64,000 bases of DNA from Sediminibacterium roseum (GTDB lineage Bacteria > Bacteroidota > Bacteroidia > Chitinophagales > Chitinophagaceae): the NCBI RefSeq assembly GCF_009939005.1, contig NZ_JAACJS010000011.1:214096-278095 (forward strand), read 5' to 3'. Positions 1 through 64,000 of this stretch are shown piece by piece. Made by a program: the position numbers and the translations under genes. Every line of letters starts with the position of its first letter. Position 1 is the first letter of the stretch. The notes under the pieces were generated by a model. That model was not told where the DNA came from and did no database searches. It saw nothing but the letters and a program-made list of their open reading frames with translations.

Positions 1-60
1 TATATGGACCAGGATTCGTTGTACCTGCAGCATGCAGGACAGGTAAAAGAAGCTTCTTAA
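1..60 (+). CDS. C-terminal end of an unidentified protein (partial)
   Basis: Frame 1 is open from the first base and ends at a TAA at 58-60, giving 19 residues that end in QVKEAS. The gene begins outside the window, so its product cannot be named. It would run convergently towards the cytochrome gene, with about 70 bases between the two stops, which is an ordinary arrangement. The call rests only on an open frame with a plausible stop and may be chance. Confidence 0.35.
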   Translation, partial: YMDQDSLYLQHAGQVKEAS

Positions 61-76
61 CTATTTTTCAATTTCC

Positions 77-118
77 GAACCGGGAGATGCAACCAACAGG
101 TTCTCCGTTTCCCGGTTC
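77..118. terminator. Inverted repeat between convergent genes
   Basis: GAACCGGGA at 77-85 is exactly complementary to TCCCGGTTC at 110-118, with a 24-base loop. It lies between the partial plus-strand gene and the minus-strand cytochrome gene. No clear U-run follows on either side, so it may be a weak or factor-assisted terminator, or only a stable 3' end. Confidence 0.3.
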
Positions 119-132
119 AGAGACCAGATCGC

Positions 133-1317
133 TCACTTCACACTTTCCAGGTACACGCCGATCCTGTGTGTACGCAAAAGGTACGGGATACGCTTTCTTT
201 CTTTGCCATTGTTAAAGTCGAGCGCCTTTGATGCCTGCAGCGGCATATGGCAATCGATGCAATTTTTTACGGCGGTTTGTTGCTGCACGGCGTGTTTGGA
301 CGACTGGTGGCAACTCATGCATTTTGCAACAAATATTTTGGGATCGTTCTCCGCAACATGCGTGTTGTGGCAGGTGCCGCAGGTCATCTGGCTCCCGGCA
401 AAACATTTGCTCTGCTGAAGCAATTGCATTTGTTTCCCATGCACATCAGGATTGGGCTTGCCCTCGCCAAAATGCGGAAAATAATAATTGGCCAGCGTAT
501 CCCCGGGTTGAAAAGCAAACAGGGTGCGTTGTACATCGAGGTCGTTTCCTGAATGACACGTACTGCAGAGATCAAGTTGCTGTTTTCGCGTGAGCGATTT
601 GATGGATGTAATAAACTTCGCTTCTTTTACCGATGGATTTTTTTGCTGGTATGCCACATGTTCGGCAGCCGCACCATGACACCGCTCGCAATCAATACCC
701 GGCACAATGGTCTGCTCTGCAAGTTTTTCTGAGAGTTGCAATGAGCCTGCCTGCACATCTGTTTTTTCAACAAACGATGCATGGCACTCAAAACATCGGC
801 TCAATATCACCCGGTCGTAAAAAGCCTGGTCGGTGGGATAACCCGGGCTGTTGGTCCAGCTCCTTATACCGGCAAAAAAAGTAAGCGGCAATTGAAGCAG
901 TTGTCCATCTTTCCAATAAGCATAGGTCTGCGCCTTCTCTCCCGATCCGATAGCGAAATCAATTTTTTCAGCATGCAACCTGTTCCCGTTCTTCAGGTGA
1001 ACCTGGTAAATATACTCGCGCGTCTTTTCGAGCGTCACCATTGATCCATCTGTGTAATAGGAAATATGGCCGGCGGTATTGAAGTTCTTTTCCAGGATAC
1101 TGTCAACAGGCTTGCCTGATGTTTTGAAATGATTGGTATGCGCATAAGAACCCGCTACATCCTTGTGGCAACCGATGCAGGATGCGGATCCTGCATACAA
1201 CGGCCCCCGTGGATCATTACCGGCTTTGCTGTTGATACACCGGTTGAAAATGATGCATATAAGAGCGAGCAACCCGACTACCAGGAATATTTTTCGGTTA
1301 CGGTACATGGTATTCAT
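133..1317 (-). CDS. Multiheme (seven-heme) c-type cytochrome
   Basis: This 394-residue protein has seven CXXCH heme-attachment motifs, starting at residues 47, 175, 210, 251, 313, 333 and 353. Residues 10-25 are hydrophobic and form a signal or membrane anchor, so the hemes should sit in the periplasm. A Cys at 27 could also be lipidated. The motif spacing resembles tetraheme/NapC-NrfA-like 'cytochrome c554 and c-prime' electron carriers. No NrfA-type catalytic motif (CXXCK) is visible, so I call it an electron-transfer protein rather than a nitrite reductase. A second ATG at residue 4 is an alternative start. It is transcribed divergently from the alpha-galactosidase. Confidence 0.85.
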   Translation of the reverse strand: MNTMYRNRKIFLVVGLLALICIIFNRCINSKAGNDPRGPLYAGSASCIGCHKDVAGSYAHTNHFKTSGKPVDSILEKNFNTAGHISYYTDGSMVTLEKTREYIYQVHLKNGNRLHAEKIDFAIGSGEKAQTYAYWKDGQLLQLPLTFFAGIRSWTNSPGYPTDQAFYDRVILSRCFECHASFVEKTDVQAGSLQLSEKLAEQTIVPGIDCERCHGAAAEHVAYQQKNPSVKEAKFITSIKSLTRKQQLDLCSTCHSGNDLDVQRTLFAFQPGDTLANYYFPHFGEGKPNPDVHGKQMQLLQQSKCFAGSQMTCGTCHNTHVAENDPKIFVAKCMSCHQSSKHAVQQQTAVKNCIDCHMPLQASKALDFNNGKERKRIPYLLRTHRIGVYLESVK

Positions 1318-1405
1318 CGATGCGGTTAAGATAGTAGTTTTCTTTGGAAATCCGGCCTGGGCGCCCCACGCAACAATTCATTATATTTATCCCAACCACC
1401 ACAAC

Positions 1406-2740
1406 ATGAAAAAGATCCTTGCGGCACTGCTCCTGTTTTCACTCACCGCCAACGCGCAAAAAACGGGTTTTAAAGAATGGTCCAAAACCCCGCCCATGGG
1501 CTGGAACAGTTGGGATTGTTTTGGCCCTACTGTAGTGGAACAGGAAGTGAAAGCCAATGCAGACTACATGGCAAAGCACCTGAAAAAATACGGGTGGGAA
1601 TATGTTGTGGTGGATATACGCTGGTATGTGGGAAACGACAAAGCGCATGGCTACAACGAAAAGGACCCGGACTATGTAATGGATAAATACGGAAGGTTCC
1701 AACCCGCCGTAAACCGTTTTCCTTCAGCCGCAGGTGGTAAGGGTTTCAGGCCGCTTGCAGATTACATTCACAAAAAAGGATTGAAGTTTGGCATCCACAT
1801 CATGCGCGGCATACCGGTACAGGCGGTGAACAAGGATCTCCCGGTGCTGGGCAGCAACGCAACGGCAAAAGACATTTACAGTACCGAACTGCAATGCAAA
1901 TGGCTGAAAGACATGTATACCGTTGTTGCGGGCAGGAACGGCGCGCAGGAATATTACAATTCGCTTTTCAAACTGTATGCTTCGTGGGGAATTGATTTTG
2001 TGAAAGTGGATGATCTCTCGCGGCCCTACCATGCCGGAGAAATAGAAATGATCAGGAAAGCGATCGATCTCTCGGGCAGAAGGATCGTATTGAGCACCTC
2101 TCCCGGCGAAACGCCGATCGCATCGGCGCCGCATGTGCAGCAACATGCGAACATGTGGAGAACGGTAGATGATTTCTGGGACAACTGGAAAATGCTCAGG
2201 GATCATTTCGCGGTTTTTGAAAAATGGAACGGCTACCGTGTTGCCGGCGGCTGGCCGGATGGCGACATGCTGCCATTGGGCAGGATCGGTATACGCGCAG
2301 AAAGAGGGAACCCGAGGATGACCGCGTTTACAAAAGAAGAACAATACACGTTGATGACGTTGTGGTGCATCTTCCGTTCTCCATTGATGTTTGGCGGGAA
2401 CCTGCCCGACAACGACGACTTTACGTTGTCGTTGCTGAACAACGAAGAAGTATTGAACGTTCTGAAACGCAGTTCTAACAACAGGCAATTGTTTGCCACA
2501 GACAGCACCGTTGCCTGGATCGCAGACGATCCGCAAAGCGGGGCAAAATACCTCGCGTTGTTCAATTCGTCTGATAAAGATGCAGTAACGGTGGGTGTTG
2601 ACTTGAAAGAGATTGGAATGAATGGAAAATGTTTGTTCCGGGATCTCTGGAACAAAAAGAACATCGGGCAATATGCCGGGTCGTTCTCTTCCGTTGTAAA
2701 CAAACACGGCGCGAAGCTCTACAGGATCACCGGAAATTGA
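1406..2740 (+). CDS. Secreted GH27-family alpha-galactosidase
   Basis: The ATG at 1406 is preferred over an upstream in-frame start at 1163 because it begins a clean signal peptide (residues 1-18, ending NAQ), giving 444 residues. The MGWNSWD motif at 31-37 is the family hallmark of GH27 alpha-galactosidases. The KVD motif places the likely nucleophile at Asp202, and the VDD segment places the likely acid/base at Asp255. GGWPDGDML at 281-289 matches the conserved loop after the acid/base. A C-terminal beta-sandwich follows from about residue 350. The expected role is removal of terminal alpha-galactosyl (or related) residues in the periplasm or outside the cell. GH27 also contains alpha-N-acetylgalactosaminidases and isomalto-dextranases, so the exact substrate is open. 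Confidence 0.87.
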   Translation: MKKILAALLLFSLTANAQKTGFKEWSKTPPMGWNSWDCFGPTVVEQEVKANADYMAKHLKKYGWEYVVVDIRWYVGNDKAHGYNEKDPDYVMDKYGRFQPAVNRFPSAAGGKGFRPLADYIHKKGLKFGIHIMRGIPVQAVNKDLPVLGSNATAKDIYSTELQCKWLKDMYTVVAGRNGAQEYYNSLFKLYASWGIDFVKVDDLSRPYHAGEIEMIRKAIDLSGRRIVLSTSPGETPIASAPHVQQHANMWRTVDDFWDNWKMLRDHFAVFEKWNGYRVAGGWPDGDMLPLGRIGIRAERGNPRMTAFTKEEQYTLMTLWCIFRSPLMFGGNLPDNDDFTLSLLNNEEVLNVLKRSSNNRQLFATDSTVAWIADDPQSGAKYLALFNSSDKDAVTVGVDLKEIGMNGKCLFRDLWNKKNIGQYAGSFSSVVNKHGAKLYRITGN

Positions 2741-2757
2741 CCTGCACCCTACGCACG

Positions 2758-3171
2758 TCAATCAAAGGGCAACAATTGCGGCGCTATGTATTCCTTCTTC
2801 GCCAGGGGCGAATTGAAGATGTCAATATCGTAATGGGCGGCCATCAATGCCTTGAAACCGGTAACCAGCCGCGGAAATTCAGCTATAAAACCAGTAAAAC
2901 TTTTTGAGCCCGATCTGCATACAAAATGATGCACTGCTTTCACCGCAGCGGTCGTAAGCGTTTTGTTGTATTTCTCCGCGGCGCCGAGTTGCGTTACGAA
3001 TGCAAGCAGCTGCGTATTCACGTTTTCAACCGCCTGGTCTACCCCGTATTTTATCACATGCAACCATGCCAGCCGCACATGGGCTTCGTGGTTAAAGATA
3101 GACGCGGGGAACGATCCGCCGGCAAATGCGCGCTCAAATGATTCGTCGTTGAACTCGTAATGGGATTCCAT
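2758..3171 (-). CDS. Conserved hypothetical protein, about 137 residues
   Basis: The protein is 137 residues long, soluble, alpha-helical in appearance and rich in aromatic residues. It has no signal peptide. Its conserved-looking core (FNHEAHVRLAWLHV near residue 25, followed by a long helix and HHFVCRSG) resembles uncharacterised proteins common in Bacteroidota. No catalytic signature is recognised. It converges on the alpha-galactosidase gene with 17 bases between the stops. Function is not assigned. Confidence 0.7.
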   Translation of the reverse strand: MESHYEFNDESFERAFAGGSFPASIFNHEAHVRLAWLHVIKYGVDQAVENVNTQLLAFVTQLGAAEKYNKTLTTAAVKAVHHFVCRSGSKSFTGFIAEFPRLVTGFKALMAAHYDIDIFNSPLAKKEYIAPQLLPFD

Positions 3172-3270
3172 GGGCCGAAGTTACTAAACGAAAGATCATC
3201 CTGCTGTTTATTCCTCATCATCAGGTCGTAAAAACCAAAGCGGCACGCTATTTTATATTCATAAGGAAAG

Positions 3271-3504
3271 ATGCAGATCATGAGTTATTACAAAGACAAA
3301 GAGAAAGCCGATCCCTCCAGCATCAACCGGGAAAAGGTGGGCAACCGGGATATCAACGACCCGCTGTTTGATACCGACCAGCGCGATAAAAGAATGGATG
3401 AAGGAAGCAGCCGCACAGAAGCAGACCCCTCTGTTCCGAAGGAATACGATGGAAGCAAGAATGCAGGCGGATCGAAGTCTGCCACCACCGATCCTGAGCA
3501 ATAA
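3271..3504 (+). CDS. Small, very hydrophilic hypothetical protein
   Basis: This 77-residue protein is almost without hydrophobic residues and very rich in Lys, Asp, Glu, Ser and Gly, so it is probably disordered. The second ATG (3280) is an equally good start. Codon use looks like that of its neighbours and no gene overlaps it in a convincing frame. It ends eight bases before the stop of the convergent DUF72 gene. Small disordered proteins of this kind are often stress-related in Bacteroidota, but nothing in the sequence proves that. Confidence 0.55.
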   Translation: MQIMSYYKDKEKADPSSINREKVGNRDINDPLFDTDQRDKRMDEGSSRTEADPSVPKEYDGSKNAGGSKSATTDPEQ

Positions 3505-3512
3505 AAGCTGTA

Positions 3513-4250
3513 TCAGGTAGTACCGGCCACCCTTCCTTGCAGGGCCAGGGCGTTGTGCACGGCTTCGCCGATGGTGTTGTTGAAATAGGCATATACATCC
3601 TGTTTCGCAGCAATGGCCTGCTTAATTTTTGTTGCATACGATCCGATCAATTCATCTGTATAGGTGCCGCGGTAATCGCCTTCCACCCCGTGGAAACGGA
3701 AAAAACGCGTATCAGCGGCAGGAATTTTTGCCGGCGTGGCCGATTTGGGCATATCGTGCTCAACCAATAGTGCATGGTGCAACGCAAGCAACTCATACAC
3801 CTCTCCCATGTACCAGGAATTGTCGCGGAACTCGACAGATAATTTCCAGCCGGTATTCATATCGCCAAGCAGCTCGAGCAACAGTTCCAGCTGGTTGAAT
3901 GCATCCGCTTTTGTGCCGCCCGGAAACTGGATCAGCAGGCATCCTTTTTTTTCACCGATGGCATCAAACACCTGCATGTATCTTTTTAGTACGGCCTCAT
4001 CAAACAGGAGTCCTTTGTTGTGGGTGATCTCTTTTCCCAGCTTGAGCGTAAAGCGGAAAGATGCGGGCGTTTCATCGCGCCAGCGCGCCAGCGTGCGTTC
4101 CAACGGAAGTTTGTAAAACGTCTGGTTCACCTCGAGCGAATTGAACAGGGAAGCATAGTAGGTTAACCGCGACGCTTCGCTGAATTCCGGTGGAAAAAAA
4201 GTCTTGTTCTTAACCGGCAGCACAATATTGGAAGTACCGCAATACAACAT
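3513..4250 (-). CDS. DUF72 (YecE-like) TIM-barrel protein
   Basis: The 245-residue protein opens with LYCGTSNI and continues with YYASLFNSLEVNQTFY, the typical N-terminal pattern of the DUF72/YecE family. Later SVEFRDNSWY and RFHGVEGDYRG also match the family. DUF72 proteins have a TIM-barrel fold and no settled biochemical role. It starts only three bases after the end of the SemiSWEET gene, so the two are probably cotranscribed. Confidence 0.85.
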   Translation of the reverse strand: MLYCGTSNIVLPVKNKTFFPPEFSEASRLTYYASLFNSLEVNQTFYKLPLERTLARWRDETPASFRFTLKLGKEITHNKGLLFDEAVLKRYMQVFDAIGEKKGCLLIQFPGGTKADAFNQLELLLELLGDMNTGWKLSVEFRDNSWYMGEVYELLALHHALLVEHDMPKSATPAKIPAADTRFFRFHGVEGDYRGTYTDELIGSYATKIKQAIAAKQDVYAYFNNTIGEAVHNALALQGRVAGTT

Positions 4251-4253
4251 GAT

Positions 4254-4532
4254 TTATCCTTTGCGTTTTTTGTATTTAAGGCTGAAAAACAGAATCAACA
4301 GATTCACCAAAAATGAAAAAGCATTGGTTGCTATGATGGGCCAGTCCTTTTTCAATATTCCATAATACACCCACAACCCTACACCGCAGAGCAGTATCAA
4401 CAACATACCGAGGGAAATATCGGAGGCTTTCTTTTTGCCGATGATCATGACAAGTTGCGGCAACATAGAGATGCCGGTACACACGCCTGCGGCAATACCA
4501 ATAACAAACGGGTCTGATAACATTTCATTCAT
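4254..4532 (-). CDS. SemiSWEET-type sugar transporter
   Basis: This 92-residue protein has three predicted membrane helices (about 10-28, 38-57 and 64-84). A Pro-Gln pair in SMLPQLVMI of the first helix is the PQ-loop signature of SemiSWEET/MtN3 proteins. Such half-transporters dimerise to move small sugars down their gradient across the inner membrane. The length is exactly that of the family. It is the upstream member of a probable two-gene unit with the DUF72 gene. Substrate is not readable from sequence. Confidence 0.83.
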   Translation of the reverse strand: MNEMLSDPFVIGIAAGVCTGISMLPQLVMIIGKKKASDISLGMLLILLCGVGLWVYYGILKKDWPIIATNAFSFLVNLLILFFSLKYKKRKG

Positions 4533-4550
4533 AGCTCACATTGATTTTAC

Positions 4551-4580
4551 AACGATGCCCCGCATATACAGGGCATCGTT
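4551..4580 (-). terminator. Terminator hairpin after the catalase gene
   Basis: AACGATGCCC (4551-4560) pairs perfectly with GGGCATCGTT (4571-4580) around a 10-base loop. It lies between the catalase stop and the SemiSWEET start. On the minus strand the stem is followed by TGTAAAATC, a weak U-tract; on the plus strand TGTATTTTAA follows. Its position fits termination of catalase transcription. Confidence 0.5.
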
Positions 4581-4586
4581 TGTATT

Positions 4587-6725
4587 TTAAGCCGGCACTT
4601 TTCTTGGCCGCTCCCTTTCCCAAAACCTGTGTTGTGCAATGGCGCCGATAAAATCTTTCGCGATCTTCTTCGGTTCGCCAACGATCACACCGTCATCACC
4701 TTCGATCTTGTTAATGAAATAAGTTGACTCCAGCACCTGGTCAGCATCCGCATCGGCAGCGATGGCTTTGCAGTGTTTGAATGCCTCGTTTAAAAAATGT
4801 ACCGCGTCTGCATCGTCTGCAAGTGTGGCCACGCTGTTTGTGCCGCCGGGCACATACAACGCATCGTAAAACACCGAAGACGAATTGGTAAAGGTTTTGA
4901 TCGGGTTGATCTCTGTTCCGTCTTCTGCCACTACGGGCCCGAGTCGCGGCGCAACGATCTCTACAACCGCTCCCGCTGCTTCCAGCGCTTTCTTCATTGC
5001 GGCAACAGAAGCTGCGTTTACGCCGTCGGCTACCAGGAATGCGATCTTTCTTGTAGCGATTGAGTCTTTGCGTGTGTTTGCCATGCTCAATGCCTCCGAC
5101 CTGTCGAGCGAACTTTTTTTCATCACCGGTTCGTACGACTTTGGCGATGCATCTGCGGGCACACTAAAATTGTATTGCGCCACTTTTTTAGGAACGGAAA
5201 CACCGATGCCATAGGCCACGGCTGCGGCCAGTCCTTTGTCAACCTTTGCGATGATGCCCAGCATCCGCTCGCGCACCGCCAGCGTTTCCACCTTGCTCAG
5301 CTCAAAGGTGAATGCTTTAACGATGTGTTCTTTTTCTTCATCTGACTGGCTGTTGAAAAACAAAGTGGCCTGGCTGAAATGATCCAGGAAACTTTCACTG
5401 CGTTCCCTTATCTTTTTTGAATCGATGCGTTCTGCGTAAGAGGTAAAACCACCTTCTTTCATTTTGGCCTGGAAGGGACAACCACCGCCAAGCGTATTGG
5501 GATGGTAACTCGTTCTTCCTGTATTGATCTGCTGCCGCATAGCTCCATCACGTTGGTTGTTGTGAACGGGCACTACCGGGCGGTTGATCGGTATTTCGTG
5601 GAAATTAGGGCCGCCCAGGCGGATCAGCTGCGTATCGGTGTAGGAGAACAAGCGACCCTGTAACAATGGATCGTTTGTAAAGTCGATACCGGGTACGATA
5701 TGTCCTACATGAAAAGCAACCTGTTCCGTTTCAGCAAAGAAATTATCCGGGTTCCTGTTCAATGTGAGTTTACCGATGCGTTGCACGGGAACGATCTCTT
5801 CGGGTATGATCTTGGTTGGATCGAGCAGGTCAAATTCAAAGCTGTGCTCGTCTTTTTCTGCAACGATCTGAACACCGAGTTCCCATTGTGGAAAATTGCC
5901 CGACTCTATTGCTTCCCAAAGGTCACGCCTGTGGTAATCCGGGTCCTTTCCTGAAATGTTCTGGGCTTCGTCCCATGCAACAGAATGCACGCCCAGCAAA
6001 GGTTTCCAGTGAAACTTCACAAAACTTGCCTCGTTCTTTTCATTGATAAAACGGAAGGTATGCACACCAAACCCTTCCATCATCCGGTAGCTTCTCGGGA
6101 TGGCGCGGTCGCTCATCAGCCACATGATCATGTGCGCCGATTCGGGCATGAGTGAAATAAAATCCCAGAATGTATCGTGCGCAGAAGCGGCCTGCGGCAT
6201 TTCGTTGTGGGGCTCAGGTTTTACGGCGTGTACCAGGTCGGGAAACTTCATGGCGTCCTGTATAAAAAAGACGGGCATGTTGTTGCCAACAAGATCGAAG
6301 TTGCCTTCTTCCGTATAAAATTTTACGGCAAATCCACGAACATCCCGCGCAAGATCGGTTGAACCGCGCGAGCCCGCAACGGTTGAAAACCTTACAAACA
6401 CGGGCGTTTTGATATTGGTGTTGTTGAGAAACCCTGCTTTGGTGAACTTGCCCATCGGCTCGTACAATTCAAAAAATCCATGTGCCGCCGAACCGCGCGC
6501 ATGCACGATGCGTTCGGGTATCCGCTCATGGTCAAAATGCGTGATCTTCTCGCGCAGGATAAAATCCTCGAGCAGCGTGCTGCCCCTTTCACCCGCTTTG
6601 AGGGAGTTGTTGTCGTCGTTTACTTTTACACCCTGGTTGGTGGTCATAAACTGATCGGCAGGTGATTCACGATCCGGTTGCAGCTCGGCAGATTTCGCAT
6701 CCACCGGAGTTTTCCTGGTTGGCAT
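4587..6725 (-). CDS. katE: Large-subunit catalase HPII (KatE type)
   Basis: At 712 residues this matches the large-subunit, clade 2 monofunctional catalases that break down hydrogen peroxide. The distal motif around the catalytic His is RIPERIVHARG (residues 67-77), and the proximal heme-ligand segment RLFSYTDTQ lies near residue 365. RNPDNFFAETEQVAFH is the conserved catalase core. A C-terminal flavodoxin/DJ-1-like domain starts near residue 565 (RKIAFLVADGVNA), as in E. coli HPII. There is no signal peptide, so it acts in the cytoplasm. It is transcribed alone, 45 bases downstream of the SDR gene on the same strand. Confidence 0.95.
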   Translation of the reverse strand: MPTRKTPVDAKSAELQPDRESPADQFMTTNQGVKVNDDNNSLKAGERGSTLLEDFILREKITHFDHERIPERIVHARGSAAHGFFELYEPMGKFTKAGFLNNTNIKTPVFVRFSTVAGSRGSTDLARDVRGFAVKFYTEEGNFDLVGNNMPVFFIQDAMKFPDLVHAVKPEPHNEMPQAASAHDTFWDFISLMPESAHMIMWLMSDRAIPRSYRMMEGFGVHTFRFINEKNEASFVKFHWKPLLGVHSVAWDEAQNISGKDPDYHRRDLWEAIESGNFPQWELGVQIVAEKDEHSFEFDLLDPTKIIPEEIVPVQRIGKLTLNRNPDNFFAETEQVAFHVGHIVPGIDFTNDPLLQGRLFSYTDTQLIRLGGPNFHEIPINRPVVPVHNNQRDGAMRQQINTGRTSYHPNTLGGGCPFQAKMKEGGFTSYAERIDSKKIRERSESFLDHFSQATLFFNSQSDEEKEHIVKAFTFELSKVETLAVRERMLGIIAKVDKGLAAAVAYGIGVSVPKKVAQYNFSVPADASPKSYEPVMKKSSLDRSEALSMANTRKDSIATRKIAFLVADGVNAASVAAMKKALEAAGAVVEIVAPRLGPVVAEDGTEINPIKTFTNSSSVFYDALYVPGGTNSVATLADDADAVHFLNEAFKHCKAIAADADADQVLESTYFINKIEGDDGVIVGEPKKIAKDFIGAIAQHRFWERERPRKVPA

Positions 6726-6770
6726 ATGGCTGTTTTTTTGTAGGTTGAGTTAATCGCGTGAGCGTTGTTG

Positions 6771-7577
6771 TTATTTTGCATCTTCATGTCCAACAGGTTC
6801 CTGCATTTTCTGCATCTGTTTGGCCTGTATACTGTCTGGCGTGATCGCACCCATTGCTACCATGAGCTTGTTTTTTAATCCCGACACCACCATATCATCG
6901 CCGTTCATCAAGGCTTTATAGCCATCTTTGGCTACATCTGCAGGGTCGGCCATTTTTTGTTCGTCCTGGGCCACCTTGCTTTCGGTCATGTCTGCCTTGT
7001 TGAAAAAATCCGTATCGGTTACGCCGGGCAGTAATGCTGTAACCACAACGCCTTTGTCTTTTACCTCTGCGCGGATGGCTTCTGTAAACGATTGTACAAA
7101 GGCCTTTGTTCCATGGTACACGGCCTGCCAGGGACCAGGCGCCTTGCTGGCGATCGAAGAAACGTTCAGGATCTTTCCATCCCCTCTCTGCACCATTTCT
7201 TTCAGGAAAAATTTGGTGAGCGATACAAGGCTTGAAATGTTTAACTGGATGATGTCGAGCTCGCGTGAAAGCTCATTGTTTACAAACTCCCCGTATACCC
7301 CCTGCCCGGCATCATTTACCAACACATCGATCTTTATACCGCGTGCCGAGATCAGCCCGTGTATCTGTGATGCGCTTTCGGGAATGAACAGGTCTTTCGC
7401 AAGTGTAATCACCTCTATCCCGGTTCCGCCAAGTTCTTCCGCAACCCTGTCAAGGTCGTCCTGCGTTCTTGCAACGATCACAAGGTTATAGCCGTCCCCT
7501 GCAAAAAGCTTTGCAAGCTCATACCCGATCCCGCTGGTTGCACCGGTAATGAGTGCATATTTTTTTGTGCTTTCCAT
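6771..7577 (-). CDS. Short-chain dehydrogenase/reductase
   Basis: The ATG at 7577 is chosen because the protein then starts just before the Rossmann strand; an upstream in-frame start at 7604 would add nine poorly typical residues. The 268-residue product has the cofactor motif TGATSGIG, an NDAG motif (a variant of NNAG), the catalytic Ser in NVSSIAS and the YHGTK active-site Tyr-Lys pair, all hallmarks of classical SDRs using NAD(P)H. The substrate cannot be read from sequence. It may share a transcript with katE downstream, which would fit a stress role, but the 45-base gap leaves that open. Confidence 0.88.
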   Translation of the reverse strand: MESTKKYALITGATSGIGYELAKLFAGDGYNLVIVARTQDDLDRVAEELGGTGIEVITLAKDLFIPESASQIHGLISARGIKIDVLVNDAGQGVYGEFVNNELSRELDIIQLNISSLVSLTKFFLKEMVQRGDGKILNVSSIASKAPGPWQAVYHGTKAFVQSFTEAIRAEVKDKGVVVTALLPGVTDTDFFNKADMTESKVAQDEQKMADPADVAKDGYKALMNGDDMVVSGLKNKLMVAMGAITPDSIQAKQMQKMQEPVGHEDAK

Positions 7578-7671
7578 ACAATGAATTTTTGATGTACCAA
7601 TCAAGGCACAAAATATCTGCCACCAATTTGTCGGGCGGCCTGCATGGATTATGTAGAAACCCTTGAACAGG

Positions 7672-9099
7672 TTAAGCCGCCACCTTCCTTACACGTCGCG
7701 GTCTTCTTGCTTGCTCCAGGTTTACGCGCCTGTGCTGCGACGGAATGTTCACGTTGTGAAAACCCGCTCTTGCCAGCTTCTCCGCAAAATCAAGCTGCAC
7801 AGGATATTCACCATGAACGAGGAAGATGTTTTTTACATGTGCCGGATCCTGGCACTGGAGAAAATGAAGAAGATCATCCTGGTCGCCATGCGCGCTCATG
7901 CCTTCGAGCTTGCCTACCTTTGCGCGTACAGCAATGTTCTGTTCGTGGATGCGCAGCCTGCGAACGCCGCGTAACAATTTACCGCCGATCGTTTTCGGCG
8001 TACAGAAACCCGCCATCAGGATCGTGTTCCGCTTATCGCCCGCGCATGCTTTTATGTGGTGAACCACACGACCGGCATCTGCGGTTCCGCTCGCGGCAAG
8101 CACAACACAAGGTTCGTTTGACGAAGTGATCTGCTGGCTCTGCGCAGGATCGTCGATGTATTTCAACCCGGCGAAATCAAAAGGGTTGTCATCGATCTCC
8201 AGGATCTTCTGCAGTCGTTCGTTAAAATAAGAAAGATGGCTGCAGGTAACCGATGTGGCTTTGTGCGCCAGCGGGCTGTCTACGTAATAGGGTACGGCTG
8301 GTAAACGTTTTTCCAGTTCCAGCTGGTTGAGTGCATACAAAAGCTCCTGCGTTCTTCCCACGCTGAATGCGGGGATGATGAGTTTGCCGCCGTTCCTGCT
8401 GCAGGTTTCGGTGATGGCCTCGTATAATTTATCAACTGCATTGCCGTGGATGTCGTGCAGGCAATTGCCGTATGTGCTTTCCATAATGATCACATCGGCC
8501 TGCGGACAAGGCGATGGGCCCTGCATCAATGCGCTGCGGTATCTTCCGATATCGCCGGTGAAAAGTATTTTTGTTTGTTTCCCGTTTTCATGAACGGCCA
8601 GGTTAACGGCGGCGCTGCCTACTACATGTCCCGCACCTGTAAGCATTACAGAAACATCTTTGGTGATCTCGCAATATTCATCAAGCGGAATATCGCGGAA
8701 CTGGTGCATGGTGGCCGCTACATCGTCTGCATTGTACAGCGGGTGGCAACCATCGTGGTGGCAGTTCTGTATAGAGGCGCTGTCGTAGAGCAAGATCTCG
8801 GTGAGCTCGCGTGTAGCCGCACTGCTGTATATGGCTCCTTTGAATCCCTCTTTAACGAGTTTGGGCAGTAACCCGGAGTGATCGATGTGCGCATGGGATA
8901 AGATCACACAGGAAATACTTGTGGGATCAAATCCGAAATGTTCATTCAGCCGCGTGGTCTGCAGCCCCATTCCCTGGAACATCCCGCAATCCAATAAGAT
9001 CTTATATCCATTCTGAAGTGTAAGCACATGCTTCGAACCTGTAACCGTGCGCGCTGCCCCATGAAATCCAAGATGCATAGTAATGTTTGGAATATCCAT
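7672..9099 (-). CDS. MBL-fold beta-CASP ribonuclease family protein
   Basis: The start at 9099 (475 residues) sits seven residues before MHLGFHGAARTVTGS, where homologues begin; an ATG at 9078 is also possible, and the longer frame to 9312 runs into the divergent gene. The protein carries the metallo-beta-lactamase metal motif SHAHIDHSGLLP, then GDIGRY, ESTYGN, the beta-CASP segment VGRTQELLY and the C-terminal GMSAHGDQDDLL. This is the architecture of CPSF73-like RNA-processing nucleases. It is cytosolic. An RNA endo/exonuclease role is known for the family; the specific target is unknown. Confidence 0.9.
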   Translation of the reverse strand: MDIPNITMHLGFHGAARTVTGSKHVLTLQNGYKILLDCGMFQGMGLQTTRLNEHFGFDPTSISCVILSHAHIDHSGLLPKLVKEGFKGAIYSSAATRELTEILLYDSASIQNCHHDGCHPLYNADDVAATMHQFRDIPLDEYCEITKDVSVMLTGAGHVVGSAAVNLAVHENGKQTKILFTGDIGRYRSALMQGPSPCPQADVIIMESTYGNCLHDIHGNAVDKLYEAITETCSRNGGKLIIPAFSVGRTQELLYALNQLELEKRLPAVPYYVDSPLAHKATSVTCSHLSYFNERLQKILEIDDNPFDFAGLKYIDDPAQSQQITSSNEPCVVLAASGTADAGRVVHHIKACAGDKRNTILMAGFCTPKTIGGKLLRGVRRLRIHEQNIAVRAKVGKLEGMSAHGDQDDLLHFLQCQDPAHVKNIFLVHGEYPVQLDFAEKLARAGFHNVNIPSQHRRVNLEQARRPRRVRKVAA

Positions 9100-9265
9100 A
9101 CAGAATCCATACCAGCGCGGGTGCACAGTCAGGAACAGGCCACAAGATTGCGTGGACAACGATTTCGGTTGACGTGCCATGGCAATCGCAGGTAAAATCC
9201 GTGGTGATTTCTTTCCACGTTTTCCATGCGGGCATGTTATTGGAGGTGATCTATAAAAAGATCCT

Positions 9266-10177
9266 ATGACAAAGACGATCCTCTTTATACACGGCATGTT
9301 CCAGAACAGCAAGAGCTGGCAAAAATGGGCAACGCATTTTACATCGCGGGGTTACCAATGTATTGTTCCCGATTGGCCGGAGCACGAAGGCGATCCGGCA
9401 ACGCTGCGCGCCGATCCACCCCAAGGGTTGGGTAAGCTCGGACTTGAAACTGTGATCAATAAAATGGAAGCGATCATTGCAACGCTTCCCGCCAAACCGG
9501 TCGTGATCGGGCATTCGGTTGGTGGATTGATCGCGCAGGTATTGGCCAACAAAGGCCTGGCCAGTGCTGCAGTTTGTGTGAGCCCGGTGGCACCGAATAA
9601 GATGATGACATTCGACTGGGACTTTTTCAAAAACAGCGCCGTCATCGCAAATCCATTGAAAGGAGATGAACCCATCTATACAGACCCCGAAATGTTCCAT
9701 GGCTCTTTTTGCAACACACTGGATGATGCCGCGGCAAGAACAGCGTTTGAAGAAACCGCGTTGCACGACAGCCGGAATATTTTCCGCGATTGTTTAACGG
9801 ATGCCGGGCACGTGGACCTGGACAAAGAACACGTACCCTTGCTTTTTGTAACCGGCAAAGAAGACAAGATCATCCCCCATGAACTGGTAGAAAAGAATGC
9901 AAAAGCCTACGAGGATCAATCAAACGTATTATACCATGTATTTCCCGCAAGAAGCCATTACATCTGTAATGAACCGGGATGGGAAGAAGTGGTTTCGCTG
10001 GCTGGGCAATGGCTGGAGGAAATTACGCACGACGGGGACAGCGGCGACAGGTATGTGAATGGAGAGATCGTAAATGAACCGGATGATGTGGAGGAACATG
10101 CGATCGTACAAAATGAACCAGCTGATCCGCTGACGCCAGAGGATCTGGATGAAAATGTTTTTGACAAGGTGAGATAA
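9266..10177 (+). CDS. Alpha/beta hydrolase with acidic C-terminal tail
   Basis: The 303-residue protein shows the alpha/beta hydrolase order: oxyanion strand LFIHGMFQNS near residue 6, nucleophile elbow GHSVGG with Ser84, acid in GKEDKIIP near 203 and a catalytic His in the RSHYICNEPGW segment near 231. The core ends near residue 250. It is followed by about 50 strongly acidic residues (HDGDSGD to DENVFDKVR) that look disordered and are not part of the fold. No signal peptide is seen. The reaction (esterase, lactonase or similar) cannot be fixed. It is divergent from the beta-CASP gene. Confidence 0.85.
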   Translation: MTKTILFIHGMFQNSKSWQKWATHFTSRGYQCIVPDWPEHEGDPATLRADPPQGLGKLGLETVINKMEAIIATLPAKPVVIGHSVGGLIAQVLANKGLASAAVCVSPVAPNKMMTFDWDFFKNSAVIANPLKGDEPIYTDPEMFHGSFCNTLDDAAARTAFEETALHDSRNIFRDCLTDAGHVDLDKEHVPLLFVTGKEDKIIPHELVEKNAKAYEDQSNVLYHVFPARSHYICNEPGWEEVVSLAGQWLEEITHDGDSGDRYVNGEIVNEPDDVEEHAIVQNEPADPLTPEDLDENVFDKVR

Positions 10178-10178
10178 G

Positions 10179-10203
10179 AACAGGGCATTGTTAGTGCCTT
10201 GTT
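10179..10203. terminator. Hairpin between convergent genes
   Basis: AACAGGGCA (10179-10187) pairs with TGCCTTGTT (10195-10203), including one G-T pair, around a seven-base loop. It lies in the 42 bases between the stops of the convergent hydrolase and GH43 genes. A run of U is lacking, so termination activity is uncertain. Confidence 0.3.
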
Positions 10204-10219
10204 GCGGAATTTATGATTT

Positions 10220-11791
10220 CTATTGCCCGTAAGCAACCCGGAAAAAATCAAAGTCAGCAAACCCGCCGGTTGTTTTTGTTGCATAATTGAAAAGGCCAAA
10301 ACGGTATCCCATAAAATGCGGCAAGGTATACTTCATTTGCAAAGTGGTTCCGATGGGATGCCATATCTTATTGTCAAGGCTGTAAGAAAAATGCGCGGTA
10401 TCTTTCCTGTTCCTGAAATCACAAACCGTTTTAAAGTAGATCCTTTCCTGCTCCAATGGCACCAAAGCGGCCTCAACTGCCGTGCCGCTGCCTGCGTTGA
10501 TCATCACAATGTATTTTTTTGATCCATCCATTTTTACACCTGCATAGCCATAATTTTTTTGAAGCAGGCAAAGCCCCGTAATGTCACCATCTTTCATCCC
10601 GGCAACATCGATAGCCACGATCGCTTCGCTTACGGGACCGAAGGTTCTTTGGGTAAGCATATTACGGGCGAGGAGCAACGAGCTATCTGTTCTTCCCGTG
10701 TGCAGCCGGAGAAATCCTTTTCTTTCTTTGAGCGACCAAAGGCTGTTGTCAGGGTTGTGGTTCCATTGCCAGGCAAGCGGCAGCAATGGGTCTTTCGGCC
10801 CGCGGGAGAATTCATCAGATACAACAATGCCTGGTATCAGTTCTTTGTTTTTTTGAAGGTGTAATGTATCGGGCACTTTTCCATTGATGCCTATTACCGG
10901 CCAGCCGTCTTTCCATGTTACGGGCACGAGGTAAGGGATGCGGCCCACGGCGCCAAAGTCGCGGAACAGGTAGGCGTACCAGTTGCCATCGGGTGCATCG
11001 ATCAATCCTCCCTGTGCAACGCCAAGATCCTGTAACCCGATCCTGCCTTCGTAAGGGCCCGTGATCCTGTCTGCGCGATGCACCACAACCGTTCGCATAC
11101 CGCCTCTCGGCCAGGTGATGTTGAACAGGTAATACTTACCGTTGATCTTAAACAGCTGCGAGCCCTCTCCCAGTCCACTGCTGCCGATGCTGTCTGTAGG
11201 CGCCGTCGAATTTTCAACAACAACCTGGTTTACGCCGCCAGGTTTGATCCCCGACAAATCGGGATTCAGTTCCACCAGCGTAAGTTTTTTGTTTCCGTAA
11301 AGAAGATAGGCCTTTCCATCATCGTCGAAAAACAGGGAATGGTCGTGCAAAGCGGGACGAAAGGATCTTTCTTTCCATTGTCCCTTTTCGATGTTATCAG
11401 TGGAATAAATATGCGTCTTGCCACTGGTTGCGGAAAAAGTGGACACGTAAAACAGCCCATTGTGGTAACGGATCGAACTGGCCCAGGATCCACGGCCGTA
11501 GGTGCTGTTGCCGTTTGAAAGGTTCATGGGGTCGTTGTTGACAAGCGTATCGTAGCAATAGCCAACCAACTTCCAGTTGACCAGGTCTGTTGAGCGCATG
11601 ATGGGCAACCCCGGGCTCATGTGCATGGTAGTACTGCTCATGTAATAATTGTTGCCCACACGTATGATTGACAGATCCGGAACGTCTGCGAAAATGATGG
11701 GGTTGTGAGCCTGTGCACGGCTGGTATTGGGTGTATTTATAAAAAGGGCCGCCATTACAACAAGTAGTGCCGGCAGTTGATTTCTATGCAT
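10220..11791 (-). CDS. Secreted GH43-family glycoside hydrolase
   Basis: The 523-residue protein has a signal peptide (residues 1 to about 27, ending SRAQA). The five-bladed propeller follows. The catalytic base lies in ADVPDLSIIRVGNNYYM, the auxiliary Asp in the HDHSLFFDDDGKAYLLYG region and the likely general acid in GEGSQLFK. From about residue 325 a beta-sandwich domain (EFSRGPKDP onward) resembles the C-terminal module of beta-xylosidase/arabinofuranosidase members. The expected role is release of arabinose or xylose units from plant polysaccharide fragments. The upstream 100 bases carry no visible gene. It stands alone rather than in a polysaccharide utilisation locus. Confidence 0.87.
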   Translation of the reverse strand: MHRNQLPALLVVMAALFINTPNTSRAQAHNPIIFADVPDLSIIRVGNNYYMSSTTMHMSPGLPIMRSTDLVNWKLVGYCYDTLVNNDPMNLSNGNSTYGRGSWASSIRYHNGLFYVSTFSATSGKTHIYSTDNIEKGQWKERSFRPALHDHSLFFDDDGKAYLLYGNKKLTLVELNPDLSGIKPGGVNQVVVENSTAPTDSIGSSGLGEGSQLFKINGKYYLFNITWPRGGMRTVVVHRADRITGPYEGRIGLQDLGVAQGGLIDAPDGNWYAYLFRDFGAVGRIPYLVPVTWKDGWPVIGINGKVPDTLHLQKNKELIPGIVVSDEFSRGPKDPLLPLAWQWNHNPDNSLWSLKERKGFLRLHTGRTDSSLLLARNMLTQRTFGPVSEAIVAIDVAGMKDGDITGLCLLQKNYGYAGVKMDGSKKYIVMINAGSGTAVEAALVPLEQERIYFKTVCDFRNRKDTAHFSYSLDNKIWHPIGTTLQMKYTLPHFMGYRFGLFNYATKTTGGFADFDFFRVAYGQ

Positions 11792-11890
11792 GGGTATGGC
11801 AGGTTTATGAATGCTGCTGTTACAAAATAAGATTTATTGTGATGACTGCGGGCAGGGTTTTACGACAATTCATTTGCTCTTTCATGCCAA

Positions 11891-12351
11891 TTACTTTTTT
11901 GGGAGGGATGTCCAACCTGAATCCGGCGCATTTTGAATTTTCTCAGGAACAGGAAGGTCAAACAGCAACGCTGCATTTTCCGGGTTGACAGATGCAAACC
12001 ATACGAGATAACGCCCGCCTTTGGTTTTTGGCTTTCCGATTAGCCAATCTTTGTGCTGTTAGAATTTTAGTATCTGTGATGTCTATAGAAAAATACATAG
12101 TCAACAACCATGCTTCCTCGTATATTGTTGTGCTCACCTGTGGTAAATCCAATTGTATAGCGCGGAAATGTATCCCGTTCTTTTTTTAATCTACTCAGCC
12201 TTGCATTATTGAATAAAACAAAGACGGCAAATCCGGCGACAACAACTGCCACCGATATAATTTTCACCCAATGAACGTTTTTACTACCGTGTTTATATAG
12301 GAAGCGATGTAATGCTCTTTTTATTACAGTCATCTTTATGTCCTTTTTCAT
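11891..12351 (-). pseudogene. Broken gene for a small membrane-anchored protein
   Basis: The ATG at 12351 opens 94 residues with one membrane helix (about 28-46) and then RYTIGFTTGEHNNIRGS and VDYVFFYR, a pattern I recognise from small uncharacterised Bacteroidota proteins. It stops at a TAA at 12067-12069. Downstream in another frame the expected C-terminal half is still readable: DWLIGKPKTKGGRYLVWF, ASVNPENAALLFDLP and a final SLPKK before the TAA at 11891-11893. An in-frame stop and a one-base shift near 12040 therefore separate the halves. A sequencing error could explain the shift but not easily both lesions. Function of the intact family is unknown. Confidence 0.65.
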
Positions 12352-12401
12352 TAAGCTTCTGTAAATTAAACAGAAGCGTATAACACATCACAACCACGCA
12401 C

Positions 12402-12426
12402 AAAAAAACCGATCAAAATTGATCGG
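12402..12426 (-). terminator. Rho-independent terminator of tRNA-Leu
   Basis: CCGATCA and TGATCGG (12409-12426) form a tight stem, and on the minus strand the stem is followed by GGTTTTTTTG. It begins 11 bases after the tRNA-Leu 3' end. The geometry is that of a strong intrinsic terminator for the tRNA transcript. Confidence 0.8.
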
Positions 12427-12436
12427 CTATAACTCG

Positions 12437-12522
12437 TGCCCCAGACGGGAATTGAACCCGTACTCGCGTTGCGGCGAACAGGATTTTAAGTCCTGCGTGT
12501 CTACCAGTTCCACCACCGGGGC
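12437..12522 (-). tRNA. tRNA-Leu (anticodon TAA)
   Basis: Read on the minus strand, the acceptor arms GCCCCGG and CTGGGGC pair with one G-U, the T arm GGGTTCAATTCCCG is intact and the anticodon loop CTTAAAA gives TAA. The long variable arm (GTTCGCCGCAACGCGA) is the class II feature expected for leucine. The discriminator is A and no CCA tail is encoded. A terminator follows directly. Confidence 0.93.
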
Positions 12523-12539
12523 CTCCTGGAATAAATCCA

Positions 12540-12575
12540 AAAAAAAATCCCGTCACGCCACCGGCTTGACGGGAT
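12540..12575 (-). terminator. Terminator between tRNA-Gly and tRNA-Leu
   Basis: ATCCCGTCA (12547-12555) pairs with TGACGGGAT (12567-12575), and on the minus strand the stem runs into TTTTTTT. It starts five bases after the end of tRNA-Gly. This suggests the two tRNAs are separate transcripts, or that tRNA-Leu depends on partial read-through. Confidence 0.75.
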
Positions 12576-12579
12576 CCTG

Positions 12580-12652
<73 letters not shown>

Positions 12653-12656
12653 GTTC

Positions 12657-12800
12657 ATCCACCGAAGCTTCAGCGAAGGTGGATTCTACCTATTTCAACC
12701 ACCTATACCAAAGCTTCAGCGAAGGTGGATCTTATCTATCGTCTATCACCTACGAAAAAAACGATTATCTGCTTATCACCTGCGCTGAAGCTTCGGTGAT
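12657..12800. repeat. Short GAAGCTTC-containing repeats upstream of tRNA-Gly
   Basis: The unit AAGCTTCAGCGAAGGTGGAT occurs at 12665-12684 and again at 12711-12730. An inverted, slightly changed copy (CGCTGAAGCTTCGGTGAT) lies at 12783-12800. Each unit has a palindromic GAAGCTTC core, and the first is flanked by CCACC/GGTGG. They occupy the leader or promoter side of the minus-strand tRNA genes. They look like a small dispersed intergenic repeat; no protein is encoded here. Confidence 0.65.
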
Positions 12801-12883
12801 CGAGATCGGTGATTAAAAAGAACTAAATTGGGAGTGCAAAAATAAACATCCAGCGTTCCCGGCAAAATTTTTTTTTGGAGATT

Positions 12884-13090
12884 TTATTTATAGTCAGGTT
12901 TGAACTCCGAACTTTTTTGAACCTCTACATCGGGTTTGCCTTTGTAGCGCTGGTTATACAAGCGGTAACATCCGCCCAATACAAATGCTAAAATGCAAAA
13001 TACCTGCAGGTAAAACAGGAACCTGGATGAATTTACCCAATTCTTGGTAAAATCTTTTTCGTTGTGCTCGTGGGTATCGTGTTGTGACAT
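12884..13090 (-). CDS. Small single-helix membrane protein
   Basis: Starting at the ATG at 13090 gives 68 residues; an upstream in-frame start at 13150 would add 20 residues with no visible merit. The N-terminus is hydrophilic and His/Asp-rich, one membrane helix lies at about residues 24-42, and a charged tail follows. No family is recognised. It lies 43 bases downstream of the glycosyltransferase stop on the same strand and could be the last gene of that unit. Confidence 0.55.
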   Translation of the reverse strand: MSQHDTHEHNEKDFTKNWVNSSRFLFYLQVFCILAFVLGGCYRLYNQRYKGKPDVEVQKSSEFKPDYK

Positions 13091-13133
13091 AGTGGTTAGT
13101 TGCAGTGCAAAAATAAGGTTCGCCGGCAAATTA

Positions 13134-14225
13134 TCATGCCTTCTTTCCAATAATTTCCTGAAAACGGGTGCGGTGCTTCACAAAATATTGCCATACCACC
13201 GATCCGCGGTACACACCATCCAGCTCCCGTAAGGGTTTGCGGGCAAATTGCCTTTTGGGGCGGCGGGTAAAAAAATACGCCAATACCGACATGTGCGCTT
13301 TCAAAATAGCGGTAAAAAAATGCCGGTCGCCCGTAAAAAGCCCTTTCCATGCCGAAACCGAATCCAGCGCAAAACGCAGGGGCAGCTTCCAGGCCTTTTC
13401 GTACCAGGGCAGGTTTTTGCACAACATCACCAGGTTGTTGCGGAAGTTGAGGTATACTTTTCTTCCCCCGCGCGGCAATGTGCCCGCGCCAACATGGAAC
13501 ACCACCGAGGCCGGGCAAACCATCACCTTATACCCTGCCAGCTGCATGCGCCAGCAAAGGTCGATCTCCTCCTGGTGCGCAAAGAATGAGGCATCGAGCC
13601 CGCCTAAACGATGGTAGACATTCGCACGAACAAACATGGCTGCGCCCGAGGCCCAGAAAACGGGGCGCGCGTCGTCGTATTGATGCGCTTCCTTTTCACA
13701 CACATCAAAGATCCTCCCGCGCGAAAACGGGTAACCGAGCGAATCGATCCATCCGCCGGAAGCGCCCGCATATTCGAATAGTTCAGGTTGATGATACGAT
13801 AGTATTTTGGGCTGGCAGGCCGCGATGTTGTGATCCGATTCCATAAGCGCAACCACCGGTTCTATCCAGCCAGGCGTAACGGCTACATCCGAATTGAGCA
13901 ACACGTAATAATCCGATTCCACTTCTTTCAATGCCCAGTTATACCCGCCTGCAAAACCTTCGTTGCGCTCGTGCGTGAGGATTTCAACCGATGGGAAACG
14001 CTCCCTTACAAAAGCCACCGAATCGTCTGTGGAGGCATTGTCGGCTACGACCACCCGCATACCCGCATAGGTTGAAGCCAACACCGATGGCAAAAAGTTT
14101 TCGAGGTGTTTTCTTCCGTTGTAATTAAGAATGACTACTGCTATGCGTGCCGTTGACAAGTTCTGCTGTTTGTGCGAAAATAAGGTTTTGGAAGCAGCCG
14201 CGGACTTTATACCCCAAGCCCCCAA
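13134..14225 (-). CDS. Family 2 glycosyltransferase (rhamnosyltransferase-like)
   Basis: The protein opens with VVILNYNGRKHLENFL and then VVVADNASTDDS, the nucleotide-sugar-binding start of GT2 enzymes. LLNSDVAV is the metal-binding DxD-like motif, and FFAHQEEIDLCWRM is the conserved acceptor-side motif of WbbL-like transferases. A C-terminal amphipathic region suggests membrane association. It would add a sugar to a cell-surface polysaccharide precursor. The annotated ATG at 14225 (363 residues) overlaps the upstream gene by 19 bases; a TTG at 14159 just before the first strand is an alternative. Confidence 0.85.
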   Translation of the reverse strand: MGAWGIKSAAASKTLFSHKQQNLSTARIAVVILNYNGRKHLENFLPSVLASTYAGMRVVVADNASTDDSVAFVRERFPSVEILTHERNEGFAGGYNWALKEVESDYYVLLNSDVAVTPGWIEPVVALMESDHNIAACQPKILSYHQPELFEYAGASGGWIDSLGYPFSRGRIFDVCEKEAHQYDDARPVFWASGAAMFVRANVYHRLGGLDASFFAHQEEIDLCWRMQLAGYKVMVCPASVVFHVGAGTLPRGGRKVYLNFRNNLVMLCKNLPWYEKAWKLPLRFALDSVSAWKGLFTGDRHFFTAILKAHMSVLAYFFTRRPKRQFARKPLRELDGVYRGSVVWQYFVKHRTRFQEIIGKKA

Positions 14226-15346
14226 TTCACCAGGTACCTCACCTCCAAAGGGACCGTATGCACCCGTATGCGCGATGTCTTTTTTCCAAGACGTACGATG
14301 ATCGTTTTTTTAGACGGGATCACGATGATGTATTGGCCCAGGATGCCGCGCGCGTAAAAGATTTCCGGGTGCACGGGGTCTATCCACCACTGGTATCCAT
14401 AGTAATCGCATTTCTGATGGGTTTCATCGGGTGTGCCACAGGGTTTGATCGAGTTTACATAGTACGCGCTGTCGATAAGAGGCACGCCTTTCCATTTTCC
14501 ACTGTCGAGCATGAGTTTGCCGATGCGCGCGAAATCGCGGGTATTGGAATTGAAACAACAGTAGGCCTTCTCATCGCCCTTCTCTTTATCGGTGCTCCAC
14601 AAGGCAGGGTGTTGTGCGCCGATGGGTTTCCATAGTTTTTCCGCGGCATAATCGCTGAGCGATTGACCGGTTGCTTTTTCGAGTACCAGGCCAAGCAACT
14701 GCGTATCCCCGCTTTTGTAGCTGAACAAAGTGCCCGGCTCCGATTTTGCCGAAACACCGGTTGCGGTTTTATACAGGTCGGATCCATAATAGGCTTCGGT
14801 GGTAACCGATAAAGGGTTGGCATACGATTCATTCCAATCCGATCCGCTGCTCATCGTAAGCAGGTCGATGATCCTGATCTTCGATTTTGGGCCCGTTTTA
14901 AATTCGGGCAGGTAATTGCCAACAGGCTCCTGCAATGATCTTATTTTTCCTTCTTTCAACGCAACGCCCGTTAACAGGCTGGTGATGCTTTTTGCCATTG
15001 AGAAGGAGTTGGACAAGGAACTGTCGGAATACCCATCCCAATATTTTTCCACAACGATGGAATCGTTGCGGATCATCAGCAAGCCAACAGAGCCCAGTGT
15101 TTCCAGCAGGTTGCTCAATGAATCCGGGATTTTGGTTTGGTTGTAAAGCGACGAAACCGGCCATGGCTGCGGCGTTCCTACGGCAACGGTATTGTTGGAG
15201 AATTTCTTATAGTCGTCGATGTTCGCAAAATTATAGGCGACCGCCTTGAACAGGTATGTTTTTCCACTGAGCAATGCATAGGCTGAAAAAACAAGGATGA
15301 TGAGCAGCAATACGCGAACGATCCGGCGGACGATCTTCATGGCCAT
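14207..15346 (-). CDS. Membrane-anchored serine hydrolase (class C beta-lactamase fold)
   Basis: The 379-residue protein starts with a hydrophobic segment (about 10-28) that anchors it on the periplasmic side. SMAKSITSLL carries the SxxK nucleophile and general base, and YKSGD supplies the Tyr motif of the penicillin-binding/beta-lactamase fold. Overall it resembles 6-aminohexanoate-dimer hydrolase and esterase members. It is more likely an esterase or peptidase than a resistance beta-lactamase, but the substrate is unknown. Its 3' end overlaps the glycosyltransferase start, so the two are probably cotranscribed. Confidence 0.83.
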   Translation of the reverse strand: MAMKIVRRIVRVLLLIILVFSAYALLSGKTYLFKAVAYNFANIDDYKKFSNNTVAVGTPQPWPVSSLYNQTKIPDSLSNLLETLGSVGLLMIRNDSIVVEKYWDGYSDSSLSNSFSMAKSITSLLTGVALKEGKIRSLQEPVGNYLPEFKTGPKSKIRIIDLLTMSSGSDWNESYANPLSVTTEAYYGSDLYKTATGVSAKSEPGTLFSYKSGDTQLLGLVLEKATGQSLSDYAAEKLWKPIGAQHPALWSTDKEKGDEKAYCCFNSNTRDFARIGKLMLDSGKWKGVPLIDSAYYVNSIKPCGTPDETHQKCDYYGYQWWIDPVHPEIFYARGILGQYIIVIPSKKTIIVRLGKKTSRIRVHTVPLEVRYLVNWGLGV

Positions 15347-15525
15347 GAGTTTTGGTTACCATAAAAATATCGAATAACTTGCATCTATGCATTTTCTCCG
15401 TCAGAACCTTGACATACTGAACCACTAACGCCCCGGGGCATCGGCAACTGTTGTGCGATGGTTCCGGTACCGCTGTTTCTCCTCATGCCTGTTTGTTTTT
15501 TCCTGATCATTTAATTCATTGTAAG

Positions 15526-16764
15526 ATGTCATACCTGTTATCATCCCGTACGCAGTCGTTTCTCGATCTTGAAGAAAGATATGGTGCGCACAACTATCAC
15601 CCGCTACCCGTGGTTCTCGAAAAAGGCGAGGGCGTTTTTCTCTGGGATGTGGATGGCAAAAGATATTACGATTTCCTCAGCGGTTATTCTGCCGTTAACC
15701 AGGGGCACTGCCATCCGAAGATCATTGCGGCGCTGACGGAACAATCCACTAAATTAACACTCACATCCCGCGCGTTTCACAACAACCTCCTGGGTGAATA
15801 CGAAAAATTCATAACCAACTATTTTGGTTACGATAAAGTGCTGCCGATGAATACCGGTGTGGAAGGCGGCGAAACCGCCATCAAACTCGCAAGAAGGTGG
15901 GCGTACGCAACAAAAGGCGTTGCAGAAAACAAAGCAAAGATCGTTTTCGCCGAAGGTAATTTCTGGGGAAGAACGCTGGCTGCCATCTCTGCATCAACTG
16001 ACCCATCGAGTTACAGGGGATTCGGACCATACATGCCTGGCTTTGAGCTTGTGCCGTATAATGATCTTGTTTCTTTGGAAAAAGCATTGCGCGATGAAAA
16101 CGTTGCCGCTTTTATGGTAGAGCCCATCCAGGGCGAAGCGGGTGTTGTGGTGCCGGATGAGGGTTACCTGAAGGGTGTCCGCGATCTCTGTACCCGGTAC
16201 AATGTGCTGTTCATCGCAGATGAGATACAAACCGGCCTCGCACGCACGGGTAAAATGCTTGCCTGCGATCATGAGAACGTGCGCCCCGATATCCTCATCC
16301 TGGGCAAAGCATTGAGTGGTGGCGTACTGCCTGTTTCTGCAGTACTGGCGGATGATTTCATCATGATGACCATCAAGCCCGGCGAACACGGATCCACGTA
16401 TGGCGGAAACCCGCTGGCGTGTGCGGTGGCCATGGCGGCGCTTACGGTTCTGAAAGAAGAAGACATGGCGGCCAATGCAGAAAAAATGGGGGCGCTGCTG
16501 CGCGAAGAACTCACCAGGCTGCAATCGCCACATATCAAACTGGTAAGGGGAAAGGGATTGCTCAATGCCATCGTTATCGATCATGAAAATCCTGATGCTG
16601 CATGGGACCTCTGCATCAACCTCATGCAAAAAGGCATACTCGCAAAACCCACGCACGGCGATAAGATCAGGTTTGCACCGCCTTTGCTCATCAATGAAGA
16701 ACAGGTGAGGGATTGTGTGAGGGTGATCGGCGAGGCACTCGCGGAGTTGGGCGCTGCAAATTAA
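15526..16764 (+). CDS. rocD: Ornithine--oxo-acid aminotransferase
   Basis: The ATG at 15526 gives a 412-residue protein beginning MSYLLSS, matching the usual start; the longer frame from 15451 is not supported. It is a class III PLP aminotransferase: [14 protein letters not shown], the [13 protein letters not shown] motif and [10 protein letters not shown] are typical of ornithine aminotransferase. The PLP lysine is in ILGKALSGG. It converts ornithine and 2-oxoglutarate to glutamate semialdehyde and glutamate, linking arginine and proline metabolism. It has no operon partner here, and its stop overlaps that of the convergent membrane protein. Confidence 0.93.
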
Positions 16765-17168
16765 ACGTTGCCGGGGCGATCCTGTTTTGTTACGGGCATC
16801 TTCGGCAACAGGGCCATTACCTGCGCCACCACCGAAAAGAACAGCAAAAGATACAGGCCGATCTTTTTCTCGGGGCATACACCCATCATACATGCGGTTA
16901 CCATTAAATAATTCCTGAACGACCATGCAAGGTTAACCGCGGCAATGAAAACGTTGGTGCGTTTTGCCCAGATGGCGGGTACAGAAAAAAAGATGAGCAT
17001 CAGCACGCACAGTGCCGTATTCATCAACCCGGGCCTGCCGAAGCTCGTACCTTCTGTATGGAAACCCGAAATGGAAATGTTCGGGCCGGCGATATAACTC
17101 CAGGGCAGGTAACAAACGGCCATTATAGCCACGGCGGCAACGATGCCTATGCGTTGAGAATATTTCAT
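16761..17168 (-). CDS. Four-helix inner-membrane protein of unknown function
   Basis: This 135-residue protein has about four membrane helices (8-26, 45-66, 73-90 and 103-122). The loop between helices 1 and 2 is Gly-rich. No motif ties it to a known family. Its stop overlaps the rocD stop by four bases, a convergent overlap. Codon use and hydrophobic pattern support a real gene. Confidence 0.68.
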
Positions 17169-17225
17169 GTGAACGGGGCTTGTTCACAAACGTATAACTT
17201 TTTAGATAAACAACTGCAGAAGCCG

Positions 17226-18275
17226 TTAACTGTTGCGGCGTATGCTGTAAGAATAATTTCCCGCCACGCCGAGCGAAAGTTCGATGGTGTAATTGCCTGC
17301 TTTCCTGATCACGATGTTTTCGCCATCGTAGCTAGGCACGCCCGCCTCGTCTTCCGCCTTGTGGCCAAAGCTGATCGAATTGCTGTTGTTGGCGCGGATG
17401 CGGAAACTGCCCGGCACCAGGTCAGTGGTTACGCTCCAGGAAAGATTGCCTTCCTCATCACTCATGGTTGCCTTGCTTTTTGCATTCAGCGCGTCGCCCG
17501 CAATGCCCCAGCTGGTGATCTTTACAGACGACCACCGGTTCGTATTCGTATTTGCCCTGAAAAGATAAACACCCGATCCGGAAGGCAATGTCATGATGGA
17601 TCCGCCGAACCCAAACATATCACCACCGATGTAATAATAAGTGAACTTATCGTCCCACTTCGAAACATTTCCTTTCACCAGCAATACCTGTGGCGATGGG
17701 TTTACGAAATTGATGTACCCTTCGTATTCGCCCTCTCCTTTTGCTGCGATCAGTTTAGGTGCGGTGGCCACGTTCCATCCCTGGTAATTGCCCGGCACCT
17801 TGAAGGTTCTGGATCCATCGTAAGTAACGTAGTTTTTAAACGTGGTAACATCCATCGCCGTAGGCTCTGAATAAACCGGCGCCGAACCGGAGTGCTGAAC
17901 CTTTACACGGAAATCGATCCTGCCCGGATTGCCTGCATACAATAATTTACTCATCAGCGCATTGAACTCCCCAACGGTAAACGTTACGCTGGTTGCTTTG
18001 GTAGTAGCGAGTTCGATGGGATCGGAAAAATAAGAAGTGCTTACGTCTGCTTCAACCGTATAAATATCAGCGGGGCCGGTAGCTGCCCAACTGAACGTGG
18101 CAGCCTTGTTGGCAACATTGCCCTGCAATAAAACCAATGAAGATTCCGAGATACGGAAGCCCGTAACTTCTTTGGGTGCAACCGAGATCTCCATTGTCTT
18201 CCTGCATGATACAAATACAAGGGAAGCAAGCAAAACGATCAGTAAAAAGTCGAAACGTAAAAATCTTCTTTTCAT
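17226..18275 (-). CDS. SusE/SusF-like starch-binding outer membrane lipoprotein
   Basis: The 349-residue protein has a lipoprotein signal ending VFVSC, with the lipid-attachment Cys at about residue 24. The N-terminal domain is SusE-like (SSLVLLQGNVANKAATFSW). Two or three further beta-domains follow, ending in GNYTIELSLG. SusE/F proteins sit on the cell surface and hold glycans for import by SusCD. No SusC, SusD or amylase gene is present within the window around it, which is unusual. It is transcribed alone. Confidence 0.78.
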   Translation of the reverse strand: MKRRFLRFDFLLIVLLASLVFVSCRKTMEISVAPKEVTGFRISESSLVLLQGNVANKAATFSWAATGPADIYTVEADVSTSYFSDPIELATTKATSVTFTVGEFNALMSKLLYAGNPGRIDFRVKVQHSGSAPVYSEPTAMDVTTFKNYVTYDGSRTFKVPGNYQGWNVATAPKLIAAKGEGEYEGYINFVNPSPQVLLVKGNVSKWDDKFTYYYIGGDMFGFGGSIMTLPSGSGVYLFRANTNTNRWSSVKITSWGIAGDALNAKSKATMSDEEGNLSWSVTTDLVPGSFRIRANNSNSISFGHKAEDEAGVPSYDGENIVIRKAGNYTIELSLGVAGNYSYSIRRNS

Positions 18276-18481
18276 AAGAACGCCGTTTGGTTTTCAGTGG
18301 AACGATTACGATACAAATAGACGCCGGAACCAAGGCGAAAACAATAGAAGCTAACGTGAAAAACAAGTCATAAACCCTCCGGAGAAAACTGTATGGGTTT
18401 GAGGAAACGGTGTAGTATATGCCCTATCCCGGGCGGTACGGATTCTTACAGTAATTTTCAACGTTTGCATGCGGCGGCTCG

Positions 18482-18512
18482 AAAAAAACAAAGCCGCAGC
18501 AACGCGGCTTTT
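18482..18512 (-). terminator. Terminator of the GAF histidine kinase gene
   Basis: AAAGCCGC (18490-18497) pairs with GCGGCTTT (18504-18511) around a six-base loop, and on the minus strand the stem is followed by GTTTTTTTC. It lies about 45 bases beyond the kinase stop. Confidence 0.72.
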
Positions 18513-18557
18513 GCAAACTTCTTTCTTCTTAAAAAACGATTAAAGAAAATATATGAG

Positions 18558-19760
18558 TTATTGAGGGATGATCACTTCAAAAACCGTCCCCTCTCCCGCT
18601 GCAGATTGCAGTTGAAGCGTGCCTGCAAGCTCTTTTACGAGGTGTTGCACAAGCGCGAGACCAAAACCAAACCCCTGCTCGCCATCGGTGCCGTTGTTGG
18701 ATGAACCTTTTCCCTCCATTACCTGCGAAACCATTTGATGATCCATCCCTCTCCCCGTGTCTTTGACCCGGATGACCAGGTTCCCTTTATCGGCTGGCAC
18801 GAGCGAAAGCGTCACTTCTACCGTTCCGTTGTGCCGTGTGAATTTGATGGCGTTTGAAATAAGGTTGCCGGCTATCTGCAACAACCTGCTCTTTGCAACG
18901 GGTATCGTTTCGTTCCCTTCCTGCACCTGTACCGTAAGCGTGATGTTTTTGGAAAGCGCCTGCGGTATGTATAATTTTTCGATCTTCTCTTTGAATGCAG
19001 AAAGATTGAATTCTTCGATGAATATATTTTCAGCAACCTCGTTGGTTTTAGGCATGCTCAGTATCTCACTGGCAAGATCCAGCAGCGATGTGCCGCTTTT
19101 CTGGATCATATTCACGAACGTGAGCACATCGCTTATTTTATTGTTCTCACCCTGCGAGGTGATGATCTGGCTCAGGCTGATAATCCCACCCAACGGCCCG
19201 CGTATATCGTGCGCCACGCGGCGCTGCTTTTCTTTTGATTCCTTCAGCTCCAGTTTCAACCGTTGCACCATCTGGAACGCCGCCAGCCGTTTCACCACTT
19301 CGTGCGCGATGAGTTTGAGCAGTTCAACTTTTTCCGGGCTGATCTCCTTCCCCACTTTATCCATCACACACAAGGCGCCGATGTTGAACCCGTTGCTGGT
19401 TTGAATGGGAACGCCAAAATAATATTTGAGTTTGGGTTCATCGGCTACATAAGATTTATCGCGGAAGCGTTCATCCGTCGACAGGTCCTTTACTTCAAAA
19501 TTCTCTTCGGAAAGAATGGTATATTGGCACACACTGTCTCCGCGCAGCAGTGGGCCGATCGACAATCCGTAGCTTGATACGTTCCATTGCGTAAATGCAT
19601 CGATCAGGTTGATGAGCGAGATAGAAGTGCCGGCAATGCGCGCGGCAAGCATCGTAAGTCCCTTAAGCGATTCCTGCGCATCGGAATAATCAAGGTCAAG
19701 AACAGACAGGCTGCGCAACCTGTCCATTTCATTTGAGTGCACGGGGGGATTTGCATTCAT
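18558..19760 (-). CDS. GAF-domain sensor histidine kinase
   Basis: The 400-residue cytosolic kinase has an N-terminal GAF domain (about 20-160; GDSVCQYTIL, FGVPIQTSNGFNIGALCV). It continues with a HisKA dimerisation helix with phospho-accepting His184 in RRVAHDIRGPLGG and a HATPase_c domain (NLISNAIKFT, VKDTGRGMD, GFGFGLALV). It has no membrane helix, so it should sense a cytosolic ligand or redox state. Its kinase core is of the classic HisKA type, unlike the HisKA_3 kinases upstream. No response regulator lies directly next to it in the same unit; the nearest starts 60 bases upstream on the same strand. Confidence 0.9.
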   Translation of the reverse strand: MNANPPVHSNEMDRLRSLSVLDLDYSDAQESLKGLTMLAARIAGTSISLINLIDAFTQWNVSSYGLSIGPLLRGDSVCQYTILSEENFEVKDLSTDERFRDKSYVADEPKLKYYFGVPIQTSNGFNIGALCVMDKVGKEISPEKVELLKLIAHEVVKRLAAFQMVQRLKLELKESKEKQRRVAHDIRGPLGGIISLSQIITSQGENNKISDVLTFVNMIQKSGTSLLDLASEILSMPKTNEVAENIFIEEFNLSAFKEKIEKLYIPQALSKNITLTVQVQEGNETIPVAKSRLLQIAGNLISNAIKFTRHNGTVEVTLSLVPADKGNLVIRVKDTGRGMDHQMVSQVMEGKGSSNNGTDGEQGFGFGLALVQHLVKELAGTLQLQSAAGEGTVFEVIIPQ

Positions 19761-19820
19761 TGATATTGGATTGAGGGATAAATATAGCGTTGATTTGACA
19801 ATTGCGCGATCGCCAGGCGC

Positions 19821-20450
19821 CTAGATCAACTTATTATCTACCGCGTACCTGATCAGCTCCAGGTTGTTCTGAAAACCCATTTTCTCAAAAACACGCGTGC
19901 GGAACGAGCTCACCGTATTATTGCTCAACACCAGCTGTTTTGCAATTTCAGAGATCGACCTCCCGGAGGCGATGAGCTTGAACACTTCAAACTCCCTGTC
20001 GGTAAGCGTTTCAACGCCTGTTGCGTTGTTGTAATGCTCGAATGCGTCGGCAAGAACATCTGCAACATCGTCGCTGAGGTATTTCCTGCCCGACATGACC
20101 TGGTTCACCGCCTTCACCAGTTCTAGAGTGGCTGCGCCTTTGTTGATGTAACCCATTGCGCCGGCCTTGATGGCGCGCACGGCATACTGGTCGGGTTTGT
20201 GCATGCTTAAGATGATCACAGGTGTTTTGGGCGAATTTTCCTTGATCTGTTTGATCGCGTCCAGTCCCGAATCGCCAGGCGGCATCGAGATATCGCAGAT
20301 GATCACGTCCCATTTCTGTTTGTATACGCATTTCATCAGGTCGATCGAATCGCATACATCAACGATCTCCGCGTTGGGATACGCATCCCTGAGCAACATC
20401 TTGATACCCTCGCGTACAATGGTATGATCATCGGCAATCAGTATTCTCAT
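19821..20450 (-). CDS. NarL/FixJ-type response regulator 1
   Basis: The 209-residue regulator has a receiver domain with acidic pocket ADDHT, phospho-acceptor Asp53 (IICDISMPPGDSG) and Lys in NKGAAT. A LuxR helix-turn-helix follows at about 145-205 (LTDREFEVFKLIASGRS). Its ATG overlaps the stop of the upstream kinase by four bases, so the pair is translated together. It is very close in sequence to two other regulators in this block. Target promoters are not identifiable. Confidence 0.93.
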   Translation of the reverse strand: MRILIADDHTIVREGIKMLLRDAYPNAEIVDVCDSIDLMKCVYKQKWDVIICDISMPPGDSGLDAIKQIKENSPKTPVIILSMHKPDQYAVRAIKAGAMGYINKGAATLELVKAVNQVMSGRKYLSDDVADVLADAFEHYNNATGVETLTDREFEVFKLIASGRSISEIAKQLVLSNNTVSSFRTRVFEKMGFQNNLELIRYAVDNKLI

Positions 20451-21706
20451 GGGTTCTGTTTTTTGGGTATGATGGCATGAACAACCGTTCCCTTGCCGGG
20501 TGCGCTCTCTATCCTGAGTTTCCCGTTTACAGAAGCGGCGCGTTCACGCAGGCCTATCAATCCGAGTGTATCTTTTTTCGAGTTTTTATCGAACCCTTTC
20601 CCGTCGTCTTCAATCTTCATGTGCAGTTCCTCTTTTTCAGAGGTGATGGTCACCTTAACTTTCTTCGCTTCCGAATGATGCACCACGTTGGCAAGCGATT
20701 CCTGCACGATGCGGAACATTTCTGTTTTCAACTTTACCGGCAGCCCGTTGTCGTCGTAATCACAATAAAATTCACAATCGATATCGTGCACATCCGTGAA
20801 TTCACGGCATTGCCATTCGATGGTTGCGTTCAGCCCGAAATCATCCAGTATACTCGGCCTGAGCGACGATGCCATCTTCCTGATGGAAAGGATCAGGATC
20901 TCCAGCGTGTTCGAAGCGTGTGCGAGCCTTTTCTTTTCGTTCTCTTCGAGCGACTGGATGCGTGTATTCAACCAGTCGATGTCGATTTTGAGCGCCGATA
21001 CCAGCTGCCCCAATTCATCGTTCACTTCCCTGGCCATCTGTTTGCGTTCCGCTTCGCGGATGCGCTGCAGGTAGGCGGATAGGTTCCTGAATTCCTTGGT
21101 CTTCTCTTTAAGCGCATCTTCAGCGCCTTTGCGAACGCTGATGTCGCGTACAAACGTGCAGAAGAATTTTTCATCCGCACGATCGATCGCCAACGCAGTG
21201 AACTCTACCGGGAACTCTTTGCCGTACCTGTCTACTGCATTCGTTTCAAGCAAACTGTTCATCCAGGGTGCAGAACCGGTCTGGTGGTATTGAGCCAACT
21301 GGTTTTCGTAAATGGCCTGTTTGTTTTCGGGTGCGATGAGTTTGTACAGTACTTTCCCTTTCACTTCCTCAAAGGTCCAGCCGAAGAGATTTTCTGCCTG
21401 CGTGTTCCAGAAAGTGATGTGGCCATGGTCGTCTGTACAGATGATCGCATCGAGTGATGCCTTCATGATCAGCTGCCGGTTTTCTTCGAGCGAGCGGTTC
21501 ACCTTCAGCAGGTGTTTTTCCTTTTTCTCTTTTGCCAGCAAACATTTGTAAAGGAACAGGCAGCAGCCTGTGATCACAAGCAGGCAGCCGGCGAGTAAAA
21601 TAAACCAGCCCTTGTTGACGACCGAATTTTTGTACGAAAGAAAAATGACCAGGCCCAGCAACAGCAACATGAAAACACCGGCCCGAATTTTCTCAGATAA
21701 ACGCAT
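20447..21706 (-). CDS. PAS-domain HisKA_3 sensor kinase homologue lacking the phospho-acceptor His
   Basis: The 419-residue protein has two membrane helices (about 10-28 and 32-53) with almost no periplasmic loop. A PAS domain follows at about 75-195 (MKASLDAIICTDDHGHITFWN), then a HisKA_3 helix and a HATPase_c domain (FRIVQESLANVVHHS, IEDDGKGFD, GLIGLRER). In HisKA_3 the phosphorylated His lies in a motif of the type REvHDELGQ. Here the motif is REVNDELGQ and residue 229 is Asn (codon at 21020-21022). The neighbouring kinase at 23306-24916 keeps His at this place. Autophosphorylation by the usual route is therefore unlikely. It may act as a regulatory partner or phosphatase for response regulator 1, with which it overlaps. 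Confidence 0.88.
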   Translation of the reverse strand: MRLSEKIRAGVFMLLLLGLVIFLSYKNSVVNKGWFILLAGCLLVITGCCLFLYKCLLAKEKKEKHLLKVNRSLEENRQLIMKASLDAIICTDDHGHITFWNTQAENLFGWTFEEVKGKVLYKLIAPENKQAIYENQLAQYHQTGSAPWMNSLLETNAVDRYGKEFPVEFTALAIDRADEKFFCTFVRDISVRKGAEDALKEKTKEFRNLSAYLQRIREAERKQMAREVNDELGQLVSALKIDIDWLNTRIQSLEENEKKRLAHASNTLEILILSIRKMASSLRPSILDDFGLNATIEWQCREFTDVHDIDCEFYCDYDDNGLPVKLKTEMFRIVQESLANVVHHSEAKKVKVTITSEKEELHMKIEDDGKGFDKNSKKDTLGLIGLRERAASVNGKLRIESAPGKGTVVHAIIPKKQNP

Positions 21707-21863
21707 ATCAGGATCTTTAAAAAATATACTATCCAGGGCTATATCAAGGTATAGTTAAGATAATCGTTTTTTTTGATATACGGCTTTTTTTAGTGGCTGG
21801 TTTGGAAGTTGAGTGGTAGCCACGAATGGGGCATGCTTTTAAATTGCCAAAGTATTGCATGCG

Positions 21864-21902
21864 CAAAAAAAGGAAGGCCACCCCTTAGCCGTGATAGCCT
21901 TC
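21864..21902 (-). terminator. Terminator after response regulator 2
   Basis: GAAGGC (21873-21878) pairs with GCCTTC (21897-21902). On the minus strand the stem is followed by CTTTTTTTGCG, and on the plus strand by TATTTTTTG, so it could work both ways. It lies about 80 bases past the stop of response regulator 2 and before the next kinase gene. Confidence 0.5.
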
Positions 21903-21980
21903 TATTTTTTGTGATCCTTTGTACAAGAATCCCCGGGATGGTTTTCTTACATCTGTTACGGCTGTACCCGCAACGGAAAA

Positions 21981-22610
21981 CTAGTTCACAATCTTATTAT
22001 CGATCGCATACTTGATCAGTTCCAGGTTGTTCCTGAAACCCATTTTTTCAAATACGCGGAGGCGGAATGTGCTGATGGTGTTGGTGCTCAGGTTGAGTTG
22101 TTTGGAGATATCCGAAACAGATTTCCCGGAGGCCAGCAGTTTGAATACTTCGAACTCGCGGTCAGAAAGATGTTCTATGGAATGGTCGTGTTTCTGCTCA
22201 ACCGCATCGGCGAGTATGTAGGCCACGTCTTCGCTCAGGTATTTTTTACCCGACATCACGCGGTTCACCGCGGTAACGAGCTCAAGTGTGGCAACACCCT
22301 TGTTGAGGTAGCCCATTGCACCCGCTTTGATGGCGCGCAAGGCATACTGGTCGGGCGCATGCATACTCAAAATAAGGACAGGCGTTTTAGGCGCATGCTC
22401 CTTGATCTTTTTAATGGCTTCCAGTCCGGAATCGCCGGGCGGCATGGAAATGTCGCAGATAATAACATCCCATTTGGTGGCGGATGCGTTCCTGATCACA
22501 CTTGCAGAATCGGAAACGTCTGTGATCTCTGCAAGAGGATACGCTTCTGTAAGCAACATTTTAACGCCTTGTCGAACAATCGTGTGATCATCGGCAATCA
22601 GAATTCTCAT
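21981..22610 (-). CDS. NarL/FixJ-type response regulator 2 (no adjacent kinase)
   Basis: This 209-residue regulator has the same layout as its two neighbours: receiver with Asp53 in IICDISMPPGDSG, then a LuxR helix-turn-helix (LSDREFEVFKLLASGKS). Residues identical to response regulator 1 dominate, including the GAMGYLNKG segment. It starts 66 bases downstream of response regulator 3 and has no kinase overlapping it, so it may be driven by the kinase at 23306-24916 or by a distant one. It looks like a tandem duplicate. Confidence 0.92.
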   Translation of the reverse strand: MRILIADDHTIVRQGVKMLLTEAYPLAEITDVSDSASVIRNASATKWDVIICDISMPPGDSGLEAIKKIKEHAPKTPVLILSMHAPDQYALRAIKAGAMGYLNKGVATLELVTAVNRVMSGKKYLSEDVAYILADAVEQKHDHSIEHLSDREFEVFKLLASGKSVSDISKQLNLSTNTISTFRLRVFEKMGFRNNLELIKYAIDNKIVN

Positions 22611-22676
22611 AGGATTTATTAATTTGGGGGAAACAATCTACGTTCTAACGTGTATTCAAAGGTTTATAGTATGTGT

Positions 22677-23306
22677 TTAAGATAAATTATTGTCGATCGC
22701 GTACTTGATCAGTTCCATATTGTTGTGAAAACCCATCTTCTCGAAGATCCTTCCACGGAAGGTGCTGATGGTATTGCTGCTTAGCGAAAGCACCTTCGAA
22801 ATTTCAGAGATCGTTTTTCCTGCGGCGAGCAGTTTAAACACTTCGAGCTCGCGCTCCGAAAGTTTATCGATCGAGAATTTGTGGCTGCTGTTTTCGAAAG
22901 CGTCTGCCAGGATATAGGCCACTTCCGGGCTGATGTATTTTCTTCCTGCCAGCACCATGTTCACTGCGTTTACCAGCTCAAGCGTGGCCGCCCCTTTGGT
23001 AAGATATCCGGAGGCGCCGTATTTCATGGCGCGTACGGCGTATTGTTCGGGGGCCTGCATGCTCAGGATGATCACAGGCGTGTTAGGGGAAATGATCTTG
23101 ATCTTTTGCAGTGCCTCCAGCCCCGAATCGCCCGGCGGCATCGAGATGTCTGAAATGATCACGTCCCATTTTTCCCTGTTTACCTGGCGGATCAATTCGG
23201 CCGCATCGGAAACATCAACGATCGCCGCATCAGCGTAGGCTTCGGTCAGCAGCATCCTGATCCCTTCGCGCACAATGGTGTGGTCATCTGCAATCAGTAT
23301 TCGCAT
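22677..23306 (-). CDS. NarL/FixJ-type response regulator 3
   Basis: The start at 23306 gives 209 residues beginning MRILIADDHT, the same as its paralogues; the longer frame to 23339 adds 11 residues overlapping the kinase gene. The receiver has Asp53 (VIISDISMPPGDSG) and the C-terminal LuxR domain reads LSERELEVFKLLAAGKT. Its ATG shares one base with the stop of the upstream kinase (TGATG), a sign of translational coupling. Confidence 0.92.
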   Translation of the reverse strand: MRILIADDHTIVREGIRMLLTEAYADAAIVDVSDAAELIRQVNREKWDVIISDISMPPGDSGLEALQKIKIISPNTPVIILSMQAPEQYAVRAMKYGASGYLTKGAATLELVNAVNMVLAGRKYISPEVAYILADAFENSSHKFSIDKLSERELEVFKLLAAGKTISEISKVLSLSSNTISTFRGRIFEKMGFHNNMELIKYAIDNNLS

Positions 23307-24916
23307 CAGTGTGAATTTTGTTTTGGAATGATCGCGCAAACCGCCGTGCCTTTCCCCTGCTCACTTTCTATGGTAAGCGAACCGTTCACCGACACACACC
23401 GCTCGCGCATGCCGATCAGTCCAAGTGTATTTATTTTTTTTGCCACTTCAAACCCTCTTCCGTCGTCGCGGATCAGGAGAAAGATATGGGCATCTTTTTC
23501 GTAGATCGTTACCATCGCCTTTGTTGCATGCGCATGCCGCTTCACGTTGGTGAGCGATTCCTGGCAAACCCGGTAAAGCGCGGTTTTTACCTGCGTATCG
23601 AGGTTCTCGTCGTTAAAAAAACATTCAAACCCGCAAGCCACGGCATTGATTTCTTCAAATTTTTTACACTGCCATTCGAGCGATGCATTCAACCCCAGTT
23701 CATCAAGCATTCCGGGCCGAAGCTCCGATGCCAGTTTGCGTATGGTGTTGATGAGGAGATCCGTTGTTGAAGAAGCATGCGCGATCCGCTTTGCATGATT
23801 CTCCGGCAGCTCGGGCATTTTTATTTTGATCCAGTCGATGTCCATTTTTACAACCGCAGCCAGCTGCCCGAGCTCATCGTGCACCTCGCGCGCGAGGTAA
23901 CGGCGTTCTTCTTCCCTTACGTTCTGCAGGTGCGCCGATAACTCTTTAAGCTGCACGTTCTTTTGCTGCAATTCATTCTCCGCATTTTTTCTCGCGGTAA
24001 TGTCTACCATTACACCCCGCAGTTTTGCAGGGCGGTCGTCTTCAACCACCACGCTTACAAAATCTGCGAGCCATACCACGCGCCCGTTTTTCGCGATCAT
24101 CCTGTATTCGAACTGGTGTTCGCGTTTCATACGCGTATAATTCTCACAAAAACGCACCACCCACTGCCTGTCTTCTTCATGGATGTGTGAGGTCCAGAAA
24201 TGCGGGTCACCTGTCCAGTCGCTTTTTGGGTAACCGAGTAATTTTTCTGCGTGATCGCTTACATAGGTAAACTGGAAAGTAGCGGCATCGGCTTCCCAAA
24301 CAATTCCGTCGATCGTATTTACAAGCGAATTGAATTTCTCCTGCGAGCGCCTGATGGCATCTTCTGCCATTTTCCGGTCGGTTACATCCTGCATGGCCCC
24401 GATCATCCGTACCGCTTTGCCCGCATCATCGCGTATGATCACGGCGCGGTCCTGCACATAGGCGTATTCACCGTTCACCCTTTTATACCGGTACTCGCCC
24501 ATCCAGTTAGAAGCAGTGCCCGCAACCAGCTCATCGATGCCTGCAAAAACAGAGGGGCGGTCGTCGGGATGGATGTTATCGAAAGAGTGGATATGGTTCT
24601 CTGTAATGCCTGAAATTTTATACCCGAAGATCTTTTCATACCCTTCGCCCCAGTATAAATGGTCGTTTACAATGTCCCAATCCCAAATGGCATCAAATGT
24701 TGCCTTGGTAGCGTAGAGGTATCTTTCGTTGCTGACCCGCAGGGCCTCTTCTGTAGAGGTTTCTTTCCCGGCCTGTAACCGTTCCGCAAGCGCGGCTTCT
24801 TTTCGCAACGCTTCGTTATCGGCAAGTAATGCTGAATATGCATAACGCAATTGGTCGTACTTCGCTCTCAACTCTTTCACAGAATTTTCTGCATCCATAA
24901 CCAACGTTGTATTCAT
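23306..24916 (-). CDS. Two-PAS-domain HisKA_3 sensor histidine kinase
   Basis: The 536-residue protein is soluble. A short coiled-coil start (about 10-45) is followed by two PAS/PAC domains (about 65-185 and 190-310; FDAIWDWDIVNDHLYWGEG and IDGIVWEADAATFQF). The HisKA_3 helix has His346 in REVHDELGQ, and a HATPase_c domain follows (YRVCQESLTNVKRHAH, IRDDGRGFE, GLIGMRER). It should autophosphorylate in response to a cytosolic signal and pass phosphate to response regulator 3, to which it is coupled by a TGATG junction. Confidence 0.92.
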   Translation of the reverse strand: MNTTLVMDAENSVKELRAKYDQLRYAYSALLADNEALRKEAALAERLQAGKETSTEEALRVSNERYLYATKATFDAIWDWDIVNDHLYWGEGYEKIFGYKISGITENHIHSFDNIHPDDRPSVFAGIDELVAGTASNWMGEYRYKRVNGEYAYVQDRAVIIRDDAGKAVRMIGAMQDVTDRKMAEDAIRRSQEKFNSLVNTIDGIVWEADAATFQFTYVSDHAEKLLGYPKSDWTGDPHFWTSHIHEEDRQWVVRFCENYTRMKREHQFEYRMIAKNGRVVWLADFVSVVVEDDRPAKLRGVMVDITARKNAENELQQKNVQLKELSAHLQNVREEERRYLAREVHDELGQLAAVVKMDIDWIKIKMPELPENHAKRIAHASSTTDLLINTIRKLASELRPGMLDELGLNASLEWQCKKFEEINAVACGFECFFNDENLDTQVKTALYRVCQESLTNVKRHAHATKAMVTIYEKDAHIFLLIRDDGRGFEVAKKINTLGLIGMRERCVSVNGSLTIESEQGKGTAVCAIIPKQNSH

Positions 24917-25099
24917 GAATAAATTTTTATATAGCGCTGGTTGATCCTGGCTGTTTTAGAGTATAAGGAATAAAACATAAAATAATGGATTAATTCATCC
25001 TCAAAAAATAGACTACAGGGAACAATGTATGTGGTACTAAAGAGTTTTTGCGTAGTGCATCGACTACACAAAGAAAACGTCACCGGCAAACCGGCCGCG

Positions 25100-25164
25100 C
25101 ACAACAAGGAACAAAAGATGTGATTACGTGTCAAAATCACACCATCTTCTGTTTCCTGTTGTGC
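25100..25164. repeat. Long imperfect hairpin downstream of the HYR-repeat gene
   Basis: The left arm begins CACAACAAGGAACAAAAGATG and the right arm ends with its near-complement CATCTTCTGTTTCCTGTTGTG. A nested TGATT/AATCA pairing extends the stem towards a loop of about ten bases. Together the arms span about 27 bases each with a few mismatches and a small bulge. It lies 22 bases beyond the stop of the HYR gene. No U-run follows, so it may be a 3'-end stabiliser or terminator, or a decayed repeat element. The remaining 180 bases to the kinase start hold no recognisable gene. Confidence 0.55.
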
Positions 25165-25185
25165 CGGTTGTTGCTTTGCGTGGGT

Positions 25186-27309
25186 TTATCGCACCTTTAA
25201 TAACTGTATCACTTTGCGCTCGCTGCCCTGTATGAATTCGGCAAAATAAGAGCCCGGTAAGTACGAGTGTCCCACCTGGATGGTACTGTTGGCTGCCAGT
25301 CCTGCTTTTGCATCCACCACTCTTCCCTGCGCATCTACCACGCGGAGATAAACCGGCTGTCCGTTTCTTGCCTGTATCTTGAGTGTGAAATAACCCGTAC
25401 TTGGGTTTGGCGCCACGGTTATTTGCAAGGCTTCTTCTGTGGCAGTTTCTTTTAAACCGCCTGCAAACGCAACAGCTGCATTATTGCTTGCCTTTTTCCT
25501 GGTGGATGTTACGGTTACGGTTTGTGTTGCGGTTGTGGTGTTGTTGTTTACATCGGTGGCGGTCCAGGTTACGGTTGTTGTGCCAACCGGGTAGCTTGCC
25601 GGTGCATTGTTGGTTATGCTCCTGATGCCGCAGTTATCGCTGGCTGTTGGCGTACCCAGGTTCACATTGGAAACCGAACTGTTGCCGGTTGATGCGCTGA
25701 TGTTGGATGGAGCTTTCAGTACAGGTTTCTGCGTGTCTGTTACCGTTATGGTAAACGATTTTGTACTGGTGTTCCCGCTTACGTCTTTCGCCGTAACGGT
25801 AACAACAGTTGAGCCCGTTGCAAATGTTGATCCCGGGTTTTTACTGTAGGTGAGCGTAACGGGACTTCCGCAATTGTCAACCGCAGATGCCGTATAGGTT
25901 ACCACTGCACCGCAGGCATTCAGGTCATTCGCTTTGCTGATGTTGGATGGAACGCTGATCACCGGCGCCGTACGATCCTGCACGGTGATCACCTGCTTTG
26001 CAGTGGCCGTATTGCCCGCCGCATCTTTCGCTGTCCATGTGCGTGTGATGGCATAATTGTAACGTGTTACCGAAGTTGTACCCGATCCCTGCGTGCTTAC
26101 CTGGCTGAAAGTAACAACGGGCGATGCGGTGCAATTGTCACTCACCACAGGTTTGGTTGCCGCCGGAATGCCATCACAGCTCACTGTTGCATTGGCAGGT
26201 GCGTTGGTGAATACGGGCGCCTCTGCATCTTTCACAATCACGGTTTGGGTGGCGGAAGTTTGGTTACCGCTGTTGTCGGTTGCCGTCCAGGTCACAAGAT
26301 TTGTTCCTGTGGGCAGCTGGCCGTTTACGTTGTTGCTGATCACCACAGACCCGCTGTTATCGGAAACTGCCGGCGGGGCAAGTGCTGCACTGCTTCCGCA
26401 TTGGCCCGGCGTATTGTTGAGGGTGATGGTCGCCGGCGGGGTGATCTTTGGTTTCTCGTTGTCTACGACAACAACTGTTTGTGTCGTAACATTTGTATAA
26501 CCAACTTTATCGGTCACCGTCCAGTGAACAACGGTTGTGCCGATCGGGAAAAATGCAGGTGCATCGTTCTCTACAGAAACAACGCCGCAATTGTCGGCTG
26601 TCACCGGTGTGCCGAGGTTAACCGTTGCGCCGTTTTTCGCGGGCTCGCTGTTTACAGTAATATCTGTTGTGCTGATGGAAGGAAGTTCGTTATCGATCAC
26701 CGTGATCCATTGCGTAGCGGTATCCGAATTACCATATCGGTCGGTACCCGTCCATGTAACAAGAAATGACCCTACGGGGAAATAAGCGGGTGCATCATTT
26801 GTAAAGGTTACGCTGCCGCTGTTATCGTAATAATCCGGTGTAAAAAGCTGCACCGCCGCGCCGCACTGGCCGGGGTCGTTTACCACCGAGATCTCGAACA
26901 TTCTTGCGATATAGGGTTTCTCGGTGTCTACAACCGTTACTTTCTGAACCGCTGTCAACACATTGCCGTCTGCATCGGCTGCTTTCCAGGTAACATCGGT
27001 CGTACCGATCGGAAAACCATTGGGTGCGTTGTTGGAGATGGTAAATGCGCTGCGGCCGTCTCCACTGGAAACAGAAGCGGCGCCGAGGGGTACATTGGTA
27101 GCTATGTTCAGCCAGGGATCGGTGCTCACGGTAATATCTGCAGGCGCATTAAAGGTTACGGACCTGCCGTCTGCCAAAACCAAACGTACCGGGTTCAAAC
27201 GGTTTTTACCGGATTGATCCGTACCCGGGCGCTCAGCCCCGGCAACGGATGAGAGAAGAAGAAAAAACAAGGCAACAAAACAGAGGGGTGATTGTAGACT
27301 TTTTTTCAT
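25186..27309 (-). CDS. Secreted HYR-repeat protein with T9SS sorting domain
   Basis: The 707-residue protein has a signal peptide (1 to about 25, ending VAGAE). About seven immunoglobulin-like HYR repeats of roughly 75-85 residues follow, each ending in patterns like PVGTTTVTWTATDVNNNTT and a linker such as QTVTVTDTQKPV. The C-terminal 80 residues (APNPSTGYFTLKI, GRVVDAK, GSYFAEFIQG, KVIQLLKV) form a type A sorting domain recognised by the type IX secretion system. It is therefore expected on the cell surface or released, probably as an adhesin or structural protein. The sorting domain is close to that of the 2145-residue protein next to it. Confidence 0.88.
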   Translation of the reverse strand: MKKSLQSPLCFVALFFLLLSSVAGAERPGTDQSGKNRLNPVRLVLADGRSVTFNAPADITVSTDPWLNIATNVPLGAASVSSGDGRSAFTISNNAPNGFPIGTTDVTWKAADADGNVLTAVQKVTVVDTEKPYIARMFEISVVNDPGQCGAAVQLFTPDYYDNSGSVTFTNDAPAYFPVGSFLVTWTGTDRYGNSDTATQWITVIDNELPSISTTDITVNSEPAKNGATVNLGTPVTADNCGVVSVENDAPAFFPIGTTVVHWTVTDKVGYTNVTTQTVVVVDNEKPKITPPATITLNNTPGQCGSSAALAPPAVSDNSGSVVISNNVNGQLPTGTNLVTWTATDNSGNQTSATQTVIVKDAEAPVFTNAPANATVSCDGIPAATKPVVSDNCTASPVVTFSQVSTQGSGTTSVTRYNYAITRTWTAKDAAGNTATAKQVITVQDRTAPVISVPSNISKANDLNACGAVVTYTASAVDNCGSPVTLTYSKNPGSTFATGSTVVTVTAKDVSGNTSTKSFTITVTDTQKPVLKAPSNISASTGNSSVSNVNLGTPTASDNCGIRSITNNAPASYPVGTTTVTWTATDVNNNTTTATQTVTVTSTRKKASNNAAVAFAGGLKETATEEALQITVAPNPSTGYFTLKIQARNGQPVYLRVVDAQGRVVDAKAGLAANSTIQVGHSYLPGSYFAEFIQGSERKVIQLLKVR

Positions 27310-27796
27310 GGTACTGGATTTAGTATTAAAACTAACCCTGCCAGCACAACGGCCTAAACAGTTCTGCTGGTCCTGGTTTTTGAACTTTTGCTTATCTCCT
27401 GCCGGTCAAACTCCTCCTTTTTCACCGTGAAAAAGGGCCCTATCTCACTAAATCTACCTTAGAAAATACATGTAATCGGTTTCATAGAAATCACCAGGTT
27501 ATCCCCAAATGACAGGATAATGATACAACATTTTTTAAAATTCCAAAAAAACAGGGGAAAAATTGCCGCAAAAAATCAGCTGAAACCGAAAATACAACCA
27601 CCGGAAATCCAATATCTTATAACGGTCACTTGAAAAACGCTACCCGCGCGAGCCGGCTGGTTGGGCAGAAATGGCCTGACCGTATTAGGGGGCCTTCGGC
27701 GGTAAAAATGAGCCACCCCGGTATTCCCGGCGAGGTTAGAACGGCGGTTCAAACGCGGTTCCCGAGAACCGGGACGGCCTGCCTTTAAAAAAGAAA
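27310..27796. other. Non-coding spacer between two surface-protein genes
   Basis: About 490 bases separate the HYR gene start from the terminator of the giant gene. The half nearest the HYR gene is AT-rich (around 27460-27600) and is the likely promoter region. The other half is GC-rich with short inverted segments such as GGTTCCCGAGAACC at 27760-27773. No convincing open frame or RNA gene was seen. Confidence 0.5.
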
Positions 27797-27821
27797 AGCC
27801 CTCCGTTCAGAACGGAGGGCT
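27787..27821 (-). terminator. Strong intrinsic terminator of the giant surface-protein gene
   Basis: AGCCCTCCGTT (27797-27807) and AACGGAGGGCT (27811-27821) form a perfect 11-bp stem with a three-base loop. On the minus strand it runs into TTTCTTTTTT. It lies 23 bases after the stop at 27845. Confidence 0.9.
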
Positions 27822-27844
27822 CAACTGTATAGAAGTTTTGAAGA

Positions 27845-30800
27845 TTATCCTCTCACTTTGATCAGCTGGATCACTTTGCGTGTTCCACCTTGTGTCATTT
27901 CTGCGAAGTAGGTACCGCTTGCATAGTTAGCGCCCACACGGATGGTGCTGTTGGAACCGATCTTAGTTTGGGCATCAACCACGCGTCCGTTTGCATCCAT
28001 CACACGCATGTTGATCGGTGTTTCGTACTTGCTTTCAAATTTCAATGTAAAGTAAGTAGTACTTGGATTTGGCATTACGGTTACTTTCAGTTCTTCTTCT
28101 GATGTAGCAGCACTTGCGCTTTCCGAGGTCACCGCCTGTGTAGATACTGCGGCCGGAACCGATTTGTTCACCACTGTAACCGGTACAGGTGAAGAACTGC
28201 AATCGTAACTGTTCCAGATCACTGTGTTGCCTTTGCTTTCCAGCATTTCTACTACGAATGTACCTGTCATGTAAACATCATCGTTGCAATCTGAAGTGTT
28301 GTGGCTTCTGTGGTCGCAAGCCTTGTGGTTGTGCCCGTTGTGCGGACATTGCCATGAAGAGTGTGCGCCGTGGCCACAGTTGCTCTTATAATCGTTGTCG
28401 CAATCTGTAGAAGTTACAAACAGTTTGCCATCAGGCATGATGATGTTTGCATTGAACCTGGTGTCTGCACCTTTTACGGTGAAGCGCTCTTCGTCACAAG
28501 ATTTATCGTCTACGAAGAAAGTTACCCGGTAGTTATCCGGGTTAACCAATACCTGGCTGCCGATGCTAACCTGTGTGCTTACGCGTACGCTTGTGTTTGG
28601 AGCGAAACGTACATAGCTGTAGTAACCATCCCTTGCGCCGTCTTCAACCAACAGTTTATCGATGTTGATGGTTGAGTTGGTAAACCTTACGCTTGCGCCT
28701 TCTTCAAGGTCAATCGTTCCGAAGATCGTACCGCTCAAAGTGGCGTAGGTACCTTTTTTGATCTTGAGTGTTTTATAGTTGCCGCTCAAAGAAACCGTAG
28801 CGTATTGTGCGGTTGTGTAGTTTGAGTAGCTGTTTGCATTTGAAGTGTTGTACTGCATCGCCGGAACACCTGTTACTGTTGCAACACCGCTCACTGTTTT
28901 GAGGATATTGTCAGAAGATGTCTTAGAGATATACGGTGCTTTCACAAAAGATCCCGCACCATTTACCGCTGTATATCCTTTGAAGCTAACCGAACCCGAT
29001 GTTGTAGTGATGCCTACGCTTCCTGAAGACACTTTAGAATATTTACCAAACATCGCGCTTTTGCTGGCCAGGATGGTGTAGCTGCCTGCCAGGCCCTGTT
29101 TGCTGTAGGTGTAAGTGGCCGCCGTGCTTGTGCAACCGCCTGCAGTTACATACAATGAGTAAGTTCCCTCCTGGTCGTCCTGGCCGAGGCTCAATTGTGA
29201 GCTTGTTCCCAGTACCGTGTTGCCCGACATCCATTTGAAAGATGCGCCGCTTACTGATGATGAACCGGTCAGAACCAATCCGCCACACAGGTCATTTGAT
29301 GTACCTGTTGCAGTAATTGTAGCTACCGGGCCACCAGTGATGTTCACTGTCTGGTTTTGTGTGCTTGTGTTTCCGTTGCCATCGGTGTAAGTCCAGCGGA
29401 TGGTATAGGTACCTTTTGCTGTGTATGTCAAAGGATCTGTAGTTGTACCGTTAACCACACCTGCGCATGCATCGTTTGCTTTAGGCACTGATGTGATGGC
29501 CAGGCCACATGTTCCTGTGATAGCCGGAAGGCTGCTCACCTGTGGAACCGGCGCCTGTGTATCGTTAACGATCACCGTTTGCGGTTGTATGGTTACGTTT
29601 CCTCTTGCATCAACAAATTTCCAGTTGATGGTATAGGTTCCCTGTGCTGTGTAAGTCAATGGATCTGTAGTTGTACCTACGATCGTTGCGCCGCTGCATG
29701 CATCACGCGCTGTTGGCGCATTGCCTGCAGTGTTTCCGCCTGTACCGCCGTTGTCGTCACCATCACAATCGTGGCTATCGTCTGAAGAACCACCAAAGTA
29801 AAGGTTGAACAGGTAGGCTACGATGCTCCTGAGGTTCCAGTCGCGGCATTTGCATGAACTTGTTTTGCAATGGCAAACCGTGCGGCAGCAACGGCAGTCG
29901 TCGTTACATGCGTTGTTGTTTGTTGGCGTTGAAGTGATCGTGAGTCCTGCAGAACACTGGCCGGTGATCGTTGGCAGGCTTGCCACTGTTGGCACCGGTG
30001 CTGCCAGGCTTTTCACTGTTACGGTGAATGTTTGTGAAATGCTACCGCAGTTATTGATAGCCCTTACGGTTACGGTTGTAACACCTACATTGAATATTGC
30101 ACCGCTTCCTGTACCTGAGCCGCTGGCTGTTGTGGCGCCTGAGAATGTATAAGTAAGCGCCGGAGATGTTCCTCCAACGGTGAGGCTGTAGGATGCAGTT
30201 GCATTTGCACAACTGTTCACTGAGATATTTGATGCTGCTGAAGTAAATACCGGTGCAGTACATGTTGGAACCGACGGTGTTACCGTTACCACTGTGCTTA
30301 CAGATGTTGAACATCCCGCACCATTGGTGACTGTGTAGGTGATCGTTGCTGTACCTACGTTTACACCGGTTACAAGTCCTGAAGCATTCACCGTAGCATT
30401 TGCGCTGTTGCTGCTCCAAACGCCGCCTGTGGTAGCGTCAGACAATTGTGTTGTTGCGCCTGCTGCCACGCTTGTGTTACCTGTGATCGCGGCAACAGAA
30501 GGATTGGTATTTACCGTTACTGCTGTTGTAGCGGCAGCTGAGCAACCTGCTGCATTGGTAGCGGTTACTGAGTAATTACCTCCTGAGGTTACGGTGATCG
30601 AAGTTCCGGTAGCGCCGTTGCTCCATGTACCGCTGGTGTTTGAAGTAAGTGTGGTAGATCCGCAGTTATTGGCAACTGTGATCACCGGTGTAGCCTGTAC
30701 CGCTTTAGGAGCCGCAACACCCGAACCGTTTGCGCTTACGCAGCCATTCACGGTTTGTGTTACTGTATAGGTTCCTGCTGCTGATACATTGATCGACGCA

Positions 30801-33800
30801 GTTGAAGCACCGTTGCTCCACAGGATAGAACCTGTTGTATTGGAAGCAGTAAGTGTTGATGTTCCGCAGTTGTTCACCACGGTTACGGTTGGTGCTGATG
30901 GCGCTGCCTTAGGAGCAGACACACCTGAACCTGCCGCGCTGGTGCAACCGTTCGATGTTTGTGTTACTGTATAAGTTGCACTGTTTGAAACAGTGATCGA
31001 TGTAGTTGTTTCGCCGTTGCTCCATACCAGTGTTCCGGTAGGATTGGCAACGGTAAGTGTTGATGTGCCGCAGTTGTTTACCACGTTCACCACCGGTGTT
31101 GCCGGAGCCGCTTTAGGAGCAGCAACCACTGTACCTGGAGTGCTTGCACAACCGTTTACGGTTTGTGTGGCAGTGTAGGTTCCTGCAGTTGTTACGGTGA
31201 TCGATGAACCCGTTGCGCCGGTGTTCCAGTTAACCGTACCTGTTGTGTTGGAAGCTGTCAATACGGTTGATCCGCAATTGTTAACCGCTGTTACTGTTGG
31301 AGCAACCGGACGCGCGTTAACGGTTACTGTAGCCGATGCAGATGCACCGCATGCATTTGTATAAGTGATGTTTGCAGAACCTGCAGCCACACCTGTTACA
31401 ACACCCGATGCGTTTACGGTAGCAACCGTTGGATCAGAACTGCTCCATGTACCGCCTGTACTTGTAGTTGCGAGTGTTGTTGAAGACCCCAGACATACGG
31501 TTGTTGTTCCGGTGATCGGCGCCACCACGCTTGCAGTTACGGTTACAGTAAAGCTTCCTGTTGAAGTATTGCCTGCTGCATCTTTAGCGGTCACATTCAC
31601 TGTTGTTGTTCCGATAGGGAACGCAGTGCCTGGGTTCTGACTGTAGGTAATGATCACAGTCGGATCTTCTGATTCTTCAGTTGCAGTTGCTGCAAATGTT
31701 ACCACAGCATTGCAGGTTGCGCCGTTGGCAGCTACAGTGATGTTGGCCGGTACGGTAAGAACCGGAGCCGTAACATCCACAGGGCGTGCCACGATCACTG
31801 TCTGGTTTTGTGTAGAAGTATTTCCGTTGCCGTCGTTGTAGTTCCATACTATAGTATAGGTACCGCTTGTGTTGAATGTAAGCGGGCTGGTAGTTGTACC
31901 GGTGATCGCGCCACGGCATGCATCGGTAGCTGTTGGTACCGTGGTTACGGTAGCCGGTGCAGTTACGTTGATGGTTGGCAATGAAGCAACATTCGGAACA
32001 GGAGCCGTTACATCCGGAACAACCGTTACCACGAGCGGAGCAGAGATGATCACCACCGATCCGTTTGTGATCTTAACCGAGTAATTGCCGCTTTGTGATG
32101 CAACGTATGAAACAGAAGTAGCACCATTGATCGCCACATCGTTTTTAAACCATTGGTAAGCAGTTCCTGTAGTTGCGCTCGTCAACTGAACAGAACCCGA
32201 AGGACAGAATGAAGTCGGGCCGTCTGCGATGATCTGCGGAAGGTCTGAAACCTTGATCCTTGTGCTTGCTGTGACCACACAGTTTGTATACGGTGTGCTT
32301 ACGGTATAAGTACCGCTCTGTATTTCCTGAACATTGTTCAGGACAGGGTTTTGTGTTGAAGATGCAAATGAGTTAGGTCCTTCCCAGTTGTACACATCGT
32401 TGTTTCCATACTCTGCAAACAGTTTGGCAGTACTTCCTGTCTGGAATACAGATCCGTTTGCTGAAGCGGTAAGCAATGGAAGCGGGAAGTAATCACAAAG
32501 ACCATATACTTTACCATCAACCCAGTTCGAAGTTGTACCTGTTAACCTGAAGTTCTGTAAAGTACCGTGTGCGTTGTTTCCGCTTGAGTCTGCCAGTGTA
32601 GCATAAGCGGCATTGTCTACGTTGATCAGCCCCTGGTTGAAACGGTAGTAAGCCGTCAATGCAACCTGGTTGGCAAGGCCATTGTTGTCTCCGTTCAACT
32701 CACATGTCTTCATGTTGTTGATGATCTCACATTGAGAAACAGCCCTTCCCCATACGCGAACCTCATCTACGGTTCCTTTGAAGAACTCGGACCTTTCATC
32801 GTTGTTTCCGATCATCAGGTTCCTGCTGCTTTTGGTATAGGTGCCTGTTACTTCCTGTGTTCCTACGAGAATACCGTTGAGGTAAATACGCATGAAATAG
32901 CCATCAAATGTTGCAGCGAGGTGGTTCCATTTGTTGATCGCTGAACTTGGAAAGTTCGCTGTCAGTTCTTTCCATGAATTGTCGACCGACAGTTCAAATG
33001 TGAAAGAGTTCCATTTATCGTTTGTTTTAGGGAATTTGAAACCGGTCTGGCTGTAGATATCCGAATTGGTTACTACGTTCTGGTTTGTGATGTTGGCATC
33101 TGTAGGATAGATCCATGCTTCTACAGAGAAAGCATCGCTGTTCAGTTTTTCGTTGTAGCCGGTTGAAACATAGTCGTCGATACCATCAAGGTTCAATCCA
33201 CTCGCTCTCGGCGCAACGGTGATCACAACGCTGGATGTACCTGAACATCCATTAACCGTTGCCGTTACTGTATAGGTACCTGTTGCGTTCAAACCAACAC
33301 CTTCAATAGATGGGTTCTGCAGGTTGGAAGTAAAGTTATTGGGGCCGGTCCATGAATAAGTGGCTCCCGGAAGACTCTCTGCGGTCAGGTTTAATGTGCC
33401 GCTCACCGGAACCAGTGAAAGCAATGCGCCTGCAGTTACGGTAGGAGGTGTTACCGGTGTGCATACAGTTGAAGAAATGGCTGGGTTGCCGTCTGTCCAG
33501 TTAGACAAAAGACCTGTACCCAACAGGCCAAAATTCGTAAGGGTGCCATTGGCACCGTTAGGGCCTGAATCGTTCAAGCCTGTTTCAAGCGGGTTGGGTA
33601 CTCCGAGGATTCCCTGGTTGAATTTATAATAAGCGATCAGCCCGTTTTCGTTGCCTGAAAGTTCGCAGAACATGCTGCTTGAAATTTCGCAACCTGAAAG
33701 TGCACGGTTGAAAATGCGGACCTCATCAACGGCACCGCCGTAGTATTCGCCAAGGCCTGCCTGGTTACCCAATGCAAGCGGGTTGTTGTTAACAGTGATG

Positions 33801-34282
33801 GTACCTGAAAAGTTCAATGAACCTGATTGAACGCCGTCGATGTAAATACGCATTGTGTATCCATCATAAGTAGCGGCAACGTGGTGCCATGCATTCAGCT
33901 TGTCTGCACCGTAAGGAATTCTCAAAGTTCTCCAGCCGGCACCGTTGATGTTCAGCAGGAACTCGATCGTGGTCCAGCCATTGATCGTTCTCGGGAAGAT
34001 ATAACTGTTGCTCGCAGCAGCGGCAGATTTGGAAACCACATCCTGCACACCCGTCGACTTTGCCGGTTTGATCCAGGCTTCGATGGTCAGGTTTGAAGTT
34101 ACATTCATCGCAGGCTTAACCGGGATGATAACGTAATCGTTCTGTCCATCAAAACTCAGCGCGCCCGCCTGTTGTGCCTGTGTGTTATTCACAAACAAAA
34201 CAACTGCAAGCATGCAAAATGCAAGTGATTTTCGGAGTGAGTTCAGCCTTAAGATTGCCTTTGCGTAAAAATTCAGGTTCAT
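27845..34282 (-). CDS. Giant LamG/Ig-repeat surface protein with T9SS sorting domain and Cys/His-rich insertions
   Basis: The 2145-residue protein has a signal peptide (about 1-36). Two LamG-like concanavalin domains follow, with SFDGQNDYVIIP near 43 and LDGIDDYVSTGYN near 362. Each is followed by Ig/PKD-like segments such as ATYSWTGPNNFTS. Next come HYR-type repeats, BIG2-like repeats (TGGTWSSSDPTVATVNASG) and at least four repeats of about 50 residues built on NNCGTSTLT...WSNG...GTYTVTQT. A Cys-packed insertion is encoded at about 29727-29930 and a His/Cys-rich loop at about 28270-28425. The last 80 residues (MPNPSTTYFTLKF, RKVIQLIKV) are a type A T9SS sorting signal. It is probably a surface adhesin or glycan-binding protein. 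It is transcribed alone and ends at a strong terminator. Confidence 0.9.
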   Translation of the reverse strand: MNLNFYAKAILRLNSLRKSLAFCMLAVVLFVNNTQAQQAGALSFDGQNDYVIIPVKPAMNVTSNLTIEAWIKPAKSTGVQDVVSKSAAAASNSYIFPRTINGWTTIEFLLNINGAGWRTLRIPYGADKLNAWHHVAATYDGYTMRIYIDGVQSGSLNFSGTITVNNNPLALGNQAGLGEYYGGAVDEVRIFNRALSGCEISSSMFCELSGNENGLIAYYKFNQGILGVPNPLETGLNDSGPNGANGTLTNFGLLGTGLLSNWTDGNPAISSTVCTPVTPPTVTAGALLSLVPVSGTLNLTAESLPGATYSWTGPNNFTSNLQNPSIEGVGLNATGTYTVTATVNGCSGTSSVVITVAPRASGLNLDGIDDYVSTGYNEKLNSDAFSVEAWIYPTDANITNQNVVTNSDIYSQTGFKFPKTNDKWNSFTFELSVDNSWKELTANFPSSAINKWNHLAATFDGYFMRIYLNGILVGTQEVTGTYTKSSRNLMIGNNDERSEFFKGTVDEVRVWGRAVSQCEIINNMKTCELNGDNNGLANQVALTAYYRFNQGLINVDNAAYATLADSSGNNAHGTLQNFRLTGTTSNWVDGKVYGLCDYFPLPLLTASANGSVFQTGSTAKLFAEYGNNDVYNWEGPNSFASSTQNPVLNNVQEIQSGTYTVSTPYTNCVVTASTRIKVSDLPQIIADGPTSFCPSGSVQLTSATTGTAYQWFKNDVAINGATSVSYVASQSGNYSVKITNGSVVIISAPLVVTVVPDVTAPVPNVASLPTINVTAPATVTTVPTATDACRGAITGTTTSPLTFNTSGTYTIVWNYNDGNGNTSTQNQTVIVARPVDVTAPVLTVPANITVAANGATCNAVVTFAATATEESEDPTVIITYSQNPGTAFPIGTTTVNVTAKDAAGNTSTGSFTVTVTASVVAPITGTTTVCLGSSTTLATTSTGGTWSSSDPTVATVNASGVVTGVAAGSANITYTNACGASASATVTVNARPVAPTVTAVNNCGSTVLTASNTTGTVNWNTGATGSSITVTTAGTYTATQTVNGCASTPGTVVAAPKAAPATPVVNVVNNCGTSTLTVANPTGTLVWSNGETTTSITVSNSATYTVTQTSNGCTSAAGSGVSAPKAAPSAPTVTVVNNCGTSTLTASNTTGSILWSNGASTASINVSAAGTYTVTQTVNGCVSANGSGVAAPKAVQATPVITVANNCGSTTLTSNTSGTWSNGATGTSITVTSGGNYSVTATNAAGCSAAATTAVTVNTNPSVAAITGNTSVAAGATTQLSDATTGGVWSSNSANATVNASGLVTGVNVGTATITYTVTNGAGCSTSVSTVVTVTPSVPTCTAPVFTSAASNISVNSCANATASYSLTVGGTSPALTYTFSGATTASGSGTGSGAIFNVGVTTVTVRAINNCGSISQTFTVTVKSLAAPVPTVASLPTITGQCSAGLTITSTPTNNNACNDDCRCCRTVCHCKTSSCKCRDWNLRSIVAYLFNLYFGGSSDDSHDCDGDDNGGTGGNTAGNAPTARDACSGATIVGTTTDPLTYTAQGTYTINWKFVDARGNVTIQPQTVIVNDTQAPVPQVSSLPAITGTCGLAITSVPKANDACAGVVNGTTTDPLTYTAKGTYTIRWTYTDGNGNTSTQNQTVNITGGPVATITATGTSNDLCGGLVLTGSSSVSGASFKWMSGNTVLGTSSQLSLGQDDQEGTYSLYVTAGGCTSTAATYTYSKQGLAGSYTILASKSAMFGKYSKVSSGSVGITTTSGSVSFKGYTAVNGAGSFVKAPYISKTSSDNILKTVSGVATVTGVPAMQYNTSNANSYSNYTTAQYATVSLSGNYKTLKIKKGTYATLSGTIFGTIDLEEGASVRFTNSTINIDKLLVEDGARDGYYSYVRFAPNTSVRVSTQVSIGSQVLVNPDNYRVTFFVDDKSCDEERFTVKGADTRFNANIIMPDGKLFVTSTDCDNDYKSNCGHGAHSSWQCPHNGHNHKACDHRSHNTSDCNDDVYMTGTFVVEMLESKGNTVIWNSYDCSSSPVPVTVVNKSVPAAVSTQAVTSESASAATSEEELKVTVMPNPSTTYFTLKFESKYETPINMRVMDANGRVVDAQTKIGSNSTIRVGANYASGTYFAEMTQGGTRKVIQLIKVRG

Positions 34283-35210
34283 AACTTAATCAAATTTGAC
34301 GGTCGGTTTATTTTTACCTCCCATCGTTTTTATTTCAAAATCTGAAACCGAATCCAAAGTGTTAAATCTTCTGAAACCCAAACCAGCTAAGCACCGGCGC
34401 ATTTCAGAATGTTTAAGAACTTTTAGATTTTTTGAACAGAGACCGCAACATCCTGATCTTCCGTTCGGGTAACCTAAACGTCGACAACAAGTGTCGACCT
34501 GTAAAGATTACACTACAAATGTACTAAAAACATCGATTTAGCAATTCTTTTTAAAAGAAAACTTAAAAAAGATTTCCACAGTACTGGATAAGGGTTGGGA
34601 ATACGATTTCCACGGCGCCTGGGCCGTGTAGACCAATGATAATTTAAAAATGTTTGTATTTCATTGATTATCAAATATTAATGAATCATTTTAGGTTGTT
34701 TCAAAGTCCACTAAAAAAATGGATTATTCCAAACAAACGGGCCTGGTAAAATGACTGTTAATATTTTTAATCAAAAGGGGCATTTGCGCCTAAAAACTAC
34801 AAACAAATCAAACTTCATCACTACATTTATGTAGTATCAATACCACTTATTAATTAATTTTATTATTTGCAAAATGGATATTTCGCGGGCATAACGGGGC
34901 GTTTTGCACCGTTAAAACACCGGTGTCTGCCGGGGAAAAAACGCTACAAAACCTGTATGCCTGGTGTCGCTTCACTTCCACCGCAGCGGGGATGTGTTTG
35001 CGAAAGCTAGTCCTCTCGATACTTTTGTTGCTGGTCTCCTATCGTACCGATTACCTCTATGTCGCCCGGCGAGTAGGCTGGTTACCTGTACTGCATTATT
35101 TTACCTCCGCGGATGATTTCAAAAACATTGCTGCGCGACGAGGAGACCGCCCTTTGTAAAGATTCATTTATTTTTACCGCATCGTAGTTGAATAGAAGCA
35201 CACGCAACAG
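34283..35210. other. Long divergent intergenic region (about 930 bases)
   Basis: The region lies between the start of the giant gene (minus) and the racemase gene (plus). It is AT-rich at 34500-34880 and must contain both promoters. A small hairpin, GTCGACA (34480-34486) with TGTCGAC (34492-34498), lies about 200 bases upstream of the giant gene and could belong to its leader. A 78-codon frame beginning with GTG at 34923 has no convincing protein features. No RNA gene was recognised. Confidence 0.5.
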
Positions 35211-35891
35211 ATGAAAAAGATCGGATTGGTTGGCGGCATCAGTTGGACATCAACCCTGGAATACTACAGGTTGATCAACGAAGGGGTTAATGAAAAGCTT
35301 GGCGGATTGAATTTTGCCGAATGCGTGATCGTGTCCCTGAATTTCGATGACATCCAGAAACACACCTGGGAGAACGCGTACGGCCTCCTCCGCGAAGCCA
35401 CCCAAACGCTCACCCAAACAGATGTTGACGCGATCGCCTTGTGTGCAAACACCGCACACCTGTTTGCCGACGAACTCCGGGCCGGCATCGGTGTTCCCCT
35501 GATACACATCGGGGAGGAAACTGCCAAAACGGTTCAACGATCCGGCCTGAAAAAGATCGGCTTACTCGGAACGGTCCATACGATGCAGAAAGATTTTTAC
35601 AAAGCAAAATTCCACGCACTCGGCATTGAAGTACTGGTACCCACCCTGCAGGAAACAAAAAATTACATCCAGCAAACTTTAAAGGAAGAGCTGGGCCGTG
35701 GTGTGCTGAGGGAAGAAACAAAAAAGAATTACATCGCCATTATGAACGAACTCGTTGCAGCCGGCGCCGAAGGCATTGTACTGGGCTGCACTGAAATACC
35801 CCTGCTGATCAAACAAACAGACGTGCCGGTCAAAGTGTTTGATACAATTGCGATCCACGTAAATGCGATCGTTGATTTTATGGTTTCGTAA
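35211..35891 (+). CDS. Aspartate/glutamate racemase family protein
   Basis: The 226-residue protein starts MKKIGLVGGISW and has the paired active-site cysteines of this family: ALCANTAH near residue 81 and VLGCTEIPLL near residue 195. These act as the two acid/base thiols in cofactor-independent amino acid racemases. The length is normal. It resembles RacX/YgeA broad-range racemases more than MurI; the substrate is not determined. It has no operon partner. Confidence 0.88.
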   Translation: MKKIGLVGGISWTSTLEYYRLINEGVNEKLGGLNFAECVIVSLNFDDIQKHTWENAYGLLREATQTLTQTDVDAIALCANTAHLFADELRAGIGVPLIHIGEETAKTVQRSGLKKIGLLGTVHTMQKDFYKAKFHALGIEVLVPTLQETKNYIQQTLKEELGRGVLREETKKNYIAIMNELVAAGAEGIVLGCTEIPLLIKQTDVPVKVFDTIAIHVNAIVDFMVS

Positions 35892-35911
35892 AACAACGCC
35901 TTCCAACCTAC

Positions 35912-37192
35912 TTACAACTGGGGTTCTGCCATCACCTCTTTCGGAGCGATCACCTTATGCGTTTTCAAACCAAATACCAATGTAACAACAAAGCATACGA
36001 GCGGCACGATATACGCAGTCTGTATGTTGCCGGTGATGTCATCGATGCGGCCAAAGATCAACGATAATACGGCGCCTCCTACGATCGACATGATGATAAG
36101 GCTGCTGCCGATCTTCGCATCTGCATCAAGGTCTTTGATGCCGAGTGCAAAGATGGTGGGGAACATGATCGACATAAAAAAACCGATCGCTATCACAACG
36201 TATATCGCTAACATTCCATGGCAAACCATCGCTGCCGCGCACAACCCGATGTTGATCAACGAATACAATGCAAGCAATTTTTCAGGTTTGATGTACCGCA
36301 TGAGAAACGTACCGAAGAACCGGCCGATCATAAATGCCATTCCGTAGCCAAGCCCCAGGTAACGCGCGGCAGATTTACCATCCAGTCCCGCCGCCTTCGC
36401 CGCATACAAAATAAAAAAGCTGCCCACACAAACCTGTGCGCCCACATAAAAGAATTGTGCGATCACGGCCCAGCGCAGGTGCGAATGACGCAAGGCATGG
36501 AACACATTCCTGCGTTCGGATCTTCCTGTTTCTTCTTCTTTGATCTCCGGTAATTTGATCAGCGCAAACAAGAACGCGATCACCAGAATAAAACTGCCAA
36601 GAACCAGGTACGGTGTTTTTACAGTTGATGCTTCGGATGCCAATGCAGCCTGCCTTGCGGCCGCCGTCATGGTAGCCAGTTCTTTATCCGAAAAACCATT
36701 TGTACGGATCACCGCATCGCCAATGATGGGCGCGGTGGCTGCGGCGAGCCCGTTGAACGATTGCGCAAAATTCAAACGGAGGGTTCCTGTTTTGGGATCG
36801 CCAAGCAGCGATGCATACGGATTGGCCGCTGTTTCAAGTATGGTCAGGCCGCAGGCGATGATGAAAAGTGCGCCAAGAAAAAACACGTACAGTTGTGTAT
36901 TTGCGGCAGGAATAAAAAGGAAGGAACCGGTGGCAAACAAAAGCAAACCTGTAATGATGCCTGCTTTGTATCCATATTTGCGCATTAACATTCCGGCAGG
37001 CAAGGCCATTGCAAAATAGGCGATGTACACAGAAAAATCGACCAGCGACGATTCGAGCGTTGAGAGGCTGAACGAACGTTTCAGGTGCGGGATTAATATC
37101 GGGTCTACGTTGTGTATAAAACCCCATAAAAAAAACAGCGTGGTAACCAATGCAAACGGGATCAGGTAATTCGGTTTTGGCGAAGCAGGCAT
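35912..37192 (-). CDS. FucP/GluP-like sugar:proton symporter (MFS)
   Basis: The 426-residue protein has about 12 membrane helices. It opens with ALVTTLFFLWGFIHNVDPIL and contains ILETAANPYASLLG and NFAQSFNGL, the signature of the fucose/glucose/galactose permease branch of the major facilitator superfamily. It would import a monosaccharide with protons across the inner membrane. A GH95 alpha-fucosidase gene lies about 4.6 kb away, which makes fucose a reasonable but unproven substrate. It lies 132 bases downstream of the GMC oxidoreductase on the same strand. Confidence 0.88.
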   Translation of the reverse strand: MPASPKPNYLIPFALVTTLFFLWGFIHNVDPILIPHLKRSFSLSTLESSLVDFSVYIAYFAMALPAGMLMRKYGYKAGIITGLLLFATGSFLFIPAANTQLYVFFLGALFIIACGLTILETAANPYASLLGDPKTGTLRLNFAQSFNGLAAATAPIIGDAVIRTNGFSDKELATMTAAARQAALASEASTVKTPYLVLGSFILVIAFLFALIKLPEIKEEETGRSERRNVFHALRHSHLRWAVIAQFFYVGAQVCVGSFFILYAAKAAGLDGKSAARYLGLGYGMAFMIGRFFGTFLMRYIKPEKLLALYSLINIGLCAAAMVCHGMLAIYVVIAIGFFMSIMFPTIFALGIKDLDADAKIGSSLIIMSIVGGAVLSLIFGRIDDITGNIQTAYIVPLVCFVVTLVFGLKTHKVIAPKEVMAEPQL

Positions 37193-37324
37193 ACAGTTGG
37201 TTTATGGGTTTATTTGTGATTGGCTTGTTACCCGTTATCTGGTTGGTGTATTGTTTATCGTTTGTATCGATGTGATGATCCTGGAATAAAAACACAACCA
37301 AAAAAAACAACACTCAAATTATTG

Positions 37325-39004
37325 CTACAAATTCTGTTTTTTCAATTCTGATACCGCGTGGTCAACTGCCCTAGCCGTGAACGCCATATAGGTAAGGGAT
37401 GGGTTTACGCAGGATGATGAGACCATGAACGATCCGTCCGTTACAAATACATTTGGTGCATCCCAAAGCTGGTTGTGTTTGTTGAGTACGGATGTTTTAG
37501 GATCATGCCCCATGCGTGCCGAACCCATTTCGTGTATGCTTCGCCCGGGGTAACCGGGGTTCTCATAACCTTTCACGTCTTTAACACCTGCGGCTTCCAG
37601 CATTTCCATCGCATCGTTCTTCATGTCGATGCGCATTTTGCGTTCATTGTCTTTGAGCTCTGCATCAAAAGCAAGTATGTTCAATCCCCATTTGTCTGTT
37701 CTTGTTTTGTCGAGGGTAACCTTGTTGTTGTGATCCGGCAATGTTTCTCCGAAGCCGCCCAAACCGATTGTCCAGTGCCCGGGTTCTGTGAGTGCTTCTT
37801 TCATATCCATACCGATGCTCATTTCTGCCACGCCGCGTACCCAGTTTTGCCGGCTTGCGTTGCCCTGGTAACCAAAGCCGCGCAGGTAATCGCGTTTCTC
37901 GCCAAACAGGTTCCTGAAGCGCGGAACATAGATGCCGTTGGCGCGGCGCCCGTAATAGTATTTGTCTTCAAACCCTTCTATCCTTCCGTTCGCGCCTGCT
38001 TCCGAGTGGTGATCCATCAGGTTGTGGCCAAGTTCGCCGCTGCTGCTTCCCAAACCATCGGGCCATACATTGGTGGCAGAATTCATAAGCACCCATGCCG
38101 AGTTCATGGTTGATGCGTTGAGGAAAATTATTTTGGCATTGAAGGTGTAGGTCTTGTTTGTTTCAGAATCAAGTACCTCAACACCTGTTGCGCGCTTTTT
38201 GTCTTTATCGTAGAGAATTTTTGTTACAATAGACCATGGCCTGAGCGTGAGGTTCCCTGTTTTCATGGCAGCAGGCAAAGTAGACGACTGCGTGCTGAAA
38301 TACGCGCCAAACGGGCAACCCAGCCAGCATTTGTTCCTGAACTGGCACGCCGTTCTGCCTTCGTGTGCAACAGTGATGTTGGCAACGCGCCCGATGATCA
38401 TCGCGCGTTTGTCTTTGTAATATTGTTTGATGCGCGCGGCCACTTCTTTCTCTGCACAATTCATTTCCATGGGCGGAAGAAATTGTCCATCGGGCAATTG
38501 CGGGAGCCCGTCAAGATTACCGCTGATGCCGGCAAATCTTTCTACATGATCATACCAGGGCGCGATCTCTTTGTAACGCACGGGCCAGTCGATGCCAACG
38601 CCTTCCTTCAGGTTGGCCTCAAAATCAATATCGCTCCAGCGATAGGTTTGCCTGCCCCACATAAGCGAGCGGCCGCCAACATGGTAACCGCGTGTCCAGT
38701 CGTAACGCTTGATCTCAGTATACGGACTCTCCTTTTCATTCACCCAGTAATCAAGATTCGTTTCCTGCAGTGCATATTTTCTTTTGAGCACAGGATAGTC
38801 TTTGATCATCTGCTGGGTACGTTCGCCGCGGTGCGGAAAATCCCAGGGGTCCTTGTTTGCGTTTACATAGTCCTTGATGTGTTTGATGTCACGCCCCCTT
38901 TCCAGTAACAATGTTTTCAGGCCTTTTTCCGTGAGTTCTTTAGCGGCCCATCCGCCACTGATCCCGGAACCAATTACAATTGCGTCAAAAGTTTCAGCCG
39001 CCAC
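37325..39004 (-). CDS. GMC-family FAD-dependent oxidoreductase
   Basis: The 559-residue protein begins with an FAD-binding Rossmann motif (AIVIGSGISGGWAAKEL, then LLLERG). It contains the Cys-rich segment CQFRNKCWLGCPFGA near residue 215 and the C-terminal GMC motifs SIHEMGSARMG and SSCVNPSLTYMAF. Such Bacteroidota GMC enzymes oxidise sugars, sugar acids or polyols and pass electrons to the respiratory chain. They often have a small twin-arginine-exported partner (gluconate 2-dehydrogenase subunit 3) next to them; none is found here. No signal peptide is seen. The permease downstream may share its transcript. Confidence 0.87.
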   Translation of the reverse strand: MAAETFDAIVIGSGISGGWAAKELTEKGLKTLLLERGRDIKHIKDYVNANKDPWDFPHRGERTQQMIKDYPVLKRKYALQETNLDYWVNEKESPYTEIKRYDWTRGYHVGGRSLMWGRQTYRWSDIDFEANLKEGVGIDWPVRYKEIAPWYDHVERFAGISGNLDGLPQLPDGQFLPPMEMNCAEKEVAARIKQYYKDKRAMIIGRVANITVAHEGRTACQFRNKCWLGCPFGAYFSTQSSTLPAAMKTGNLTLRPWSIVTKILYDKDKKRATGVEVLDSETNKTYTFNAKIIFLNASTMNSAWVLMNSATNVWPDGLGSSSGELGHNLMDHHSEAGANGRIEGFEDKYYYGRRANGIYVPRFRNLFGEKRDYLRGFGYQGNASRQNWVRGVAEMSIGMDMKEALTEPGHWTIGLGGFGETLPDHNNKVTLDKTRTDKWGLNILAFDAELKDNERKMRIDMKNDAMEMLEAAGVKDVKGYENPGYPGRSIHEMGSARMGHDPKTSVLNKHNQLWDAPNVFVTDGSFMVSSSCVNPSLTYMAFTARAVDHAVSELKKQNL

Positions 39005-39146
39005 GTTTCATTTGATTTTTTGGTAGAAAATATTTGATGGAAAATAAGATAATTATGAAGACAAAGCGCAGGAGTAGGTGAAGAACGAATATTTCCCGGT
39101 GCGCATGCCTGTTCCGGGCCGTTGTTTTGCGCGGGCTTTAACCATT

Positions 39147-39755
39147 TCAATAAAGCGATGGATTATCGGAGACACGGAACGTGAGATTGATCCTCGGCCC
39201 GATCTTCCTGGCCGTTTTGGGAACATGGTGCTCATAATGGTTCTGCATGGTTTCGCCCATCAGCAGGAAACTGCCATGGGTAAGCGGTATATCAAGCTGG
39301 GTAAACGTTTTATCCGTTTTGTGCCGCACCTTGAACACGCGGCGCTCGCCAAACGTAACGGAAGCTATGGCATGGTGCTTACCCGACGAGGGCAATGTAT
39401 CGCTGTGCCAGGAAACAGAATCCTGCCCATCCCGGTAGTAATTCAGCAGCACATAATTAAAACTGCAGCCGCTCGTAACCTCAACCCGTTCTTTGATCTC
39501 GAGCAACTCGCGCGTAAACGGTTCTCCCTTGATGCCATAGAACGCGGTGAGCCGGGGGTCGGGAACGATCTTGTCATACATCTTCCGTTCCCGCTGTTTC
39601 CAGGGCGCAGTCGACAGAAATGTCTTGAAATAATGATCCGATTCCGAGATCCCGAAAAACTGCCGCCACAACTTCAGTTCCGCATCCGGCAGATTGTAGT
39701 CGATGTATTCGCGGCATCCCTCATCAAAAAGCACAAAATTATTGAACAGGTTCAT
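39147..39755 (-). CDS. alkB: AlkB-like 2-oxoglutarate/Fe(II)-dependent dioxygenase
   Basis: The 202-residue protein has the NYYRDGQDSVSWHSD segment with the HxD iron ligands, the distal His in the QNHYEHHVPK segment and RINLTFR with the 2-oxoglutarate-binding arginines. It is the size and pattern of the ALKBH2/3-like DNA repair branch, which oxidatively removes 1-methyladenine and 3-methylcytosine lesions. Exonuclease III is encoded 90 bases upstream on the same strand, so a small repair unit is plausible. Confidence 0.9.
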   Translation of the reverse strand: MNLFNNFVLFDEGCREYIDYNLPDAELKLWRQFFGISESDHYFKTFLSTAPWKQRERKMYDKIVPDPRLTAFYGIKGEPFTRELLEIKERVEVTSGCSFNYVLLNYYRDGQDSVSWHSDTLPSSGKHHAIASVTFGERRVFKVRHKTDKTFTQLDIPLTHGSFLLMGETMQNHYEHHVPKTARKIGPRINLTFRVSDNPSLY

Positions 39756-39844
39756 GCCCTAAAGTTAGGGAGTTTTTTACAATTGCTAATTATTTTAGCA
39801 TTTTATGCCTGTTAACTTCAGGATCTTTTTGTGTAATCGTTCCT

Positions 39845-40642
39845 TCAGCTTTTTGTTTTCGCCTTGAACCCACTGCCCAGTTCGATCCACACCGGTGCAT
39901 GGTCGCTGGTTTTCTCCCAGCCGCGTACCTGTTTGTCTACGCCGGCTTTCTTTAATTTTTTTGCCACTTGCGGGCTGAGCAGGAAGTGATCGATGCGTAT
40001 GCCGGCATCGCGGGCGAAGGAATTGTAAAAATACTCCCAGAATGTATAAATGCTTTTTTCAGGATATAGTTCGCGGAGCGCGTCTGTCCAGCCCTGGTCA
40101 ACCAGCCGTTTGTAGGCTTTTTTTGATTCAGGAAAAAACAATGCGTCGTTTTTCCAGTGTGCTGGTTTGTAGGCGTCGAGGTCTGTCGGGATCACATTGT
40201 AATCGCCGCACAGTATCACCGGCAATTCTTTTTTCAGCAAAGCACGCGCGTGTTTGTGTAGCCGTTTGAACCAGGCAAGTTTGTAATCGAACTTTGGCCC
40301 GGGTGCCGGGTTGCCGTTCGGCAAATACAAACAGCCGATGATCATGTTACCAACAATGGCCTCGATGTACCGGCTGTGCGCATCTTCGGGATCACCGGGC
40401 AATACCCGGCGGAGCTCTTTGATCTCCATCCCCTTTGCGAGAATGGCCACACCGTTCCACGATTTTTGGCCGTGCCAGATGGCATTGTACCCCGCATCCT
40501 CTATCGCCGCCAAAGGAAATTTCTCATGCGGCGCCTTTAGCTCCTGCAGGCACACGATATCCGGCGAAGTCTCTTTCAGCCATTTCAACAAAACCGGTAA
40601 CCGGCCGTTTACCCCATTGACATTGTATGTAGCGATGCGCAT
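39845..40642 (-). CDS. xth: Exodeoxyribonuclease III (AP endonuclease)
   Basis: The 265-residue protein starts MRIATYNVNGVNGRLP and contains LQELK with the metal-binding Glu, CGDYNVIPTDLD with the catalytic Asp/Asn, RIDHFLLS and SDHAPVWIEL with the catalytic Asp-His pair. This is the complete motif set of the Xth family. It cleaves at abasic sites and trims 3' blocks in base-excision repair in the cytoplasm. It is divergent from the YihY gene. Confidence 0.94.
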   Translation of the reverse strand: MRIATYNVNGVNGRLPVLLKWLKETSPDIVCLQELKAPHEKFPLAAIEDAGYNAIWHGQKSWNGVAILAKGMEIKELRRVLPGDPEDAHSRYIEAIVGNMIIGCLYLPNGNPAPGPKFDYKLAWFKRLHKHARALLKKELPVILCGDYNVIPTDLDAYKPAHWKNDALFFPESKKAYKRLVDQGWTDALRELYPEKSIYTFWEYFYNSFARDAGIRIDHFLLSPQVAKKLKKAGVDKQVRGWEKTSDHAPVWIELGSGFKAKTKS

Positions 40643-40747
40643 GACCTCCTCCCTTCAATTTTTATACCGTGGTGAGAAAGGGGTGGAACGGAATTGGTAG
40701 CGGGTGGTTTGGTCTGCCGGCTATTCACCAGTACCCGCGCCATTACC

Positions 40748-41701
40748 ATGACGAAAAAAAAGAAACTCACTTTCAAAGGCATCAAAGAGATCCTGGGCAA
40801 TACCGTTAAGGGACTGGGAGAAGACCGCGTCATCAAATTAAGCGGTTCGCTTGCTTACTCAACCGTTTTTGCGATGGGACCGTTGATGATCGTAATTATC
40901 TCTTTATGCGGGATCTTCCTGGGGGCAGAAAGCGCGCAGGGGAAAGTGTACGAGGTATTGAAAGGGTTTGTGGGACAAGACACCGCCGCACAGTTACAGG
41001 AGATCATCCGCAATGCATCGTTAAGCGGCAAGAGCACGTGGGCGGCTGTGATCGGTGGTGTTGCGTTGTTGATCGGCGCCACATCGGTGTTTGCCGAGAT
41101 ACAGGATTCGATCAACCAGATCTGGGGATTGAAATCGAAACCCAAAAAAGGATGGGTGAAATTTCTGAAAGACCGGTTCCTCTCCTTCTCGGTGATCGTG
41201 AGCCTTGGCTTCCTGTTGCTTGTATCGCTCGCCATCACCGGCATCGTTGAGGCCATCAGCAACCGTCTGCAGGCGCGGTTTCCCGACGTTACCGTCGCGC
41301 TTTTTTATGTGGTGAATTTATTGCTCACGCTTGGCATCAGCATGCTCATTTTCGCCGTGATCTTCAAAGTGCTGCCCGATGCAAATATCAGATGGAAAGA
41401 TGTAAGGGCCGGCGCACTCGTAACCGCCGTTTTGTTTATGCTAGGCAAATTTGCGATCTCGCTTTATGTTTCCCAGGCAAAAGTAGGCAGCACCTACGGC
41501 GCAGCGGGATCGCTGGTGGTGCTGCTCGTGTGGATCTATTATTCATCCATCATATTATTCCTCGGCGCCGAGTTTACGAAGGCATGGGCCGTATTGTACG
41601 GAGAACCCATCCATCCCAGCCAGTTCGCGGTTACCGTAAGGCAGGTGGAGGTGGAAGAAGGAAAGAAAACGGTACAGGAAAAAGAACGGTCCAAACAATA
41701 A
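40748..41701 (+). CDS. YihY/BrkB-family inner-membrane protein
   Basis: The ATG at 40748 starts a Lys-rich N-terminus (MTKKKKLTFKGIKEIL) directly before the helices; the frame open to 40694 would add 18 residues. The 317-residue protein has six membrane helices and the family segments LAYSTVFAMGPL and YGAAGSLVVLLVWIYYSS. A charged tail follows from about residue 285. YihY proteins were once called ribonuclease BN in error; their role is not settled, with lipid or solute transport suggested. It ends at an intrinsic terminator. Confidence 0.88.
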   Translation: MTKKKKLTFKGIKEILGNTVKGLGEDRVIKLSGSLAYSTVFAMGPLMIVIISLCGIFLGAESAQGKVYEVLKGFVGQDTAAQLQEIIRNASLSGKSTWAAVIGGVALLIGATSVFAEIQDSINQIWGLKSKPKKGWVKFLKDRFLSFSVIVSLGFLLLVSLAITGIVEAISNRLQARFPDVTVALFYVVNLLLTLGISMLIFAVIFKVLPDANIRWKDVRAGALVTAVLFMLGKFAISLYVSQAKVGSTYGAAGSLVVLLVWIYYSSIILFLGAEFTKAWAVLYGEPIHPSQFAVTVRQVEVEEGKKTVQEKERSKQ

Positions 41702-41764
41702 TGAACAAACTTTCACGTTTATAACAACAGCGTGATACGACGTTACCAACCCAATAGATTCTAT

Positions 41765-41790
41765 GCCCCGCCAACTAACGGGGCTTTTTA
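41765..41790 (+). terminator. Intrinsic terminator after the YihY gene
   Basis: GCCCCG (41765-41770) pairs with CGGGGC (41779-41784), followed by TTTTTATTT. It lies 64 bases after the YihY stop and just before the convergent GH95 stop. Confidence 0.8.
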
Positions 41791-41821
41791 TTTGGGAAAG
41801 GCGTAAGACAATTCCTTTCAA

Positions 41822-44284
41822 TTAAAAATCGATCCGGTAGGTTCCGCCCACCTTCGTACCCATATCATACTCATACACCTTTGCAACCGGCGCAGCAGAC
41901 GATGGGGCTTTTGGCGACACAAGGGGCCGCTTCACTTCCGGTGCCATGAAAAATGGATTGGTATTGGGGCCCGCTGCTTCCTTCAGTTTTGTGTTCGTTT
42001 TCACATTAACCTCATCGTAAAACCGCAAACGGCAATTGCCGCCGAGTGTTGACCTGATGTTAACCGTTTTTGGTTTGCCCGCCACCCAGGTAACATCGAT
42101 CACAAAACCGCCGCGTGTTACCAGGCCCGACACGGTTCCATCGGGCCATGCATCGGGCAGTGCGGGCAGGATATGGATCGCGCCGTCGTGCGACTGAACA
42201 AGCATTTCAGCAATACCGGATGTGCATCCGAAATTTCCATCTATCTGGAACGGTGGATGCGCGTCGAATAAATTGGGGTAGGTGCCGCCGTTCTGCCCAG
42301 ATGTTTCCACCGGCGCCGGCCGCAACTGGTCAGAGATCAATTTGTACGCATGGTTACCATCGAGCAATCGCGCCCAGAGATTTACTTTCCAGCCCATCGA
42401 CCAGCCCGTTGACTGGTCTCCCCTGCTCACGAGTGTGGTACGCGCCGCCTGGAACAGTGCAGGATCGCGGTAAGGCGAGACCTGGTTTGAAGGATACAAC
42501 CCATAGAGATGCGAAACATGGCGGTGCTTGTCGTTGGGCTTGTCCCAATCCTGCAACCACTCCTGCAACTGGCCAAACTGCCCAACTTGCATGGGTGGCA
42601 ATCTTTTCTGCATGTTCAGCAATGTATCTGCAAACCGTGTATCCGTCTTCAAAATGTTCGCCGCGGCGATGGCATTTGAAAAAACATCGGCCACAAGCTG
42701 GTTGTCCATTGTAGTGCCGGCAGTAATACCCACACCGCCCTGGTAAGTGTTTTCAGGCGACATAGACGGCGCAACCACCAGCCATTTTTGAGATGGTTCT
42801 TCCTGTAAAACATCAACATAAAACGTAGCGGCGCCTTTGAGTACCGGGTACATTTCCTTGAGAAAATTTTTATCTCCCGTATAGAGGTAATGATACCAGA
42901 TGTGCTGCGAGAGCCATGCGCCGCCCATCGGCCACATGCCGTAAAATCCGCCATCCACCGGTCCGGTAATGCGCCACAGGTCGGTGTTGTGGTGAACGTT
43001 CCAGCCGCGCGCATGGTATAATTTCCGGGCGCTCTCCTGCCCCGTTACGGCAAGGTCTTTCAGCATTTCGAACAAGGGCCGGTGCAGCTCGCTGAGGTTG
43101 GTTGGCTCCGCGGGCCAGTAATTCATTTCGGTGTTGATGTTGATGGTGTATTTGCTGTCCCATGGCGGCGTCAACTTATCGTTCCATTTGCCCTGCAGGT
43201 TGGTGGGGTTTGCATTGGGTTGCGAACCGGAGATCATCAGGTATCTGCCAAACTGGAAATACAGCGATACGAGCTGCGGGTCGTTGCCCGAACCGAATTC
43301 GGCCACACGCTGATCGGTTGGTTTGCCCGATTGCGTTGTGTTGCCGAGATCCAGTTTCACCCGGTCAAAATATTTCCGGTAGATCCTGGTATGTTCTTCT
43401 TTCGACCGGGCGAATGTTTTAAGCAATGCCTGTTTCAGGATCCGCTCCGCTTTTGCAGCGGCATCGATCGAAATGTCGTGGTAATTTTTGTAATTGGTGG
43501 CGATGCTGATGTAAAACGTAACTGCATCTGCATGGCTGATCACCAGCGAGCTATCGGTTGCTGCGATGGTTCCGCCCTCTGTTTTGGGAAGCACAAATGT
43601 TTCAAACTGCAGCCTTCCTTTTTTGTTGTCGGCATTGCTGCCCGTACCGGAAAGCCTGAGCTGTTTTCCTGCAACACGGATGTTCTTGACAGTATGCAAA
43701 CTGTTGAGGAACGCCTCGCAGTTGATGCTCCCGGGTTTGCTGGCGGTTAACCTCACCATGATCACATTGTCTGCCAGCGAAGCGATCACTTCGCGATTGT
43801 ATTGCACGCCGTTGCTGTTGTAGGTTACGGAAGCGATGGCATTTTGAATATCCAATGCGCGGTTGTATTCCGATGAAACATCGTGCCCTTTGAAGCGGAT
43901 CAACAGGTTTCCAACGGGCTGGTACTGCATTCCGTAGTTGCTGTTGGCGGGTGCGGCCCTTGGGAAAACGCGGTTCGACATGTCCTGCGCCTCCCTGTAT
44001 TTTTCTTCAAAGATCAGTTTGCGGATCTGCCGGATGCTGTCGTATTTGTCTTCAGGAACATTATTGCCCGGCTCGCCGGCCCAAACGGTTTCTTCGTTGA
44101 GTTGCAGGCGTTCCATTGCAGGATCGCCAAACACCATGGCGGCCAGCCTGCCGTTTCCAACGGGCAGGGCCTCGTTCCAGTTCTGCGAGGGTTTGTTGTA
44201 CCAGAGCCTCATCGGGTTTTGCTGCGCGGAAAGATGGAAAAAGGCCAGCAGCAGGCAAACAACAAAAGATCTTTTTGGGAGCAT
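41822..44284 (-). CDS. Secreted GH95-family alpha-L-fucosidase
   Basis: The ATG at 44284 starts a signal peptide (MLPKRSFVVCLLLAFFHLS, cut near Ala-Gln-Gln); an in-frame ATG eight codons upstream is less suitable. The 820-residue protein begins its catalytic region with LWYNKPSQNWNEALPVGNGRLAAMVFG and holds NTEMNYWPAEPTNLSE near the (alpha/alpha)6 barrel core, both hallmarks of GH95. It would release fucose (or L-galactose in some members) from glycans by inversion. The full length of about 800 residues is normal. It is convergent with YihY and divergent from a small unknown gene. Confidence 0.92.
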   Translation of the reverse strand: MLPKRSFVVCLLLAFFHLSAQQNPMRLWYNKPSQNWNEALPVGNGRLAAMVFGDPAMERLQLNEETVWAGEPGNNVPEDKYDSIRQIRKLIFEEKYREAQDMSNRVFPRAAPANSNYGMQYQPVGNLLIRFKGHDVSSEYNRALDIQNAIASVTYNSNGVQYNREVIASLADNVIMVRLTASKPGSINCEAFLNSLHTVKNIRVAGKQLRLSGTGSNADNKKGRLQFETFVLPKTEGGTIAATDSSLVISHADAVTFYISIATNYKNYHDISIDAAAKAERILKQALLKTFARSKEEHTRIYRKYFDRVKLDLGNTTQSGKPTDQRVAEFGSGNDPQLVSLYFQFGRYLMISGSQPNANPTNLQGKWNDKLTPPWDSKYTININTEMNYWPAEPTNLSELHRPLFEMLKDLAVTGQESARKLYHARGWNVHHNTDLWRITGPVDGGFYGMWPMGGAWLSQHIWYHYLYTGDKNFLKEMYPVLKGAATFYVDVLQEEPSQKWLVVAPSMSPENTYQGGVGITAGTTMDNQLVADVFSNAIAAANILKTDTRFADTLLNMQKRLPPMQVGQFGQLQEWLQDWDKPNDKHRHVSHLYGLYPSNQVSPYRDPALFQAARTTLVSRGDQSTGWSMGWKVNLWARLLDGNHAYKLISDQLRPAPVETSGQNGGTYPNLFDAHPPFQIDGNFGCTSGIAEMLVQSHDGAIHILPALPDAWPDGTVSGLVTRGGFVIDVTWVAGKPKTVNIRSTLGGNCRLRFYDEVNVKTNTKLKEAAGPNTNPFFMAPEVKRPLVSPKAPSSAAPVAKVYEYDMGTKVGGTYRIDF

Positions 44285-44343
44285 GGTTTTGAATTGATGG
44301 TAGAGCAATGAACTAAACTACAACTTCTGTATATTTAATCATC

Positions 44344-44952
44344 ATGTTCCTATTCCCAAAACCGGTGATGTTGGTTTTTTTCCTGCTTGTTGCAGGTTCC
44401 CTCCCCGCCCAGCCATTTACGCGGTACAAGGGGGAGCGCGAGGAAGCTTTTGTGAAAAGGATTGCACGGCAGGACAAGCTTCCTTACCATGTAATCGAAA
44501 CGAAAGAATGGGACAGCTCGCGGAACGTGGTCATCTATTTTGAAAAACTGGTTTCAGCAGAGTCGGAAATAGTGAACGGCTACATCTTGGTTCCGCATAA
44601 TGATAATGGTTATGAACGCGTGTTAATAGATACATTTTATGAGGATGGAGGGCCGGTGTTTATAGATACCGTATTCTTTGCCAACGCAGACCCTGATGCA
44701 CAAAAAGAAATCATAGTGATGACGAGGAACACCGTACAACACAACGGCGCCAGGGTATGGGGAGAATTCTATGCGACGCACATCTACGATGTACCCGATC
44801 TGCTGCACCCGCCCAAAAGACTGTTGTTTTTAAAAGGGCCCAGTAAAAAACTGGAAAGTGGGTTTGAAGGAACCATTGGAAACAAAAGATCGAAAGCAAA
44901 ATACAAAACGGCTGCGGAGGTAAGGATCGCCCTGAAAAAAATGGGATTCTGA
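44344..44952 (+). CDS. Secreted protein of unknown function
   Basis: The 202-residue protein has a signal peptide (about 1-22, ending SLPAQ). The mature part is mixed alpha/beta with a Lys-rich C-terminus. The stretch IDTVFFANADPDAQKEIIVM resembles the core of Bacteroidota exported proteins of unknown role that report on an underlying repeat-like beta fold. No catalytic motif is seen. It converges on the asparaginase-like gene with 14 bases between stops. Confidence 0.7.
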   Translation: MFLFPKPVMLVFFLLVAGSLPAQPFTRYKGEREEAFVKRIARQDKLPYHVIETKEWDSSRNVVIYFEKLVSAESEIVNGYILVPHNDNGYERVLIDTFYEDGGPVFIDTVFFANADPDAQKEIIVMTRNTVQHNGARVWGEFYATHIYDVPDLLHPPKRLLFLKGPSKKLESGFEGTIGNKRSKAKYKTAAEVRIALKKMGF

Positions 44953-44966
44953 ATGTACCGTGCCTG

Positions 44967-45449
44967 TTATACTGCTTCAAATATACCCGTGGTCCTGTTC
45001 TTCCTCACTTTATCGTAATCAAAATATTTCCCGTTCATGGCAATGTAAACACCGTTGGGCAGCGCCTGCGCAAAAGCCATTGCTGAGCCGATGTTAAAGA
45101 GTCCGTCTGAGCTGCCGAATTTGATCGGTATCATCGCCCCTGTTAATACGATCGTTTTGTTTTTTACCTTGCCGGCCAGTACACGCGCGGTTTCCGTCAT
45201 GGTATCGGTTCCGTGGGTAACCACGATCTTGTCTTCCTCGCATTCATCGCACCAGCGGGCAATGAGCTCGCGGTCGAGCTGCGTCATATCCAGGCTATCC
45301 TTCAGCATCAATGTTGTGATCTCTACCGGTACCTGGTTGCGGCCCTTCGAGAGCAACTCATCCATATGCGTTTCCTTGAAATACAATTCGCCGTTGAGCA
45401 GGTTGTACTCTTTGTCGAATGTGCCGCCGGTGATAAAGATGCGTACCAT
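44967..45449 (-). CDS. Short asparaginase-domain protein
   Basis: The 160-residue protein starts with the FITGGTFDK motif carrying the first catalytic Thr and has VTHGTDTMTETA with the second Thr-Asp pair of the asparaginase/glutaminase family. It then has TGAMIPIKFGSSDG. Full asparaginases are about 330 residues; this one is only the N-terminal domain, ending with an intact stop. Stand-alone versions of this length exist in several phyla, so it is likely a genuine short family member and not a truncation. Enzyme activity is uncertain because the C-terminal domain normally completes the active site. Confidence 0.8.
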   Translation of the reverse strand: MVRIFITGGTFDKEYNLLNGELYFKETHMDELLSKGRNQVPVEITTLMLKDSLDMTQLDRELIARWCDECEEDKIVVTHGTDTMTETARVLAGKVKNKTIVLTGAMIPIKFGSSDGLFNIGSAMAFAQALPNGVYIAMNGKYFDYDKVRKNRTTGIFEAV

Positions 45450-45602
45450 AATTGTTTTGGGTTATCCTGTTTGCAGTTGCCCCACGAAATTAAACAATCG
45501 GCGCCAAAGCCGGAGCGGTTGTTTGTTGCGCGGGTATTGCCATTCATCCGATTTTAGCAGGAGATCTCTGTTTTTTTCAACACATTTACCAAAAATTCAC
45601 CG

Positions 45603-47447
45603 ATGCGTAACCTGATCATTATCGCTGCCGTGCTTCTCCTGTCGAACACGGCCATGGCGCAGAAACCAAAAGGATATCAATATTCCATCGACCTGAACAA
45701 TTCTTCGGATGATAAATTCTGGGTTGAACTGGTCACACCCGCCATCAAATCAAACTCCATCGTTTTCCACCTGCCCAAAACCGTTCCGGGTACGTATTCG
45801 AACGACGACTACGGCCATTTTGCCAATGAGCTGAAAGCCTTCGACAGCAAGGGGAACGAACTTACGGTAACACGTGTTGATGCCAATAGCTGGCAGATAG
45901 ACAACGCCAAAAAACTTGCGAAGGTCACCTACAAAGTAGACGATACTTTCGACGACAGGACACGCAAGGAAAAAGTGTTTGAACCAACCGGCAGCAGTGT
46001 GCAACACGACACAGCCTACGTAATGAATACTTACACCGTGATGGGTTATTTTACGGGTATGGAAGAACTGCCCTACACCCTCACTGTAAAACACAAACCC
46101 GATTTCTACGGCTCCACGGCCATGAAGGATGCGGACGATGCTTCCGATAAAGATGTGTTCACCAGTTTGAACTACCATGAAATGGCAGACAACCCGATCA
46201 TGTATACAAGGCCCGACACCACCACCATTAAAGTGGGGGGCGCAGACATCCTGATCTCGGTTTATTCGCCCAACAAACTGATCACATCGCAGTTTCTCGC
46301 TACCAGGCTCGACAGTCTCACCCGGGCGCAGGTACAATACCTTGGCGGAAAACTGCCGGTGAACAAATATGCGTACCTGATCTACCTGTTTGATAAACAA
46401 CCGATCTCCAACGCATCGGGCGCACTTGAACATTCGTATTCGTCGCTTTACAGTCTTGGAGAAAGCAACCCCGAAGCGTTCGCGCAGAATTTCAAGGATG
46501 TGGCGGCGCATGAGTTCTTCCACATCCTTACACCATTGAGTGTGCATGCGGAAGAGATACAGTATTTTGATTTTACGGATCCGAAAATGTCGGAGCACCT
46601 GTGGTTGTACGAAGGATCAACCGAGTACCACGCGCACAAAGCGCAATTGCAGGCGAAACTGATCAGCGTGGACCGTTTTCTTTCAGTGATGGGGACCAAG
46701 ATCACGAGCTCTCGCCTGCAGTTCAACGATACGCTCCCGTTCACTTTCATGAGCAAGAACGTTCTGGACACTGCTTATGAGAAACAATATGGCAACGTGT
46801 ACCAGAAAGGCGCACTCATCAATCTTTGCCTTGATGTAAAACTGCGACAGCTTTCCGGTGGCAAATATGGCCTGATCGATCTGATCAAAGATCTTTCTGC
46901 CAAATACGGAAAAGGCAAACCTTTCAAAGACGCAGATCTTTTTCCTGTGATCGGTAAACTTACTTACCCAGAGATCCAGCAGTTCCTGCAAACTTATGTT
47001 GGCGGCAACACGCCATTGCCTTTGGAAGAGATCTTTCATGCAACGGGTATCCGCTGGACCAAAGACACCACCGTACAAGTGTTCTCTTTCGGCGGTTTCC
47101 GTGCGCGTGCCGCGGGCAACAGCGTTTACTTTGCGATGGTTACGCCGGACGACTTCGGAAGGAAGATGGGCTACCAGCAGGGAGATACGGTTGTGTCTGT
47201 GAACGGCACCGCAGTGACCCCTAAAAATTTCGGCGCCGTTACTGCAAAGATCGCAGCGACCGCAAAACCCGGCGACGAATTATCGATGGAAGTGATCAGG
47301 ACCGTAAACGGTAAATCCGAACACGTAACCCTGCAGCAACCCATCCAGTTTGTGCCGCAGAAGAGGTACAACATTCTCAAGCTTGATGGAAATGCCACAA
47401 GCGCGCAGGTTGCCTTGCGTAATGCCTGGTTCCAGGTAACACCATAG
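45603..47447 (+). CDS. M61-family metallopeptidase with PDZ domain
   Basis: The 614-residue protein has a signal peptide (1 to about 19, ending AMAQ). An N-terminal beta-domain is followed by the zinc motif HEFFH near residue 302 and the downstream WLYEGSTEY Glu ligand, typical of M61 glycyl-aminopeptidase-like enzymes. The C-terminal part (YFAMVTPDDFGRKMGYQQGD, VVSVNGTAV) is a PDZ domain. It should act in the periplasm on peptides or proteins. It is 24 bases ahead of the DUF1810 gene on the same strand. Confidence 0.9.
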   Translation: MRNLIIIAAVLLLSNTAMAQKPKGYQYSIDLNNSSDDKFWVELVTPAIKSNSIVFHLPKTVPGTYSNDDYGHFANELKAFDSKGNELTVTRVDANSWQIDNAKKLAKVTYKVDDTFDDRTRKEKVFEPTGSSVQHDTAYVMNTYTVMGYFTGMEELPYTLTVKHKPDFYGSTAMKDADDASDKDVFTSLNYHEMADNPIMYTRPDTTTIKVGGADILISVYSPNKLITSQFLATRLDSLTRAQVQYLGGKLPVNKYAYLIYLFDKQPISNASGALEHSYSSLYSLGESNPEAFAQNFKDVAAHEFFHILTPLSVHAEEIQYFDFTDPKMSEHLWLYEGSTEYHAHKAQLQAKLISVDRFLSVMGTKITSSRLQFNDTLPFTFMSKNVLDTAYEKQYGNVYQKGALINLCLDVKLRQLSGGKYGLIDLIKDLSAKYGKGKPFKDADLFPVIGKLTYPEIQQFLQTYVGGNTPLPLEEIFHATGIRWTKDTTVQVFSFGGFRARAAGNSVYFAMVTPDDFGRKMGYQQGDTVVSVNGTAVTPKNFGAVTAKIAATAKPGDELSMEVIRTVNGKSEHVTLQQPIQFVPQKRYNILKLDGNATSAQVALRNAWFQVTP

Positions 47448-47471
47448 CGCAGGAAGACATAATTTTGGGGC

Positions 47472-47924
47472 ATGGAAGCAAATGCCGCCGAAGACAATTA
47501 CAACCTCGAAAGATTTCTGAAAGCGCAGGAGCGTAATTATGCGGCTGCGCTTTCAGAGATCCGCTCGGGAAAGAAAACATCTCACTGGATGTGGTATGTC
47601 TTTCCGCAGGTTGCGGGCCTGGGAAACAGTGAGTATGCAAGATTGTATGCCATCCGCAGCCGCAACGAAGCATCCGCCTATCTTCAGCATCCCATACTCG
47701 GCCCGCGGCTACGTGAGATTTGTGAGGCACTCCTCGAATCGGGGGAAAATGATGCGTTAAAAGTATTCGGATCACCCGACAACATGAAACTCAGATCGTC
47801 GATGACGCTTTTTAGTTCTGTGACCAGCGAATACCATGCTGTATTCAAAAAAGTGCTTGCTGTTTTTTTTGAAGGAGTGAGGGACGCGAAGACATTGCAG
47901 ATCTTGAAAGACGATCCACACTGA
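47472..47924 (+). CDS. DUF1810-family protein
   Basis: The 150-residue protein contains YNLERFLKAQ, then GKKTSHWMWYVFPQ and ALRSRNEASAYLQHP-like sequence, which are the conserved features of DUF1810. The family is named after a calpastatin resemblance; its role is unknown. The protein is cytosolic. It follows the M61 peptidase closely and may be cotranscribed with it. Confidence 0.87.
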   Translation: MEANAAEDNYNLERFLKAQERNYAAALSEIRSGKKTSHWMWYVFPQVAGLGNSEYARLYAIRSRNEASAYLQHPILGPRLREICEALLESGENDALKVFGSPDNMKLRSSMTLFSSVTSEYHAVFKKVLAVFFEGVRDAKTLQILKDDPH

Positions 47925-48021
47925 CAAACCGAGTTGGGGTATCCGCATGAAAATCCAGGCGTGGTGGTGATTGAACCCTCGCATCAATTTATATGATGTT
48001 GTACACCAAATTAATCCAAAA

Positions 48022-48088
48022 CAAAAAAACCGCTGCACATGGTATTTGTTTTAATCCCGATGCCGGCGGTTTGTAAGCGGTCTTTTTA
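48022..48088. terminator. Bidirectional terminator between DUF1810 and the RiPP precursor cluster
   Basis: ACCGCT (48029-48034) pairs with AGCGGT (48076-48081) across a 41-base loop. It is flanked by a U-run on both strands (TTTTTTT on minus, CTTTTTATT on plus). It lies between the convergent DUF1810 and first precursor genes. The long loop lowers confidence. Confidence 0.45.
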
Positions 48089-48094
48089 TTGTGA

Positions 48095-48355
48095 TTAAGG
48101 AATGCAGTTATTGTTTATGCAGTTTTGATTAACAAGCGTTCCGGCAAAACTACAGGCCTCGTTTGTACACGATTCATTCATTCCGGAATCACAACCACGG
48201 TTATTGCAGGAAGGGTTGGAACAGGAAGGATTGGGATTCTCGCCTTCAGAAAACCCACCCCTCGTTAAAACCGAGGTGAGGATCACGAGATCTGCGGCCG
48301 GGCGCCCGGCACCGCTCCGCAATTTTTCTGCCAATCTTGTTAGTTTGGTCGGCAT
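48095..48355 (-). CDS. RiPP precursor peptide 1 (NxxC-repeat, GG leader)
   Basis: The start MPTKLTRLAEKL at 48355 matches the leader pattern of its paralogues; an in-frame start at 48382 is less likely. The 86-residue peptide has a leader ending at Gly33-Gly34 and a core of 52 residues with seven Cys. Spacings between the Cys are 4, 4, 7, 4, 10 and 4 residues. All seven have Asn three positions before them. The seven-residue spacer is of the type xxGxNxx. The leader has no Cys. It is the last of four precursor genes on the minus strand, 32 bases after precursor 2. Likely processed by the C39 transporter after modification by the radical SAM enzyme. Confidence 0.85.
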   Translation of the reverse strand: MPTKLTRLAEKLRSGAGRPAADLVILTSVLTRGGFSEGENPNPSCSNPSCNNRGCDSGMNESCTNEACSFAGTLVNQNCINNNCIP

Positions 48356-48387
48356 ACGTAAACTTTTATAGTTGAACAGCAATCTTC

Positions 48388-48642
48388 CTAGGTAAAACAG
48401 GATGTGTTGTTACATCCGGCATTATCGGTTCCGGTTGCAGTTGCATTACATTGGTTGTTTCCGCAACTAAAATTGTATCCCTCGTTGCAGAAATTGTTAT
48501 TACAGGTATCATTTCCACATGGAGGTTCTGTTTCCTGCGGATTAAGCCCTCCCCGGATACCGGAGAGATTCACGAAACTCCCGGTAAAGGCCTGGTTACC
48601 GGCATAAAGTTTTTCACGAAGAAGAGTGAGTTTGGTTTTCAT
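48388..48642 (-). CDS. RiPP precursor peptide 2 (NxxC-repeat, GG leader)
   Basis: This 84-residue peptide starts MKTKLTLLREKL and has a double glycine at residues 31-32. The core holds seven Cys with spacings of 4, 4, 7, 4, 11 and 4. Six have Asn at -3; the first Cys has Glu there (TEPPC). The architecture is nearly the same as precursor 1, pointing to tandem duplication. The core otherwise consists of Asn, Gly, Thr and acidic residues with two Phe and one Tyr. Confidence 0.86.
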   Translation of the reverse strand: MKTKLTLLREKLYAGNQAFTGSFVNLSGIRGGLNPQETEPPCGNDTCNNNFCNEGYNFSCGNNQCNATATGTDNAGCNNTSCFT

Positions 48643-48726
48643 TGTATTTATTTTGATAAAGACATTGACAGGTAATGCGTTGGCACCATCGAATCATCAA
48701 GCGCACTACGGATGAGTTGATGACTA

Positions 48727-48984
48727 TTAATAACAACCTGAATTGTAGCAAGACTCGTTGGTGGTACCTGAATCCCCTGACGCCGAACACCCGGTATTTG
48801 AACAATCAGTATTATAACCTGAGGTACAACCATCGTTATTACACGCCGGATTCGGTTTCGGTTCATTGGAACCACCATGATACAATACGGCCATACCGGG
48901 AGAAATTTGTCTCCACTCCGAAGACAGGTTTCCAAACGCACCTGTTTTTAATTTTGCTAACAGCAGGTTTATTTTTCCAGACAT
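48727..48984 (-). CDS. RiPP precursor peptide 3 (NxxC-repeat, GG leader)
   Basis: This 85-residue peptide starts MSGKINLLLAKLK and has Gly37-Gly38 followed by SNEP, close to the GGNEP seen in later precursors. Six Cys are spaced 4, 7, 4, 12 and 4 residues apart. All six have Asn at -3. The seven-residue spacer is TSGYNTD. It ends in Cys-Tyr. It is 84 bases upstream of precursor 2 and 55 downstream of precursor 4. Confidence 0.86.
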   Translation of the reverse strand: MSGKINLLLAKLKTGAFGNLSSEWRQISPGMAVLYHGGSNEPKPNPACNNDGCTSGYNTDCSNTGCSASGDSGTTNESCYNSGCY

Positions 48985-49039
48985 AGAAAGGATTTTAATC
49001 AGAAAAAAACACCAGGTCTATCAAACTGGCATGTTGGCA

Positions 49040-49306
49040 TTAACCGGTACAACCTGAATTGGTACAGGAATCATTGATGGTGCCATTTCCAGATGCATCG
49101 CATCCTGCATTGTAGCAGCTGCCATTATATCCCCATGCACAAAACTCGTTGGAACAATTTCCATTGGGTTTGCTTTCGCCTTCCTTTTCAAAGCCTCCGA
49201 TGATCAGGATGGCTCGCGCAGTGACAATGGTTTGCAGATCCTGAACATGATTAACCCCAAGGTTTCCGGTTAGCGCTTCAATAAGGTGTCCGAGCTTCCT
49301 TGTCAT
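49040..49306 (-). CDS. RiPP precursor peptide 4 (NxxC-repeat, GG leader)
   Basis: This 88-residue peptide starts MTRKLGHLIEAL and has Gly37-Gly38 after a hydrophobic stretch (ARAILII). Six Cys are spaced 4, 7, 4, 11 and 4 residues apart, and all six have Asn at -3. The spacer AWGYNGS fits the xxGxNxx type. It is nearly collinear with precursor 3. It lies 24 bases downstream of the 230-residue secreted protein gene, which may be the first gene of this minus-strand unit. Confidence 0.86.
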   Translation of the reverse strand: MTRKLGHLIEALTGNLGVNHVQDLQTIVTARAILIIGGFEKEGESKPNGNCSNEFCAWGYNGSCYNAGCDASGNGTINDSCTNSGCTG

Positions 49307-49330
49307 ATAGTTTAGTTTATAATGCGAAAT

Positions 49331-50023
49331 CTATTTTTTATTCTGCCTGGAATCAAGGATCAGGTCCTTTATTCCTTTTTCAAGAACCACGTAAGAATAC
49401 AGTTCACCTGTTTGGCAGGCATTGTCTATGAACACCCGGTGAATCAACCTCGCGCTGGAGGAAGCGTCTTCCCAGTTTATGATCGTGGTGCGCCCGACCT
49501 TCGTCTCCCTGGGTGCCGCAGGCGTTGTTCTGCACGCGAGGGTATCCACCCTGTTTGTAATCTCGGCTGAGGCATGGGCTGCCGCCAACTTTTCATAAAC
49601 TTCGGGTGTGGCGTCTGGCTGGATCATGATGAGCCTGTCGTTCCGGAATACCAGGCAGACGTTTTTCAACGTAATCCCATCTCCTTTGAGCCAGGGAACA
49701 AAAACCGGCTCCATCCCTTTTTTCCCGAGTTCAAAAAACAATTCCCGCCCGAAGAAGCGATAAAGATTCCTGCTGTCTTCCTTTTCAATAATGTAAACAA
49801 AACCCGTGGTATCGGGGATTGGGTATCGGGTTAAAATCTCTTTTTCTCCCGTCCCTTGTGATGGCTGCTTCGCTGAATTCACGATCCGTACAGGTAAACC
49901 TACCGCCTCGATCATCCGGGCCTTGGTCATACCAATAAACAAATTTCCTACCCTTCCTGCCGTCTGTCCAAACAAGGCAAACGTTCCCAGAACATTTAGT
50001 AATAAAACAACAAGCTTTTTCAT
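49331..50023 (-). CDS. Secreted protein of unknown function at the head of the precursor cluster
   Basis: The ATG at 50023 starts a signal peptide (MKKLVVLLLNVLGTFALFGQ); a start seven codons upstream is less apt. The mature part begins GRVGNLFIGMTKARMIEAVGLP, a segment resembling the BamE/SmpA-like IGMTkaqv motif. The rest is not recognised. It contains two Cys. It lies directly upstream of four precursor genes and divergent from the radical SAM gene. It could therefore serve the RiPP system (periplasmic handling or immunity), but this is only position-based. Confidence 0.65.
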   Translation of the reverse strand: MKKLVVLLLNVLGTFALFGQTAGRVGNLFIGMTKARMIEAVGLPVRIVNSAKQPSQGTGEKEILTRYPIPDTTGFVYIIEKEDSRNLYRFFGRELFFELGKKGMEPVFVPWLKGDGITLKNVCLVFRNDRLIMIQPDATPEVYEKLAAAHASAEITNRVDTLACRTTPAAPRETKVGRTTIINWEDASSSARLIHRVFIDNACQTGELYSYVVLEKGIKDLILDSRQNKK

Positions 50024-50141
50024 CGGGCGCACTTTGAATAACAAGAAACAAGATCTGTACCAAATGTATAAAATAAATATTTCATTTAAAAAAAATAATA
50101 TAAAATAAAAAACGTATTTTAAATTCGAAAATATAACTGCT

Positions 50142-51506
50142 ATGAAAACATCTCACTACATTATTTTTACTGATCCTTTTTCAGAGTTCCAGAATGGTAT
50201 CGAATACGAAAAACAGATCGCCTTTTCTACCAGGTCCAGGCAGTCACTGCTTTTGTCAAGCCAAATCTGCAGGCAGCTACAGGTGGGCGAATATGATGAT
50301 ATTGAGTCCGATGTAATGGATGAACTGACGAAACACGGATTTATTGTACCCGACGAAGCGAATGAGCTGACCGAGATTATCAAAGAGAACAAAGCAACCA
50401 TACAGGACGATTCCCTTCTTTATTTTGTGATCCAGCCTACTGCTTACTGCCAACTGGGTTGCGATTACTGCGGGCAGGAGCACGTTAAGAAAAACCTGCC
50501 GCATAAAACATATGATTCGATCCTGCAACGTCTCGAAAAAAAATTCATACCCGGAAAACACAAAGCGCTCCGCATAGGATGGTTTGGTGGAGAGCCATTG
50601 GTTGGGATGACCCAGATCCGGGAGCTGACTGCCCTGTTGATGGATTTTGCGGAGAAACACGAACTTAAGTATTCAGCCAAGATTGTTACCAACGGGCTAA
50701 GCCTTAAAGAAAACATATTCGAGGAATTGACCCAGAAACTCAGCTGTCGCGAATTCGAGGTTACCCTTGATGGTATCGCGGAGTTCCATGACCAGCGGCG
50801 CCATACAAAATCAAAAGAGAACACGTTTGATATTATATTCAAAAACCTCAAAACGATCATCGACAGGGAGGATTTTACAAAGGCAAATTACCGGCTTTCC
50901 ATCCGGTGCAATGTTGACAAACGGAACTGGGAAGGAGTGAGCCCGCTTATCCAACTACTGGCAGACAATGGCTTCGTAGAAAAATTGGCTTACTTCTATC
51001 CTATCGGTGTTTATTCCTGGGGAAATGATGCGCATACCGGTTCTCTGACAAAAGAGGAGTTCGCAGAAAAAGAAATTGATTGGCTGATAGAAATGATCAA
51101 AGTTGGCTTCAGGCCTTCCCTGCTTCCGGGGCGTGTCAAATCTGTTTGCCTGGCGGTTTCGCAAACCTCGGAGATGTTTGACGCATTCGGCAACATTTTT
51201 AATTGCACAGAAGTATCTTATGTTCCGAAATACGTAGAATCGGGATTTGTGCTCGGTAACCTAAATACGCCAACCCTCGACACAAATGTGCGCCCTTTAA
51301 GCGATTGGAACGACCGGATATTAAACGACGGTATTCCTTGTTCTTCCTGTCGGATGCTTCCGGTCTGCGGCGGTGCCTGTCCGAAATCCTGGAGTGAAGA
51401 TATGCGTGCGTGCCCTTCCAATAAGTTCAACATCAAAGAAAAACTGATGCTCTCTTACCTTTCGACGAAAGAATCTTTTCTCGAAACAGTACAGACGATC
51501 GATTGA
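50142..51506 (+). CDS. Radical SAM/SPASM peptide-modifying enzyme
   Basis: The 454-residue protein has the radical SAM cluster motif CQLGCDYC (Cys103, 107, 110) and GWFGGEPL (148-153). The C-terminal SPASM region has Cys336, 355, 400, 403, 409, 413 and 424 for auxiliary iron-sulfur clusters. Residues 1 to about 85 lack the barrel pattern and look like a PqqD-type leader-binding domain (LLLSSQICRQLQVGEYDD, then KHGFIVPDE). SPASM maturases of this type make thioether or C-C links in ribosomal peptides. It is the only modifying enzyme beside eight NxxC precursors, so I infer that it installs Cys-Asn crosslinks. The 100 bases upstream are extremely AT-rich and divergent, forming the promoter region. 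The exporter gene follows after 118 bases. Confidence 0.92.
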   Translation: MKTSHYIIFTDPFSEFQNGIEYEKQIAFSTRSRQSLLLSSQICRQLQVGEYDDIESDVMDELTKHGFIVPDEANELTEIIKENKATIQDDSLLYFVIQPTAYCQLGCDYCGQEHVKKNLPHKTYDSILQRLEKKFIPGKHKALRIGWFGGEPLVGMTQIRELTALLMDFAEKHELKYSAKIVTNGLSLKENIFEELTQKLSCREFEVTLDGIAEFHDQRRHTKSKENTFDIIFKNLKTIIDREDFTKANYRLSIRCNVDKRNWEGVSPLIQLLADNGFVEKLAYFYPIGVYSWGNDAHTGSLTKEEFAEKEIDWLIEMIKVGFRPSLLPGRVKSVCLAVSQTSEMFDAFGNIFNCTEVSYVPKYVESGFVLGNLNTPTLDTNVRPLSDWNDRILNDGIPCSSCRMLPVCGGACPKSWSEDMRACPSNKFNIKEKLMLSYLSTKESFLETVQTID

Positions 51507-51515
51507 CGAACCTGT

Positions 51516-51545
51516 TTGGGCTGCCTGCGAACCGGGCAGCCAAAA
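51516..51545 (+). promoter_or_regulatory. Hairpin between the radical SAM and exporter genes
   Basis: TTTGGGCTGCC and GGCAGCCAAA form a stem of about ten base pairs with one bulged G and a loop of about eight bases. It lies just after the radical SAM stop. No U-run follows on the plus strand, so full termination is unlikely. It may instead stabilise the upstream mRNA or lower read-through into the exporter gene. Confidence 0.45.
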
Positions 51546-51624
51546 ACGGTGTACATTACCGGGCGCCCCTGATAAGGGTGTAAATTCATGTGTCCCGATA
51601 CGTGCAACACATTATATTTAAGCG

Positions 51625-53847
51625 ATGAAGTTTCCTTTTTATAAGCAACTTGACAGCGTTGATTGTGGTCCGACCTGTTTGAAGATCCTTGCCAGGTTTC
51701 ACGGAAAGAATTACGCGCTTGACTACCTGCGCGGGCTCTGTTTTATCAACAAAGAAGGCGTGAGCCTGCTTTCGCTCGCCCAGGCGGCCGAACACATCGG
51801 GTATACAACGTTGAAATTGAAGATCACATTCGATCGTTTGGTGTCCGATGCTCCACTTCCATCGATCCTGTTGTGGGATACCAACCATTACGTGGTATTG
51901 TATGAAGTAAAAAAAAATAAATCAGGAGAGATTACGCACCTCCGGGTATCTGATCCTAAAAGAGGACTTGTAAAACTCAGCAAAAAGGATTTTCTGCACC
52001 ATTGGATCGCACCCGATTCAAAAGACATGGGAGTGGCGCTGCTGGTAGAACCTTCAGAAAATTTCGACACGTTGCTTGACGAAAAGGGGCTTGAAATAAA
52101 ACGCCCTTCGGATCTGAAATTCATCCTGAATTATATTTTGAGGTACCGGCGGTATTTTTTCCAGTTACTGCTGGGAATTATTACCTCTTCAATGATAGCG
52201 CTGATCTTCCCGTTTCTGACCCAGAATATCGTAGACATTGGGATCAATAAAAAAGACATTGGTTTTATATCATTGATATTGATCGCACAACTCGTGCTGT
52301 TCCTGAGCAGTACAACGCTCGATCTTTTGCGGAGGCAACTGCAGATACACATCAGCGCAAGGATCAATATATCAATCATATCCGATTTCCTCGCCAAATT
52401 AATGCGGTTACCGATCCGGTTCTTCGACTCGAAAAATATTGGCGATATCATAAACCGGATCAACGACCAGAAGAGGATAGAAACTTTTATCACGAGCTCC
52501 GTTCTCAATACAGTGCTTCTTTTTTTCAACTTCGCCGTGCTTACAGCCCTCCTGTTCTACTATAACAAGACCATCCTGCTTGTTTTCCTGGGAGGAACCG
52601 CCTGCACCTTTGTGTGGGTCTATTTTTTTATGCAGAAACGGAAGGAAATGGACTACCGGATCTTCAGAACATCGTCTTCTACCACGGAGAAGATGTATGA
52701 AATGGTAAACAGCATGCAGGAGATCAAGCTGAATAACTTTGAAGCCTATAAGAAAACGGAATGGCAGAAGAACCAGGTGGAACTTTTTGAGATCAGCCTG
52801 GCAAGTACGAAACTGGAACAATACCAGACAATCGGCTCGGTCTTTTTTACCCAGCTGAAGAACATTCTGGTAACCTACATCAGCGCCAAAGCGGTGATCA
52901 ACGGCGATATCTCGCTGGGTATGATGTTGAGCATTACAATGATCATAGGCCAAATGAATAACCCGGTGGAGGAATTTATCTCTTTTTTCAAATCGTACCA
53001 GTTTGCCAGAATAAGCCTGGACAGGATGAACGAAGTTTACGTAAAACCCGACGAGGAAGAGAATGCCCTTTATCACGCAATTCCATCACCCAACGATCCC
53101 GGTTATCAGGAATTCATAAGCTTCCGGAATGTAAATTTTCAATATGAGGGGCCACAGTCGCCTTTGGTATTGAATGATCTTTCTGTGGATATACCCATCG
53201 GGAAGACCACAGCGATCGTCGGATCCAGCGGGAGCGGCAAAACGACGCTTCTGAAATTACTGCTTAAATTTTATGAACCGCGCTCAGGCTCCATTACTAT
53301 ATGTGGTACAGATCTTAAAGATATATCTGCTTACTGGTGGCGCGGGCAATGCGGAATTGTAATGCAGGAAGGATTTGTTTTTTCCGATACCATTGAACGG
53401 AATATCATCACAAACCAGGAAACTGCAGAACCTGAACGGTTGATGCAGGCTGCGAAAGTAGCCTGCATCGATGATTATATAACCGGTACGCCGTTTGGCT
53501 ACCAGACCAAAATAGGCGCAAGCGGTTCAGGGCTGAGTACCGGGCAAAAACAAAGGATCCTGATCGCCAGGGCTGTTTACAAGGATCCGAAATTCTTCTT
53601 TTTCGATGAAGCAACCAGTTCGCTGGATACAAACAACGAACGGATGATCGTGAACAACCTTAACAGCCTGCTCGCAGGGAAAACGGCCGTTGTGATCGCG
53701 CATCGTTTGAGCACCGTTAAGAATGCCGCTAAAATATTGGTGCTGGACAATGGCCGGATCGTAGAGAGCGGTAGCCACAATGAGCTTATCAAATTAAAAG
53801 GATTTTATTTCAACCTGATCAAAGACCAACTGGAACTTGGTTCCTGA
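51625..53847 (+). CDS. C39-peptidase ABC exporter (leader-cleaving RiPP transporter)
   Basis: The 740-residue protein has three parts. An N-terminal C39 peptidase carries Cys14 (DSVDCGPTCL), His88 (NHYVVLYE) and Asp110 (VSDPKRG) as a complete catalytic set. Six membrane helices follow (about 170-440), then an ABC ATPase with Walker A GSSGSGKT at 533-540, signature LSTGQ at 637-641, Walker B FFFFDE near 657-662 and switch His693. Such proteins cut double-glycine leaders and export the core across the inner membrane. All eight precursors here have a GG leader, so it is the clear partner. The membrane-fusion-like gene follows after ten bases. Confidence 0.95.
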   Translation: MKFPFYKQLDSVDCGPTCLKILARFHGKNYALDYLRGLCFINKEGVSLLSLAQAAEHIGYTTLKLKITFDRLVSDAPLPSILLWDTNHYVVLYEVKKNKSGEITHLRVSDPKRGLVKLSKKDFLHHWIAPDSKDMGVALLVEPSENFDTLLDEKGLEIKRPSDLKFILNYILRYRRYFFQLLLGIITSSMIALIFPFLTQNIVDIGINKKDIGFISLILIAQLVLFLSSTTLDLLRRQLQIHISARINISIISDFLAKLMRLPIRFFDSKNIGDIINRINDQKRIETFITSSVLNTVLLFFNFAVLTALLFYYNKTILLVFLGGTACTFVWVYFFMQKRKEMDYRIFRTSSSTTEKMYEMVNSMQEIKLNNFEAYKKTEWQKNQVELFEISLASTKLEQYQTIGSVFFTQLKNILVTYISAKAVINGDISLGMMLSITMIIGQMNNPVEEFISFFKSYQFARISLDRMNEVYVKPDEEENALYHAIPSPNDPGYQEFISFRNVNFQYEGPQSPLVLNDLSVDIPIGKTTAIVGSSGSGKTTLLKLLLKFYEPRSGSITICGTDLKDISAYWWRGQCGIVMQEGFVFSDTIERNIITNQETAEPERLMQAAKVACIDDYITGTPFGYQTKIGASGSGLSTGQKQRILIARAVYKDPKFFFFDEATSSLDTNNERMIVNNLNSLLAGKTAVVIAHRLSTVKNAAKILVLDNGRIVESGSHNELIKLKGFYFNLIKDQLELGS

Positions 53848-53857
53848 CGATACCGCT

Positions 53858-54544
53858 ATGAGAAATAGAAAAGACAGCCCTGCCACCGATTTTTTTTCTT
53901 CCATTATTACCGAAAGGCCAACTTGGCTCGTCAGGAATGGACTGCTGGTTTTTTTTGTACTTACCGTGCTTTTTATCCTGGCCTCCAATTTCATCCGTTA
54001 TCATGAAGAGGTTCCGCTACCCATCAATATGAACGCAGCTTACGGCATCTATTTTCCGAAAGCTGGTGATGATAGTACACGGTTTTTCAGAAAGCTGGGG
54101 CAGGTAATGCCGGCTACCGGCCCCCACCCCTTGAACGCCGTTGATGTTAAGGACACCAGGGAGAACGGATATCGTTTTGATGTAATTATACAGGATCAAA
54201 AAGCAATTGTGGTATGCAGGGACAGCATTCCGTCTTTCCAGAGCACCGTTTCAACTCCGTTGGCCGACCGCATTCACATCGGCGATCTGGTTACCATCAC
54301 CGCCGCAGGCAACGGCGCCCGTTCAACCTTTAGCGGAAAAATAACGGCAAAGACACCCGCAGGCAACGGCGCATCGTTTCACCTGGCTATCTCTCCCGCC
54401 GGTCAGACCGCACCTTTTGCCCTGCTGCTCAGTGCCGCCTATTCGAATCAACTGACGTGCACCCTTCCGCTTAGCGATAAAATGCTTTTTTCGATCCTGT
54501 CCGATAAACTTTCGAGCCGGGGCAGGTTGCCGGTTGCAAAATAA
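53858..54544 (+). CDS. Short membrane-fusion-like (HlyD-related) protein
   Basis: The ATG at 53858, ten bases after the exporter stop, gives 228 residues; an in-frame start at 53837 would overlap the exporter. The N-terminus ERPTWLVRNGLLVFF and one membrane helix (about 27-48), then SNFIRYHEEV, matches the anchor of Bacteroidota HlyD-type fusion proteins. The C-terminal half (IHIGDLVTITAAG, SGKITAKTPAG) looks like their beta-barrel domain. Usual relatives are about 430 residues. The lipoyl and coiled-coil hairpin part that would reach TolC is missing, with no frameshift visible. It probably assists the exporter in the periplasm. Confidence 0.75.
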   Translation: MRNRKDSPATDFFSSIITERPTWLVRNGLLVFFVLTVLFILASNFIRYHEEVPLPINMNAAYGIYFPKAGDDSTRFFRKLGQVMPATGPHPLNAVDVKDTRENGYRFDVIIQDQKAIVVCRDSIPSFQSTVSTPLADRIHIGDLVTITAAGNGARSTFSGKITAKTPAGNGASFHLAISPAGQTAPFALLLSAAYSNQLTCTLPLSDKMLFSILSDKLSSRGRLPVAK

Positions 54545-54574
54545 AACTGCCCTCCGTTTAGGTGGAGGACAGTT
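54535..54574 (-). terminator. Terminator of precursor 5, inside the 3' end of the fusion-protein gene
   Basis: AACTGCCCTCC (54545-54555) pairs with GGAGGACAGTT (54564-54574) with one mismatch. On the minus strand the stem runs into TTTTATTTTGC. It lies 26 bases after the precursor 5 stop and overlaps the last codon of the plus-strand gene. It may also end plus-strand transcription less efficiently. Confidence 0.65.
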
Positions 54575-54600
54575 GATGAATTGGCCGGTGCCGATTCATT

Positions 54601-54867
54601 TTAGGTACAAACACGGTTCCCGTTGCCGGTACACTGGTTGTTCGTACAAATATTGTTATAGTTGGTGGAAGATGTGGCACAACCGTTATTGGTACAAGAC
54701 TGGTTCGTGCATGCCCAATCTGCCAGCGGTGGTTCTTCCGGTTCATTTCCGCCAAACATTGCGATACTCTGCATTTCTGTTATGTTCCACATGCCTTTCC
54801 CAGGATCCAACGGATCCTGCTCACCAGCAAGGCGTGACATCAGAACTTTGATCTTGGTCCCGTTCAT
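54601..54867 (-). CDS. RiPP precursor peptide 5 (NxxC-repeat, GGNEP leader)
   Basis: This 88-residue peptide starts MNGTKIKVLMSRLAG and has AMFGGNEP with the double glycine at 39-40. Six Cys are spaced 4, 4, 10, 4 and 7 residues apart. Five have Asn at -3; the first has Asp (ADWAC). It is the only precursor with a Trp close to the first Cys in the core and has an acidic spacer (EEPPLAD) after the cut site. It is 38 bases downstream of precursor 6. Confidence 0.87.
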   Translation of the reverse strand: MNGTKIKVLMSRLAGEQDPLDPGKGMWNITEMQSIAMFGGNEPEEPPLADWACTNQSCTNNGCATSSTNYNNICTNNQCTGNGNRVCT

Positions 54868-54905
54868 AACTGTTTATTTAGGTTTAAAAATAAATTGACA
54901 CTTTA

Positions 54906-55175
54906 TTACTCACATGAACCATTGTTCGTACAATGATTGTTATTACAAAGGGTATTGCTTGCGTTTCCATGGCAGGTGTCGTTACTGCAACTGTCATTTT
55001 TCCCATCAACGCAAGTGGCGTTGTTACACGCTGAATTTGTGCAGTTCCCGTTAACCGTCGGCTCGTTTCCCCCGTACATCGCAAGCGCCATATTTTCGGA
55101 GATGTTAATAAATTGATCCCCTGGCAGCCCGTTACTGTTAAGAATTGAGGCCTTGAGTCGGGTGAGTTTTGACAT
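54906..55175 (-). CDS. RiPP precursor peptide 6 (NxxC-repeat, GGNEP leader)
   Basis: This 89-residue peptide starts MSKLTRLKASIL and has AMYGGNEP with the double glycine at 35-36. It has the most Cys of the set, eight, with spacings of 4, 4, 7, 4, 8, 4 and 5 residues. All eight have Asn at -3. The seven-residue spacer is VDGKNDS. It is read divergently from the outer-membrane protein gene; the 139 bases between them are AT-rich and carry both promoters. Confidence 0.87.
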   Translation of the reverse strand: MSKLTRLKASILNSNGLPGDQFINISENMALAMYGGNEPTVNGNCTNSACNNATCVDGKNDSCSNDTCHGNASNTLCNNNHCTNNGSCE

Positions 55176-55314
55176 AAAAAATGATTTTAATACCTTGAAG
55201 TTATATAAAAAAATTATATCTTGATTTTTTTATGAATATTTTATTTTTTATATAATAACTATCCCTACTATCGGATTTTTCAGGATATTTAACCTATCGT
55301 TATCCCACCAACCT

Positions 55315-58104
55315 ATGAGAAAGATTTTAATATCTATTTGGCTTATTTCATGCGTCTTCGGAGCGGCACTGGCCCAGGTTTCTAAGGGAACGATCAAAGG
55401 ACAGCTCGTCCAGGACGGCGGAACGAAGCCCGTGGCGCTGGCCACCATTACTGTTTTCAATGCAAAGGATACCTCCCTGATTACTTACAGGTTGAGCAAC
55501 GACAATGGAGAGTTTTCAATACCTGACTTGCCACTGGGGCTTCCGCTGCGGATACTATTTACGCACGTAGGACGAAAAATCATAAGGCAGGAATTCACGA
55601 TCAGTTCTGTTGCGGTTGTTTCGTTGGGTAAAGTGGTGATGCCTAAAGACACGGCATCGCTGGGCGAAGTGATCATAAGGGCCGAGATTCCCCCGGTAAT
55701 TGTTCGCAATGATACGGTTGAGTTCAATGCCGCGGCTTTCAAAACGTTACCGAACGCATTGGTAGAGGATCTGCTCAAAAAACTGCCCGGCTTGCTTGTT
55801 GACCGGGACGGGAATATTACCTACAACAACAAACGGGTTAATAAAATCATGGTCGACGGACGCGATTTTTTTGGAAGTGATCCCAAGATTGCTTCGCGTA
55901 ATCTTCCCGCCAACATCATTGATAAGATCCAGGTTACCGACGATAAGGATGCAAAATACATCAACCCTACTGCGCTTGAATGGGAAATACCACAGGTCAT
56001 CAACCTGAAATTCAAGAAGGACATCAAGAAAGGATGGTTTGGTAAAGTGTTCGGAGGATATGGCACCCATAAACAGTACGAAGCAGGCGCAATGATTAAT
56101 TCATTCCGCGACACGCTGCAGATGAGCTTCATCGGTTTTGCAAACAACATCAATAAAACGGGTTTCAGCTCCAAAGACCTATTAGAACTCGGCGGGTTCA
56201 ACAGGAGCGGATTCAACAACATGAACGGCAATGGGTCGGGTGCGCTGAATATTGACGGGGTTTCGTTTGGGGGCGGAACAACAGGCAGAGCCAGCCAGGC
56301 TGGTCTCGGAACGAACATCAATACGATCCTTGGCAAAGGCGTTGTTTTCAACCTCCAGTATTTTTACGGTAATGAACATACCAATATCGACAGGTTGGTG
56401 AAAGCGGACCAGTTTATCAAAGACACTACTCTTTCAACCCTCTCTAAGTCGCTCACCACCGTAAACACCAATTCTCACCAGCTTTCCGCGTCGTTGCGTA
56501 AGGTGTATTCGCCTTCGCGCAATCTTTATTTCAAACCGACAGTCAATTACATAAATATGGCCAGTGACGCGGGCATATCAACTTCTGCGGTAACCAATAA
56601 AAACGGGTTGGTAAGTGTCGTGAACAATGCGGAAAATATACTGCGCAGCCGGTGGGAATACAGCCATGACCTGATCTATACCGATTCGCGTTTCAGGAAA
56701 CCCGGAGGCGTGTTTCGCATTTCAAACAGCTTCTCAGCCTCCAACGGATTGTCAAACCAGTTTAACCGTTACGACGCAACCTATTACGTGTCAACCGCCG
56801 TTAGTACTTTTGTGACTCAACTGCGCAGAACGGACGCACCATCGTTCCTGTCGCGGTCAAATTTTTCTTATGCCAATCCCCTTTCGAAAAAAACCAGGCT
56901 GACGGGAATGGCTTCCATAGATAATTTTTCAGATGAACAGGATATCATAACGTTCAACAAAGAAAATACAACCAACGATTATACTGCTAAAGTTGATTCT
57001 GTTTCTGGGCAGTTCAGCCGCACCGGTTATAAAAGCCTTGTGAACGGTACATTGTCATGGACCATCAACAATGACCTGTTCCTGAATATCGGGGCCAACT
57101 GGCAATGGATTAATATACAGAATAAGTTTAAGGGTAAGCCCACCATCAGCCAGGATTACCATTACATCTGGCCCGCCGTACGGTTGCAACTGCGGCGCAA
57201 TGTTTTGTCGTATAACGCCCGCACCATTGAGCCGCAGGCTGCAGACCTCCAGCCCGTACTGAACAACACCAACCCGCTTTTTCTTACACTCGGGAACATT
57301 TCCCTAAAGCCATACACGCTGCATACGATCGGTTTTACTACAGGCCAGTACGATGGAAGAAAACCACTTACTTTCAATATCGGCCTGACCTATACTATTT
57401 TCCAGGATGCCATCGTGAGGGCCAGGGCGATAGACAGCAAGGGCGTTCAATTTTCGCAACCGGTTAATGTGGATGGCGTTTCTTCATTCAGCATCTATGG
57501 CGGCGTGTCTGACCGGATCAAATTCAACAAAGACTGGACACTTGTTGCGCGGCTACTGAACACTTCCAGCTATTTCCACAATGTAGTGCTGGTAAACAAC
57601 AAACGCAGTATTTCAGAAACCTTTACAAACACGCCTTCGATCGAGTTCAATTTCAACTGGAGGGACAAAATTGAATTTTATCCCAAATACAGCCTCGCAA
57701 ACAACAATACCGCATATGAAGACCCGTCGTTTTCAAACCTGCATTACACGACACACCGCATAGAGAACGGCCTCGTGCTGCGCCTGGTTAAACGCCTGGT
57801 GTTCGAGGCCAGTGTGGACTACCAGTATAACCCAATGTTACCGGTCGGAATCAGAAAGGATATGACCCTGCTTAATGCAGCTGTGAATTATGTTTTCTTG
57901 AAAGACGACCGCGGGGTGCTGAAGCTCTCGGGTTATGACCTGCTCAATCAGAATACGGGCATCGCAAGGATGATTACCGAGAATATCATCCAGGTGACGG
58001 AGACACAACTGATCCGGCAATATTTTCTCATCAGTTTAACTTATAACATCAGGAAATTCGGCACCAAAACAGTGGGCGGCAAAGAGGGCCTTTTCAGATT
58101 ATAA
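55315..58104 (+). CDS. TonB-dependent-receptor-like outer membrane beta-barrel protein
   Basis: The 929-residue protein has a signal peptide (1 to about 20, ending ALAQ) and a carboxypeptidase-regulatory-like beta domain (about 24-105; GTIKGQLVQDGG, NDNGEFSIPDLPLG). A plug-like domain follows (LPNALVEDLLKKLPGLLVDRDGN-type sequence, VNKIMVDGRDFFG, IIDKIQVTDD), then a long beta-barrel ending FLISLTYNIRKFG. This is the architecture of Bacteroidota outer membrane TonB-like transporters without a typical SusD partner. It sits inside the precursor cluster, between precursors 6 and 7, and may move the peptide across the outer membrane or act as a receptor or immunity protein. Confidence 0.86.
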   Translation: MRKILISIWLISCVFGAALAQVSKGTIKGQLVQDGGTKPVALATITVFNAKDTSLITYRLSNDNGEFSIPDLPLGLPLRILFTHVGRKIIRQEFTISSVAVVSLGKVVMPKDTASLGEVIIRAEIPPVIVRNDTVEFNAAAFKTLPNALVEDLLKKLPGLLVDRDGNITYNNKRVNKIMVDGRDFFGSDPKIASRNLPANIIDKIQVTDDKDAKYINPTALEWEIPQVINLKFKKDIKKGWFGKVFGGYGTHKQYEAGAMINSFRDTLQMSFIGFANNINKTGFSSKDLLELGGFNRSGFNNMNGNGSGALNIDGVSFGGGTTGRASQAGLGTNINTILGKGVVFNLQYFYGNEHTNIDRLVKADQFIKDTTLSTLSKSLTTVNTNSHQLSASLRKVYSPSRNLYFKPTVNYINMASDAGISTSAVTNKNGLVSVVNNAENILRSRWEYSHDLIYTDSRFRKPGGVFRISNSFSASNGLSNQFNRYDATYYVSTAVSTFVTQLRRTDAPSFLSRSNFSYANPLSKKTRLTGMASIDNFSDEQDIITFNKENTTNDYTAKVDSVSGQFSRTGYKSLVNGTLSWTINNDLFLNIGANWQWINIQNKFKGKPTISQDYHYIWPAVRLQLRRNVLSYNARTIEPQAADLQPVLNNTNPLFLTLGNISLKPYTLHTIGFTTGQYDGRKPLTFNIGLTYTIFQDAIVRARAIDSKGVQFSQPVNVDGVSSFSIYGGVSDRIKFNKDWTLVARLLNTSSYFHNVVLVNNKRSISETFTNTPSIEFNFNWRDKIEFYPKYSLANNNTAYEDPSFSNLHYTTHRIENGLVLRLVKRLVFEASVDYQYNPMLPVGIRKDMTLLNAAVNYVFLKDDRGVLKLSGYDLLNQNTGIARMITENIIQVTETQLIRQYFLISLTYNIRKFGTKTVGGKEGLFRL

Positions 58105-58247
58105 AAAAAATTTATTGAAAAAAATTTCCATTTATAGGCGTCATTACATATCTTTCTGTTGTTAATATGTGTAAGCTGGTGGCAGGGCTTCTGTTCTACG
58201 AATCGTCACTGTACTTTCACATCCTTATTCATAATAAATATCGACCT

Positions 58248-58496
58248 ATGAAACAAAACAAGCTGGCCTCGCTGAAAGATCTTCTGAATTCAGAATCTTC
58301 CTTTCCCTCGGGGCAGGTCAATTTAAGCGACGCGTTTGCAGCCGCCATGTTCGGCGGGAACGAACCGGTACCGGGGCAGAACAATACCTGCGACAACTAC
58401 AGTTGCCATCATGGGGTAAACGACGGCTGCACTAACTTTGTGTGCGGTGGTGACGATATGGGCAATATCAGTTGCAAAAACTCTTTTTGTTACTGA
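58248..58496 (+). CDS. RiPP precursor peptide 7 (NxxC-repeat, GGNEP leader)
   Basis: The ATG at 58248 (MKQNKLASLKDLL) matches the paralogue leaders; the longer frame from 58167 begins with a GTG-free hydrophobic stretch that is not leader-like. The 82-residue peptide has AMFGGNEP with glycines at 36-37. Six Cys are spaced 4, 7, 4, 9 and 4 residues apart, all with Asn at -3. The spacer HHGVNDG fits the xxGxNxx type. It starts 143 bases after the outer-membrane protein stop on the same strand. Confidence 0.87.
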   Translation: MKQNKLASLKDLLNSESSFPSGQVNLSDAFAAAMFGGNEPVPGQNNTCDNYSCHHGVNDGCTNFVCGGDDMGNISCKNSFCY

Positions 58497-58540
58497 TCCG
58501 AAAAATATTAACCTGCTTATTCATTTGCAAAAACTAATCG

Positions 58541-58804
58541 ATGTCAAAAAAACTATACAGCCTTTTTGAAAAGCTGAATCAGGGAGTAGAGGGCCCTACG
58601 CAATCCGGGTATGAAAATATCTCAGATAAGACCTCACAGTTTATTTTGGGTGGAAATGAGCCGTTATCGAACAACAGCTGCACCAACGACCATTGTTCAA
58701 ATGCCACCTGCTCAGCACCGGATACCAATGCTACATGTACAAATGGCGAATGTTCAACATCGAACGGCCAGGTCAACAACGGGTGCAAAAACACCTCCTG
58801 CTGA
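58541..58804 (+). CDS. RiPP precursor peptide 8 (NxxC-repeat, GGNEP leader)
   Basis: This 87-residue peptide starts MSKKLYSLFEKLNQG and has FILGGNEP with glycines at 37-38. Seven Cys are spaced 4, 4, 8, 4, 10 and 4 residues apart, all with Asn at -3; the last Cys is the C-terminal residue. It lies 44 bases after precursor 7 and is followed by a strong terminator, so the two plus-strand precursors form one unit. Confidence 0.88.
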   Translation: MSKKLYSLFEKLNQGVEGPTQSGYENISDKTSQFILGGNEPLSNNSCTNDHCSNATCSAPDTNATCTNGECSTSNGQVNNGCKNTSC

Positions 58805-58832
58805 CAAATAAACGGATGTATTTTTCGTACGT

Positions 58833-58888
58833 AAAGGCGATTAATGGTGGCTGCGGCTTCTCCCACCATTGGCCGCCTTTATTTTTTT
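58833..58888 (+). terminator. Strong intrinsic terminator ending the RiPP locus
   Basis: AAAGGCGATTAATGGTGG (58833-58850) pairs with CCACCATTGGCCGCCTTT (58863-58880) with few mismatches, and ATTTTTTT follows. It ends the transcript of precursors 7 and 8. Confidence 0.85.
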
Positions 58889-59023
58889 AATTCCGGCGAT
58901 CGGTTTTTCGACCGTTCCAACAAGGCTCCGGCAACCTGGAATTGGATCAACGAACGTGGATGATAAGCCGCCCCCGGGGGGGTAAATAAATAAGGTTCTC
59001 ACTTTCGTGAAAACCTTACTACG

Positions 59024-59094
59024 AGGTCCCGAGCGGATTCGAACCGCTGTGGAAGCTTTTGCAGAGCTCTACCTAGCCACTCGGTCACAGGACC
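59024..59094 (-). tRNA. tRNA-Cys (anticodon GCA)
   Basis: On the minus strand GGTCCTG pairs with CGGGACC (one T-G) with discriminator T. The anticodon loop CTGCAAA gives GCA, and the T arm AGCGGTTCGAATCCGCT is intact. Discriminator U is the expected identity element for bacterial tRNA-Cys. CCA is not encoded. It lies 135 bases beyond the Cys-rich RiPP locus, which is probably coincidence. Confidence 0.92.
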
Positions 59095-59201
59095 TATTAT
59101 TAACCGTTTGGTTCCTTTCGGGGAGCGAAAATAAAGCAATCAAACTAAAATTAAAATTCTAAATCTGAAAACCCCGAAATTTGGCGGCTAACAACGACCC
59201 C

Positions 59202-60077
59202 ATGAACAGGATAGCAGAAAGTGAATTGATCATCAACAGCCGCGGCGCGGTATACCATCTCGACGTAAGACCCGAAGAACTTGCCGAAATCATCATTACC
59301 GTTGGCGACCCCGACCGCGTGGCCGAGGTAAGCAAGCATTTCGATTCTGTAGAAACCAAACGCCACCACCGCGAATTTGTGACCCATACCGGGTACATTG
59401 GCAAAAAACGGGTGTCGGTCGTGTCAACCGGTATCGGAACAGACAACATCGACATCGTATTAAATGAACTCGATGCGCTTGCAAACATCGATTTTGAGAG
59501 CCGCACCATCAAACCGAAACTTACACAGCTCACCATCGTTCGCGTAGGCACCTCGGGCGCATTACAGGCCGATGTGCCGGTTGATGCTTTCGTGGCGAGC
59601 ACCCATGGCATCGGCGTAGACAACCTACTGAATTTCTACCGCCAGGAAAACAACGAAGAAGAACTCCAGCTGGTGAGCGCTTTTGTTACGCATACCCAGA
59701 TGGGCAGCAAAATGGCCACGCCCTATATCGCTTCTGCCGGCCCATCTGTACAAAAACATTTCGTGGATGGCTTCCACCACGGCATTACCATCACCTGCCC
59801 GGGATTTTACGGCCCGCAGGGAAGAGTGCTGCGCCTGGGCCTTACCAACCCAGACCTGGTAGACCAGCTCACCAATTTCCGGTACGGCAACCACCGCATC
59901 ACCAATTTTGAAATGGAAACAAGCGGCATCTACGGCCTTGGCAAACTGCTCGGCCACCAATGCCTCAGCCTCAGCGCCATTGTAGCCAACCGCGTGCAGA
60001 AAGAATTCAGCAAAGACGGCGCAAAAGCAGTAGAGAACCTGATCGTAAAAACACTTGGCATCATCGGCGGCATCTAA
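59202..60077 (+). CDS. Nucleoside phosphorylase (uridine phosphorylase-like)
   Basis: The ATG at 59202 gives 291 residues; an in-frame TTG at 59181 is also open but less likely. The protein has the phosphate-binding loop ITVGDPDRV, then STGIGTDNIDIVLNEL and IVRVGTSGALQADVPV, the pattern of the PNP/UDP family. METSGIYGL near residue 250 holds the nucleoside-contacting Met-Glu. It cleaves a nucleoside with phosphate for salvage. Uridine is the best guess; other purine or pyrimidine nucleosides are possible. dapF follows after 34 bases. Confidence 0.87.
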   Translation: MNRIAESELIINSRGAVYHLDVRPEELAEIIITVGDPDRVAEVSKHFDSVETKRHHREFVTHTGYIGKKRVSVVSTGIGTDNIDIVLNELDALANIDFESRTIKPKLTQLTIVRVGTSGALQADVPVDAFVASTHGIGVDNLLNFYRQENNEEELQLVSAFVTHTQMGSKMATPYIASAGPSVQKHFVDGFHHGITITCPGFYGPQGRVLRLGLTNPDLVDQLTNFRYGNHRITNFEMETSGIYGLGKLLGHQCLSLSAIVANRVQKEFSKDGAKAVENLIVKTLGIIGGI

Positions 60078-60111
60078 GAGGCCATCACCCTCAATCCTTA
60101 TCTTTACATCC

Positions 60112-60897
60112 ATGACCCATACCTTTTACAAATACCAGGGAACAGGAAACGATTTTGTGATCTTTGACAACAGGGATGGAAAGATCACATTCACTACCGA
60201 ACAGGTAAAACATCTCTGCGACCGCCGCTTCGGTATCGGGGCAGATGGACTGATGTTGCTGAACACACTGCCCGGGTACGATTTCGAAATGAAATATTAC
60301 AACTCCGACGGCCGCGAAAGCAGTATGTGCGGCAACGGGGGGCGTTGCCTGACAAGGTTTGCACACGACAGGGGCATCCACCGCGACAATTATAAATTTC
60401 TCGCCGTAGACGGGGAGCATGAATCCACCCTCGGCGATCATGGCTGGATCAACCTGAAAATGAAAGATGTTTCAGGCATCCACAATTACCACGGCGATCA
60501 TGTTCTCGACACAGGCTCGCCCCACTACGTAAAAAGCGTTGCCGATGTAAACAGCATGGATGTGTATGCCGAGGGCAGGGAGATCCGCTGCAGCAAAGAC
60601 TTTGAGGCAAAAGGCATCAACGTGAACTTCGTGGAGTCTGACAACCGAAACATCATCGTAAGAACCTATGAACGTGGCGTGGAAGATGAAACCTACAGCT
60701 GCGGAACAGGTGTTACCGCCTCCGCCCTCGTATTTGCCCACAACGAGAACGGGTTCAACCGCATCGAAGTAAAAACAAGGGGCGGCCACCTGGCAGTAGA
60801 GTTCGACAAGACCGGGGAACAATCTTTCGAAAACATCTGGCTTTGCGGACCGGCGGTGTTTGTTTTCAAAGGAGAAATCGATATAATTAGTAATTAG
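60112..60897 (+). CDS. dapF: Diaminopimelate epimerase
   Basis: The ATG at 60112 starts MTHTFYKYQGTGNDFV, which matches the family start; the frame from 60055 overlaps the upstream gene. The 261-residue protein has the two active-site cysteines in CGNGGRCL and SCGTGVTAS. It converts LL- to meso-diaminopimelate for lysine and peptidoglycan synthesis. Its last three residues (Ile-Ser-Asn) and stop codon come from an AATTAG-type repeat that continues downstream. Confidence 0.94.
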   Translation: MTHTFYKYQGTGNDFVIFDNRDGKITFTTEQVKHLCDRRFGIGADGLMLLNTLPGYDFEMKYYNSDGRESSMCGNGGRCLTRFAHDRGIHRDNYKFLAVDGEHESTLGDHGWINLKMKDVSGIHNYHGDHVLDTGSPHYVKSVADVNSMDVYAEGREIRCSKDFEAKGINVNFVESDNRNIIVRTYERGVEDETYSCGTGVTASALVFAHNENGFNRIEVKTRGGHLAVEFDKTGEQSFENIWLCGPAVFVFKGEIDIISN

Positions 60898-60940
60898 GAA
60901 TTAAGAATTAGAAATTGGTAACTATTAATGGTAATTAGGT
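60882..60940 (+). repeat. AATTAGGAATTA-type short repeat tract
   Basis: From 60882 the sequence repeats variations of ATTAGTAATTAGGAATTAAGAA over about 50 bases. It overlaps the dapF stop and is followed by 130 bases without a gene. The same motif recurs at 62474-62583. It resembles the AT-rich repeats that spread between genes in Bacteroidota. Confidence 0.6.
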
Positions 60941-61063
60941 TGGGGGAATTTATTAACACGTTCCGGTTTCACGATTCGTTATATTCACCGCGTAATTCAG
61001 TATTGTAGCAACGCTTAATATTGGCTACTGAATATTTACTTCTGATTTTTAATTTATAACTCC

Positions 61064-62005
61064 GTGATCCAGTACTTCAAAAACATAGAAGGCCAGACCC
61101 TCGAAATAGACAAGCCGGACATGGGCGTTTGGGTGAACCTTGTGCCGCCGTTCAAGGAAGAGGAATTTATTGAGCTGAGCGAGGACCTGGACATACCGAT
61201 CGAGTTTTTGCGCGATTCACTGGATATAGATGAGCGTCCGCGTTACGAGGCCGAAGACAACGTAAAGTTCGTGGTCATCAAAACGCCTACGGAGAACAAT
61301 TCTTTCAACGACAGCGATGCATTTTACATCACCATTCCCATCTGCATCATCTTAACACATACGCAGATCGTAACGGTGAACTCTTTCGACAATGGTGCGA
61401 TCAAAAAATTTCTCAATTCGTTTCAGAAGCGCCATCCGGACAAGAAGAACATGATGGTGCTGAAAGTTTTTGAGAAGGTGGTGCAGAATTTCATGGAATT
61501 CCTCAAAGAGATCAACTACCGCCGCAACCAATATGAGAGCAGCCTGTACAACAGCAACAGCAACGAGGACCTGTTAAACCTGATGCGTATCCAGAAAAGC
61601 CTTGTTTATTTTGTAACTGCCTTGCGCAGCAATGAAATGCTGATGATGAAGCTGGAGCGCACCAACTTTTTAGGACTGAACGAAGAAGAACGAGAGTTCC
61701 TGCAGGATCTGATCGTTGATACAAGCCAGGCCCTCGAAATGGCGAATATCTACACCAACATCCTCAGCAGTACCATGGATGCCTTTGCCAGCATCATCAG
61801 CAACAACCTGAACAGTGTGATGAAAAGGCTCACATCGATCACCATCATTCTCTCACTGCCCATCCTGGTAACCAGCATTTATGGAATGAACGTGGATCAT
61901 ATCCCCTACCATACATCGCCCTACTCATTCTATATTCCGATCGTTTTGTCGGTGGCGATCTCGCTCATCATCTCCTGGTATTTCATGAAGAAAAAATGGT
62001 TTTAA
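61064..62005 (+). CDS. CorA-family magnesium/cobalt transporter
   Basis: The start is a GTG at 61064, giving 313 residues. The cytosolic N-domain is helical and acidic, and two C-terminal membrane helices flank the YGMNVDHIPYH signature (GMN at about residue 277). The GMN motif is the ion selectivity filter of CorA-type channels, which work as pentamers in the inner membrane. The Nudix gene starts three bases after its stop, so the two are coupled. Confidence 0.92.
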   Translation: MIQYFKNIEGQTLEIDKPDMGVWVNLVPPFKEEEFIELSEDLDIPIEFLRDSLDIDERPRYEAEDNVKFVVIKTPTENNSFNDSDAFYITIPICIILTHTQIVTVNSFDNGAIKKFLNSFQKRHPDKKNMMVLKVFEKVVQNFMEFLKEINYRRNQYESSLYNSNSNEDLLNLMRIQKSLVYFVTALRSNEMLMMKLERTNFLGLNEEEREFLQDLIVDTSQALEMANIYTNILSSTMDAFASIISNNLNSVMKRLTSITIILSLPILVTSIYGMNVDHIPYHTSPYSFYIPIVLSVAISLIISWYFMKKKWF

Positions 62006-62008
62006 ACA

Positions 62009-62473
62009 ATGGCGCTGTTCAACGTACGCGTTTATGGATTGCTGTTTGATGAAAATCGCCGCCTGCTCGTAAGCGATGAGTTCATCCGCGGCAACTATTA
62101 CACCAAGCTTCCCGGCGGAGGACTGGAATTTGGCGAAGGAACACGCGATTGCCTGCGCAGGGAATTCATGGAAGAAACAGGGCTCGCCGTTGAAGTTACC
62201 GATCACATCTATACAACCGATTTCTTCCAGATCTCCGCATTCAACAATACCGACCAGATCATCTCCATCTACTACCGTGTTGAAGCGCCCTTCCCCATCT
62301 CTCTCGAAACAAAAACCACCGCCTTCGATTTCGCCCCCCACCAGGTGGCAAACCCAAACGGCGAATGCGAACTCTTCAGGTGGATCGATTGGGACGAACT
62401 GAATGAAGAGTGTATGTCGCTGCCGATTGATAAAGCGACAATAAAATTAATTAAGAACAAAACACCATTTTAG
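62009..62473 (+). CDS. Nudix hydrolase
   Basis: The 154-residue protein has a complete Nudix box near residues 35-57 (GGGLEFGEGTRDCLRREF, then MEETGL) that binds the metal for hydrolysis of nucleoside diphosphate-linked compounds. The substrate cannot be read from the sequence. It is tightly linked to the CorA gene (three-base gap). Confidence 0.9.
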   Translation: MALFNVRVYGLLFDENRRLLVSDEFIRGNYYTKLPGGGLEFGEGTRDCLRREFMEETGLAVEVTDHIYTTDFFQISAFNNTDQIISIYYRVEAPFPISLETKTTAFDFAPHQVANPNGECELFRWIDWDELNEECMSLPIDKATIKLIKNKTPF

Positions 62474-62583
62474 AATTAGGAATTAATAATTAGGAATTAA
62501 TAATTGGGTAAATATTTAATTCCCGTCAACAACCACTAAAAATCTAAATTCCTAATTCCTAATTCCTAATTACTAATTACTAA
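62474..62583. repeat. Inverted TAATTCCTAATT repeat between convergent genes
   Basis: The left side has AATTAGGAATTA motifs repeated twice at 62474-62506. The right side has CTAATTC repeated at 62551-62571 and continues into TACTAATTACTAAC. The two arms are reverse complements over about 25 bases and could fold into a large hairpin around a 45-base loop. It lies between the stops of the convergent Nudix and queuosine-transporter genes and even forms the last bases of the latter. It may serve as a bidirectional terminator. Confidence 0.65.
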
Positions 62584-63362
62584 CTGCTTCCTTTTCCCAT
62601 CGCTGTTTTCTTCATCTCCATCGCAGTCTCATGTCCTATATACCGGTCGATCCATTTTTCGATCAGGTAGATCAGTGGTGTGAGGAGTATGGCCATGGTG
62701 AATTTGTAGGCGTAGTTGACAAGGCAGATGGCCAATACCAATTGCCAGCTCCAGCCATTGCCGATCTTGAAAGCGATGAACAGTACAACAAAACTGTCTA
62801 CCAACTGCGAAACCAGTGTTGAGCCTGTTGCACGCAGCCAGATCCATTTTTCACCGGTTGCTTTTTTGATCTTGTGGAAAACGGTTACATCTATGATCTG
62901 GCTCACCAGGAACGCAGTAAGGCTCCCGATGATGATCCACATGCCCTGGCCGAAAATCCCGCCAAACGCATCCTGCATGTTGGCAATGCCACTGTCCTGT
63001 TTGGAACCGATCCAGAAATCTGCGGGCGGGATCTTCATCGCCGCATAAAACATGATGAAAGCGTAAGTGATCAATACAACGGCCGTATAACTGATCCTGC
63101 GAACCGCTTTCGGCCCGTAATATTCATTCACGATATCGGTGATGATGAATTCAAGCGGCCAGAGCAAAACACCGCAGGTAAGGTTGAACGAAAGGCCGCT
63201 CTGCCCGAAAATGGTGAACCCCGAGGGCGCCATCCCAAATAATTTCTCAAGCGAAAAGATCTTGCCGCCGATGCATTCCGCGATCAACGCATTGGCAACA
63301 AAGAACGCCATGATGCCCAGGAAAAGCTTGGTGGGCCTGTCTTTCAGAATGGAATGTATCAT
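62580..63362 (-). CDS. yhhQ: Queuosine precursor transporter (YhhQ family)
   Basis: The ATG at 63362 (MIHSILKDRPTKLFLG) is chosen; the longer frame to 63428 lies within the upstream gene. The 260-residue protein has about six membrane helices. It contains ECIGGKIFSL and FIITDIVNEYYG, conserved in the vitamin-uptake-like YhhQ/DUF165 family that imports queuosine precursors (7-cyano- or 7-aminomethyl-7-deazaguanine) for tRNA modification. Its ATG shares one base with the upstream stop (TAATG). Confidence 0.9.
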   Translation of the reverse strand: MIHSILKDRPTKLFLGIMAFFVANALIAECIGGKIFSLEKLFGMAPSGFTIFGQSGLSFNLTCGVLLWPLEFIITDIVNEYYGPKAVRRISYTAVVLITYAFIMFYAAMKIPPADFWIGSKQDSGIANMQDAFGGIFGQGMWIIIGSLTAFLVSQIIDVTVFHKIKKATGEKWIWLRATGSTLVSQLVDSFVVLFIAFKIGNGWSWQLVLAICLVNYAYKFTMAILLTPLIYLIEKWIDRYIGHETAMEMKKTAMGKGSS

Positions 63363-63646
63363 TATGCAAAAACGATTTGAATGAGCACCTGCGCAATAAA
63401 GAACAGGATATTGGTTATGATGAGCCATGCGGGAACGCTCGTTGCCTTTCTCAGCAGGGCATTGATGAGGTAGGCAATGATCAATGAAAAGTTAATAAAC
63501 ACCGGCAGGATCCACCCCAACACCAGTACCGTTCCTTTTACCGCATCCGGCAAACCCGTCTCGGGTATGCGCTGAAACACAAGGCAGACAGCAAAAAGCA
63601 GGTTGCAGATGAGCGCCAGCCGCGACAAAAATAAAAGCCCCTTCAT
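63362..63646 (-). CDS. Small three-helix membrane protein
   Basis: The 94-residue protein has three membrane helices (about 6-23, 39-62 and 72-92) and no recognised motif. Its stop overlaps the start of the queuosine-precursor transporter by one base, so they are translationally coupled. The function is unknown; it may be an accessory to the transporter. Confidence 0.7.
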   Translation of the reverse strand: MKGLLFLSRLALICNLLFAVCLVFQRIPETGLPDAVKGTVLVLGWILPVFINFSLIIAYLINALLRKATSVPAWLIITNILFFIAQVLIQIVFA

Positions 63647-63697
63647 AAAAAATTTCGTTCAAAATACCATTAATTTGCTGCACTTAACCCGGAAACG

Positions 63698-64000
63698 ATG
63701 AAAAATTTTCAATGGAAAAAATTGCTGCCACACGCCATCGCCGTGGTGGTTTTTATGGTGGTTGCCCTGGTTTACTGCAAACCCGTGCTCGACGGCAAAG
63801 TGATGAACCAGTCGGACGTAGCCAGCTGGAAAGCCATGGCGCAAAATTCTTTTGAATACCGTGAGAAGCACGGAGCGTTTCCCTTGTGGTCGAATGGATT
63901 GTTCAGCGGCATGCCCGCATTCCAGATCACCAGCGTGGGCACCAACCCCGTTTCCATTGTTGTAGTCGGAAATGTACTTTCATTGAACCTGCCCAAACCG
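63698..64000 (+). CDS. YfhO-like membrane protein, N-terminal part (partial)
   Basis: The ATG at 63698 opens 101 codons without a stop up to the window edge. The product starts MKNFQWKKLLPHAIAVVVF with a membrane helix, then MNQSDVASWKAMAQ, FPLWSNGLFSGMPAFQ and PVSIVVVGNVL. This is the typical N-terminus of large YfhO-family polytopic proteins, which are linked to lipoteichoic or surface glycan modification elsewhere and share the GT-C-like fold. The C-terminal part lies outside the window. It is divergent from the small membrane protein gene. Confidence 0.75.
   Translation, partial: MKNFQWKKLLPHAIAVVVFMVVALVYCKPVLDGKVMNQSDVASWKAMAQNSFEYREKHGAFPLWSNGLFSGMPAFQITSVGTNPVSIVVVGNVLSLNLPKP

What the first reader, a model, noticed from the sequence alone, without database searches (positions are those of the whole stretch)
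48095..58888. A multi-precursor RiPP locus with one radical SAM/SPASM enzyme and a tandem N-x-x-C core code
Eight small genes encode GG-leader peptides with 53 core cysteines in total. I checked each: 51 have Asn exactly three residues before, and the two exceptions (first Cys of precursors 2 and 5) have Glu or Asp there. Every core carries 6-8 such units. A SPASM radical SAM enzyme, a C39 exporter, a fusion-like protein and an outer membrane barrel protein lie among the genes. Radical SAM RiPP maturases are known that make Cys-to-beta-carbon thioethers (ranthipeptides); from memory, one Firmicutes subfamily is named for an NxxC motif and gets a Cys-Asn link. A Bacteroidota version with up to eight tandem units per peptide and eight substrates for one enzyme would be a new subclass as far as I can tell.
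Basis: partly seen in the sequence, partly recalled or inferred. Interest (0 to 1): 0.95.

Follow-up and report, generated by a model that had tools for sequence, protein, structure and literature searches.

The report
Eight-peptide Asn-x-x-Cys ring-making locus
A Bacteroidota bacterium carries eight small peptide genes whose cores are built of Asn-x-x-Cys units, grouped around one radical SAM enzyme that is predicted to tie each cysteine to its asparagine as a small ring; relatives of the enzyme in other phyla sit beside peptides with the same unit, so this is likely a widespread and so far uncharacterised way of making ringed peptides.

Summary
In detail: eight GG-leader peptides, 53 core cysteines, 51 with Asn at -3, the other two with Glu and Asp (shuffles with Cys fixed: mean 13.5, maximum 25 of 20,000). 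Small correction: precursor 5 has five NxxC units, so the range is 5-8. Codons are mixed and 50 of 51 unit DNA sequences differ, so this is not a DNA repeat. The enzyme has CxxxCxxC, seven SPASM cysteines and a confident model whose best solved match is CteB, a thioether synthase. It reaches no NCBIfam cut-off, nor do ten relatives tested. Main new result: the NxxC unit follows the enzyme family. In hand-picked precursors beside 53 related enzymes Asn is at -3 of 160 of 285 cysteines (shuffles 34.6), in Bacteroidota, Proteobacteria and Cyanobacteria, while one 16-row enzyme clade almost lacks it. Best reading: tandem Asn(i)-Cys(i+3) thioether rings, probably at the beta-carbon. That bond is known as a single ring in Streptococcus (NxxcB); six Cys-Asp rings are known in freyrasin. 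Chemistry, product and function are untested here. A new variant of the ranthipeptide kind.

The parts
48095..48355 (-). precursor 1 (GG leader 34 aa, core with 7 NxxC)
   Evidence: the listed ORF starts at TTG 48382, likely ATG at 48355
48388..48642 (-). precursor 2 (core 7 Cys, 6 NxxC; first Cys has Glu at -3)
48727..48984 (-). precursor 3 (6 NxxC)
49040..49306 (-). precursor 4 (6 NxxC)
49331..50044 (-). 237-aa protein with signal-peptide-like start, no family; heads the minus-strand run with precursors 4-1
   Evidence: no Pfam or NCBIfam hit; no tblastn match at 1e-5 in the loci of relatives examined, only in the own genome
50142..51506 (+). radical SAM/SPASM maturase, 454 aa; CxxxCxxC at 103-110, SPASM Cys 336, 355, 400, 403, 409, 413, 424; N-terminal strand-helix domain (residues 7-88) of likely RRE type
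51625..53847 (+). C39 peptidase-containing ABC exporter (PCAT), 740 aa
   Evidence: PF03412, PF00664, PF00005; full-length homologues of 45-50% identity in 24 of the 63 loci L002-L064
53837..54544 (+). 235-aa protein with one predicted membrane segment, weakly HlyD-like; predicted membrane-fusion partner of the exporter
   Evidence: no convincing family hit; weak N-terminal similarity and like position to 240-243 aa proteins in four relatives, two of which were scanned and hit HlyD_3
54601..54867 (-). precursor 5 (6 Cys, 5 NxxC; first Cys has Asp at -3)
54906..55175 (-). precursor 6 (8 NxxC)
55315..58104 (+). outer-membrane beta-barrel protein with carboxypeptidase-regulatory-like N-terminus, 929 aa
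   Evidence: PF14905; PF14905 proteins of about 800-850 aa near related enzymes in five of five loci scanned, chosen by position
58248..58496 (+). precursor 7 (6 NxxC)
   Evidence: the listed ORF starts upstream at 58167
58541..58804 (+). precursor 8 (7 NxxC)

Best explanation
The locus encodes eight GG-leader peptides whose 53 core cysteines sit in N-x-x-C units (51 of 53), and the one radical SAM/SPASM enzyme among them is predicted to join each cysteine sulfur to the asparagine three residues earlier, likely at its beta-carbon, after which a C39 exporter would cut the leader at GG and send the ringed peptide out. Shown by sequence: the units, the leaders, the enzyme's cluster motifs, the exporter, and that N-x-x-C is the unit that stays constant beside most enzyme relatives while the distance between units varies. 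Inferred: binding of the leader by an N-terminal RRE-like domain; hydrogen abstraction at the Asn (or Asp/Glu) side chain; sulfur bonding with the help of the SPASM clusters; repetition along the core to give 5-8 four-residue rings (a loss of about 2 Da each); passage of the outer membrane with the HlyD-like protein and the PF14905 barrel. The biological role is open; the cores are short, Asn-rich and acidic (net -3 to -5), unlike cationic bacteriocins, and eight differing cores on one frame suggest a peptide set used against, or towards, varied partners.
For: 51 of 53 cysteines with N at -3 against a null mean of 13.5, maximum 25; mixed Asn codons (27 AAC/24 AAT) and Cys codons (31 TGT/22 TGC), 50 different 12-mers among 51, no tandem DNA repeat over a precursor, so the residues and not the DNA are kept. 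Across hand-picked precursors of 53 other loci N is at -3 of 160 of 285 Cys, in 40 of the 53 loci at least once; the next best offset is +3 with 52. With one precursor per locus 77 of 146, shuffles mean 17.1, maximum 30 of 1,000. A mechanical, unpicked set of small ORFs just upstream of the enzyme (a few duplicate loci included) gives 122 of 312, while in small ORFs more than 4 kb away N is not among the five commonest residues at any offset. On the enzyme tree the presence of any NxxC needs three changes over the labelled rows; a 100/99-supported clade almost lacks it. On the other side of the tree the chief substitute at -3 is Asp (37 of 72 non-Asn), and the window's two exceptions are Asp and Glu: acceptors that PapB uses (PMC9413430 passages). 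Unit spacing varies (5 in 26 of 43 window intervals; 4 to 13 in 85 of 88 elsewhere) while the N-to-C distance is fixed. Best solved structural match is CteB, a thioether synthase. Complete SPASM cysteine set. C39 exporter beside the enzyme.
Against: No mass or NMR data for this enzyme family were found in what I read. The enzyme is far below every curated cut-off shown (best 25 of 54 families), so function by homology rests on distant kin. N-x-x-C could be a turn motif kept for folding rather than a crosslink site. The 16-row sister clade uses cysteines without N at -3 (1 of 19 precursors has an NxxC), so the enzyme fold alone does not imply NxxC chemistry; Spirosoma endophyticum (L034), outside that clade, also lacks it. 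Precursors outside the window were picked by eye from listings, and the ten loci added were found with a filter that favours [N/D]xxC. 8 of 71 related enzymes in the tree had no candidate precursor in the DNA held. 39 of 63 named loci lack a close full-length C39 homologue in the DNA held. The direct comparison with NxxcB could not be made (its sequence is not held). No outer-membrane TolC-type protein was seen among the locus proteins scanned.
Confidence: 0.66

Rival explanations
1. The enzyme makes sulfur-to-alpha-carbon (sactionine) links: same Asn-Cys pairing, but at the alpha carbon.
For: SPASM enzymes make sactionines too; streptosactin has a pair of four-residue sactionine rings (PMC13361665 passages). 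Sequence alone cannot tell alpha from beta.
Against: Near-strict Asn with Asp/Glu as substitutes points to side-chain chemistry; NxxcB and PapB act at the beta (or, for Glu, gamma) carbon; best solved match is CteB, a non-alpha enzyme (PMC11002830 passages).
Confidence: 0.14
2. The enzyme alters Asn or another residue by another radical reaction (for example carbon-carbon linking or epimerisation), and the cysteines form disulfides or bind a metal.
For: rSAM enzymes also make C-C bonds to the beta-carbon of Asn (triceptides, dynobactin: PMC11002830 passages); paired Cx4C spacing (28 of 53 Cys have Cys at +5) would suit metal or disulfide pairing.
Against: No aromatic partner recurs: the cores hold 2 Trp, 9 Phe and 9 Tyr in 396 residues. 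Unit-to-unit spacing varies among relatives while Asn-to-Cys does not.
Confidence: 0.13
3. The peptides are secreted Cys-rich peptides held by disulfides only, and N-x-x-C is a turn motif; the rSAM enzyme serves something else.
For: Small residues dominate just before the Cys (34 of 51 Gly/Ser/Thr/Ala at -1), as in tight turns.
Against: The enzyme occurs once in the genome and the precursors occur only beside it; the motif follows the enzyme tree across phyla with differing leaders.
Confidence: 0.05

Closest known systems
NxxC subfamily of streptococcal RaS-RiPPs (NxxcA/NxxcB, Streptococcus orisratti, S. porci)
   Same: Asn three residues before Cys; rSAM enzyme; Cys sulfur to Asn beta-carbon reported there (review passages).
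   Different: One ring (Asn20-Cys23) reported there; here 5-8 units in each of eight peptides, GG leaders with a C39 exporter and outer-membrane barrel. Enzyme kinship with NxxcB not tested (sequence not held).
Freyrasin / PapB ranthipeptides
   Same: Six thioether rings in one peptide by one rSAM enzyme; Asp or Glu accepted (passages).
   Different: Cys lies before Asp (CX3D) there, after Asn (NxxC) here; the window enzyme scores 77 bits against a cut-off of 340.
NCBIfam TIGR04463 (rSAM_vs_C_rich) and NF038107 CefB ('Cys-every-fifth')
   Same: Nearest named enzyme families; the name Cys-every-fifth recalls the 26 of 43 five-residue intervals here. Names are the library's.
   Different: 222 and 157 bits against cut-offs of 525 and 600. 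Their substrates were not seen in any call.
SCIFF maturase CteB (5WGG/5WHY)
   Same: Best Foldseek match of the model to solved structures; thioether-forming SPASM enzyme.
   Different: 15-16% identity; makes a Cys-Thr gamma-thioether (passages).
Bacteroides Itf cluster (ItfA-F)
   Same: Bacteroidota rSAM RiPP locus with a C39 exporter and an outer-membrane TonB-dependent transporter (PMC11002830 section 22).
   Different: Makes a Trp-Ile C-C link and has a YcaO partner; the motif given is Ile-Thr-Phe, not a Cys motif.

Membership tests
[quoted passage not shown]
[quoted passage not shown]
   53 of 53 window Cys have Asn, Asp or Glu at -3
[quoted passage not shown]
   needs experiment
Streptococcal NxxC subfamily | N-x-x-C in the core | tested here: met
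Streptococcal NxxC subfamily | a single N-x-x-C ring per peptide | tested here: not met
   5-8 units per peptide; a single bridge in NxxcA (passage)
Streptococcal NxxC subfamily | enzyme orthologous to NxxcB | not testable with these tools
   NxxcB sequence not held; Caruso 2019 not held
PapB family (NF047865) / freyrasin | score above the curated cut-off | tested here: not met
   77.3 of 340 bits
PapB family (NF047865) / freyrasin | Cys-X3-Asp/Glu core motif | tested here: not met
   Asp at Cys+4 in 2 and Glu in 1 of 53
TIGR04463 / NF038107 CefB / TIGR04334 Clo7bot | score above the curated cut-off | tested here: not met
   222/525, 157/600, 152/600 bits; ten relatives also below
TIGR04148/TIGR04149 GG-Bacteroidales rSAM system | enzyme and leader models above cut-off | tested here: not met
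   enzyme 37.9 of 300 bits; no hit for the five of eight window precursors given to the scan
Anaerobic sulfatase maturases | score above the curated cut-off | tested here: not met
   63.2 of 349 bits
SPASM-domain enzymes | CxxxCxxC and seven SPASM cysteines (CX9-15GX4C, CX2CX5CX3C, C; pattern recalled) | tested here: met
   C103/107/110; C336, G350, C355, C400, C403, C409, C413, C424, invariant in 26 aligned homologues and in at least 70 of 72

The most novel reading that the evidence does not exclude
This is the most elaborated member seen of an unnamed, cross-phylum rSAM/SPASM family whose fixed code is [Asn/Asp]-x-x-Cys: one enzyme reads the unit wherever it stands and writes strings of up to eight adjacent four-residue thioether rings into eight different peptides, giving polycyclic, Asn-rich, acidic secreted peptides of a kind not yet seen; a sister clade of the same enzymes has lost this code together with an otherwise constant Phe148 and, in most rows, Tyr286.
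Probability: 0.5. Interest if true: 0.78.

Novelty: new variant of a known kind. Interest (0 to 1): 0.62.

Why it matters
If true, a bond so far described (in what I could read) for a single ring in streptococci would be a common peptide architecture in Bacteroidota, Proteobacteria and Cyanobacteria, written by a family that NCBIfam does not name. The window gives a natural set of 53 substrate sites for one enzyme, which makes its reading rule testable at once, and the sister clade gives a natural contrast for finding the residues that set the register. Stable rings placed every five residues would also be of use for peptide design.

Tried and rejected
Rejected: DNA tandem repeat as the cause. 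Viperin: PADLOC pVip hits cover only the radical SAM core (45 bits). Sulfatase maturase and GG-Bacteroidales rSAM family. Lanthipeptide chemistry: no dehydratase among the ten locus proteins scanned, though one lies near a Runella relative. Orphan precursors elsewhere in the genome: none found.

Led nowhere: a profile search with the eight precursors against 5.8 billion proteins returned five proteins, all listed as the window's own, because the search needs shared 5-residue words. Paper searches for 'Cys-every-fifth', TIGR04463 and Clo7bot found none. Radical SAM with RiPP, Bacteroidota and SPASM found one paper, seen in the listing only; ranthipeptide with radical SAM and Flavobacterium found none; NxxC with radical SAM and thioether found five papers, four listed, of which I saw passages of two. 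That tandem NxxC peptides are not in print is therefore said only of this library and these searches; the 2022 atlas of rSAM RiPPs by Clark and Seyedsayamdost was seen only as a reference and could list them. Passages, not whole papers, were seen of PMC8326336, PMC13361665, PMC9062424, PMC10352776, PMC9413430 and PMC11002830 (of the last also section 22).

The null was partly wrong: the script cut precursor 7 to its last five residues.

63 of 71 non-window rows have candidate precursors (53, ten more); the other eight (L004, L013, L022, L036, L054, L056, L060, L102) have none in the DNA held. One search was made before the duplicates were recognised and holds a few of them.
Full report
What is there. 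Between 48095 and 58804 the window holds eight short genes for peptides of 82-89 aa (with the likely ATG starts), each with a 32-40 aa leader ending in GG and a 45-53 aa core. The cores contain 53 Cys; 51 have Asn three residues earlier, and the two exceptions have Glu (precursor 2) and Asp (precursor 5) there. So every core Cys has an Asn, Asp or Glu at -3. Shuffling the core residues around fixed Cys positions gives 13.5 +/- 2.9 Asn at -3, maximum 25 in 20,000 rounds. Asn and Cys codons are mixed, 50 different unit sequences occur among 51, and no tandem DNA repeat covers a precursor, so selection on residues is the simple reading. Core identity between paralogues averages 0.43 and leader identity 0.35. 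The DNA pattern for N-x-x-C-x-N-x-x-C occurs 59 times in the 4.5-Mb genome, 26 of them in this 10.7-kb locus; the reversed control pattern occurs 18 times.

The enzyme. The 454-aa protein 50142-51506 has Radical_SAM (PF04055), CxxxCxxC at 103-110 and the seven SPASM cysteines, all invariant in 26 aligned homologues. The AlphaFold2 model (mean pLDDT 87.8, pTM 0.88) has an N-terminal block of strands and three helices (residues 7-88) of the kind expected of an RRE; I infer that, it was not tested. Foldseek's best solved matches are CteB chains 5why/5wgg (E 2e-15 to 5e-15). Nearest NCBIfam models are TIGR04463 (222 bits, cut-off 525), CefB 'Cys-every-fifth' (157 of 600) and Clo7bot (152 of 600). 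None of ten relatives taken from across the tree reaches a cut-off either, so the family appears unnamed there. The sequence search found 983 homologues at E <= 1e-30; the best 120 were listed.

Does the motif travel with the enzyme? A scan of one genome per species returned 64 loci, by their titles from Bacteroidota, Proteobacteria and Cyanobacteria for the most part. A mechanical set of small ORFs within 1.5 kb upstream of the enzyme (117 ORFs, 51 loci including a few duplicates, 312 Cys) has Asn at -3 in 122; in 1218 Cys of ORFs more than 4 kb away Asn is not among the five commonest residues at any offset. Precursors picked by eye from listings that did not filter on Asn (53 loci, 96 peptides, 285 Cys) have Asn at -3 in 160, in 40 loci at least once and in 31 at half or more of the Cys; the next best position is +3 with 52. 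With one precursor per locus, 77 of 146 against a shuffled mean of 17.1, maximum 30 of 1,000. On an IQ-TREE tree of 72 enzymes, presence or absence of any NxxC needs three changes over the rows labelled at that point (18 rows were not yet labelled); absence is nearly confined to one clade of 16 rows (100/99 support), in which 12 rows had precursors without any NxxC, one had one (1 of 23 Cys), and three had no precursor found; the thirteenth row without it, L034, lies elsewhere. After adding ten loci found with a filter that favours [N/D]xxC or an LEER leader (so biased), 87 of 90 precursors outside that clade carry at least one NxxC against 1 of 19 inside it, and Asp is the chief substitute at -3 outside it (37 of 72 non-Asn). 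The distance between successive units differs: 5 in 26 of 43 intervals in the window, 4-9 in 81 of 88 elsewhere. The Asn-to-Cys distance is thus what this side of the enzyme family keeps. Outside the window at most six units occur in a peptide (Spirosoma sordidisoli, L002) and at most six precursors beside an enzyme (L026); the window with eight and eight is the extreme of those examined. Two enzyme positions are constant in the 56 rows outside the sister clade and differ within it: Phe148 (14 Tyr, 2 His there) and Tyr286 (13 of 16 changed, mostly Asp, Ser, Asn; 3 keep Tyr), with Val258 weaker.

Accessory genes. A C39 exporter homologue (45-50% identity, about full length) is held in 24 of the 63 loci L002-L064, all of them Bacteroidota by title. 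A PF14905 outer-membrane barrel lies near the enzyme in the five loci scanned (L002, L003, L008, L010, L013, chosen by position). Proteins of 240-243 aa at the place of the window's 235-aa protein hit HlyD_3 in the two scanned; the window protein aligns with them only weakly, best in the N-terminal membrane segment. The 237-aa gene at 49331-50044 has no match in the loci of relatives examined.

Genome setting. The enzyme occurs once in the host genome, and at E <= 1e-30 in 2 of 147 genomes of the genus, 8 of 394 of the family, 14 of 396 of the order and 6 of 395 of the phylum, the host counted in each; the other genus member, G072, belongs to the clade without NxxC. The last precursor ends about 220 bases short of a tRNA-Cys (59023-59094) which, with the next two genes, is present in 25 of 25 fetched loci of the genus, own included (the best 25 of 88 genomes with a match). 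In 10 of 15 relatives examined the next large gene on the far side of that tRNA is a homologue (partial, 44-55% identity, paralogues not excluded) of the large protein at 27845-34282 of the window, so the 24 kb between, with this locus in it, is a variable stretch. GC of the locus is 0.454 against 0.484 for the window. Horizontal gain is likely but not shown. The host is likely of Chitinophagaceae: a genome called 'same family' (G366) has a contig of the same length as the Segetibacter koreensis record (family name recalled).

How it likely works. The Asn/Asp/Glu rule fits side-chain hydrogen abstraction next to an amide or acid followed by sulfur capture, as described for NxxcB (Cys23 to Asn20, beta-carbon; passages of PMC8326336, and PMC13361665) and PapB (Asp beta, Glu gamma; passages of PMC9413430). 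I commit to tandem Asn(i)-Cys(i+3) beta-thioethers, at 0.66 for the pairing and chemistry taken together; the alpha-carbon variant is the main rival. Function is unknown; acidic, Asn-rich, weakly hydrophobic cores argue mildly against membrane-active cationic peptides.

Novelty. Single Cys-Asn beta-thioethers and multiple Cys-Asp thioethers are known; the combination, the cross-phylum family and eight substrates with 5-8 units each were not found in the papers I could search, with the limits given under Tried and rejected. I file it as a new variant of the ranthipeptide kind: it works like one, but membership is not proven, since the defining bond was not testable here.

Noticed in passing
window 59023-59094 and 27845-58804: A tRNA-Cys, in place in 25 of 25 fetched loci of the genus, borders the locus; in 10 of 15 relatives a homologue of the 2145-aa protein at 27845-34282 is the next large gene instead, so the 24 kb between is a variable stretch. 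One tRNA-arm pattern search found no copy of the tRNA end at the other border; integrases were not searched for.
   Followed up: partly
window 49331-50044: 237-aa secreted-looking protein without family, leading the minus-strand run with precursors 4-1; no match in the loci of relatives examined.
   Followed up: partly
L008 3869-6901 and 7452-8663 (Runella sp. MFBS21): A full lantibiotic dehydratase and a second radical SAM protein lie upstream of the NxxC precursors; possible double-modified peptides or a neighbouring cluster.
   Followed up: no
L006, L007, L015, L017, L023, L048, L096, L104: A group of relatives whose precursors have an 'ELESRLEM'-type leader instead of GG, with two further large genes between precursor and enzyme; those found keep N-x-x-C or D-x-x-C, but the filter used favours that.
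   Followed up: partly
L049, L051, L062, L033, L040 (sister enzyme clade): Cys-rich precursors with Asn four, not three, residues before some Cys; a possible change of register tied to enzyme residues 148 and 286.
   Followed up: partly
host genome C8:22162-31522: 14 further hits of the N-x-x-C-x-N-x-x-C DNA pattern in one 10-kb stretch with repeated sequence; possibly the antisense of a repetitive protein gene.
   Followed up: no
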